45,951 bases of DNA from a virus (IMGVR_UViG_3300025132_000071:1-45951), one strand, 5' to 3'. Counted from the stretch's first letter, positions 1-45,951 are shown. The notes: generated by a model not told the origin, from the sequence alone. Program-made: numbers and translations.

Positions 1-267
1 TACAAAGTGGACAGAATTGATGATAATTTTAGTGTCCACCTTAACATTAAGTGGCTTATTCAGTTGCTTGTTCTTACAGGTACGCTTGTGTATTCATACC
101 TTAGTATTGAAACACAACTTAGAAATCTTACAAGAGAGCTTGAGCTTTTATCAGAAAGAGTTATTAAATTAGAGGCGAAGCACGAAGCAGAAATTAAGGA
201 AATAGAGAAGTGGTATAAACAATCACTTGAACTGAATCCTCTTAAATGGGGGCGTAATAAGAAATAA
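1..267 (+). CDS. Partial small membrane protein with coiled coil (lysis cluster)
   Basis: The frame is open to the left edge, so the true start may lie outside; the first possible in-window start is a GTG at 7. The visible product has one hydrophobic segment (about residues 14-33 from that GTG) followed by a charged, heptad-like helix up to the C-terminus (KLEAKHEAEIKEIEKW). This layout of one membrane span plus coiled coil is shared by the next two genes. All lie just upstream of the endolysin, so a role in lysis or membrane anchoring (holin, spanin or accessory) is inferred from position only. No family was recognised. Confidence 0.6.
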   Translation, partial: YKVDRIDDNFSVHLNIKWLIQLLVLTGTLVYSYLSIETQLRNLTRELELLSERVIKLEAKHEAEIKEIEKWYKQSLELNPLKWGRNKK

Positions 268-275
268 ACCGAGGA

Positions 276-596
276 ATGATGGACTTTTTAGCAGTATATT
301 CAGAAGCAGGGATGATAGGCGTAGTCGGAGCTATGTTTGTCTATATGGTATATAGTATGAACAAACGAGCCTCTGAGCAAGCTGAAGCCTTGGAGAAATT
401 AAAGATAGAAAACAGAGGGCAGAGTGAAACACTTGAAAATATGGAAGGGATGGTTATTAAACTTATTGGGCGGTGGAATCAATCAGATGATAAGCTTGAT
501 AGAAAATTTGATGCAATCACTAAAGAAATTAACGACCTTGATAATCAAGTTTCTGAAATAAAAGGTAGTTTGAGTAGAGTAAATGGAAAACACTAA
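276..596 (+). CDS. Small membrane protein with coiled coil, holin-like position
   Basis: This 106-residue protein has an N-terminal hydrophobic segment (about residues 8-25, AGMIGVVGAMFVYMVY) followed by a long charged helix with heptad spacing. A GAGGA ribosome binding site sits directly before two adjacent ATGs (276 and 279); 279 would be the better-spaced start. It overlaps the next gene by 14 bases. With its neighbours it forms a run of single-span membrane proteins before the muramidase gene, so a holin or holin-accessory role is plausible but inferred from context. No family was recognised. Confidence 0.65.
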   Translation: MMDFLAVYSEAGMIGVVGAMFVYMVYSMNKRASEQAEALEKLKIENRGQSETLENMEGMVIKLIGRWNQSDDKLDRKFDAITKEINDLDNQVSEIKGSLSRVNGKH

Positions 597-867
597 ACCT
601 ATATCAGATAGTAGTTCAATGACAATAAGTCTGCCTATGATTATACAGGCAGTTACATTTGTTGTTATGTTAGTATGGGGCTATAGTCAATTAAATGCTC
701 GTATATCTTTTTTAGAATATCAAGTAGCTATGAATGAAGAGCATATTATAGATATAGAAGAAGATGCAGAAGCTAATCAAGATGCAGAAATACCTGCTGA
801 TATTAAACAAAATCAAAGAATTGAATATCTCGAAAGAGAAGTAGAGAGGTTGAGAAACGATGGATAG
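583..867 (+). CDS. Small membrane protein with coiled coil
   Basis: This 94-residue protein has a serine-rich N-terminus, one membrane span at about residues 17-34 (MIIQAVTFVVMLVWGY), and then an acidic helical tail with leucine/isoleucine heptads. It is the third consecutive one-span, coiled-coil protein here. Its start lies inside the preceding gene and its end overlaps the next small gene by 8 bases, so the cluster is probably translationally coupled. It could belong to the holin/spanin set that works with the GH108 enzyme downstream; nothing in the sequence decides this. Confidence 0.65.
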   Translation: MENTKPISDSSSMTISLPMIIQAVTFVVMLVWGYSQLNARISFLEYQVAMNEEHIIDIEEDAEANQDAEIPADIKQNQRIEYLEREVERLRNDG

Positions 868-1006
868 CTTAAGAGTAACAGGAATGACAACAGGATTAGG
901 CTTTGTATACTGGACTGATATATTATCTGGTATACTTATGTGCGTAATGTTCTCAGTACAAATTTATTACCTATACTTAAAAACCAAAAAGATAAAGGAA
1001 AAGTAA
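860..1006 (+). CDS. 48-residue single-span membrane protein
   Basis: This short reading frame fits exactly between its neighbours: ATG at 860 inside the end of the preceding gene, TAA at 1004-1006, and the next ATG at 1007. The product (MDSLRVTGMTTGLGF...) is mostly hydrophobic at residues 12-42 and ends in a lysine-rich tail (KTKKIKEK), consistent with an N-out/C-in membrane peptide. An overlap with the gene before and a zero-gap junction with the gene after support it as real. A holin or antiholin function is possible from its place in the lysis cluster. Confidence 0.6.
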   Translation: MDSLRVTGMTTGLGFVYWTDILSGILMCVMFSVQIYYLYLKTKKIKEK

Positions 1007-1234
1007 ATGGACATAAAGAAAATGCTAGTTGCAATGGCAGAATCACAAGCTGACAAGATGAAAGATGAGATGATGGACCATCTTGGTAGCGATGAAATGG
1101 CTAAGCATATCGCAACTAAAATCAACGAAAAGATTGACATACCTTTCGTATCAGAAGAAAAAGAACAAATCTTCTTTGAAAAGTGTGTTGATGTAGTGAC
1201 TGATTTACTAGAAGGCTTATTCAAAGGCAAGTAA
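1007..1234 (+). CDS. Hypothetical small helical protein
   Basis: This 75-residue protein is soluble and mainly helical, rich in K, E, D and M, with no membrane span and no recognisable motif. It starts immediately after the preceding stop codon, and its own TAA abuts the TTG start of the endolysin at 1235. It is therefore clearly part of the lysis operon and likely coupled to muramidase translation. Function unknown. Confidence 0.6.
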   Translation: MDIKKMLVAMAESQADKMKDEMMDHLGSDEMAKHIATKINEKIDIPFVSEEKEQIFFEKCVDVVTDLLEGLFKGK

Positions 1235-1711
1235 TTGGATTTTGATAAAGCAGTAGAAGTAATCCTTAAACACGAAGGGGGATATGTTAATGACCCTGTT
1301 GACCCGGGAGGTGAGACAAATATGGGCATTAGCAAAAAAGCATATCCCTATCTTAATATTAAGGAGCTTACTAAAAAGGATGCAAAGGACATATACTTTA
1401 AAGACTATTGGTTAAAAGGTAAGGTATCTAAACTACCCGAAGAATTAAGAATGATATACTTCGATATGGTAGTTAATATGGGCAGGAGTAGAGCTGTAAA
1501 AATATTACAAAAAGCTATTACTGCTAAGGGTGTCAATACTGTAGTTGATGGTGGTATAGGTCCGAAAACAATAAGTAACGCTTTGAAATCTGGTTTAGAG
1601 CCAGATAGGTTTCGTAGTTATAGAGTTAAATACTACGCTGACTTAATTAGTAGAAAGCCCAAGTTAGAAAAGTATTGGTTCGGATGGTATCGAAGGGCAT
1701 TACAGGTATAG
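1235..1711 (+). CDS. Endolysin, GH108-type N-acetylmuramidase
   Basis: This 158-residue enzyme is predicted to cut the glycan strands of peptidoglycan for host lysis. Seen in the sequence: the GH108 signature EGGYVNDPVDPGGETNMGIS at residues 14-33, with the expected catalytic glutamate E14, and a C-terminal peptidoglycan-binding segment of the PG_binding_3 kind (VVDGGIGPKTISNAL). The length is normal for this family. There is no signal peptide, so export should depend on one of the small membrane proteins upstream (inferred). The start is a TTG directly following the previous stop, with AAGG a few bases before; the first residues MDFDKAVEVILKHEGG match the usual start of the fold. Confidence 0.92.
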   Translation: MDFDKAVEVILKHEGGYVNDPVDPGGETNMGISKKAYPYLNIKELTKKDAKDIYFKDYWLKGKVSKLPEELRMIYFDMVVNMGRSRAVKILQKAITAKGVNTVVDGGIGPKTISNALKSGLEPDRFRSYRVKYYADLISRKPKLEKYWFGWYRRALQV

Positions 1712-1713
1712 AT

Positions 1714-1980
1714 ATGTTTAATAACCTTGATATAAAGGGAACAAAAAGGTGGCGTACAGAACCACCAGATTGTTGTCCTTATTGTAACTCTGAAAACACC
1801 ATTGTTGGAATAGAAGTTCTTTGTGCATACGAAGGACCTTTATTTTGGGAATGCTCTGATTGTGGAGAGAAGTTATTAAGATTTACCAAGAGAACTACTG
1901 TTAAGCATTTAAAGAAAACCGAAGAGCTACACATTGACTTAGAAGGGTTAGAATTTATATGCGAACAACCACCAAATTAG
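1714..1980 (+). CDS. Zinc-ribbon protein
   Basis: The 88-residue product carries two cysteine pairs (CCPYC near residue 20, CSDC near residue 50) spaced as in a zinc ribbon, so it probably binds one zinc ion. The ATG at 1714 is chosen because it follows the endolysin stop by two bases; an upstream ATG at 1675 in the same frame would overlap the endolysin. The gene overlaps the phosphoesterase start by 22 bases. A nucleic-acid or protein contact role is possible; no specific family was recognised. Confidence 0.7.
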   Translation: MFNNLDIKGTKRWRTEPPDCCPYCNSENTIVGIEVLCAYEGPLFWECSDCGEKLLRFTKRTTVKHLKKTEELHIDLEGLEFICEQPPN

Positions 1981-2753
1981 ATAAGGGTGTAATTAAACGT
2001 GGAATCATCACACCAGACAAACATTTTCCATTGCACGATGCAAAAGCTGTCGATGTGGTCTGCCAAGCGATTCAAATCGTTAAGCCAGACTTTTACGTTG
2101 ACCTCGGCGACTCTGGAGAATTTAGTAGCGTTTCACACTGGCAATGGAAGAAACGCAAGCGTCCTCCGTTGGAGTATCAACTTCCGAGAGTATATGAAGA
2201 CATCGGAAATGTTAATGCAGGTATGGATATTATTGACGAAGCTCTTGATAAGGTACGATGTAAAGAGAAATATTTCATCGAAGGGAACCACGAACAATGG
2301 CTTAACTCCTTTGCTGAAGAAAACCCCTATCTACAAGGTCTTACGGTCCCAGACGCAATGCTACTTAAACAACGTGGTTTTGAATACTACCCAAATGGAA
2401 AGTACCTCAAGTTAGGAAATCTATGGTTTTATCACGGGAATCACTACGGAGGAGTTGCACACGCAAGGAATCACTTATTAAAACTAGGTGCAAATATAAT
2501 CTATGGACATCACCACGATTTACAAATGCACAGCGTAACACACATAGACGGACCCAAGAGTGCTTGGAGTCTAGGATGTTTAAAGGATATGTCGGATGAA
2601 GCTAACGGATGGTTGGGAAATCGCAAAACAAATTGGCAACACGCTTTTGCTGTGGTTGATTTCTTTGCCAATGGAAATTTTACTGTTCACGTTGTTAATA
2701 TTATTGACGGGCGGACTTCATTGTGGGGTAAGGAATTAAATGCCAAAGTCTAG
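1959..2753 (+). CDS. Calcineurin-like metallophosphoesterase
   Basis: This 264-residue protein shows the motifs of the binuclear metallophosphoesterase fold in order: DKH at residues 20-22 (the usual DxH), GD at 50-51, GNHE at 109-112, a histidine in YHGNHYG near 159-162, and GHHH at 183-186. These residues hold two metal ions and the substrate phosphate. Family members act on nucleotides, nucleic acids or phosphoproteins, and the substrate here cannot be read from the sequence. It sits between lysis and tail genes, starting inside the zinc-ribbon gene and overlapping the next gene by 14 bases. It might act late, for instance on host or virion nucleic acid (inference). Confidence 0.88.
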   Translation: MRTTTKLDKGVIKRGIITPDKHFPLHDAKAVDVVCQAIQIVKPDFYVDLGDSGEFSSVSHWQWKKRKRPPLEYQLPRVYEDIGNVNAGMDIIDEALDKVRCKEKYFIEGNHEQWLNSFAEENPYLQGLTVPDAMLLKQRGFEYYPNGKYLKLGNLWFYHGNHYGGVAHARNHLLKLGANIIYGHHHDLQMHSVTHIDGPKSAWSLGCLKDMSDEANGWLGNRKTNWQHAFAVVDFFANGNFTVHVVNIIDGRTSLWGKELNAKV

Positions 2754-3027
2754 TTATGAAATAAAAGACTTTAGTGCTGGAATAATGTCCAACCCTTCTG
2801 ATGAAAGAGATATTCCAGAAGGTGCCGCTTCTGTATCATTAAATATAGACCCTGAACATACAGGAAGTCTTAGGGCTATAACTAAAGATATGGAGCTAAA
2901 GAAATCTGGATTCCTAAATAGTTTTGTATTACAAAGCTATACTCAAGGAACTACTACAGTTACACAGGGTTCTGCACAGAATCAAGGTCCAGCCTATAAT
3001 CCACCCGGTCCACCAGCGAGTCCCTAG
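2740..3027 (+). CDS. N-terminal part of a tail (stabilisation-like) protein
   Basis: This 95-residue product begins with IKDFSAGIMSNPSDERDIPEGAASVSLNIDPEHTGSLR. That pattern (F-x-GG/AG, then a proline/aspartate stretch, then LNIDP, then G-LR) is typical of the N-terminus of large podovirus tail proteins rather than of a free small protein. The end is low complexity and proline-rich (PPGPPASP). Its TAG stop overlaps by one base the GTG of the 1248-residue gene in the -1 frame. The two may work as one split tail protein. GGGGTAAGGA precedes the ATG. Confidence 0.7.
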   Translation: MPKSSYEIKDFSAGIMSNPSDERDIPEGAASVSLNIDPEHTGSLRAITKDMELKKSGFLNSFVLQSYTQGTTTVTQGSAQNQGPAYNPPGPPASP

Positions 3028-6000
3028 TGGCACTTTGGAACAAAAACTGGGCACAAATATCTGGTACTTATACAGGTACTACAGATAAGAATTATAAAGT
3101 TAAGATAACTAATAATAGTAGTTTTGCTTTTAAATGGGCTTCTAAGGATATAGATAGCCAAACTTGGAGTGCTTGGACTGATGTAACTAGTGTATCACTT
3201 AATACCGACTATACTTTAGATAATGGAATAAAAGTTAAGTTTATTAGAAATACAGTTGGTCAATATCAAGTTAACGATAAGTGGATATGGAATGTATATG
3301 CTAACCTTCAATTAGAAGCAACAACTAGTAATTTCAATAGACTTATTAGACTTGAAGAAGGCTCTAAGGACCATTTAATTGCGTTAAATAGTGGCACTGG
3401 GCAGACTGCAATAATAAGAAACTATGAATCTACTTCCCCTCAAATTTCTACAACTTCTAGTATACCAGTTAATTCAAGCTATGATTATGTTGTTAATAAT
3501 AAGTTAGCTTATGTAGGGACAGGTAAATCAAATAAATCTCAAGTTATAGGTTTTGATAAGACAGCCGGGTTTGGAGAATCAGATGCTGAAAGTTCTTTTA
3601 TTGCAGAAAATTCATATGACCAGTTAAATATTATAGGAACTAGTAGTGCTGTATTTGACGAATCAGTAGTGCTTAGAGGTAATGCTGGTAGTTATGATGA
3701 CCCAGACCTTTTAATAGGCTTTGATTTTAGTTCAAAAGATTTAAAGTCTTGGAATAGGTCAACAATGGAAACATATGGTATAAGTTTAACCACACAACCT
3801 ATAGCTATCCGTGATAACCCTGCACAAAACGCATCTGGTAGAACAAATGGTATTGCTATATTATGTGAACCAGAGGAATCAGGCACTATAAATTGTTTAC
3901 ATTTATATACTATTGGAGATTCTGGAAATGCTTTTACTAGAACTAGAACTATACATTTATCTGCTCCTGATGATAATGATAATATTGCAAATTACGCTGA
4001 TTCTGATGATGCTGGGGGTAACTGGGTAGACTTTTTAATTGTATCTACAAAAGCAGATGTAACAGATTCTGGAGAAGATTATCACTTAATATTAAGTACA
4101 GGTGGAAGAAAGCACGAAGTATTACCACAATGGCACACACATAGTGGAGATAATCATTATTATGATGGCTATATATATAAGTTAGAAAACATTGATGATA
4201 AAAACGATAATGATACAATAGCAGGAAGTGCTTATGTAAACATAACACCTTTGCACGACCATACTGGTTTAGCTAGTGAACAATTTGGTCAGTATAATAG
4301 AAATTTTGCTTTTGGAAGTTGGGATGAGACATACACAAGTACACAGCTTTTAAGAGACGGCAGTTGGCACGCCCACTTTATACAAAAAACAAATTTAGCA
4401 TTAATGGGTTATGATTATAATGGCGAGAATCCAATAATAGGTATTACTGTAAAGTTTGAACCATTACAAATGTTGCAAACAAGCACAGGCAGTAGTTCGG
4501 TAGTCACACATCGAATAAAGAATGTATGCTTTGATGGAGCGAAATTTTGGTATTGGATATGGGCAACTTGGTTAATCCCAGTTAGTGTTACAGGTCGTAA
4601 AGGTCACCCAATTATGCCTCATTATAGAGATTGGGGACAAGCGGCGGCTGATAAATATCACGGACATTTAGAAGGTCCAAATACAGGTGATGGTATGAGG
4701 CTTTGTTATGACTCACTAGGTGGTTCTTGGCAAGCGGCTTTTCTTTGGTATATGGGTAATACTGGATTTTTAGAACTCACTATGGAGGGAGCTGGTGTTG
4801 ACCAACCTATCCCATCTGCTGAACCTTTATATGCAAAAGGTGGTGGTTATTATGATGGTAGAAAATGGGGTTCTTTTGGTTCTGCGTCTCAACATTCTGC
4901 TACTTCAAATGGAGGCACAATAGGTAAAGGACAAAGAATTGGATTTTATTATTTAAGGAATAGAGTTGTAGATGGTCAGACCAGAGGTACATTAAAAATG
5001 ATACATTCTTGGCAAGATACAAGACCTTATGACCATTGGGGTGGTGGTGGCTACACTAGTGAAGGCAACATATTTCTTTTTCCACATAGCTATGGAACAC
5101 TAGCTACTGATTTTAGTAACTACTCTACAATGTTAAGTGAGGGAAACTATACAAATGTAAAACAAATGTCTTTTCCTGAATTAAATACACCTGTTATTCC
5201 AGATTCAAGATATTTAGTTGATGTAAGTACAGGTGCAGATTGGACTCAAATAACAGACAATAGCGAGTATTTACAAGTAACATCTAAAAATGATGCTCAG
5301 AATTTCTTTAAAAGTGTTGGTATAGAACATAGTTATAATACAAATGAGACAAATGATATTGGTGCAAATGTGCCTTGGTTAACTATGACAGTAACAGCTT
5401 TAACAGAGAGTTGGGTTGGACCCTTAATAGATAAAAGTTTTTATAAATGCTCATTACTTTATGATGGATTTCAAGAAACAGCTTTAGTTCCAGTAGTAGA
5501 AACAAGAGTTGATGCAAGTACAATAACAACTCAAACTAAAATTGTAATTAAAATTGATGAGACTGTTGCATTAAGTAAAAGAATATCTGCTATTGTTTTG
5601 TACAGAGCTGATGATTCAAAGCACGATGCTACTGACCCCGAAGGATTATACAGATATGTAAAAGAAGTAAAGCTTAGTAAGTTTAGCTTAGTTGGTGGAT
5701 TCTGGGAAGCTATTGTAGCTGACGATGGTACCGTAGGAGCTTCATATGAGGCTAATAACGGCATTTCTGAGACACTAGGTGGGTTAGGAGTCGACTACGG
5801 AATAAACTGCACAGCAAACGGATATATGTTTGTAGGTCAACCTTTTCACGAAGAATTTGATGACTCTGATAATATAATCTTTAGGTCTCAACCGGGTAAG
5901 TATTCTATGTTTGACTGGTCAAAAGATTTTATTCAATTAAAGTTTGTACCTACTGCATTAGCCGGATTTATGGGTAAGTTATTTGTGTATGGTAAAAGTC

Positions 6001-6773
6001 AACTAGCTATTGTTAATCCAGAAACACTTGTTATTGAAGATGAAGTAGATGGAATAGGTTGCATAGGTCCTAAATCAGTATACTTAACATCTACAGGATT
6101 ATACTGGTTTGATTTAAAGAATATTTATAACGCATCACCAAAAGTTCAGAAGATAGCTACAAACATACAAACAGTAGATACTTACGGATGGGCTAATTTA
6201 AGTACTGAAGTTAAAAGAAATGCTGTTGCTGGTTATGATGCTGTCAAGCAATCTTTTCAAATATATTTTACATTAGGAAGTGAAAATAGATGTTGGAACT
6301 TTTATGAACCTCTTAGGAGATGGGATTTATGGGAAACTCCTTATGAAGTACTTGATTCTGTTATAGGTGAAGATGGTAAGCCAGTCTTATTATGTAAAGA
6401 TGGTAGAATTGTAAAGTATACTGCTGGTTCACAAAAAAGGAATTGGTCTTGGGAATCTAAAAAGATGACCTTAGGAGACGGAACTAATTATAAAAAAGTT
6501 AGAGTATTAAAGATAGATGTTGATGGTATGAATAGAACTAATCATACTTTACAATATGAATCAGATACTAACGGAAGTTATCAAGATGGTACTGATGTAA
6601 GCAATAGTTATCAAAAAGACGGAACAAGCTGGAAAGGAACTGCTAAAAAATTAGCAAGTGCTGATTCTAAATTGAGATGGATAAAAGCAAAGATAACAGG
6701 TGAAAACTCCGGTGATAGTAATAATAGGACACATAATCTAGGTATAGTATTTAAACCAAAGAGTCCAAAGTAA
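3027..6773 (+). CDS. Large tail protein, 1248 residues
   Basis: This is a large beta-rich protein, high in S, T, N, G and Y, with no enzyme motif. The N-terminal approximately 100 residues (GTYTGTTDKNYKVKI to GIKVKF) look like a small beta-sandwich module inserted before the body. The body continues as expected after the preceding 95-residue protein (NRLIRLEEGSKDHLIALNSG). The GTG start at 3027 overlaps the previous TAG as TAGTG and has no clear ribosome binding site, so expression should depend on termination-reinitiation. By size and position it is probably a tail hub, stabilisation or tubular component; a receptor-binding role is an alternative. Confidence 0.75.
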   Translation: MALWNKNWAQISGTYTGTTDKNYKVKITNNSSFAFKWASKDIDSQTWSAWTDVTSVSLNTDYTLDNGIKVKFIRNTVGQYQVNDKWIWNVYANLQLEATTSNFNRLIRLEEGSKDHLIALNSGTGQTAIIRNYESTSPQISTTSSIPVNSSYDYVVNNKLAYVGTGKSNKSQVIGFDKTAGFGESDAESSFIAENSYDQLNIIGTSSAVFDESVVLRGNAGSYDDPDLLIGFDFSSKDLKSWNRSTMETYGISLTTQPIAIRDNPAQNASGRTNGIAILCEPEESGTINCLHLYTIGDSGNAFTRTRTIHLSAPDDNDNIANYADSDDAGGNWVDFLIVSTKADVTDSGEDYHLILSTGGRKHEVLPQWHTHSGDNHYYDGYIYKLENIDDKNDNDTIAGSAYVNITPLHDHTGLASEQFGQYNRNFAFGSWDETYTSTQLLRDGSWHAHFIQKTNLALMGYDYNGENPIIGITVKFEPLQMLQTSTGSSSVVTHRIKNVCFDGAKFWYWIWATWLIPVSVTGRKGHPIMPHYRDWGQAAADKYHGHLEGPNTGDGMRLCYDSLGGSWQAAFLWYMGNTGFLELTMEGAGVDQPIPSAEPLYAKGGGYYDGRKWGSFGSASQHSATSNGGTIGKGQRIGFYYLRNRVVDGQTRGTLKMIHSWQDTRPYDHWGGGGYTSEGNIFLFPHSYGTLATDFSNYSTMLSEGNYTNVKQMSFPELNTPVIPDSRYLVDVSTGADWTQITDNSEYLQVTSKNDAQNFFKSVGIEHSYNTNETNDIGANVPWLTMTVTALTESWVGPLIDKSFYKCSLLYDGFQETALVPVVETRVDASTITTQTKIVIKIDETVALSKRISAIVLYRADDSKHDATDPEGLYRYVKEVKLSKFSLVGGFWEAIVADDGTVGASYEANNGISETLGGLGVDYGINCTANGYMFVGQPFHEEFDDSDNIIFRSQPGKYSMFDWSKDFIQLKFVPTALAGFMGKLFVYGKSQLAIVNPETLVIEDEVDGIGCIGPKSVYLTSTGLYWFDLKNIYNASPKVQKIATNIQTVDTYGWANLSTEVKRNAVAGYDAVKQSFQIYFTLGSENRCWNFYEPLRRWDLWETPYEVLDSVIGEDGKPVLLCKDGRIVKYTAGSQKRNWSWESKKMTLGDGTNYKKVRVLKIDVDGMNRTNHTLQYESDTNGSYQDGTDVSNSYQKDGTSWKGTAKKLASADSKLRWIKAKITGENSGDSNNRTHNLGIVFKPKSPK

Positions 6774-7060
6774 TGAGAAAAATTTCAAACAGGAAAGCTA
6801 CTAAAAGCGTTGGTTCAAGGACCAATATTTACAGTGATAGTTCAGAGATGACGCAATCTGACCTACAAAGAACTGTAGATGGAATAGCTGAAAAAGTAGA
6901 TACAGAAACAGGTAGGGTAGAAAGTGACAGCTCTAAGGGAGCAGAAGGTTCTGTTAGGGCTGTCAAAGAAAAGAATGAATGGTATCTTGAGGTAAAGACA
7001 TCTGACGGGTGGATAAAAAGCCAAGAAGGTGCTTTTAAAATCAAAGATAAGAATGGTTGA
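6773..7060 (+). CDS. Hypothetical small structural protein
   Basis: This 95-residue, hydrophilic, serine/lysine-rich protein has its ATG overlapping the last base of the preceding TAA (TAATG), so it is coupled to the large tail gene. The C-terminal half (KNEWYLEVKTSDGWIKSQEGAFKIKDKNG) looks like a short beta-strand unit such as those in tail or fibre tips. No family was recognised. Confidence 0.6.
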   Translation: MRKISNRKATKSVGSRTNIYSDSSEMTQSDLQRTVDGIAEKVDTETGRVESDSSKGAEGSVRAVKEKNEWYLEVKTSDGWIKSQEGAFKIKDKNG

Positions 7061-7108
7061 TGAATAAATCAAGTATATTTATATTTAACAGAAGAATAAG
7101 GTGACATT

Positions 7109-8125
7109 ATGGGATTTTTCCAAAACTTACTAGGTACAAATCAAAAGTATAGCACTGCTAATGTAGCAAGTGACTATAATGCGGCGTATAAACCAGCTAT
7201 GGATGCCGCTAAACAAGTTGGAGACCTCGGTCAAGATTTACTTGACCCTAACTCTCAATTTAATCTTAATAAAAAAGCTACCATCAATGCTCAAGGGCAA
7301 GATGCCGCCGCTGAAGCAAATCGAAAAGCAGAAAGACTTGTAGCTATGGGTGGAGGAGCACCTGCCGCCGCAATAGCCGCTCAAAATACTTCTAATGTAA
7401 ATAAAACTATAGATGCTTCTAACCAAGCTTTTAATGATTTTGTATCAGGAAGTTTTGATAAAGGTGTTGGTATGATAACTAGCTCTGCTAACAATATAAC
7501 CTCAATGAAAGAGAATAAAATGAATGCTATCAATGCACAAAGAGATAGGAACAATCAAATAGACAGTGCCGCCGCTGGTGCAATAGCTAACTTTGGTGGA
7601 CAAGCATTAGAACAATTTGTTCCCGGATTATCTTTCTTTTCACAAGAGGGTGGTGAAGTACCTTATTATTTTAATCAGGGTGGCTTTATATCAAGATTGT
7701 TAGGTAAAAAATCTATGCAACCTATGCCTAGTCAAGAAGAAATAGACGCTATGAAAGGTTATGAATCAATGGATAATTATCATTATCAAGATATGAGAAG
7801 ACCTATTCACAGAATGGACAGTGACCCTGAAAGATTACCTGTACCAATAGCACAAGATTATGAACCTCATAGAATAAGAGGGGATGAAGAATCTTATAAC
7901 CCAAAAGAAGATACTAGATTGCAATCTGATGGTACACTTTATAATCAGAAAGAAGAAGAATGGCAGGCTCTGAAAGAAGACATCCTAAGAAATGCAGGAC
8001 CTGCGAGAAGACATAGAGAATTACCTGTTAATAAACAAAGTGGAGGTATGATATCTCAAGTAATGGGACCTAAGGGACCTATGACTATACCTACTAGACT
8101 AGGAGGATATCAGTTTGGGAAGTAA
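7109..8125 (+). CDS. Putative internal virion protein, 338 residues
   Basis: The N-terminal half is alanine- and asparagine-rich and helical (residues 1-180, MGFFQNLLGTNQKY...), resembling small internal or ejection proteins of podoviruses. The second half contains glycine pairs set in short patches (QEGGEVPYYFNQGGFISRLLG, and near the end QSGGMISQVMGPKG). The same EGG/GG patches recur in the next gene, so the two products probably act in the same particle compartment. The ATG at 7109 is preceded by AAGGTGAC. It overlaps the next gene by 11 bases. Confidence 0.65.
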   Translation: MGFFQNLLGTNQKYSTANVASDYNAAYKPAMDAAKQVGDLGQDLLDPNSQFNLNKKATINAQGQDAAAEANRKAERLVAMGGGAPAAAIAAQNTSNVNKTIDASNQAFNDFVSGSFDKGVGMITSSANNITSMKENKMNAINAQRDRNNQIDSAAAGAIANFGGQALEQFVPGLSFFSQEGGEVPYYFNQGGFISRLLGKKSMQPMPSQEEIDAMKGYESMDNYHYQDMRRPIHRMDSDPERLPVPIAQDYEPHRIRGDEESYNPKEDTRLQSDGTLYNQKEEEWQALKEDILRNAGPARRHRELPVNKQSGGMISQVMGPKGPMTIPTRLGGYQFGK

Positions 8126-10886
8126 ATATTCCCCACTACCCGGTGATGTAATAGATGCTAAGTTAGAACCGGGAGAATATGTTCTAAATAGAAACGCTGT
8201 TAATGCAATAGGCAAAGAAAAGCTTGATGAAATTAACTACGAAGAAGAACCTAGATTTCAAGAAGGTGGACCAGCTAGAAGAGGCACTATAGGTACACCT
8301 AATATTCCAAAGATAATGAAGAAAAAACTTGCTCAAATACAGCAAGAAAAAGAATATCGTGCCGTTTTAAAAAGAAGAGTACCTCCTGAATCTTATGATG
8401 ACCATATCAAGCTTAGAGAAAAAGAAGGTATGTTGATGACTATAGAAGAACAAATGGAAGTTCTTGATTACTTTGCTAAGCTAAGAGGTATGCCACAAAG
8501 AGGTTCAAAGCCAGAAATGAATGAAGGTGGCTCTATTATGGATAGACTTGATGCTCAAAGACAGTTTAATCAATATCAATATGATAATCCGTCTATTATG
8601 TTTAAAGATAACTCACTCTTTGCAAGGATGAGTAGGAAAGAGGAAAATGACGATATAGCACTTAGACAAGCAACTAATGCAAGAATTAAGCAGTATCACG
8701 ATGAAGTAAAAGCTATAGAGCAAAGAGCAAAGTTAAGAAAACTTAAGATGGAAAATGCTTTATATGGTCCTGAACCACTTGATATTAGAAAACAAGATTA
8801 TAGTGTTAATCTTCAAGACATAAAGCCTCTTGAATATAGTGGACCAGAATTTAATGCTGATGATTTTAACCAAATGCTTGGTTCTAAAAGTGTCTTACAT
8901 AAATTTGCAGAAAGACACGATATGCTTGATTCATCAGGTAGAAATCCTTTCTTTGATAAAGATTATGGTAAGGTAAAAGGTATAGATTATAAAAACTGGG
9001 AAATGCCTAAGAATAGAAAGCTTACTCCTGCTGAGCAATTAGCGGCAACTATGAAGAACGCTAAGGATGAGAAGTTTAACACCTTATTAGATGATAGCAG
9101 TCCTGCTGTAAAACAAATTCTTAAAGACAATCCTTTTCTAAAGCAAGAACATTTAAGAAGAAAAGATGCTAGATTAGCAATGGTTGAAAAAGAACGCCAA
9201 AAAACTTCTGCTGAAATAGCAAGTGAGTATTCTCCTTATGCTATGCACAATATGGATATTCAAAAAGAACTTGTTGGTGACCCTAATGACCCTAGTGATG
9301 ACTATGGTAGCAGTATGGCTGATGCTATAAAAAGAGGGAAAGAAAGGGATGAGTTATATTGGCAGAATAAAGATATAGAAATGATGAATCCGGGTACAGC
9401 TCCAGCTTATCTTATGAAAGATAGAAATGACCCGACCGGAGAGAAGTACATTAGAACTCACGATGAAGAAGTTTATAAGAAATACAGAGCTGAAGGTCGA
9501 AGAATAGAGAAAGAACGTATGGCAGATATGCGTCACTCTAATGTTATTAAGGAAAGAGCTTTAAGAAAGAATGCGATGTCTAAGGACCCTAAGCTTAGAA
9601 AAGAATATCAAGAAGTTAATCGAGCATTGAAATCTGGAGACAAGGGTATAAGATTAGGAAGTAAAAAGAAGTACAAAGAAGAGACTGAAAAACTTAAAGA
9701 TATTAAGGCAGTTAAAGCAGTAGTACCTAAATTACCAGAAGGAAAGAAGAGTATGTGGAGAGAATTTATCAAAGGTGGCGACCAAGGTAGACATAAAAAG
9801 AGTAGGGATATACTAGAAAAATATGTTTATCAAAGAGGTGGTAAAGTAAGATATTATAATACTGGTGCTTTTGTTCAGCCTTTAATAGAGCAAAATGAAG
9901 GTGGTCCTGACCCGATGTCTATAAGAAGACAAGAATTAAGTATTGACTTACCAGAACCAGCAATGGTCAAAGCAAAGGGAATAAATACTGAACAAGGTTT
10001 AGACGATATAGGAATGTCAATGCTTAGTAAAGGAGAACTCGCCGCTCGTGGAGGCTCTAGAGCTATAGCAAATGCCGCTAAAGGCAGATATGGTAGAGGA
10101 TTTACATCTGGTAAGAATCAAGCTATGGAAGAGATAGCTAGTAAAATGCAATGGGGTGACAAAAATTGGGATGATATGTCCAGAGAAGAGCAGATAGAAG
10201 CTAGTAAGCAAGTAAGAGATACTGGCGTAGGTATGGACAAGTATCAAAAAGCTAGAATGTGGGGACGAGGAGTTACACAAGCTGGTAACCAAATTGGTGA
10301 AGATTTATTAACAGCAGGTAAAGGTGCGATAGGAGCTGTCGGGGTAGGAGCGGCAGGTCTCTACAAAGGTGCAGGTGCACTTTATGAAGGTGCTGGTAAG
10401 GCATATAAAGGTGCTAAAGAATGGTTGGGAGATGATACAGGTCACGCAGATATGATGGATGTTATGGCAGGCGAGGCGAGAGGTTCTAATAGACAGAGAG
10501 TTGGTAAGGGACTTAGCTTTTTAGGAACTGGTCTTAGACAACTTTCTTCAATGCACGGATATGACCCGGGTGATGGTTTTAATCAATGGAAAAAGAAAGA
10601 TGAAGACCCCGGTAAACTTTTAGATGCAGATGAACAACAAGAACAAGAAACAGTAACTGAAGAAACTCCGGGAGAAGTTAAAGAGAATGTACAGTTAGAA
10701 GACTTAGGACTTTCTACTCCGAAAGAAGTAAGACCAGAAGTTTCAGGCTTTGAAGAAAGTTATGAAGAAGGAGACCCATACGGAGAAAATAAAGGTTATG
10801 ATGATTTATTCGGCTTCCAACACGGAGGACACGTTCCAATGGATAGCTTTATAAGACACAGTTGGAGAAATATGCAATGGAAATAG
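8115..10886 (+). CDS. Putative virion protein with repeated GG patches, 923 residues
   Basis: The TTG start at 8115 is supported by a perfect AGGAGG at 8101-8106. The N-terminus has LEPGEYVLNRNAVNAIG followed by RFQEGG, a combination seen in phage virion proteins. Residues 100-600 are highly charged helix. Short EGG/RGG/HGG patches recur through the chain (RFQEGGPARRG, MNEGGSIMDR, YQRGGKVRYY, QNEGGPDPMS, FQHGGHVPMDS). Residues about 715-770 hold a glycine/alanine-rich stretch (GKGAIGAVGVGAAGLYKGAG) that could insert in a membrane. With its neighbours it is inferred to be an internal protein ejected with the DNA. It overlaps the next gene by about 10 bases. Confidence 0.65.
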   Translation: MGSKYSPLPGDVIDAKLEPGEYVLNRNAVNAIGKEKLDEINYEEEPRFQEGGPARRGTIGTPNIPKIMKKKLAQIQQEKEYRAVLKRRVPPESYDDHIKLREKEGMLMTIEEQMEVLDYFAKLRGMPQRGSKPEMNEGGSIMDRLDAQRQFNQYQYDNPSIMFKDNSLFARMSRKEENDDIALRQATNARIKQYHDEVKAIEQRAKLRKLKMENALYGPEPLDIRKQDYSVNLQDIKPLEYSGPEFNADDFNQMLGSKSVLHKFAERHDMLDSSGRNPFFDKDYGKVKGIDYKNWEMPKNRKLTPAEQLAATMKNAKDEKFNTLLDDSSPAVKQILKDNPFLKQEHLRRKDARLAMVEKERQKTSAEIASEYSPYAMHNMDIQKELVGDPNDPSDDYGSSMADAIKRGKERDELYWQNKDIEMMNPGTAPAYLMKDRNDPTGEKYIRTHDEEVYKKYRAEGRRIEKERMADMRHSNVIKERALRKNAMSKDPKLRKEYQEVNRALKSGDKGIRLGSKKKYKEETEKLKDIKAVKAVVPKLPEGKKSMWREFIKGGDQGRHKKSRDILEKYVYQRGGKVRYYNTGAFVQPLIEQNEGGPDPMSIRRQELSIDLPEPAMVKAKGINTEQGLDDIGMSMLSKGELAARGGSRAIANAAKGRYGRGFTSGKNQAMEEIASKMQWGDKNWDDMSREEQIEASKQVRDTGVGMDKYQKARMWGRGVTQAGNQIGEDLLTAGKGAIGAVGVGAAGLYKGAGALYEGAGKAYKGAKEWLGDDTGHADMMDVMAGEARGSNRQRVGKGLSFLGTGLRQLSSMHGYDPGDGFNQWKKKDEDPGKLLDADEQQEQETVTEETPGEVKENVQLEDLGLSTPKEVRPEVSGFEESYEEGDPYGENKGYDDLFGFQHGGHVPMDSFIRHSWRNMQWK

Positions 10887-12382
10887 CACCACTTAGACTT
10901 ACAAGAGTACAATACAACCCAATGGATGGGAAGGAGACTAATGTTGCTGATAACATAAGAAAGTCTGCTGAAGCAAAGTTTACCCGTCAGATGCGTGAGT
11001 ATAATAAGAAGAAGATGGAACGGGAGGAAGAAAACTTTAAGCTAAGTAAGAGAACAGAAAACTTTGTATTCTCTAATTACCCAAGTAGTAAAGTTCAAGG
11101 AGAATTTGGAGAAGCTGTTAATAACTTAAGGTTTGGTCCGGGTTCTAAGAGTAAGTGGAGAGACAAGTGGAAGAAGTCTGTTGGTGGTAATATGCAAGGA
11201 TTTGAAGCTTGGTTCAACTCTTCAAAGACATCTGAATTAAAAGGTATACAAAGAACTTTAGTTAGGGACCCATCTGCATTTTTAACAGATGAATCTTGGA
11301 CTAACCATATTAACGATATTGTTAATAATATGGACCCTGCTCAAAGAAGAATGATGATAGGGCATTTTGGAGATGACCCTAGTACAATGAATATATTTAA
11401 TAGTGTTTATCAGCCGTCTAAAGACAGGACTATAGACACTATGATACAACATTTTAAAGATGACCCACTTATTTATGGTACTTTAGGAACTGCCGCTACA
11501 CTATTCGGTGGTTTTATGTTAGCAAGTAAAGGAAGATACAAGGAGTTAGGTGGTTGGATAAAGAGTAAAGCTGGTATCATTAGTAAAGATGCTAAGCTTG
11601 ATATACCTACTGACTTAAGAAGGTCTTTCATAAATGCTAAAGATTATACTGAAGACCAGATGCAAAAGATGTTAGATAGAGGTCTTATTAATAAGGCACA
11701 ATTAAAAGCATTAAAGAATGGAGATTCTGTAGTACCTGATGCTTTCTTTAGAGGAGGTAAGGGTAAAGTAGGAGAACAGATAGGCTTATTTGATGAAGCT
11801 GTTGGTAACGGACCTAAAACTGTAAGGTTTATGAGAACAGATGTTACTAAGCTTGTTAAAGATGGCGTTATTAATCAGAGCCAAGGTGACCAGTTAATGG
11901 GCATCATAGAAGATATGGCTAAAAAAGGTGATACAATTAGTCCTCGCACATTAATGGAAAAGATGCAAGGGAAAAAGTTCGCTGGATTAAGGGAAGTTCT
12001 CGAGACAAAAAAGGATTATATCCCAGGATTTGGACCACTTAAAAACCCATCACTCTTTAAAGGAATGCTATGGGCTGGTGGTTTATATAAAGGTGGAGAA
12101 TTTTTAGCTGAGTCAGCAGGTTTAGGAGAGACAGGACAGACTATAACAGGTATGGGTATGTCTCATTTAGCTCCAACAATGCCTGCAATGACCAGTAAGA
12201 TTAAAGATGTCGTTGATAGAAAAGGCATTGGATTTTTAGTTAAAAAACTTTCTGAAGCTGGTAGTTGGAAACTAGCCGCTAAGGTTGCATCAAAAGGATT
12301 AGTTGGTGGACCTATAGGTTGGGGACTCGCCGCTTGGGATATTTACACAATAGGTTCTTTATTACTTAGAGATTCGGAGTAA
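10877..12382 (+). CDS. Putative internal/ejected virion protein, 501 residues
   Basis: The ATG at 10877 (MEIAPLRLTRVQYNP) is preferred because GGAG at 10864-10867 lies 9 bases upstream; an in-frame TTG at 10862 is possible. The first 150 residues are basic and helical. Hydrophobic glycine-rich segments occur near residues 195-215 (YGTLGTAATLFGGFMLAS) and at the C-terminus (GLVGGPIGWGLAAWDIYTIGSLLL), suggesting membrane contact. It lies between two other large virion-type genes. No enzyme motif is seen. Function inferred from context: part of the ejected core or tail-channel machinery. Confidence 0.6.
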   Translation: MEIAPLRLTRVQYNPMDGKETNVADNIRKSAEAKFTRQMREYNKKKMEREEENFKLSKRTENFVFSNYPSSKVQGEFGEAVNNLRFGPGSKSKWRDKWKKSVGGNMQGFEAWFNSSKTSELKGIQRTLVRDPSAFLTDESWTNHINDIVNNMDPAQRRMMIGHFGDDPSTMNIFNSVYQPSKDRTIDTMIQHFKDDPLIYGTLGTAATLFGGFMLASKGRYKELGGWIKSKAGIISKDAKLDIPTDLRRSFINAKDYTEDQMQKMLDRGLINKAQLKALKNGDSVVPDAFFRGGKGKVGEQIGLFDEAVGNGPKTVRFMRTDVTKLVKDGVINQSQGDQLMGIIEDMAKKGDTISPRTLMEKMQGKKFAGLREVLETKKDYIPGFGPLKNPSLFKGMLWAGGLYKGGEFLAESAGLGETGQTITGMGMSHLAPTMPAMTSKIKDVVDRKGIGFLVKKLSEAGSWKLAAKVASKGLVGGPIGWGLAAWDIYTIGSLLLRDSE

Positions 12383-12385
12383 AAC

Positions 12386-15300
12386 TTGGCACAGCCAAAG
12401 GAATGGTCCCCGAAAATGGACGAACAGAGTATTCGTTCTATAATAGACCAATATAACACAGCACCTCAATTATTCGATAATAGGGAAGATGATTTAGAAT
12501 CCCTAGAAGAGCACGCCTCATATTATAGAATACCATTTGCAAAACAACAGCAACATCAAGATGCACTTATTATTAGTATGCTTAAAGAAGCTGGTAAGGG
12601 TTTTGCTGAAGGTTTTACAACATTACCATTGGCTGGTAAGGCTAGTCCCAAAAACACTTGGGAAGGGATTGCTAATAACTTAGGACACCTTGCAGGTTTT
12701 GTAGGTTATCTCCCCGGTGGAAGAGCATTTAAACGACTAGGTATATTAAAAAGGTATACTGAAGTAGCTGATAATCTTAGAGGTGTTAGTGTCCCTATGG
12801 GAATTGCTAATGTTGTTCAAGGTAAAGCTAGAAAAGCAATAGAACCAATATTAAAAGACCTACCTGATTTTGCAAAGTCTCCTATATTTAGTGATATGGC
12901 AAGTGGGGCTTTCCATTTAGGTACTGCTAGTGCTGTTTCAAGTTGGACTCACGGAGTAGACGAGATGATGAATGCGGCTGGATTTGGTGGTATCGCAGGT
13001 GGTGCTTTTAGATTTATAGGTAATATGAAAGGCTTTGGTAAAAGAATAGAGCCAAAACAAATGAAGCCAAATGGCAGCCCTGATTTTTCAAAACTAGAAG
13101 ACGGACAGAAGTTTGATTTATTTATGAGAACTACTGCTGGTGCTATGTTTCAAGGACTACCATCTAGTGTACAAGGAGCTACCACAGAAGAACAAGTTTA
13201 TGCTTATGCAATGGGTGCTTTCTTTGGATTTAAAGAAGTACCTTATCAGACTAGAACAAGTAGAGAGTTCTTAGCTGATACAATGAAAAAAGATACAGGT
13301 CCAGACCCAGAGTTAAATCCTAAATGGGACACACTTACTACTGAAATGAAGGACATTGTAAAGAGAGATTTTAGACAAACATTCCGATACAACGAAGATG
13401 GACCAAGCGAAACATCGCATATGTTGTATGACTTCTTTAAAGGGAAACTTAATCTTGAAAACATTGATGAAATGGGTAGAGGGTTTAGGGAGAACTATGT
13501 AGTAGATGAAGTCACTGGAGAAGTGAGAGCTAGGTTTGATAAAAGAGAGATGGAGGACTACCAGAAAGAATATAAGAAAGATAAAAGTAGTCAAGATTCT
13601 CAAGATATGGATATGCACTTTTCAGATGTTGCAGATGTACCGGGTACATTGATAGGTAAAGGTGGATATGTAGATAACTTATTTAAAGACATAGGCTCAT
13701 ACGAAAGAATAGGAATATCAACTGAAATAAATAAAGCTTGGGAAGGATTACATATAAATGGAAAACCAGCACCGGGAGCAGAGCAAAAGATTATTGAATT
13801 TATTGAGAGTTCGTCTTGGGGAAGAGCACTTAATGAGAAGGAAAAATCTTGGTGGAGACGATGGGCAGAGACGACAAGAAAGAAGGAGTTCGTTGAGCAA
13901 ATTAATATTGTTGACACGGAAATCTCTATTCAAAAAGGAATTACCAACGCTCTGGGCAATCGCAAAGAACTTAAACAAGAACCTCTTATTATTGAAGAGC
14001 TATGGAAACAAGAAGTTTGGAGAACTACAAGAGAAAAAATAAAAGAGAACAACAGTAAGAATGAGTTTCCAGATAATAAATTCTTAAGAGTACTTGATGA
14101 AATAATATATAATGGTAAAGCTTATGATTTAAGTAGAGCTGAAGAAGGTATTGCAAGAGAACATACTAGAGTATTAGCTAAAGAAGATAAAAAGCAATAC
14201 TGGGAATACCAGAAAGAAGGAAAAGCTTACGCTAAAGGCTATATTAAAAATAGGATGAGTGAGTTAGTTAATAAGATGTATGAGGCTGGCTATTACTATT
14301 TTGGTGGTAAGGGTGACGCTAAAAAGATGTACTTCGTAAAATTACATCCATCTATTGCTAAGACAACTAACACAAAAGATGGCTCTAGAAAAGGTATGGC
14401 TACTAGATACCTTAAGAAAATTAATAAGGTTATAGATAATTTCTTAAAGAACTCTGACCCTGCTAAATATCCTAATAGAAAGAAAGCACAGTATGTTTAT
14501 AACGAATCTTTAAAGAAGTTTAAGGAGACATACCCTAAAGCAAAGAACCCTGAAAAACAATTCAGGCAAATGTTTGTTTCTAATGTTCTTTATGATATAC
14601 AGAACAATGGATTAAGTGTTAGGAATAAAGATTTTATAAAGAATTTTGAGAAAGTACTAGGGGATGGATTTATAAACGACCCTAGAGGATTTAATAAAAG
14701 ACAGCAGATATGGTTTAATACTGGTTATTCTGCTGACCCAGTTAATGTAGCAAGGTTATTAAAAACTAAAGGTTTAACATTAGAAAAAGATGCAGACGGC
14801 AATGATTCTTTTAGAGTTATTGTTTTTAATGATGCTAGTAATAAAAAGATTGCTACAAAAGAAGGTGCTATGCCTCTGTTTGCTAAGGCAAGTGAATACA
14901 CAGAAGCTACAGATGGAGCTATCATTGGAAGAAATAGCGTAGTTGATGCTTTAAACTTTGATAAAGGTATGCCTACGGAGGGAAAGATGAACAAGTCTTT
15001 CATTGTAGAGCCTTATGTAAATAACCCAGAATACGGGGCTTTATTAGGTAAATACGCTATTCATATTCCTAGTCCAGAATTAGCTCAATTTATGAAAAAG
15101 AATAAGATTCAAATGGTTATGCCTTTATCAGCAGTAAAACAAACCGGGGGACGGGAAGTTGGTAATTTAAAATTTGGTAAAGGTAATAAAATAGAATTTG
15201 AAGGTAAGTCTTTCCTACTGCCTGTTAAAGCTTTTAGAACTGTAATGACAGAGATAACTGCTAAGAAGTTTTTAAACCCTCAAAGAATGCCTAAGCAAAT

Positions 15301-18300
15301 GTCTTCTGTATTAAGTGAATATGGATATAGCAACATAGATAGAAAAGCTATGAAAGATATGCAAGATACTCTAACACTTAAAGCTACTCAGGGTACACCT
15401 GAAGGTCAAGAAGCATTAGATTCTTATTATAGAAATAAGAGCCCAGAGAATATGACCAATGTTCTTAATAATTTAGAGAATCTTCCATTAGAAAAGGTAT
15501 TTGAGATAGTTAAAAGTAAGGATGACCCTAGACTTGCACAAAAAGTTTATGAAGAAATACTAAGAGTTGATGCTGAACAAATGAAAATGTTAGCCGAAGA
15601 AGGCGAAATGAATAGAGAGCAGTATGAACAGGTAATTAAAAACACTATTGATTATGAAAGTATTTTAGAAAGAATAAGTTCAGTTTATCCAGATGGTACA
15701 GTTGCGGCTTACTTACATAAGTTTTCCCGTGATTACAGAATGCAAGCAATGCGTAATTATGTGGTCCATAAATTTACTAGACCACAGTTAGATAATAGTG
15801 CGTCTGCAAGAATGAGACCTTATGAATTAGGGTTCCAGAAAAAGAATAAAAACAGAGACGATACAACTATACTCAATACAGATGATGGTCAAAAGGTTTT
15901 CTTTTTAGACGAAGGATTTAGGGACCTTAAAATATACGACCCTATCTTTGGTAAAAGAGGTATGATAACATTAGGTGAGTTGTGGACTAAAAGAAATGAA
16001 TACTTAGGTAAGGATGCAACACCTGCTATTAGAAGTCAAGTAAAAGAAATACTTAATGCTATGGTAATGCGTGTACCTATGGATTCAATAAGTGGTGCTC
16101 ATAAGCTAGAGTTTAAAGGTTTTACTGGCGTAGAAGGTTATGGTTCTTTACTACACCCTAGAACTATGAGAGCGTTAGGTGGTGCTGATTTAGATGGTGA
16201 CAAAGCTACTATATTCTTTGGTGGTGAAGCTAGAGGATTTAGGAAATCTTGGAAGGAAATGTACCATAAGAATAAAGATGAGTATGTTAATTGGGATGGA
16301 ACTAAAGGTTCTCCTAAACCTAATGTTGTAAGAATTATATCCGGTTTTCAAACTGGAGCTGACATAGCAGGTAATCAAGTCGCAAAAGAATTGGGACTAG
16401 AAACTGGTGGAACTGCACCTAAGGGATTTAGGACTGATGATGGTTTAAAGCCAGAGTACAGAAATATGTATGGTGGAATTGAAATATCTAATAGACAGAC
16501 AAAGAATTATGATGGTAGAGAATCTACATATGGTCCTAGAACAGAACAGAATGTATTAAACTCTGATGGTACTGTTATATTTGGAAACTTAAATAGCCCG
16601 GGAAGTAAGTTAACTCATTTCTTAGCTAATAAACACGGAAAGTTTGTACTATTAAACCCAACTGCTAGAGAACTTAATGCTTGGCTAAATACAAATGGCA
16701 TTAAAACTTTAAATGTTGCTGGTAATAGAGAAAGAAGTAAGCCCGGAATTAATAAGAAAGTTAAAGAGATACTTAGGGAAGGCTTAGGTGAATTTAAAGG
16801 TAAAGAAGGTGGAGTCCCTGTTGAACAGCATAATAAAAATGAGATAGACCCTTATACTGGTAACTCATATGCCTCAGCTATAGCCGAAAGAGACCCTAAG
16901 TTTATTGAGAATATGGAACATCTTATGAACCAATACTCTCCATACTGGCGTCAATACATTAGTCAACAAACATTTTCAGGAAGAGACAATTTAGGTGTTG
17001 CAGTTGTGCAAAGAGCTAGTGTTCTAGGAGCTTATAATATGGTAAGGAATGCTCAAAGTGGACCAGATGCTCCAAAAATTAGTAAAGAAGTATATGAACC
17101 TTATTTTGATAGTAAGGGAAATAAGAAACATTATGTAAGCGAAGATACTGTGGGCGAAGGAGCCTATGGTACACCACTTGCTTATAAGGACCCTGTTACA
17201 GGACAATACTCACAGAAAAGAGTTGTGTTTACAACTAAGAATGGTGAACAAGATTTAAAGAGATTTAGAGAAATGGCTAGAGCTATGATTGCTATTGGTT
17301 CTGACCCTATGGATGAAGCTAAAGTTAATGGTGGTTTAATACCTAAAAAGATTTTTGATACTCTATTTGATGTAAAGATATACAATACAAAAGGTAAGAA
17401 TGGTGCTATAAGCAGTTTAAATAAGAAGCTTACTCAAAAATATATGCAAGACACTAATACTTTTGAAGGTCACGTTAAGTGGGTTAATAGAGTGATGCAA
17501 AAAGGACCTCAATCAATGTTTAATAATGTTAATAGGGTTCTTTATAGTAGAAATTATTCAGAAAATAGAAGATATAGTTTTTCTGAAATACAACAAGGTG
17601 TTCGTTCTATGGACTGGTTACCAGAGAATGTAAGAACAACATTCTTACCTAGAATAGCAAAAGAAATACAAGGAGTTGATTGGTCTGATGGTTTATTTAC
17701 TCGTATGGATTTTAAAGCACTAAGAAAGGTTTATGATTCCAATCAAAAGAGTATAGTAGAATTAGATGCTTTAAAAGAGGTTATGGGTAGAGATACTTTA
17801 AATACACCTATGTCTAAACTAATTAAGATGGTATTTGATGAAAGACTTTATGATGCTACAACAAGAAGAAATCTTTCTAAGAATACTGAGGGAGCTATAA
17901 GAGACTTTGAAAACCTTGTTAATCAAAGATACACTAGAAAAAAAGACGGAGAATCCGTTAAGGTAGTTGGGTTAAGTGTTCCTGATAATAAAAAGGTTAG
18001 CGACCCTAGATATAAAGAAGCCTATTTAGAGAATTTAGTATTAAAAGCAGAAGACTTTATGATAAACGACTTAAGTGATATGGCGTCTCTTAAAGTAGTT
18101 GCTGATGTAATAAGAAAACATAACATTCCTGATGAAAGATTTAAGTATATACACGAAAATGCTGATAAGATTAAATCTATGGCAAAGAATTTCTATAATG
18201 AGAGGAATAGATTAGACAGGGAACTTGTTAGTTCTTTAGAAAACTGGATGAACCAGAAGTATGGTAATAAAGATATACCATTCCCTTTAAAAGATTTTAT

Positions 18301-21300
18301 AGAAGGGACTTTAAAAGAACCTGCCGCTCGAGAAAAGACAAGTGCAGTTAACGATGCTGTTAAGACAGATACACTTATTAGAACTTTTAAGGGACAATTA
18401 AAAAAGAAAAGTGAAAAAGACTTATTCGATGTTCTTTATATGGGTACTTACCCTAAGGGTAATCAAAAAAGACTTAATGCTTTATTAAAACTACCTAAAG
18501 AAGTTCAGGCTTTCCCTGATATTGCTAGTGCAATTAAGTATCTACAGGGTGCAAAGATTAAAACTTCGTTACTTAGAGAAGGATTAAGGTCAAAAGAGAT
18601 AGACCCTGCTAACCTAAAGACATTTTTTAATGAGTACGATAACTTATTAAAGAAGGGTTCTAAAGGTTTAGATGCTAAAGCTGAAGAAAAACTATTAAAA
18701 GAAACTGAAACCAAGGAACCTTTAAAAAGCATAATGGATGAAAAAGGTAATATGGTTGAGAATGAGTTTATTAACATTAATAACATAGGCGATAAGAACG
18801 AGATAAAGTATCTTGATGAGGTACTACCTTTTGAAAATCTATACGCTGGTAAAGTAAAAGACCCAGAACTTAGACGCTTAAGAAAAAGTTTAGATGACCA
18901 TATGGACCATTATCACAACCTTGATGTTGTAAATCTTAATGGTTTCTTTAGAGGTATTTTTCATAAAGATATTAACAGAGCTAATAAACAAGATTTAATT
19001 AGGCTTGATAAGATATTTACTGATATGCGTACTGGAAGTACTTGGTCCCAGATAGCTGATTGGATTACTGGTCGTGGTCCTAAAGACCCTATTCCAATTA
19101 AAAAAAGTAATTACTGGAAGTTTCCAGAAGCTATTGAAAGAGACTTAAGAAGAAGTCCAGCGATGATGGATTGGATTACTGATATTGGACCCTATAAGTC
19201 AAAGCTTGGTAATACTATAGAAAACGCTAGGATAGTTAGACCTACTGCTATTATGGGTGAACTTCAACAAACAAGTGCTAAGGCTACTGAACTTAGTATG
19301 CAAGAATATGAAAAGATGTCTGCTGAATGGCAAGAAGATTTAAGACCTTATGTTGCCGCACTTCCAGAAGGGGACCAATTATTTAGAGTTGCTGTTGCTA
19401 AAAGAGAATATGATTATGGTAGAGAAGTTATTGTTCCAAATAATCCCGGTAAAGAAGGTAAAGAAATGGCTCAACCTTACTTTAGACATTGGACCGAAGC
19501 TAGAGGTGAATACAATAGATTAAAAGATATGAACTTTAATGTACCTACTGAAAATGGTACTATAAAAATGACTGGTGAACAAGTTGTAGAAAAGATTAAT
19601 AGAACTATAACTAGATACAATATGAAGACACACAGATTACTTACTGGTGATGGTGATAAAGTTCAAAAGTTTTTAGATATGAGTGAGGTTGGTGGAAAAG
19701 TCACTTATTCTGGTTTAGATAAATTAAGAAAATCATTCTACAACTATTTAACAAGGACAATGAGAGAAAACATTAGGTTACCTATTGAAGAAATAGGTCT
19801 TGATGGATTAAGGAAAATCATTAAAAGAATACAGTTATCTAATATGCCTGTAGAAATGCGTCAAGGTAAAGAAGGCAGAAAACTACTAGAAAAATTAAGA
19901 AGAAGTATTGAAATAGAAACAATGGACACAACTAATAACCTTGGTTATGAATACTATTTCCCACATACAAGCTTTGATAGAAAGTCTGCAACTGCAAATT
20001 TATTAAGAGCATTAAGAAAAGTATCTGCTGATAAAGAATTAAGTCAAGGTGAGATTGATTTAAAGGCTAAAAAGATTATAGCTCAACATAAACAGATGAC
20101 TGGAGATTTTATCCTTAAAGACGATATGGACCAGAATTGGAAGGTTGTTAAGGATGCTTTAGAAAACATCGCAGAAGGCAGGAAAAAACGAGCAGAAACT
20201 ATACTTAGTGATGGATTAGTTAAAGTTGGTAATCAATTTAAACGAGAAGCTCATATTGATGGATGGGAAATGACTCCAGAAGCTTATGAAGGTTATATGA
20301 AAAACATAATTAACCAATTTTATAAGAGCATTGCACAAGTTAGTTCTAGGACCGTAATGCACAACTTCAGACAATCATCACTTAAAAAAGGTAATAGTGC
20401 TCAATTTACTAATGATTGGAATACATTTTTTGAGATGTATACTCAAGCCGCAATGGGTTATCCTGTCCAAATACCTCAAAAAGTTATGGATAATCCTCGT
20501 TTAAAGGTTAAAGGTACTCCATATAAATGGTTAGCTGACTCAAATGCTAAGAAAAGAATTGATAATATCCGAAAGAAACTTGGTCTAGGTCGTGAAGAAC
20601 TAGAAAAATTAAACCTGAATGAGAAAGTTGTTGATGAATTAAGTGGTATTGAATACACACAACTTCAGAATTGGGGTGCTCTTGAAGCAAAATACCAACT
20701 AGCAACGCTACTAGCTCACCCTAAAAGTGCTATAGCAAACTATTATGGTGGTACTGTACATACTTGGGTGAGTGCTGGTTGGGAAAATCTTAAGAAAGCT
20801 AGAAACTTTGAATATCTACGGACCAACATTAATCCTAAATGGAAAAGTATGAAGGATGTTGAAAAATGGTTACAAGAACTTGGAGTACTAGAAGAATTTT
20901 TAATCTATGAAGCTGGATTAAATCCACAACTTAAATCAAGAAAAGCTCAGGACTTTGTTAAGAATGTTGCAAAGAAACTTAAGAAAGACCCTAATTTAAG
21001 TGATAAGAGCCTTACACAAATGGCAAAAGAAGCTGGATTAACAAAGAAAGTATTTGATGCCGCCAGTTCTTTTATGAGAGTTCCTGAAAGAGCATTAAGA
21101 CGAGATGCTTTTATGGCTCACTACTTACAAGCAAGAGCTAAGTTTGGTGGTGCAATAGGTGATTACCAATCTCCTTTCTTAATTAAGATGGCAAAGCGTG
21201 GTGTTAAAGGCACACAATTTTTATACTCTGCTCCATATAGACCTATGTGGGCAAATAGCACATTAGGTAGGGTGTTTAGTAGATTCCAAATTTGGGGCTG

Positions 21301-21847
21301 GAATAGTGTTCGTTTTAGAAATGACGTCCTAAAACAAGCAAGTTTAGCTGGATATAAACCCGGAACACAAGAGTTCGAAACATTTAAAAGATTAGCTTTA
21401 GCTGACTTAATGATGTTATCTCTTTCTAATCTGTTTATGTACAGTTTATTTGAAAACTCATTACCAGCTCCTTGGAATTGGTTCCAAGACACAACTGATA
21501 TGTTATTCGGAAGTGAAAAAGAACGAGAAAGAGCATTCTTTGGTTCTCCACTTGGTCCAGTACAAGCCGTAACTCCTCCTATAGCTAGATTACTACCTCC
21601 TATGTTTAAAGGAATGGTATCTGGTGATTGGGAAAGAATGACAGATTATTACTTGTGGACTATGATGCCTTTTGGTAGATTAATACGGGACGTAGCAGGA
21701 CCCGGGGGTATAATAGAAAACCCTTTTTACTCTGTCACTAAGATGACTGGTGTTCCTTTAATGCAAATGGGTACACTTGTTACTAAAGATGATGAGGAAA
21801 AAGGAAAGAAAACAAGAGGAAGATTTATACACGATGCCGATACCTAA
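12386..21847 (+). CDS. Giant polyvalent virion protein with RNA-polymerase-like and SLOG domains, 3153 residues
   Basis: The TTG start has GGAG 8 bases upstream. Domains in order: residues about 60-290 are glycine-rich and hydrophobic (membrane-contact type). Residues about 840-1290 show a pattern like two-barrel RNA polymerases: DGAIIG at 843-848 with lysines K867 and K870 (GKMNKS), then MRVPMDSISG, then GGADLDGDKA with D1268, D1270 and D1272 in the place of the metal-binding aspartates of the beta-prime subunit (DFDGD). Residues about 1313-1470 match the YpsA-type SLOG pattern (ISGFQTGADIAG, ETGGTAPKGFRT, RTEQNVLNSDGTVIFG). RDNLGVAVVQRA near 1550 could resume the polymerase fold. The remaining approximately 1500 residues are helical, of the large polyvalent protein kind, with a C-terminal hydrophobic segment near 3000. 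It may be a packaged, ejected transcriptase (inferred). Confidence 0.8.
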   Translation: MAQPKEWSPKMDEQSIRSIIDQYNTAPQLFDNREDDLESLEEHASYYRIPFAKQQQHQDALIISMLKEAGKGFAEGFTTLPLAGKASPKNTWEGIANNLGHLAGFVGYLPGGRAFKRLGILKRYTEVADNLRGVSVPMGIANVVQGKARKAIEPILKDLPDFAKSPIFSDMASGAFHLGTASAVSSWTHGVDEMMNAAGFGGIAGGAFRFIGNMKGFGKRIEPKQMKPNGSPDFSKLEDGQKFDLFMRTTAGAMFQGLPSSVQGATTEEQVYAYAMGAFFGFKEVPYQTRTSREFLADTMKKDTGPDPELNPKWDTLTTEMKDIVKRDFRQTFRYNEDGPSETSHMLYDFFKGKLNLENIDEMGRGFRENYVVDEVTGEVRARFDKREMEDYQKEYKKDKSSQDSQDMDMHFSDVADVPGTLIGKGGYVDNLFKDIGSYERIGISTEINKAWEGLHINGKPAPGAEQKIIEFIESSSWGRALNEKEKSWWRRWAETTRKKEFVEQINIVDTEISIQKGITNALGNRKELKQEPLIIEELWKQEVWRTTREKIKENNSKNEFPDNKFLRVLDEIIYNGKAYDLSRAEEGIAREHTRVLAKEDKKQYWEYQKEGKAYAKGYIKNRMSELVNKMYEAGYYYFGGKGDAKKMYFVKLHPSIAKTTNTKDGSRKGMATRYLKKINKVIDNFLKNSDPAKYPNRKKAQYVYNESLKKFKETYPKAKNPEKQFRQMFVSNVLYDIQNNGLSVRNKDFIKNFEKVLGDGFINDPRGFNKRQQIWFNTGYSADPVNVARLLKTKGLTLEKDADGNDSFRVIVFNDASNKKIATKEGAMPLFAKASEYTEATDGAIIGRNSVVDALNFDKGMPTEGKMNKSFIVEPYVNNPEYGALLGKYAIHIPSPELAQFMKKNKIQMVMPLSAVKQTGGREVGNLKFGKGNKIEFEGKSFLLPVKAFRTVMTEITAKKFLNPQRMPKQMSSVLSEYGYSNIDRKAMKDMQDTLTLKATQGTPEGQEALDSYYRNKSPENMTNVLNNLENLPLEKVFEIVKSKDDPRLAQKVYEEILRVDAEQMKMLAEEGEMNREQYEQVIKNTIDYESILERISSVYPDGTVAAYLHKFSRDYRMQAMRNYVVHKFTRPQLDNSASARMRPYELGFQKKNKNRDDTTILNTDDGQKVFFLDEGFRDLKIYDPIFGKRGMITLGELWTKRNEYLGKDATPAIRSQVKEILNAMVMRVPMDSISGAHKLEFKGFTGVEGYGSLLHPRTMRALGGADLDGDKATIFFGGEARGFRKSWKEMYHKNKDEYVNWDGTKGSPKPNVVRIISGFQTGADIAGNQVAKELGLETGGTAPKGFRTDDGLKPEYRNMYGGIEISNRQTKNYDGRESTYGPRTEQNVLNSDGTVIFGNLNSPGSKLTHFLANKHGKFVLLNPTARELNAWLNTNGIKTLNVAGNRERSKPGINKKVKEILREGLGEFKGKEGGVPVEQHNKNEIDPYTGNSYASAIAERDPKFIENMEHLMNQYSPYWRQYISQQTFSGRDNLGVAVVQRASVLGAYNMVRNAQSGPDAPKISKEVYEPYFDSKGNKKHYVSEDTVGEGAYGTPLAYKDPVTGQYSQKRVVFTTKNGEQDLKRFREMARAMIAIGSDPMDEAKVNGGLIPKKIFDTLFDVKIYNTKGKNGAISSLNKKLTQKYMQDTNTFEGHVKWVNRVMQKGPQSMFNNVNRVLYSRNYSENRRYSFSEIQQGVRSMDWLPENVRTTFLPRIAKEIQGVDWSDGLFTRMDFKALRKVYDSNQKSIVELDALKEVMGRDTLNTPMSKLIKMVFDERLYDATTRRNLSKNTEGAIRDFENLVNQRYTRKKDGESVKVVGLSVPDNKKVSDPRYKEAYLENLVLKAEDFMINDLSDMASLKVVADVIRKHNIPDERFKYIHENADKIKSMAKNFYNERNRLDRELVSSLENWMNQKYGNKDIPFPLKDFIEGTLKEPAAREKTSAVNDAVKTDTLIRTFKGQLKKKSEKDLFDVLYMGTYPKGNQKRLNALLKLPKEVQAFPDIASAIKYLQGAKIKTSLLREGLRSKEIDPANLKTFFNEYDNLLKKGSKGLDAKAEEKLLKETETKEPLKSIMDEKGNMVENEFININNIGDKNEIKYLDEVLPFENLYAGKVKDPELRRLRKSLDDHMDHYHNLDVVNLNGFFRGIFHKDINRANKQDLIRLDKIFTDMRTGSTWSQIADWITGRGPKDPIPIKKSNYWKFPEAIERDLRRSPAMMDWITDIGPYKSKLGNTIENARIVRPTAIMGELQQTSAKATELSMQEYEKMSAEWQEDLRPYVAALPEGDQLFRVAVAKREYDYGREVIVPNNPGKEGKEMAQPYFRHWTEARGEYNRLKDMNFNVPTENGTIKMTGEQVVEKINRTITRYNMKTHRLLTGDGDKVQKFLDMSEVGGKVTYSGLDKLRKSFYNYLTRTMRENIRLPIEEIGLDGLRKIIKRIQLSNMPVEMRQGKEGRKLLEKLRRSIEIETMDTTNNLGYEYYFPHTSFDRKSATANLLRALRKVSADKELSQGEIDLKAKKIIAQHKQMTGDFILKDDMDQNWKVVKDALENIAEGRKKRAETILSDGLVKVGNQFKREAHIDGWEMTPEAYEGYMKNIINQFYKSIAQVSSRTVMHNFRQSSLKKGNSAQFTNDWNTFFEMYTQAAMGYPVQIPQKVMDNPRLKVKGTPYKWLADSNAKKRIDNIRKKLGLGREELEKLNLNEKVVDELSGIEYTQLQNWGALEAKYQLATLLAHPKSAIANYYGGTVHTWVSAGWENLKKARNFEYLRTNINPKWKSMKDVEKWLQELGVLEEFLIYEAGLNPQLKSRKAQDFVKNVAKKLKKDPNLSDKSLTQMAKEAGLTKKVFDAASSFMRVPERALRRDAFMAHYLQARAKFGGAIGDYQSPFLIKMAKRGVKGTQFLYSAPYRPMWANSTLGRVFSRFQIWGWNSVRFRNDVLKQASLAGYKPGTQEFETFKRLALADLMMLSLSNLFMYSLFENSLPAPWNWFQDTTDMLFGSEKERERAFFGSPLGPVQAVTPPIARLLPPMFKGMVSGDWERMTDYYLWTMMPFGRLIRDVAGPGGIIENPFYSVTKMTGVPLMQMGTLVTKDDEEKGKKTRGRFIHDADT

Positions 21848-22028
21848 TCATTGCGTAGAATGTGACAAACCAAACAATAATGATGATAGTTGGTTATGTG
21901 ATGTTTGTTTAGAAAAAGAAGAAGCCAGAAAAAAGAATATGGTTACGACCAATAAAACTGGAGAAGATTTAAAGAATATACTACCGAGTTTAAATGACGG
22001 ACAAGAACCAAATATTAGAAGAGGCTAG
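21834..22028 (+). CDS. Small zinc-finger protein
   Basis: This 64-residue product begins MPIPNHCVECDKPNNNDDSWLCDVCLEKEEARKK, with two CxxC pairs (residues 7-10 and 22-25) suited to bind one zinc ion. The ATG at 21834 lies inside the end of the giant gene (14-base overlap) and follows AAGAGGAAG, which can act as ribosome binding site. A longer in-frame form from 21777 would lie within the giant gene and is less likely. Function unknown. Confidence 0.65.
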   Translation: MPIPNHCVECDKPNNNDDSWLCDVCLEKEEARKKNMVTTNKTGEDLKNILPSLNDGQEPNIRRG

Positions 22029-22302
22029 TCAACTAGGATTAAGACCCTATCGGGAAAGACCTAGTGCTAAACCTAAACCTTCTAGCCTTAAAAAGCAATC
22101 GCCAGAACCTAAAGTTGAAAAACCTCAACCTAAGCCTGACGATAGACTTTTAATGAAAGAGATGTTTGACCTTACATCTGATGAAGTTGATGATATACTT
22201 ATTAATAGAGATAAGTACAATCCTAGTAGAGTCTTTGATAAAGAAGAGATACAAAAGATATACTCAACTAATGGTCAATTATACGACTACCCTATAGATT
22301 GA
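21994..22302 (+). CDS. Hypothetical proline/lysine-rich protein
   Basis: This 102-residue protein has a disordered, proline- and lysine-rich middle (residues about 20-48, KPKPSSLKKQSPEPKVEKPQPKP) followed by an acidic helical end (LTSDEVDDILINRDKYNPSRVFDKEEIQKIYS). It overlaps the zinc-finger gene by 35 bases. It is the last plus-strand gene before the convergent junction with the replication block. No family was recognised. Confidence 0.55.
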   Translation: MTDKNQILEEASQLGLRPYRERPSAKPKPSSLKKQSPEPKVEKPQPKPDDRLLMKEMFDLTSDEVDDILINRDKYNPSRVFDKEEIQKIYSTNGQLYDYPID

Positions 22303-22323
22303 TTCCTATTAATAGCTGTTTAA

Positions 22324-22341
22324 TAGCTGATTGCTCAGCTA
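22324..22341. terminator. Hairpin in the convergent gene junction
   Basis: A perfect 7-bp stem (TAGCTGA/TCAGCTA) with a TTGC loop lies in the 43-base gap between the convergent gene ends at 22302 and 22346. There is no long T run on either strand, so it is at best a weak intrinsic terminator. Its place between convergent operons is what suggests the role. Confidence 0.45.
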
Positions 22342-22345
22342 CAGG

Positions 22346-22534
22346 TCAATCATTGAGCTTACCCATTGCTATGTAAAATAACTCTGGAGTAAGTCTCTTT
22401 AGATTACCCTGTTGACATCTACTTGCCATTCTGTTTACAACGCACTTTAATTCATACATTACTTGGTCCATTGCACCAGCACCTAACTGAACACCGTGTT
22501 CTTTAAATGCTTTCTTAATTTCCGTTTTTGTCAT
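22346..22534 (-). CDS. Tiny protein, possible histone fold
   Basis: The ATG at 22534 is chosen because GAGGAG lies 8 bases upstream; the frame extends to 22558. The 62-residue product (MTKTEIKKAFKEHGVQLGAG...) has a short helix, a loop, a long amphipathic helix (AMDQVMYELKCVVNRMASRCQ) and a final NLKRLTPELFYIAMGKL. This order, and the RLTPE before the last helix, resemble single histone-fold units such as archaeal histones, where a [KR]-T-[IV]-x-x-x-D/E loop precedes the last helix. The central helix is about four residues shorter than in archaeal histones, so the assignment is tentative. It is the last gene of the minus-strand block and overlaps the gene before it by 20 bases. Confidence 0.6.
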   Translation of the reverse strand: MTKTEIKKAFKEHGVQLGAGAMDQVMYELKCVVNRMASRCQQGNLKRLTPELFYIAMGKLND

Positions 22535-22694
22535 TCTTCGCTCCTCTCGCTTTAACAAATGTACGACACCTGCCGCACTTTTTATTCATTTTAAAATACT
22601 GAATACCCCAGAACTTTCCACACTTACAGCGTATATCACGCTCTAATTGTCTTTCTTTTACTTTACTGGGATGATATGGGTGACTTTTTTGCAT
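22515..22694 (-). CDS. Small zinc-finger-like protein
   Basis: This 59-residue basic protein starts at ATG 22694 with GAGAGGA just upstream. It contains CKCGKFWG near residue 24 and KKCGRC near residue 38, an arrangement of four cysteines that fits a zinc ribbon, and a lysine/arginine-rich tail. It may bind nucleic acid. It overlaps the following tiny gene. Confidence 0.6.
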   Translation of the reverse strand: MQKSHPYHPSKVKERQLERDIRCKCGKFWGIQYFKMNKKCGRCRTFVKARGAKNDKNGN

Positions 22695-22984
22695 CACATT
22701 CCTCTCTAATTTAAAACAGGGTCCCCTCCTACTATTCACTGTACCGTGAGGGAAAAACAGCAATTCACCGTGTCTAGTAAACCTCTTTGTACAGCTTCAT
22801 ACTTCGGTCAGAGACCCTGTTAATTCTAAAAGACACCAGACGCCAACCTTTTTCATTTATCATTCTCTTTTCTTTTCGATTCTGGGCTCGCTAAGCATTA
22901 TTGCTATCTTTGCTACTCCATTATCTCACTTGAGCAACCGTTAGGTTACAAACTCAAGAATTGCAAATGAGGTGTCTTTTATTT
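22695..22984. other. 290-base gene-free region with inverted repeats
   Basis: No reading frame of convincing quality is present. AACAGGGTC at about 22712 and its inverted copy GACCCTGTT at about 22814 could pair across a 95-base loop. A nested inverted repeat, CTTGAG ... AACC gtta GGTT ... CTCAAG, lies at about 22929-22958. The ten bases GAGCAACCGT here also occur at 29881-29890 in another gap. It probably holds a promoter or structured leader for the two small minus-strand genes that follow; nothing more can be fixed from sequence alone. Confidence 0.4.
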
Positions 22985-23461
22985 CTAATCGCAATTACTA
23001 CCGGGTATACACTTAGTGTATGGACTATCGTTTTCATCTCCCGGGTCGTGGGGACTTACATCGTGCATTTTATTGATAGGATTATCAGTTTGTCCGATTC
23101 TCTTATCGTCCTCGTGACACCACTTACTACCTTTCTTTAATGCGTCTATAAGCTCCATTATTTCATTACAAGTACTCATACTGTTTTCAGTATAAGCCTC
23201 TTCGTGCAACCGATGTAGACCTCTTAATATATACTGCATTTGATGAACATCTACAGTATAAGGCTTACTCTTTTTATTATTAAGCTCTAATATAGTTGCC
23301 GTTATATAGATTGCAAGGTCCAGAACTTCGTCTAATGATTCCATTAGATTGTCTCTACCTTTCTCTCCATTTAATGGAATATCTTGCTTATATCTTGTTT
23401 GTCCCAGCTCTAAGCGAGTTCTAAGTAATTGCAAGACTTTTTCATTATTAGTTAACTTCAA
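22985..23461 (-). CDS. MazG-like / phage nucleotide-metabolism protein (tentative)
   Basis: This 158-residue protein has an N-terminal helical half with RYKQDIPLNGEKGRDNLMESLDEVLDLAIYITATILEL. The pattern of G-R-x-N-x-x-E-S-x-x-E-x-x-D followed by a hydrophobic helix resembles all-alpha NTP pyrophosphatase (MazG-like) proteins of phages, although the full ExxE/ExxD metal set is not certain. The C-terminal approximately 40 residues are polar and probably disordered. The start is a TTG at 23461 (TTGA overlap with the HNH stop) with a perfect AAGGAGG 6 bases upstream. It may help control nucleotide pools during replication (inferred). Confidence 0.6.
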   Translation of the reverse strand: MKLTNNEKVLQLLRTRLELGQTRYKQDIPLNGEKGRDNLMESLDEVLDLAIYITATILELNNKKSKPYTVDVHQMQYILRGLHRLHEEAYTENSMSTCNEIMELIDALKKGSKWCHEDDKRIGQTDNPINKMHDVSPHDPGDENDSPYTKCIPGSNCD

Positions 23462-23934
23462 TACCGACCTCCTTTTGCCAGTTTCTTCATTACATACATA
23501 TTTAACTCTTCAGGTAACTCTCCAATTAATTGAATAAGAAGTGTGAAATCCTTTTCATTTAATGGACCTTTACGAGTGTTACAAGTTTTACAGATAAGTT
23601 GAAGATTTTCTTTATTAGAAGGACCACCTTTAGTTAAAGGTATAATATGGTCACAAGCTATTGTTCTAAATGTCAACTGCTTGTCACAATACTTACATCC
23701 TTCTCCGTATATCTCATAAAACATTTTACGAATGTCAGACGCATCAATATCGAACAATACTTCATATTGCTCACTACGCCGCTTAAGAGAACTCTTTAAA
23801 GAACTCATTTTAGAGGCTAGTTTTTTGTATGCTTTCTGCCAGTATGTTTTATGTATAGGTTCTAGTACTTTTTTAAAATCTTCCTTATTAGGTGATTTTA
23901 TAGCCGTACTTTTTCCTTTTGAGGTACTTTTCAT
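23458..23934 (-). CDS. HNH endonuclease
   Basis: This 158-residue protein carries a C-terminal HNH nuclease motif: zinc cysteines C80/C83 and C115/C118, the core DHIIPLTKGG at 95-104 with H96 as general base, and N110 in NKENLQLIC. The N-terminal 70 residues are basic and helical and could bind DNA. Phage HNH enzymes may be free-standing homing nucleases or packaging-associated nickases; this one lies in the replication block far from the terminase, which favours the first. AAGGATGAAG precedes the ATG. Confidence 0.88.
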   Translation of the reverse strand: MKSTSKGKSTAIKSPNKEDFKKVLEPIHKTYWQKAYKKLASKMSSLKSSLKRRSEQYEVLFDIDASDIRKMFYEIYGEGCKYCDKQLTFRTIACDHIIPLTKGGPSNKENLQLICKTCNTRKGPLNEKDFTLLIQLIGELPEELNMYVMKKLAKGGRY

Positions 23935-24064
23935 TCTTCATCCTTAACTCTGTAAGCCTATTATAACCAGCACTACCCGGCGAGATAATACCTTTCTTTA
24001 ATAAGCTTTCGTAAAACTGCATCATTTTTCTTGGACCGTAATGGTTTAGACTATCTATTTTCAT
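23888..24064 (-). CDS. Hypothetical small basic protein
   Basis: This 58-residue basic protein (MKIDSLNHYGPRKMMQFYESLLKKG...) starts at ATG 24064 after GGGAAG. It overlaps the upstream membrane-protein gene and the downstream HNH gene (47 bases). The N-terminal half is probably helical, and the end is strongly positive (KYLKRKKYGYKIT). No family was recognised. Confidence 0.5.
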   Translation of the reverse strand: MKIDSLNHYGPRKMMQFYESLLKKGIISPGSAGYNRLTELRMKNEKYLKRKKYGYKIT

Positions 24065-24236
24065 CTTCCCACTCTCCAAACCAGAACTCGCCAAGTTCCG
24101 TTAGTTTCTTTTCTATTCTTGATAGTCGATAAACTATACTAATAAAGAACAATAGCATAAAGAAGACATATGCTTCCCAAGCTAGTAAAAATGGAACTGT
24201 ATTTTCCATCATAGATTCCCAATAGTGTTTCATCAT
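24051..24236 (-). CDS. Small membrane protein
   Basis: This 61-residue protein has one hydrophobic segment (about residues 14-36, VPFLLAWEAYVFFMLLFFISIVY) and a charged C-terminal helix (SRIEKKLTELGEFWFGEWEDENR). It is the first gene after a terminator-like hairpin at 24257-24282, so it may be transcribed from its own signal or by readthrough. Function unknown. Confidence 0.55.
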   Translation of the reverse strand: MMKHYWESMMENTVPFLLAWEAYVFFMLLFFISIVYRLSRIEKKLTELGEFWFGEWEDENR

Positions 24237-24256
24237 TTCTACCCCCGTAGTTTAAA

Positions 24257-24282
24257 AGAGAGGCTCATTTCTGAGCCCCTCT
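24257..24282 (-). terminator. Intrinsic terminator on the minus strand
   Basis: In minus-strand RNA an 11-bp stem (AGAGGGGCUCA paired with UGAGCCUCUCU) closes a GAAA loop and is followed by UUUU. The single non-Watson-Crick position is a G-U pair only on the minus strand (A-C on the plus strand). It begins 8 bases after the stop of the HTH gene, so it probably ends or attenuates the replication operon there. Confidence 0.75.
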
Positions 24283-24289
24283 ATGGTTG

Positions 24290-24502
24290 TTACGCTTGTA
24301 ATGTATACTCAGCGTATTTATTTCCAGTATGTGACTTAACTCGTTCTGTAACGATGTTATGTCCGTCCGTTCGCAATGAATTTATAACAGCCGCTAATCT
24401 AAAGCAACCACATCTATTCAATGCTAACATAGGTGTTACCTTAACACCCTGTTCTAGTAATTCCAGAATTATCGTCTTCTGGCTGACTCTGTTTCTTGGC
24501 AT
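24290..24502 (-). CDS. Helix-turn-helix protein
   Basis: This 70-residue protein (MPRNRVSQKTIILELLEQGVKVTPMLALNRCGCFRLAAVINSLRTDGHNIVTERVKSHTGNKYAEYTLQA) has the form of small phage winged-helix proteins. A first helix QKTIILELLEQG is followed by TPMLALNRCGCFRLAAVINSLR as turn-recognition helix, and then a two-stranded wing ending in AEYTL. This is the HTH_39-like pattern. It may be a transcription regulator or recombination-directionality-type DNA binder. AGGATAACTT precedes the ATG. Confidence 0.75.
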   Translation of the reverse strand: MPRNRVSQKTIILELLEQGVKVTPMLALNRCGCFRLAAVINSLRTDGHNIVTERVKSHTGNKYAEYTLQA

Positions 24503-24666
24503 AAGTTATCCTCACTCCTTATTAAGCGAAGTTCTAAGCCTAACTTATAAATTCCTATGTTAAACAGTATTTGATTCTGTCCTATTGCCATTGTTAGCAT
24601 AAAACCTCTTAATACATACAATGTAAAACCAAAGGGAATTAAGTATAAGTCTATCCAAGGCTTCAA
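24469..24666 (-). CDS. Small hydrophobic protein
   Basis: This 65-residue product starts at a TTG (24666) that overlaps the stop of the Gp157-like gene as TTGA, with GAGAAGG only 2 bases before it. The N-terminal half is hydrophobic (LYLIPFGFTLYVLRGFMLTMAIG), consistent with a membrane insertion segment, and the end is charged. It overlaps the HTH gene by 34 bases. Moderate support only. Confidence 0.45.
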   Translation of the reverse strand: MKPWIDLYLIPFGFTLYVLRGFMLTMAIGQNQILFNIGIYKLGLELRLIRSEDNLCQETESARRR

Positions 24667-25193
24667 GACCTTCTCACTCTTTTTACTTTTTCAATGTAAA
24701 ACCCGGGGACATCAACACCTTTTGTTAAATCCTTACGAGCTTTCTTTTTGTCAACAACTTCAGTCATCTTTACTACTTTATAATCATCTGGGATGACAGC
24801 TTCATCTACGACAGCTACTGGTCCAAAAGTTTCATATAACTTATATCTTGCAGTATCTGTTTCATAGACTCCACTATCATCTCCAAGTTCCTCTACTACC
24901 ATAGGTATTAGAGTTTTATTAAAGTAGTCCTTTAAACTGTTAGTTGCTCTTCTACGAACTTTGAGTCTTTGTATTTCTTTATTTAAAGCCTCAACTTCAG
25001 CATCTATTAAGTGCATCTTTCTATCAATGTCTACCATAAAGTAATCTATTCCATCCATCTTTCTACCAATGTCTTTCTTAGTTACCTCCATTGCACTACT
25101 TAGAACTTTTGCCTCTTCTTCATCGGCATACTCAAGTTGACACTCTATATCAATAAAGTCTCCAACAAGTTCTCTAGTTGTCTTCTTTGCCAT
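24663..25193 (-). CDS. Siphovirus Gp157-like protein
   Basis: This 176-residue protein has the architecture of the phage Gp157 family: an acidic N-terminal helix (ELVGDFIDIECQLEYADEEEAK), a long coiled coil with KMHLIDAEVEALNKEIQRLKVRR, and a compact C-terminal part with KARKDLTKGVDVPGFYIEKVKRVRR. Members commonly sit beside recombination and replication genes, as here, and their biochemical role is not settled. AAGGAAGAAG precedes the ATG. Confidence 0.78.
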   Translation of the reverse strand: MAKKTTRELVGDFIDIECQLEYADEEEAKVLSSAMEVTKKDIGRKMDGIDYFMVDIDRKMHLIDAEVEALNKEIQRLKVRRRATNSLKDYFNKTLIPMVVEELGDDSGVYETDTARYKLYETFGPVAVVDEAVIPDDYKVVKMTEVVDKKKARKDLTKGVDVPGFYIEKVKRVRRS

Positions 25194-25338
25194 CTTCTTC
25201 CTTTATAGCTTTTTCGATTATGAACTCTAACTGTTTACGCATACTACGCTTATTAGTAACAGCAAGTTTTTGCAGTTGCAACTTAACTTCTGGTAAAACT
25301 TCAGTTTTAACTACAACTTTCTTAGCAAATGGTGTCAT
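25174..25338 (-). CDS. Ribbon-helix-helix-like DNA-binding protein
   Basis: This 54-residue protein starts at ATG 25338, overlapping the stop of the primase-helicase gene (TAATG) with AAGGAG 6 bases upstream. The strand KKVVVKTEVLPEVKLQLQKLAVTNKRSMRKQLEFIIEKAIKEE follows the ribbon-helix-helix layout: a beta strand, a helix starting at LPEVKLQLQKLA, a turn, and a second helix. It is probably a dimeric repressor or accessory DNA binder acting in the replication operon. Confidence 0.7.
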   Translation of the reverse strand: MTPFAKKVVVKTEVLPEVKLQLQKLAVTNKRSMRKQLEFIIEKAIKEEDGKEDN

Positions 25339-27116
25339 TATGCTCTCCTTTTTAATCTGAATGAAGGAGTCCACATTAATTCAACATCAAATAAGTCTCC
25401 GTCACTGTTCTTAAATAGTGAAACAGTTTTCTCTGTAGAATCCTGTTTACCATTAATACCAATAACTTTACGACTTGCATTTTCTATAGCACCTGAACCT
25501 TTACCAGCATATATGTCAAGAATTTGATTTCGTGAATACTCACGAGCTACTTGACTTATCTGTATAATGATAATGTCCAGATTAACGGCTAAGTTTGACA
25601 AGAAATGTGATATGTACCTTACTTGTTCATACTCTCCGTTAATACCTCTAGGTGTTTCTACTAAGTCTATGTAGTCAACTACAACCAAGTTAGGCTGTAG
25701 GTCCCTAATAGTCTTTTGTATCATATCTGGAGTTGGTGCTACTGTTTGCATATTAAGATGTTCTAAATACTGATTATATGTGTCTCCAACAAATTTATAG
25801 TTGGCTGTAACATCATCTTTGCTCATACCTGCTACTATCTGCTGATTGCGTCTGTGCATATACCAACCACTTAATTCTAAAGATAAGAACAAAGTCGGTA
25901 TTTGCCACTCTCTGTTGATTTCATCATTAGCAAAATCATATCCTAACGCTATGTTCTGGGCTAAAGCTGTCTTATTAGCACCAGTAGGTCCGAATATGGT
26001 TACTAATTCTCCCGGATATATATTGCAATCTTTATCAAGACCAAACATTTTGGCTAATGGTATCATTTTACCAGTAAAATCAGCCTCTAATCTGGTCTCT
26101 AACTCTGACTGCAAGTCTCCAGAAGTCTTAATATCAACAAGATAGTCCTTGTTTTTGTAGTATACGCACTTTGGATTACACAAACTAGCTAATAATTCGT
26201 CATTACAGCCGTATTTATATCCGTAGTTATAGGTAGATTCGACCTTATCTATAACTATTTGTGGATTTAGCTGGTTGTTATTCCAATGTAACAAGCTTGC
26301 TTTTGTAGCATCACTTGGTATACCATTTCGTCTAAAGTGAGAAGCCATCCGTAATAAAGCGTGATTACGATTACCTTGCTGTGGTCCTTTATTATACAGA
26401 GATTGTACACAATTAACCACATTAGAAGGTTCGTTTACTTTTTGCATTGACCTAACCTTTGGAACTTCTTTCACTATGTAACTTTCAAGACTCTTTTCTC
26501 CCCAGAGTTCTTCAACTCCAAAATCTAATCGTCTATCTTGTGCAAGTGAGATGATGTTCGTGTAGTTAGTATATAGCTCTTCTAAAGTTAAAGGTATCTT
26601 AAATAACTCTGACTTTATATTTAGACTGTGTGCTACTCTTATGAGTGCCGTCCTAGTGTATACTGCTGGGTCAATCTTAATATCTTCTGACATTAAATTC
26701 ATCATTGTAGCTTTTACAATAAATGGCAGGTCTTCTGATGGTTGAAATCCAAAACACTCTGCACTAATGTCGATATGATATCCAGTGCCACTATAGTATA
26801 TTGCATAGTTTCCTTTTTTAAGGCTTAACTCTTTATGTAAGTAATCCATTATATACTGCGTTTGCTGTAATGTATACTCATCAGAGTTCTGTCCTCTATC
26901 AATATCTATAGGTACATTGTCTATATACCTAATACCAAGGAAGTTTTTAACTGTACCGTTAGCTCTAACAAACTTTGTAGCTTCATCATCGTACAGATAA
27001 ACACTTCTGTATACGGCTTGTTCATTACCTTGCTCGTATACTATGTCCCATAAGTCCTCAATAGGAACGAGAGCCCCTCGTTTAGAGGGACTCCCGATTG
27101 CCATTTCAACAAACAT
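25338..27116 (-). CDS. Primase-helicase fusion (AEP-type primase plus DnaB/RecA-like helicase)
   Basis: The N-terminal approximately 200 residues carry archaeo-eukaryotic primase motifs: PIDIDRG at 69-75 (metal-binding D71/D73) and YYSGTGYHIDI near 108-118 (the S-x-H motif with H114). The C-terminal half is a RecA-fold helicase: Walker A GPTGANKT at about 376-383 (K382) and a Walker B-type LVVVDYIDL near 470, with a QISQ sensor segment. Together they would prime and unwind DNA at the phage fork. The ATG overlaps the SSB-like gene stop (TAATG), so it is translationally coupled. A second possible start (MAIGSP) lies 12 bases inside. Confidence 0.88.
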   Translation of the reverse strand: MFVEMAIGSPSKRGALVPIEDLWDIVYEQGNEQAVYRSVYLYDDEATKFVRANGTVKNFLGIRYIDNVPIDIDRGQNSDEYTLQQTQYIMDYLHKELSLKKGNYAIYYSGTGYHIDISAECFGFQPSEDLPFIVKATMMNLMSEDIKIDPAVYTRTALIRVAHSLNIKSELFKIPLTLEELYTNYTNIISLAQDRRLDFGVEELWGEKSLESYIVKEVPKVRSMQKVNEPSNVVNCVQSLYNKGPQQGNRNHALLRMASHFRRNGIPSDATKASLLHWNNNQLNPQIVIDKVESTYNYGYKYGCNDELLASLCNPKCVYYKNKDYLVDIKTSGDLQSELETRLEADFTGKMIPLAKMFGLDKDCNIYPGELVTIFGPTGANKTALAQNIALGYDFANDEINREWQIPTLFLSLELSGWYMHRRNQQIVAGMSKDDVTANYKFVGDTYNQYLEHLNMQTVAPTPDMIQKTIRDLQPNLVVVDYIDLVETPRGINGEYEQVRYISHFLSNLAVNLDIIIIQISQVAREYSRNQILDIYAGKGSGAIENASRKVIGINGKQDSTEKTVSLFKNSDGDLFDVELMWTPSFRLKRRA

Positions 27117-27736
27117 TAGAACGGAGAATCACTTCTACTTTCTTGAATGCCGCCGTTAGGTTGCACTCCGTTTGTTGCTACCCCTTGTTCCACCTCTTTA
27201 ATAAGGTTCTTAGACTTCATAAAGTTTATGTAGCCTTCAATGTCCTTACGACCAGCAGGTGTATTGTGAACCAGTTTTGGAAACACGGTTGTATAAGTTT
27301 TACTTGGGTCCTTACGACCTAGTTCTTTATACAGATATGCAAGATATTCGTGTTTTGGTTCTAAGGGATTGGTACAGAAATTAGCGTCAAGGTGATTGAC
27401 TAAGTCAATGCTTTCGCCATTTTCATCTACCATATTACCCCGTACATCTGGTCCACCTTCAAAACCGATGGTGTCAAAGAGCCAATAAAGTCTCTTTAAG
27501 ATTGTACAGGTTTTGATATTCCCATTTGGTTCTTTATCAAAAGAGCCCGAAAGCCTCATTTCCTGAGGGTATTGCGAACCTTCTAATGATAATTGAGCCA
27601 CTATGTAGACATCAGCCCAATCAAATTGGTCTGCTCTGTCTTCAAAGCTAAGAATACCGACTGGAACATAGCCTAAGAACTTGCTTCCTCCGTCACCGGA
27701 TTTGTCAAGGTCAGCAGGTCTGAATCGTTCACTCAT
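27116..27736 (-). CDS. Single-strand DNA-binding-like protein
   Basis: This 206-residue protein has a compact N-terminal domain of about 160 residues (FLGYVPVGILSFEDRADQFDWADVYIVAQL...) that could be an OB fold, then a flexible linker and a C-terminal tip SRSDSPF. That tip resembles the acidic D-x-P-F tail by which SSB proteins recruit partners. It lies between the Sak4-like recombinase and the primase-helicase, the usual company of phage SSBs. GGAGG precedes the ATG, which overlaps the recombinase stop as ATGA. Confidence 0.68.
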   Translation of the reverse strand: MSERFRPADLDKSGDGGSKFLGYVPVGILSFEDRADQFDWADVYIVAQLSLEGSQYPQEMRLSGSFDKEPNGNIKTCTILKRLYWLFDTIGFEGGPDVRGNMVDENGESIDLVNHLDANFCTNPLEPKHEYLAYLYKELGRKDPSKTYTTVFPKLVHNTPAGRKDIEGYINFMKSKNLIKEVEQGVATNGVQPNGGIQESRSDSPF

Positions 27737-28593
27737 TTATCCTCCTTATACTTTAGGATTTCGTTAGATATAGCACTATACTCTAAAGGGAGTATTTTCT
27801 GAGCAAGAGGTTTTAGTCTTGAACCGACCACTCTCTCGTCATACGCCTCAAAAGAAATATAGTACTTACCATCATCTTTACTGGCTGTAGTATATCCAAT
27901 AACGTCAGCTTTTGCCGCTAATGAGTAACCCAGTCCTCGTGGTAGCTCTGGTGCTAGTTGTACCTTTCCATCTTGCATCTGAGATGTTTTGGAATGGCTA
28001 ACTAACACTAGATTACCACCTTTCATTTTCATAAGGTCTTGGAACCTTTTGACGACATCTAGGTTTTTACGCCTAGCTTTTCCCCAATCGGCACCCCATT
28101 GACCTTCTCCCATAGCACTAATACCTAGTTCAGTAGTAACGATGTGTTCTACCCACTCGTTAACTTGACCTATGGTATCTATTACTATGGTGTCATACGG
28201 CAGATTCTCCCACTCTTTAGCTAACCATTGATATGCCTCTATCATTGAATAGACAGGCATTGGTTCACCTTTGGAATCCCCAGAACGATAGTTAAAACCT
28301 CGTTCTTCCGGTGGAATTACCTCTGTTTCAGCCACACCGTTTTTTGTGACTTGTTTACCCTCGTGCATTACGGGGCGTATAGGAGCGTTCAAACCAGTAA
28401 TCGTAACTGTGTTAGCATTATTTACGAAATCGGAGCCAAGGTCAGTGTCGAGTATTATAACTCCCTCACTACCTTTGGGACTCCACTTACTACACGCTGT
28501 TGTTTTACCGGTTTTAGGCTGTCCTATGATTAAATATGTCAATCCTGCTGGCATTGCTGTCCAGTCGGTTGACACTTTGCGTACTTGTATCAA
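27733..28593 (-). CDS. Sak4-like RecA-family ATPase
   Basis: This protein is 286 residues from the TTG at 28593, chosen because AGGAGG lies 6 bases before it; an ATG at 28608 lies upstream of that signal and is less likely. Walker A is GQPKTGKTT at residues 24-32 and Walker B is YDTIVIDTIGQ near 125. A downstream LVLVSHSK segment with a polar residue after the strand fits single-domain phage recombinases of the Sak4 type (AAA_24 fold). It likely loads on single-stranded DNA with the SSB-like protein encoded next. It overlaps the E1-like gene by 80 bases. Confidence 0.82.
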   Translation of the reverse strand: MIQVRKVSTDWTAMPAGLTYLIIGQPKTGKTTACSKWSPKGSEGVIILDTDLGSDFVNNANTVTITGLNAPIRPVMHEGKQVTKNGVAETEVIPPEERGFNYRSGDSKGEPMPVYSMIEAYQWLAKEWENLPYDTIVIDTIGQVNEWVEHIVTTELGISAMGEGQWGADWGKARRKNLDVVKRFQDLMKMKGGNLVLVSHSKTSQMQDGKVQLAPELPRGLGYSLAAKADVIGYTTASKDDGKYYISFEAYDERVVGSRLKPLAQKILPLEYSAISNEILKYKEDK

Positions 28594-29284
28594 CTGATAC
28601 CTCCTCATTTACTTTTGGAGTTATTAATGTCCCAAATTCGACCATATTTGGGTTCAGGCTGGTCCAAATGTAGTCATAATATGCAAGACCTGCAACTATA
28701 TTATACACTTGAGCTAAGCCAAGGGACACTATATGATTTGTAGCAAATACAGTATGCTTCATACTGCAAGGTGCTGGTGGAATAGTATGCGTAGGGACCC
28801 AGTGCTTATCATAGACCTCTATGTGAGAACGAGTGCACGTTACCATCTCCACACTAGTGGCACCCATACGCATATCTATAAAGAAATGTGGGTTTTCACT
28901 TTCACACCACTTATTAAATACCATTTTTCTACTTTCCATATCATCTGTACACACAATCATCTTTGGAGTTATCTTACTGTTTAACTCAAAGTTGTCTTTT
29001 GGTACAAACTCTTGCCAATCTTCGCTGTAACGCTGGAATAAACCCTGAGCAGAGTCTTTCTTTGCATTACCACTTTCTTCTAATGGATAACAAGTGGTAC
29101 TTAAGTTATGGTCTTCTATAACATCACTGTCATAACCTATAACCTTGTGCCAACCCATCATAGCTAATCCTTGTACTAAGAATGAGCCAATCCCACCTAA
29201 TCCTACTATACTAATAGTATTAAGTGAGCTTAATGGAATTAACTCCTTATTTCTAAGAAATCGTGTTTCTACTTTACCTGCCAT
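28514..29284 (-). CDS. E1/ThiF-like activating enzyme of a ubiquitin-like system
   Basis: This 256-residue adenylating enzyme has a nucleotide-binding glycine loop GLGGIGS at 28-34, the acidic segment YDSDVIEDHNLS at 51-62 (the family's D-x-D-x-V-E-x-x-N-L), CTDDMESR at 112-119, and cysteine C173 in PPAPCSMKHT as a candidate thioester or sulfur-carrying residue. ThiF/MoeB/E1 proteins adenylate the C-terminus of a beta-grasp protein. Here the partner should be the UBL encoded at 32479-32682 in the same operon. The ATG overlaps the preceding unknown gene, and the 3' end overlaps the recombinase gene. There are no extra E1 domains, so it is a minimal bacterial-type enzyme. Confidence 0.88.
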   Translation of the reverse strand: MAGKVETRFLRNKELIPLSSLNTISIVGLGGIGSFLVQGLAMMGWHKVIGYDSDVIEDHNLSTTCYPLEESGNAKKDSAQGLFQRYSEDWQEFVPKDNFELNSKITPKMIVCTDDMESRKMVFNKWCESENPHFFIDMRMGATSVEMVTCTRSHIEVYDKHWVPTHTIPPAPCSMKHTVFATNHIVSLGLAQVYNIVAGLAYYDYIWTSLNPNMVEFGTLITPKVNEEVSVDTSTQSVNRLDSNASRIDIFNHRTA

Positions 29285-29706
29285 TCTATAAAGTCCTTTA
29301 ACATTGCGTGTGCCGCCTCTTCTGAGCCAAACATAGCAACATCTTTTATGCGTGTAGCTTCTTCGTAAAGCTTATTACGCTGGTTAACAATATCATTATT
29401 CTCTCTAGCTTGTTCCTCTTCAAGCTCTTGTTTATAGTCTTCATAACCTTTTAACATAGACTTAATAGGGATATCTCCTAATCCGGAGCCTCCCCAATGT
29501 CGGTCTTTACCATCTCCTAATACTAAGTCGATAGCCTTTTGTACTTTCTTAATATCTGTAGGATATTTTATTTTACCATTGGCTAAGCCCATTTGAGCTA
29601 TACCTTTATTAGTCATTCCAGCAACATCTTTTAATTCGTTTACCTTTTTAGTGGTAATCTCATCAATCCTTGTGCAGAAATACTTCTTTTGTGGTACTGT
29701 CATCAT
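29269..29706 (-). CDS. Unknown 145-residue protein inside the ubiquitin-like cassette
   Basis: This protein is charged and largely helical. A middle section, MTNKGIAQMGLANGKIKYPTDIKKVQKAIDLVLGDGKDRHWGG, is followed by a coiled-coil-like segment (GYEDYKQELEEEQARENNDIVNQRNKLYEEA). AGGAGG stands 7 bases before the first ATG. It overlaps the E1-like gene by 16 bases and follows the structured gap after the JAB gene, so it may be a further component of the conjugation system, for example a substrate, adaptor or target-binding protein. No family was recognised. Confidence 0.75.
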   Translation of the reverse strand: MMTVPQKKYFCTRIDEITTKKVNELKDVAGMTNKGIAQMGLANGKIKYPTDIKKVQKAIDLVLGDGKDRHWGGSGLGDIPIKSMLKGYEDYKQELEEEQARENNDIVNQRNKLYEEATRIKDVAMFGSEEAAHAMLKDFIEWQVK

Positions 29707-29816
29707 AACAGTTCCTCCTGTTCTTGTTTTATTAGTGGAAAACTTGGGGGACTACCTAAGCTGTGTAGCTTTATTGGTAGTTGTGGAAGGAAGGTAATCC
29801 CCCTGATGAAAAGTCA

Positions 29817-29894
29817 GGGCACGGCGTGGGTGTTGATTCACTGTAAAAAGTAGTCTTATGGTAAAGGAGCAACTACTTTAGAGCAACCGTGCCC
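29817..29894 (-). ncRNA. Candidate 78-nt structured RNA
   Basis: Read on the minus strand, the element begins GGGCACGG and ends CCGTGCCC, an 8-bp closing stem. It holds a second 8-bp stem, AAAGTAGT (29872-29879) with ACTACTTT (29847-29854), followed by more T residues. A plausible promoter upstream would start transcription at the first G of the closing stem. D- and T-arm features of a tRNA are absent. It may be a free small RNA or an attenuator; the sequence does not decide. Confidence 0.5.
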
Positions 29895-29900
29895 TTAACA

Positions 29901-29928
29901 ATATAAGGTATTCCTTGGAATTATCCAA
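29901..29928 (-). promoter_or_regulatory. Putative sigma70-like promoter for the small RNA
   Basis: On the minus strand, TTGGAT (29923-29928), a 16-base spacer and TTATAT (29901-29906) precede the 78-nt hairpin element. Six bases after the -10 hexamer is the first G of GGGCACGG. TTCCAAGGAA in the spacer is a perfect 10-bp palindrome and could be an operator. Confidence 0.45.
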
Positions 29929-29932
29929 ACAA

Positions 29933-30832
29933 TTACCAATACCTAGAATTGCCACCCAATCCATCCATAAATGTATATGGATTTGTGTTTGGGCACTTCT
30001 CTCTGGCTTGTTCTAAGAACTCGTGATAAGTAATGGACCCGTCACAAAACTCTTGTGCTAGGTCTTCCATCTTATCAAATTCCTCTTGAGTGAGTTCTGT
30101 TTGCTGGTCCCAAGAGGAGTACTTCTTTTTTGCTTCTGCGGCTGTGTCCTTATCTTCTTCTTTTTCCGTCTGTCGTATCGTGTTCCAGCTACCTCCGTGA
30201 GAAAAGCCAGATGTGTTATACATAGAAAGTTGACCATCATACCCTGTATATGTGGTCTTAACTTCTTTCTTCTTTGCTTTCTGGATAGCAGTTGCTTCTG
30301 CAACCCACGCCTTAGGTATATCCACCTTTGGCATACTTACTTCTACTTCACCTTCTAATAGATTCGTATAACCAAATCTGTCAGAATATGTAAAGCAACA
30401 ATCATACGGGTCCTTTTGTGAGGCTACAACAGTACTGAAGAAGAACCCATCTCTAGGTGCTTGTTCTCTGGCTGTGTCTTTATCTGTCCCACTAAGGAAT
30501 GCTCCCATAGTATGATGTGAGTGAATTAACCCTAAATAACAACTCTTTAAATCAGGGTACTTTTTATAGACTTTAGGTAATAGCTTACCTAACTTCTCTC
30601 CGTCTACCTCAGTTTCAGTTCCGTGTCCCAAGTGTATTGGCTTAAAATATACCAATTCTACTTCAGACGGAAATCCATTGTCTAATGTCTTAACAATGTG
30701 ATACCACGCTGGTCCTGACCATTCGGTACTCTTAAAACGCTTCAAGAGATAGCTGACTTTGTTGTGCATCATCTCTGAGACGCTCAACTGCCAACTTGCT
30801 TTTGAGTCTTTTGTGCTTTGACTTTCCATCAT
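29933..30832 (-). CDS. JAB/JAMM-family metallopeptidase (ubiquitin-like system)
   Basis: This 299-residue protein has a complete JAMM zinc-peptidase motif: E37 (STEWSG), then HSH at 104-106, seven residues, S114, two residues, D117 (HSHHTMGAFLSGTD). Such enzymes cut after the C-terminal glycine of ubiquitin-like proteins, either maturing the UBL or removing it from targets. After the approximately 170-residue catalytic domain comes an acidic linker and a C-terminal helical piece (TQEEFDKMEDLAQEFCDGSITYHEFLEQAREKC) ending GLGGNSRYW. The start at 30832 lies 101 bases inside the E2-like gene; starts at 30772 or 30769 would shorten but not remove the overlap. Confidence 0.88.
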   Translation of the reverse strand: MMESQSTKDSKASWQLSVSEMMHNKVSYLLKRFKSTEWSGPAWYHIVKTLDNGFPSEVELVYFKPIHLGHGTETEVDGEKLGKLLPKVYKKYPDLKSCYLGLIHSHHTMGAFLSGTDKDTAREQAPRDGFFFSTVVASQKDPYDCCFTYSDRFGYTNLLEGEVEVSMPKVDIPKAWVAEATAIQKAKKKEVKTTYTGYDGQLSMYNTSGFSHGGSWNTIRQTEKEEDKDTAAEAKKKYSSWDQQTELTQEEFDKMEDLAQEFCDGSITYHEFLEQAREKCPNTNPYTFMDGLGGNSRYW

Positions 30833-32354
30833 TTACCTTTTTAGTTACTAGATTAACGGCGAGCCTTTCTATGTTATCCAATGCCTGATGAACTATATGG
30901 TCGCTCACACAATCTACCATTTCATCCCAGTTATCGTTGATGTTCTTTAACTCATCCATTTCTAAGAAACATTCAACTAACTGACCAGCTAATGCCCAAG
31001 GGTCATCATAGATATCTTGACTTATTGTTGCATTTCCATCAATTAACTTAAGTGTCTTATTAATAGCATCATAAAGCTCAAATGATTCTGAGTCTCTATA
31101 ATTACTAGTATAATAATGCAATGATTCAAGTACTTTCTTATAGTCAAGATATACTCTATCCTTGAACTGCTTTTTCCTGTTGGAATGCTGGATAAACTCA
31201 AAGATACTTGACAATCCAATATCTATTCCTTGTCCATTTCTTTGAGCATCACCTATTATCCTGTCAATTTTACTAGCAATATAATCTCTTAGTCTGCGTA
31301 CCTCTACTACCCAAGTTGCTGGAGCTTGAGGTTTTAACACACTAGTGAAATAAAATCGCTTTTCTTCTAAAACTGACTCTGCAATTAAAGGAATTGTATA
31401 GGCATTTTGAGGTGGTCCATCTAAAACCTGATTGAACTTTTGGTAACTACGCTCTAATATGTCGTCAAGGACAAATGAGCCTTGTCTTATTCTTTTTACC
31501 AATCGGTTTTCAGTATCACCTACTATCCTAGAACAGGATTCTGCTAAAACAAAAGAAGCGTGTATTTTCTTAGGACACATTTCTTTGTGATATAGCAAAT
31601 TCTCTAGTAATTCCTCATTTCTATTACACCAAGTAAAGAAAGCAGTACTTCTTCTGGACCTTAGATTAGCCCTTTGTGTTACTGCACCCAGCCACTTATA
31701 CACTACAAAGAAATCATTCATAGAATAAACCTTTTTATAGCATTGTGGTAGATTCCTATACTTGGTATATACCCAATTAATGTCCCAATAGGCATCATTT
31801 CTTGTCCAAGTATTCAGAAAACTCTGAGCAACTGGTATTAATGAAAGGATATTACCCGTAGCAACACAGGAAGACCAAGCGTTAGCCCAGCCACCTAAAC
31901 AGGGTTCTCCATTTTCACTAATATGTGGGTGTAAACTATACTGCTTATGCTCATCTACTTGCGTAAATGGAATGCTATTGTACCCTAAAGTTCCCCAACT
32001 CATATCTTCTATCCACTTAGGCATCTCTTCATTATGTGTTATATAAACACTTGAAGGTCTGTCTGTAGTAAACCTTAAAGAATGAACTGGTAACTTATAA
32101 GAAGCACTTCCTCTAAATTTAGGAACGCCTATTTCTACGCAAAATTCCATAAATATAGATTCTTCATCTTCCTCATCGTGATAGTACTTTGTCCACTTAA
32201 CACTATGCACATTTAACTTTTCTACATAATATGCGGCAGTGGACTCAGCTTCCTCTTTCCTGAGAGGAGTACTTTGATACCTAGCATTAGATAGTAGCCA
32301 TCTAGTGATAGCAACTACTTTAGCTTTTTTGCTATTTAACAATATTGATTTCAT
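30732..32354 (-). CDS. E2-like (ubiquitin-conjugating fold) protein, 540 residues
   Basis: The N-terminal approximately 200 residues follow an E2/UBC-like pattern. Strand-rich segments lead to YSLHPHISENGEPCLGGW at 139-156, matching the HP-x-[IV]-x-x-x-G-x-x-C-L active-site signature, with C152 as candidate thioester cysteine. The remaining approximately 340 residues are helical, with no known motif and a basic tail (KKVNDGKSKHKRLKSK), so the protein is over three times the size of a bare E2. The extra part could select targets or replace an E3 (inference). GGAG precedes the ATG at 32354. It lies directly downstream of the UBL gene and overlaps the JAB gene. Confidence 0.8.
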   Translation of the reverse strand: MKSILLNSKKAKVVAITRWLLSNARYQSTPLRKEEAESTAAYYVEKLNVHSVKWTKYYHDEEDEESIFMEFCVEIGVPKFRGSASYKLPVHSLRFTTDRPSSVYITHNEEMPKWIEDMSWGTLGYNSIPFTQVDEHKQYSLHPHISENGEPCLGGWANAWSSCVATGNILSLIPVAQSFLNTWTRNDAYWDINWVYTKYRNLPQCYKKVYSMNDFFVVYKWLGAVTQRANLRSRRSTAFFTWCNRNEELLENLLYHKEMCPKKIHASFVLAESCSRIVGDTENRLVKRIRQGSFVLDDILERSYQKFNQVLDGPPQNAYTIPLIAESVLEEKRFYFTSVLKPQAPATWVVEVRRLRDYIASKIDRIIGDAQRNGQGIDIGLSSIFEFIQHSNRKKQFKDRVYLDYKKVLESLHYYTSNYRDSESFELYDAINKTLKLIDGNATISQDIYDDPWALAGQLVECFLEMDELKNINDNWDEMVDCVSDHIVHQALDNIERLAVNLVTKKVNDGKSKHKRLKSKLAVERLRDDAQQSQLSLEAF

Positions 32355-32478
32355 ATCAATTCTCCAGTTTTCATCGTAAGCGTGACGGTCCGGCTTTCTA
32401 AGGGGCGAACCTCTTTCACACAGTCGGTTTTATTACTGTTGGCTTCACGCCACGCTACACGAATCACTTAATCAATGC
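32355..32478 (-). other. 124-base spacer between the UBL and E2-like genes
   Basis: There is no reading frame. The minus strand holds AGCGTG and CACGCT as possible outer arms about 75 bases apart, an AAGAGG-TTCG-CCCCTT hairpin with one mismatch in the middle, and the E2 ribosome binding site (GGAG) at the end. It may be an mRNA structure that separates the yield of the tiny UBL from that of the large E2. Confidence 0.35.
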
Positions 32479-32682
32479 CTAGCAACCAGATGTTACCTTA
32501 TCAGTAACAAATGCCACGAAATCATCATCTCTCAATGACGCATTTGGCTCTGCTTTCTTTGCATTGACATTAATAGTGGTGTTGTCTAAAGAGATACCAA
32601 GACTCTCAGCCAATCCTGCTGGATTATCTGCGTCCATCGTCTTTACAACTCCACCGAAGGTCTGTACTAGTACTTTAGCCAT
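32479..32682 (-). CDS. Ubiquitin-like beta-grasp protein (UBL)
   Basis: This 67-residue protein starts at ATG 32682 with GGAGG 5 bases upstream. It has the beta-grasp layout of ThiS, MoaD and prokaryotic ubiquitin-like proteins: strand KVLVQTFGG, strand VVKTMDAD, helix NPAGLAESLG, strand TTINVNAKKAE, then ASLRDDDFVAFVTDK, the counterpart of the L-x-D-G-D-x-V near the C-terminus. It ends in VTSGC rather than GG. It is the likely substrate for the E1-like, E2-like and JAB proteins encoded downstream. The gene overlaps the preceding 70-residue gene by 8 bases. Confidence 0.82.
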   Translation of the reverse strand: MAKVLVQTFGGVVKTMDADNPAGLAESLGISLDNTTINVNAKKAEPNASLRDDDFVAFVTDKVTSGC

Positions 32683-32887
32683 CTTGTCCTCCAATGTCAG
32701 GGGTTTTTGGATTTTCCTCTTGAGAGCGTCCCCTATTCGTACCGTTCTCAAAAGAAAGTAACAGCTCATTAACACTATGTTCTAGATGTTTAATCCTCTT
32801 CAAAGCCTTTCTATGGTTATACCACATATGCTTTTCGAAGGTATCGTCTCGCACCGTAGTGTTCTTTCGCTTGAATATCTTAAACAT
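32675..32887 (-). CDS. Hypothetical small coiled-coil protein
   Basis: This 70-residue protein (MFKIFKRKNTTVRDDTFEKHMWYNHRKALKRIKHLEHSVNELLLSF...) starts at ATG 32887 with GGAG 3 bases upstream. It has a basic start, a central heptad-like helix and a polar, probably disordered end. It is translationally coupled to the UBL gene through an 8-base overlap, so it may be co-regulated with the conjugation cassette. Function unknown. Confidence 0.6.
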   Translation of the reverse strand: MFKIFKRKNTTVRDDTFEKHMWYNHRKALKRIKHLEHSVNELLLSFENGTNRGRSQEENPKTPDIGGQDG

Positions 32888-32894
32888 AATCTCC

Positions 32895-33575
32895 TTATTT
32901 GCTGTCCGGGTTAACAAACTTTATGTCAAACTTCTTCTTTTTATTGACACAACTCTTTAAGGTCCTTACTGGTACAAAATGTGCTATTGCACTCTTTAAC
33001 CTATAAGGATTCTCTACATTTAATAGAAAATATGCCAACTTACGCATAGGGACCTTACTTTTAGTAAAAGGCTTTACACCTGTATACCTGCAATATATTC
33101 CCATAGCCATCTGGTAAGTATTAGCTGACTTATCTTCCTCTAGGATTCTCCTAAACATACCTGTAGCATATGTTTTACCTAGAGCTTTTTCAATCCACTC
33201 TATTCTAGACAAATGTGTCTTAGGGATTGGAGCACCTTTTAAATATCTCCAAAGGTACTGATTACCATTTATTAGCATAGTATCTTCATTGGCGGCAATA
33301 AACATTCGGTCATAGACTTCGTGTGAATTGCTATTATGCTGAATAATGGGTACTTTTATCTTCGACTCCTTTTTGGCATCCTGATTAGCCAAACTCTTAA
33401 GAGCCGTGAATCGTCTATGTCCATCAACGATAGTCATATCATTTGCCACAACTATAGGCACTAACAAACCATTAGCCTTAATATTATTAGCCAATACATT
33501 TGTTTTCTTCTCACGCTGAGGTGGATTAAACGGTGAAGGAACTAGCTCACTTAATGTAACTGTTCTATACTTCAT
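32895..33575 (-). CDS. ParB-like nuclease-domain protein
   Basis: This 226-residue protein opens with the ParB N-terminal pattern: VTLSELVPSPFNPPQ at 6-20, LANNIKANGLLVPIVV at 28-43 and DGHRRFTALK at 51-60 (the conserved GHRR). The later part is basic and helical (KSCVNKKKKFDIKFVN), with no clear second HTH. ParB-like proteins bind CTP and DNA; phage members may partition, nick DNA or regulate transcription. Its position just upstream of the UBL genes recalls the ParB-ThiF cassettes named PRTRC. AAAGGAG stands 8 bases before the ATG. Confidence 0.87.
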   Translation of the reverse strand: MKYRTVTLSELVPSPFNPPQREKKTNVLANNIKANGLLVPIVVANDMTIVDGHRRFTALKSLANQDAKKESKIKVPIIQHNSNSHEVYDRMFIAANEDTMLINGNQYLWRYLKGAPIPKTHLSRIEWIEKALGKTYATGMFRRILEEDKSANTYQMAMGIYCRYTGVKPFTKSKVPMRKLAYFLLNVENPYRLKSAIAHFVPVRTLKSCVNKKKKFDIKFVNPDSK

Positions 33576-33598
33576 TTACTTTCTCCTTTAATAAAGGG

Positions 33599-33808
33599 TT
33601 ATAGATTCAAGACCTTATCTTCAATCCGGTGATTAACATCATCTGGTAGTTCGTGGTGGTCGCACTTTAGGCAATGTATGCCGAGTTCGGAGCAGTCAAC
33701 ACATAGGTCAACTTCATACTCCTCCCAAACAGTGTCTGTACTTCCACACCTTGAACATTCCAAATCACATTTATCACCGGATATCGGAAGAAGATTATGT
33801 CTCTTCAT
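33599..33808 (-). CDS. Zinc-ribbon protein
   Basis: This 69-residue protein starts at ATG 33808. It has six or seven cysteines, with CSRC, CVDC and CLKC pairs (and C near residue 13), followed by DHHELPDD. It probably binds one or two zinc ions. It overlaps the end of the membrane-protein gene upstream by 14 bases and precedes the ParB-like gene. A nucleic-acid binding role is likely but not shown. Confidence 0.65.
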   Translation of the reverse strand: MKRHNLLPISGDKCDLECSRCGSTDTVWEEYEVDLCVDCSELGIHCLKCDHHELPDDVNHRIEDKVLNL

Positions 33809-33983
33809 CTCTGTGCTTTGCTGACAACGCTTGTTGTTGCCAGTAATCAACTTGTACTTCTAGGTGCCTTACTCTTTTTGTGTGGTATCTGGCTATCATT
33901 ATTAAAACGAATACACTTATTAATAACAATAGATAACCTACACACAGTAACACACCCAGATAATCGCTCAGGAATAAAAACAT
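33795..33983 (-). CDS. Small membrane protein
   Basis: This 62-residue protein has a hydrophobic N-terminal half (LSDYLGVLLCVGYLLLLISVFVLIMIARY) with one long or two short spans, then a basic/charged helix (HTKRVRHLEVQVDYWQQQALSAKHRDEET). GGAGTAAGG precedes the ATG. An early host-takeover membrane role is possible but unsupported. Confidence 0.6.
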   Translation of the reverse strand: MFLFLSDYLGVLLCVGYLLLLISVFVLIMIARYHTKRVRHLEVQVDYWQQQALSAKHRDEET

Positions 33984-33985
33984 CC

Positions 33986-41316: not shown

Positions 41317-42285
41317 ATGACTGAAGACGTATTGGCACCGGAAGCTCCGGTAACCCAAGACATACAGCCAGATGTTGCCCCAAGTGAACCCTTAACACCT
41401 GAAGCGGCTTTTGACCAGACGAAGGACAAAGGTGCACTATTAGACGACTTTTTCCGTGCAAACAAGATGGATGAACAAATTCCATCTGAAGAAGTTCAAG
41501 CAGAGCCTTCACCAGTTGAAGTAACCTCTCAAGAAACACCGGCGGAAGTTGTAGAAGTTGATAATGACGTTAAGCGTTATCAATATTGGCAAAGTGAAGC
41601 TGATAAGGCTAGAAATGAAAATGCAGAAATGGCAAAACGCCTTGAAGTATTAGAAGCTCAAGCCCAACAGCCTCAGCCAGAAAGGATAGAACCAGAGCAG
41701 GACCTGTCGTTTCCAGACCCCCCACAAAAACCGGGGAAACCTAGAAACTACAACCGAGCTGAAGCGTTAGAAGACCCAGATTCTGATTCTGCACGCTATC
41801 AGGAAGCTGTCGATAACTGGAGAGATGATATGGATGAGTACAATCGTTTGCACTCTCAATATACTCAAGCAGTTATGGTAGAAGAAAGAGAGCGTATCAG
41901 AAAAGATAATGAGAATATCAAAAGAGCTCAAGCTGAAAGAGAAGCATACAATAATAATATGGCACAGATGTCCAATCATTTAAAGAATACCTATCAAGCC
42001 TCTGATGAAGAGATAAATAGTTTCGTTAAAGTAATGGATGACCCCAAGAATATTACTGTAGACAACTTATTTCAACTTTACAGAATGCAAAATGGTGGAG
42101 CTGTTGCAAATGCACCAGTTACTCAAACTGCACAATCTGATAGCTTTGAACAACGCAAAAGAGCACAATCTGTTCCAAGTCCAATGGGCGTGGTTACAGG
42201 TCAAAGCTCTGCTCAGCAAAGTGGTAATGACTCAATGATGGATTCTATGATTAACGACTACAAAAACAGGAACCCATTCGGTTAG
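41317..42285 (+). CDS. Scaffolding protein
   Basis: This 322-residue, acidic, proline/glutamate/glutamine-rich protein lies between the portal and major capsid genes. It has a disordered N-terminus (EAPVTQDIQPDVAPSEPLTPEAAF), a central coiled coil (KARNENAEMAKRLEVLEAQAQQ, then REERERIRKDNENIKRAQAERE), and a low-complexity end. These traits and the gene order are those of internal scaffolds that guide procapsid assembly and then leave. AGGAGACAAG precedes the ATG. No protease domain is present. Confidence 0.82.
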   Translation: MTEDVLAPEAPVTQDIQPDVAPSEPLTPEAAFDQTKDKGALLDDFFRANKMDEQIPSEEVQAEPSPVEVTSQETPAEVVEVDNDVKRYQYWQSEADKARNENAEMAKRLEVLEAQAQQPQPERIEPEQDLSFPDPPQKPGKPRNYNRAEALEDPDSDSARYQEAVDNWRDDMDEYNRLHSQYTQAVMVEERERIRKDNENIKRAQAEREAYNNNMAQMSNHLKNTYQASDEEINSFVKVMDDPKNITVDNLFQLYRMQNGGAVANAPVTQTAQSDSFEQRKRAQSVPSPMGVVTGQSSAQQSGNDSMMDSMINDYKNRNPFG

Positions 42286-42323
42286 TGAATAGTCGGTGGG
42301 TTCATAATTGGAGAATACTATAA

Positions 42324-43646
42324 ATGAGTGTATATAGTAATGATACAGGTGTTGCACCTCAGGGTGTAAGCATCAATGACTCCCGCCGAATTTTTAATTT
42401 TGGTGAGAGAGTATCAGAGTTAGCTCCTCAGCAGTCTCCTTTCTTTGTCTATTTATCCAAAGTTGCAAAAGAGGCTACGGATGACCCCGTATTCAAATTT
42501 CTTGAACAGCGTCATCAGTGGCAACGCAGGAACTTTATCAGTAAATCAGACAATGATGGAACTGCACTAGGTGCATCTGATACATTAAAGGTCGTATGTG
42601 ATTACGACAAATATGGTAACGACCTAACTTTAGGTGGTGGAACTAACACAGCCGCTCCTCAATTCCTACTTGTTGGACAAGTAGTTAGAATCGGTGGAAA
42701 AGCTATGCGTATAACTGCTGTAACTCCGGGTGACGGTGTTTCTGCGGCTTATGCGGCTAACACTGCATCTACTTATACTTCTATTACTGTAGAAGCATTA
42801 GAAGCTGTAGCTGAGGGCGATATTGAAATCGGTACTCAGGGACAGGTAATTGGTAGTGCGTGGGCTGAAGGTTCAACTGACCCAGAAGGTTGGAAAGACG
42901 AACTCTATTCAAGAGAAGGTTACTGTCAGATTTTTAAGACAGCTATCCAGATGTTTAGTGGTTCTTCTTTAGCTACTCGTTACAGAGGTAGACCAGACGA
43001 ATATCGTAGAGTTTGGGCTGACTGCTTGATGCAACATAAGATGGATATCGAACACGCTATGCTTTTCGGTATCGGTAAGTCTGATGAAGCGGCATCTGGT
43101 GGACCAGTTAGATACTCACACGGTATCGTACCTTACACCGAAGCTAATGGTAAAGTTTTTAACTTTACATATGCTTCTTCCACTTATGATGACTTTATTG
43201 ATGCAATGAAAGATTTCTATGCACCAGAGTCAGGAAATAGTGGAGACAAGTTAGTACTTGCATCTCGTAATGTATTGGCTTACTTGAACAAGCTAGGTAA
43301 TAATGGTTTCTTAAAGAATACTATTACTGCTAGTTCCTATAAAATGGATGTTCAGAATATCAAAGGTGCTTTTGGGCACGAGGTTACAAAGGTTAATACA
43401 ATCTTTGGTAATCTTCACTTTGTTGCTGAGCCATTGTTCAGAGGACAAGATGAGAACTTAGCTATCGCTATTGACTTAGCAAATGTTAAGTATCGTCCAT
43501 TGCAAGGTAATGGTGTATCAAGAGATACTCACATTATGACTAACATACAGAATAACAATGTTGACGGACGTAAAGATATGGTCCTAACCGAAGCCGGTTT
43601 AGAAATATCTCTACCTGAAACTCACGCTGTTATGAAGTGGTCTTAA
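42324..43646 (+). CDS. Major capsid protein (HK97-fold expected)
   Basis: This 440-residue protein follows the scaffold gene. The N-terminus (VAPQGVSINDSRRIFNFGERVSELAPQQSPFFVYLSKVAKEATDDPVFKFLEQRHQW) and C-terminal part (NVKYRPLQGNGVSRDTHIMTNIQNNNVDGRKDMVLTEAGLEISLPETHAVMKW) have the look of N4/P22-type or marine podovirus major capsid proteins. The gene's richer codon choice (more GCT/GGT) also fits a highly expressed gene. GGAG precedes the ATG. The fold is inferred from family knowledge, not from a visible motif. Confidence 0.85.
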   Translation: MSVYSNDTGVAPQGVSINDSRRIFNFGERVSELAPQQSPFFVYLSKVAKEATDDPVFKFLEQRHQWQRRNFISKSDNDGTALGASDTLKVVCDYDKYGNDLTLGGGTNTAAPQFLLVGQVVRIGGKAMRITAVTPGDGVSAAYAANTASTYTSITVEALEAVAEGDIEIGTQGQVIGSAWAEGSTDPEGWKDELYSREGYCQIFKTAIQMFSGSSLATRYRGRPDEYRRVWADCLMQHKMDIEHAMLFGIGKSDEAASGGPVRYSHGIVPYTEANGKVFNFTYASSTYDDFIDAMKDFYAPESGNSGDKLVLASRNVLAYLNKLGNNGFLKNTITASSYKMDVQNIKGAFGHEVTKVNTIFGNLHFVAEPLFRGQDENLAIAIDLANVKYRPLQGNGVSRDTHIMTNIQNNNVDGRKDMVLTEAGLEISLPETHAVMKWS

Positions 43647-43689
43647 TCTAGAGATTAAGTATATTATGGGGGGTCTTCGGACCCCTCAT
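43643..43689 (+). terminator. UUCG-capped hairpin after the capsid gene
   Basis: A 10-bp stem (ATGGGGGGTC, 43666-43675, with GACCCCTCAT, 43680-43689, one G-U pair) closes a TTCG tetraloop, an exceptionally stable form. A weaker CTTAAT/ATTAAG hairpin stands just before it. There is no T run; the next gene's ribosome binding site follows at once. It is likely to protect the capsid mRNA 3' end or to lower readthrough. Confidence 0.6.
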
Positions 43690-43703
43690 AAGGAAAAGAA
43701 GAT

Positions 43704-44648
43704 ATGTCATTTAGTACTAGAATAGAAAATTATACAAACTCAGTTACAGCAGAGAACCAAGTCGATGCCTTAAAAAAGGGTGTCGATTATGTTATTTCTG
43801 TTGTTTCTTCAACTAACCCAAATAAGCTAACTGAATTTGCTTATGAGGCAAGTTTAGGAAACTTAACATCTGCTGGTTCAGACTGGAGAAATGATTATAA
43901 TGGAGCTCACTTATTATCTGTAAGAAGAGGTGATAAGATTTGTCGACAAGTAAATAACAGATTAAAAGATGACTTAACTGATACATCAAGTATTTACTAC
44001 GCATTAAATAATGACCCTACTTATTATGAAGAAGCTGATGGTAAAGTCTATATAAGACCTGCTTGTGGTTCGGTTGAATCAGGTAATTCAGGTTCTATAT
44101 ATATTGTAGCTACTTCCGATGGAAGAACAATAGATGATGCAAATGAAGTAATTAAGATGACTGGATGGGCTAGTGTTAACGGCATATCGAAAGTATTTAG
44201 TGCATCTGATTTAATGTTTCCAATTAGATATCACGAGTTAGTAATTATGCACGCCGCAGAATGTATACTAATGGAACGACTTATTGATTTTAGAACAAGT
44301 ATACCAAACGGATTAGATAATGAATGGTCAGATGCTTTAGCAAAAGCTAAAAAGCTATTTGATGCTGGAGCTAGTATAGAAGGTGATAATGCTGGTGCTA
44401 GTATGAGTGTTCAGTATTGGCTTAGTGATGAAGATGAAGATATGGTAGGTGCTACAATAAATTCTATATCTAGTGAATTAAATAGAGCATCACAATATCA
44501 AACAAAATTTAAAGCTGACTTAGAAAAGTTAGCAACTGATTACCAATGGACTCAAGGGCAAATACAAATGCTATCTCAAAAGAAAGCAGAGTGGGTTCAA
44601 TTAAATATTGCTGGTGGTGATTTAGCAGGAGTACAAAAAGAGATATGA
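43704..44648 (+). CDS. Putative head-tail adaptor/structural protein
   Basis: This 314-residue protein directly follows the capsid gene. The N-terminal region is beta-rich (KKGVDYVISVVSSTNP...HLLSVRRGDKICRQVNNRLKDDL...VYIRPACG), and the C-terminal 90 residues form a long helix (SSELNRASQYQTKFKADLEKLATDYQWTQGQIQMLSQKKAEW). The phrase YHELVIMHAAECILMERLID is typical of podovirus head-completion or adaptor-type proteins. It overlaps the next gene by 4 bases (ATGA). Precise role not certain. Confidence 0.7.
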   Translation: MSFSTRIENYTNSVTAENQVDALKKGVDYVISVVSSTNPNKLTEFAYEASLGNLTSAGSDWRNDYNGAHLLSVRRGDKICRQVNNRLKDDLTDTSSIYYALNNDPTYYEEADGKVYIRPACGSVESGNSGSIYIVATSDGRTIDDANEVIKMTGWASVNGISKVFSASDLMFPIRYHELVIMHAAECILMERLIDFRTSIPNGLDNEWSDALAKAKKLFDAGASIEGDNAGASMSVQYWLSDEDEDMVGATINSISSELNRASQYQTKFKADLEKLATDYQWTQGQIQMLSQKKAEWVQLNIAGGDLAGVQKEI

Positions 44649-44908
44649 AGTTAAAAGAAATGATAGATAGAGTAAAGCAACATCATCCCGATATGGGTGA
44701 GGTTGAAATAATCCGTTCTTTAAATGACGCATTGAATGATTTAGGTTATAGAACTAAGGTTATAGAATCTATTGATGAATTTACAACTGTTGCAAATCAA
44801 AGGGTATATCCATTAAAAAAGCATATTATTGAAATAAAAGCTGTAGATTACCAAGGTAAAAGTATAAAGAAATTAGTCGGAAGACCTAAAAAGAGAGATT
44901 TAATTTAA
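44645..44908 (+). CDS. Putative tail adaptor, small
   Basis: This 87-residue protein has a helical N-terminus (MKLKEMIDRVKQHHPDMGEVEIIRSLNDALNDLGYRTKV) and a short beta segment (VANQRVYPLKKHIIEIKAVDYQGKSIKKLVGRP). This is the usual opening of head-to-tail adaptor proteins, which in many phages continue with the type of sequence found in the next gene. The stop overlaps the next ATG (TAATG), so the two genes may represent a split adaptor. Confidence 0.65.
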   Translation: MKLKEMIDRVKQHHPDMGEVEIIRSLNDALNDLGYRTKVIESIDEFTTVANQRVYPLKKHIIEIKAVDYQGKSIKKLVGRPKKRDLI

Positions 44909-45375
44909 TGGAGAGACAGAGCTTTAACGTCAGCCAATGGTTGTGGTGGACCGAAAGAGATAGTGTCTTACTTGCTTATTATAGCGAGAGTACTGACGAG
45001 TTCTCTTCTCCAAGTGACGCTGGTGAGAAAGTACATCTTCTTTATGTACAAAGACCAGATAAATTTTTAGTTCCGGGCGAAAGTCCAGAGCGAGATGGCT
45101 TTACAGATGGTGATACTTATTTAGAAATAACACTAGATGGTAGTGCACAAGCTACAGCCACAACTTATTTAAACCAAGTATGCGAGATACCTGAGCAATT
45201 CCACGAAGCTCTTATTAATAGAGTTATTGCTAACGGGTATGAAAGAAAAGCAGAAACAATCCCATTAGCACAACATTTTCATTTAAAATATGAACGAGGG
45301 GTAAAGTTGTGTAAAGCGTACGCAGGTAAGGGCAGGGATGCAGTTTATGGACAATTAACCCCGACAGACTTTTAA
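44908..45375 (+). CDS. Putative adaptor, C-terminal partner
   Basis: This 155-residue protein has a WWTERDSVLLAYYSE start, a beta region (KVHLLYVQRPDKFL) and a C-terminal helical part (EIPEQFHEALINRVIANGYERKAETIPLAQHFHLKYERGVKLCKAYAG). That final stretch is characteristic of tail-adaptor proteins in which a helix follows I-P-E-x-F/Y-H. It is coupled by one-base overlaps (TAATG) to both neighbours. Confidence 0.68.
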   Translation: MERQSFNVSQWLWWTERDSVLLAYYSESTDEFSSPSDAGEKVHLLYVQRPDKFLVPGESPERDGFTDGDTYLEITLDGSAQATATTYLNQVCEIPEQFHEALINRVIANGYERKAETIPLAQHFHLKYERGVKLCKAYAGKGRDAVYGQLTPTDF

Positions 45376-45584
45376 TGGCAGTAACTTTTGACACATTAAA
45401 TAAAACATTCAATAGTCTAGCATACCCCTTCAGTAACATCCTTGTTACTTTACTTAGAGGCACAGCTACAACTCGGGTTGTTTTGCCTACTAAGCCCACA
45501 ATAATTAGAATAGTTAAACCAGTTGCACCGGTAATGGCTAAAGTAGCTAAACCGAGTCAACCAACATACACAAGGGTACAGTAA
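45375..45584 (+). CDS. Hypothetical small tail-module protein
   Basis: This 69-residue protein is rich in T, V, P and K with no charge clusters (ATTRVVLPTKPTIIRIVKPVAPVMAKVAKPSQPTYTRVQ). Its start and stop overlap its neighbours by one base each (TAATG), so it is part of the same translational chain. The repeated valine/threonine/proline pattern suggests extended strands in a structural part. Function unknown. Confidence 0.6.
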   Translation: MAVTFDTLNKTFNSLAYPFSNILVTLLRGTATTRVVLPTKPTIIRIVKPVAPVMAKVAKPSQPTYTRVQ

Positions 45585-45925
45585 TGGCAGGAAGTTTATC
45601 AAGCCCTAATCTGGTAAAAGATGTATATACTAAATTAGTTTGGTATAACGCTACAGACGGGAAAATGTATAGAGACAATGGCTCTAATGATGTAGAGGTA
45701 TTACCTAAATTAGTAGATGGAAATAGTTTAAAACATCAAACAAGTGGTACCGTATCATCTGGAGATTTATTCGAAATTTTAAATAACAATGATAAGGTGT
45801 TTTCTGTAGACCATCAGGGAGCACTTCATCTTAAACCAAGAACATCAGACCCTACCAATAACACCGAAGGAACTGTTTATTATAATAGTACCGAAGGAAC
45901 TTTACGGGTTTCTGTAGACGAATAG
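45584..45925 (+). CDS. Putative tail fibre/appendage protein
   Basis: This 113-residue protein ends in segments common in phage fibre and tail-tip proteins (FSVDHQGALHLKPRTSDPTNNTEGTVYYNSTEGTLRVSVDE, of the GTVYYNS-x-x-G-x-L-x-V kind). The N-terminal part (LVWYNATDGKMYRDNG) is a similar short repeat. It is therefore likely structural in the tail or fibre, perhaps a base piece on which longer proteins assemble. Confidence 0.65.
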   Translation: MAGSLSSPNLVKDVYTKLVWYNATDGKMYRDNGSNDVEVLPKLVDGNSLKHQTSGTVSSGDLFEILNNNDKVFSVDHQGALHLKPRTSDPTNNTEGTVYYNSTEGTLRVSVDE

Positions 45926-45937
45926 GAGTAATAGCTA

Positions 45938-45951
45938 ATGGCTTTACAATG
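45938..45951 (+). CDS. Partial gene cut by the right edge
   Basis: An ATG at 45938 follows AGGAG by about 9 bases and by 12 bases the stop of the preceding gene. Only four codons (MALQ) are visible, so nothing can be said of the product except that it continues the tail module. Confidence 0.45.

Follow-up and report, generated by a model that had tools for sequence, protein, structure and literature searches.

A predicted ubiquitin-like conjugation set among the replication genes of a tailed phage, with relatives in Crassvirales and Flavobacterium phages

Bacteria and plasmids are known to carry complete sets of a ubiquitin-like modifier (UBL), its E1 and E2 enzymes and a JAB protease, mainly for defence against phages. 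Closest in composition to the locus described here is the PRTRC cassette of plasmids (NCBIfam TIGR03735-TIGR03742), which we take to correspond to type 6d among the operons of Iyer et al. 2006: it also belongs to a mobile element, has a ParB neighbour and encodes UBL, E2-like, JAB and ThiF proteins in separate genes. Bil/BUB and type II CBASS (Cap2/Cap3) share the E1, E2 and JAB logic and, in Bil, the UBL. The TtuB and SAMP systems of Thermus and archaea combine an E1 with a JAMM protease and put the modifier to dual use in sulfur transfer and conjugation; to our knowledge, they work without an E2. In the survey by Iyer et al. (PMC1779556), bacterial E1/E2/JAB/UBL operons are described alongside a phage tail UBL/JAB pair that lacks E1 and E2, namely the tail-assembly proteins of lambda and T1, in which TAPI is a UBL with a C-terminal glycine and TAPK a JAB-NlpC protein.

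Here, we describe a set of all four components in a viral record of 45,951 bases (the window, that is, the whole stretch analysed). Unlike the TAPI/TAPK pair of the tail genes (PMC1779556), the four components lie among replication genes; unlike Bil and CBASS, the set is on a phage genome and has its E1 and E2 as separate genes rather than as an E1-E2 fusion; and it differs from the TtuB/SAMP systems, which hold the closest UBL structures, by its E2-like protein. Membership of PRTRC was rejected, as UBL, E2 and ParB gave no hit to TIGR03735-TIGR03742 and JAB and ThiF reached 13 versus 101.8 and 24 versus 144.75 bits, respectively; the closest plasmid E1 matches to the phage E1 are weak. Assignment to a known defence system was likewise rejected: PADLOC, whose 2023 library may not include Bil models, matched only E1-E2 models over the Rossmann stretch of the E1, and family searches recognised no CD-NTase or other nucleotidyltransferase among the proteins of the block. 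Ubiquitin is absent from the main text of the 2021 survey of crAss-like phages (PMC7886860), of the crAss001 paper (PMC6235969) and of the 2023 Crassvirales paper (PMC10569736), and the polyvalent-protein survey discusses RadC-type JABs only (PMC5512222). We found no description of a phage E1-E2-JAB-UBL set in the open-access literature. Within the open-access literature a full phage-encoded set thus appears to be undescribed, which does not prove priority. With a probability of slightly more than three quarters, we read the block as a ubiquitin-type system that is complete in itself and tags proteins reversibly, and that would be used early in infection. This reading draws on four folds or families, on conservation of active sites and of the modifier C-terminus, and on co-inheritance; from these we infer all catalytic steps, the target and the purpose.

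The minus-strand block (33575-25338) that includes the set reads in the order ParB, UBL, E2-like protein, JAB, a 145-aa ORF, E1/ThiF, Sak4-type recombinase, a 206-aa protein and primase/DnaB helicase, the set itself spanning 32682-28514. Plus-strand genes for terminase, portal and major head protein confirm a tailed phage; also on the plus strand is a late gene for a 3153-aa protein (12386-21847) without meaningful family match. An earlier note on this DNA had placed four conjugation ORFs here with numbered key residues, and all its coordinates and residue numbers proved correct, on the minus strand. It had also named ParB, recombinase, SSB and primase genes as neighbours, and three of these stand. 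The 226-aa ParB-like protein (P0006; 32895-33575, minus strand) immediately upstream of the set, a position kept in several relatives, matches the PHROG ParB-like partition protein (phrog_620) at 2e-11. Downstream of the E1, on the same strand, are the Sak4-type recombinase/annealing protein (27733-28608; PHROG 124, 1.3e-25) and the primase/DnaB-type helicase (25338-27116; Pfam DnaB_C 2.9e-12, PriCT_1; PHROG DnaB 7e-29). The SSB label fell away, the 206-aa protein at 27116-27736 having no match in family searches. In 20,000 composition shuffles per protein, the motif pattern of the E2 arose once, that of the JAMM protease 28 times and that of the E1 24 times; the corresponding counts in 823 unrelated ORFs from the same loci were 1, 0 and 5.

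The claim that a complete set occupies phage early genes is strengthened by its conservation in phage cassettes, some 38 of them close and some 39 distant, and a database search for the same gene order, as the note had proposed, extends the set beyond this phage to Crassvirales and Flavobacterium phages, where its annotations mislead. Scans of viral contigs returned 38 distinct E2-JAB pairs of the window type and 39 of the crAss/Flavobacterium type. The order UBL-E2-JAB-(145-aa)-E1 is kept in the former (~38 contigs) and UBL-E2-JAB-E1-X75 in the latter (~39 contigs). X75 is a conserved protein encoded directly after E1 (L002:11852-12940 and L003:12342-13154; gp75 in crAss001), for which we obtained no family match and which was not found in window-type phages. 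Cultured phages with the set are crAss001 (gp79-gp76), DAC15, Kolpuevirus and FpV4. Between the two types, tblastn detects homology of E1 (1e-16) and JAB (2e-10), and the UBL profiles align with 64.5% probability, SG on SG. The E2 and JAB genes overlap in the same relative frame in 38/38 window-type pairs and in 36 of the 38 overlapping crAss/Flavobacterium pairs (74/76 overall), which points to common descent. For E2, hhalign gave no alignment of the two profiles; a BFVD structure search with the window E2 placed the crAss-like proteins ctDAq1 and cr128_1 among its 13 best matches, none of which passes E 0.001. By homology, order and overlap, and for E2 by structure search, we assign the window set and the crAss-like/Flavobacterium cassette to the same lineage.

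This conservation bears on the main alternative, counter-defence, in which the conjugation set would tag or jam anti-phage proteins of the host, such as the CBASS or Bil machinery, early in infection. That bacteria use conjugation systems against phages is established (PMC10097602, PMC11153139); the early-gene position of the set fits such a role, and JAB and E1 are parts able to interfere with host UBL pathways. However, accessory counter-defence genes come and go, whereas here four core genes are kept in strict order across distant phage groups, and in the three groups examined their surroundings are replication genes, with primase, recombination or uracil-DNA glycosylase genes adjoining the set in the window, crAss001 and FpV4. 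We regard counter-defence as rather unlikely.

Several single loci depart from the common pattern. In a 148-kb contig (L071:5015-7955) the order is E2-JAB-E1-UBL, with the E2 motif HPHISSAGVACLG and a 73-aa ORF, ending in KMMKGN, that is UBL-like in appearance. The Xanthomonas jumbo phage PhiXhv-12 (L128:3238-6612) encodes an 892-aa protein with the E2 motif (HPH...HGSLCLG) and many cysteines beside an E1; no JAB was seen near it. In bacterial genomes, the E2 profile found no relatives and the JAB profile one, L127, filed as a Spirochaetia MAG; L127 carries a UBL-E2-JAB-E1 cassette of the crAss-like type and may be a misbinned phage. Group I introns (L046:5091-5303, L048:4495-4754, L058:3162-3393) split two JAB genes, both in crAss-like contigs, and one E2 gene, so that ORF-based annotation sees broken genes.

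The UBL gene (P0001; 32479-32682, minus strand) starts with ATG behind GGAGG and encodes 67 residues ending in KVTSGC, with Gly66 followed by Cys67. Its assignment as a beta-grasp protein in the earlier note was upheld by structure prediction: the AlphaFold2 model, built with 18 phage sequences, is a compact beta-grasp (pLDDT 85), Foldseek matches it to ubiquitin and SUMO chains, and TtuB (Z 9.2), MoaD (8.7) and the archaeal modifier SAMP2 (8.1) are among the top rows of VIA-align. K-V-x-S-G is common to 23/24 distinct window-type UBLs, the SG being invariant in these 23, and is followed by about 0-4 variable residues (none, C, S, A, R, SK, LA, LV, LTA, LSQ or SIALA); the outlier, L080, ends in TGGIV. 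As conservation stops at the glycine and the tail beyond it is disposable, the protein looks like a processed modifier. The UBL domain of crAss-like and Flavobacterium phages has the same KxxSG, after which the protein either ends or, mostly, continues for 100 to >200 residues; by analogy, this long tail may be read as in UBL precursors. In one contig (L047:2680-2958) the UBL gene stops right after KKIKSGKF and the sequence expected next is found in its own ORF (3491-3883); a further insertion has probably occurred where the UBL domain ends, and Rfam gave no intron match at this site.

Both TtuB and MoaD, the best structural matches of the UBL, are sulfur carriers, and the E1 of crAss001 is annotated as the thiamine biosynthesis protein ThiF. 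A lesser rival to protein tagging is hence sulfur transfer, in which the E1 would make a C-terminal thiocarboxylate on the UBL with which tRNA, nucleotides or a cofactor would be thiolated, in the manner of ThiS, MoaD and TtuB. Sulfur carriers, however, need no E2, and nearly all complete cassettes include an E2-like protein whose HxH...Cys is conserved; the variable tail beyond the SG end also speaks against this role, and the set contains no recognisable rhodanese, desulfurase or thiolase. We judge sulfur transfer improbable.

The E2-like protein (P0002; 540 aa; 30732-32354, minus strand) carries HPHISENGEPCLGGW and Cys152 (codon 31899-31901). It combines an E2/UEV-like N-terminal domain (residues ~6-224, with HPHISENGEPCL) with a long helical C-terminal part (~300 aa) and a disordered tail. 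That it has an E2-like core, as had been proposed, is supported by its predicted structure (pLDDT 84.5), in which a helix, strands 49-107, HPH 142-144, Cys152 and helix 154-166 follow in E2 order. Ube2W (Z 6.0), the TSG101 UEV (5.9), UbcH10, Ubc9 and Rad6 are the leading VIA-align rows over residues ~6-224; the Z scores of the E2 rows are modest (4.4-6), in a range (Z < 8) that the tool warns can be incidental, and a single fold family, E2/UEV, fills the top of the ranking. When the 45-residue active-site segment was compared with 177,635 PDB sequences, 37/37 chains at E up to 10 were E2 enzymes; the best, UBE2W, aligns Cys on Cys at E 0.2, no single chain being significant. Eukaryotic UBE2W, the closest PDB entry to the E2 core in sequence and structure, has HPHVYSNGHICL where the window protein has HPHISENGEPCL; the likeness is in the core only, the phage protein adding its helical C-terminal part, and implies no close relationship. 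Residues H142, P143, H144, P151, C152 and G154 are invariant in 20 relatives with 17-43% identity to the window E2. On predicted fold and motif only, we classify the N-terminal domain as a UBC-type E2 with its Cys after HPN/HPH. Pfam, NCBIfam and other family libraries gave no match for this protein, tblastn found no phage match and a single-sequence search of viral contigs returned none; relatives came only through the JAB and E1 neighbours and the fold. With the whole model as query, Foldseek found no significant match in the PDB, probably on account of the dominant helical tail. That the protein is instead a non-catalytic UEV-like or unrelated domain, in an operon that only processes a small protein by E1 adenylation and JAB cleavage, would agree with a Z of only 6, the inactive TSG101 UEV among the best rows and the missing Pfam E2 match, but is very improbable given that Cys152 and both His are invariant and placed exactly as in UBE2W HPHVYSNGHICL, and that the same HxH...CxG motif recurs across crAss-like, Flavobacterium and other phage lineages. 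The predicted disordered C-terminus of the protein, QQSQLSLEAF (30732-30790, minus strand), resembles sliding-clamp-binding peptides. We rejected it as a conserved clamp-binding peptide: third-position variability dips only slightly (0.94 versus about 1.2 bits), and its conservation is unusable as evidence because the stretch is dual-coded with the JAB N-terminus.

The gene for the JAB/JAMM metalloprotease (P0003; 299 aa; 29933-30832, minus strand) starts within the E2 gene, sharing 101 nt with its 3' end. The protein matches Pfam Prok-JAB at 4.1e-5 and 23.9 bits, just below the gathering cut-off of 25, and has the full JAMM motif exactly as first numbered (E37, H104, H106, S114, D117), all five residues being invariant in 18 divergent JABs of window-type, crAss-like and Flavobacterium phages. 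It is predicted to process the UBL and to deconjugate it. The 256-aa E1/ThiF-like adenylating enzyme (P0004; 28514-29284, minus strand) matches Pfam ThiF at 5.6e-11 (42.5 bits, cut-off 28.1); the glycine loop and acidic follow-on noted before are present as GLGGIGS and then YDSDVIEDHN, as is Cys173. Residues G28, G30, G31, D52, D54, K75, D114, R119 and C173 are the same in the E1s of crAss001 and FpV4.

How might the four proteins work together? In the protein-tagging reading, JAB would trim the residues beyond Gly66 of the UBL, E1 would adenylate Gly66 and pass the UBL as a thioester from Cys173 to Cys152 of the E2, which would link it to an amino group of the target, and JAB could take it off again. 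We identified no E3 for the phage set. Tentatively, the targets could be replication-associated proteins of phage or host; this is proposed because the set lies among early replication genes, a reading from gene neighbours only, which carry little weight within an early operon. Still somewhat less probable is the wider idea that UBL conjugation specific to phages belongs to the core of the replication module in several large groups of phages, Crassvirales among them, where its reversible tagging would control replication proteins of phage or host; if true, it would be a viral counterpart of ubiquitin/SUMO control over the eukaryotic replisome.

The conservation of all four components within phage replication modules would reverse the picture drawn from defence, making tagging a tool of the virus, and control of the ubiquitin type may be widespread among bacterial viruses. 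The gp79-gp76 proteins of crAss001 are annotated as hypothetical, hypothetical, metalloprotease and thiamine biosynthesis, and genes of gut crAss-like phages labelled in these ways are probably parts of one machine. As cultured phages of the crAss001, DAC15 and FpV4 type carry the set, it is testable in laboratory phage-host pairs.

Two small ORFs accompany the set. The 145-aa ORF (P0005; 29269-29706, minus strand) lies between JAB and E1, overlaps E1 by 16 nt and is co-conserved in most window-type relatives; family libraries gave no match, and its HMM matches window-type loci only. Just upstream of the set, a 69-aa protein (33599-33808, minus strand) has a zinc-ribbon-like CxxC...CxxCxHxE pattern. 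It has 43 matching ORFs in window-type loci, is encoded upstream of UBL in most window-type phages, and overlaps the UBL start with its end in L112, L115, L118 and L119; we offer it, as a lead only, as a possible adaptor.

Finally, the gap between JAB and the 145-aa ORF holds a covarying structured RNA of 83 nt (29815-29897, minus strand) that has no match in Rfam. The gap has a fold z of -4.8, and the RNA model matches at 66 bits. The element has a closing stem with strong covariation, together with a small hairpin (GGGCACGG...CCGTGCCC, with variants GGGTTAAG/CTTAACCC and others); 99.3% of 143 pair cells are paired, with compensatory changes in 5/11 pairs. The element occupies this gap in about 20 related phages and its motif occurs in 21 viral-contig stretches, while in L112 and L118 it lies ~1 kb upstream of UBL instead.
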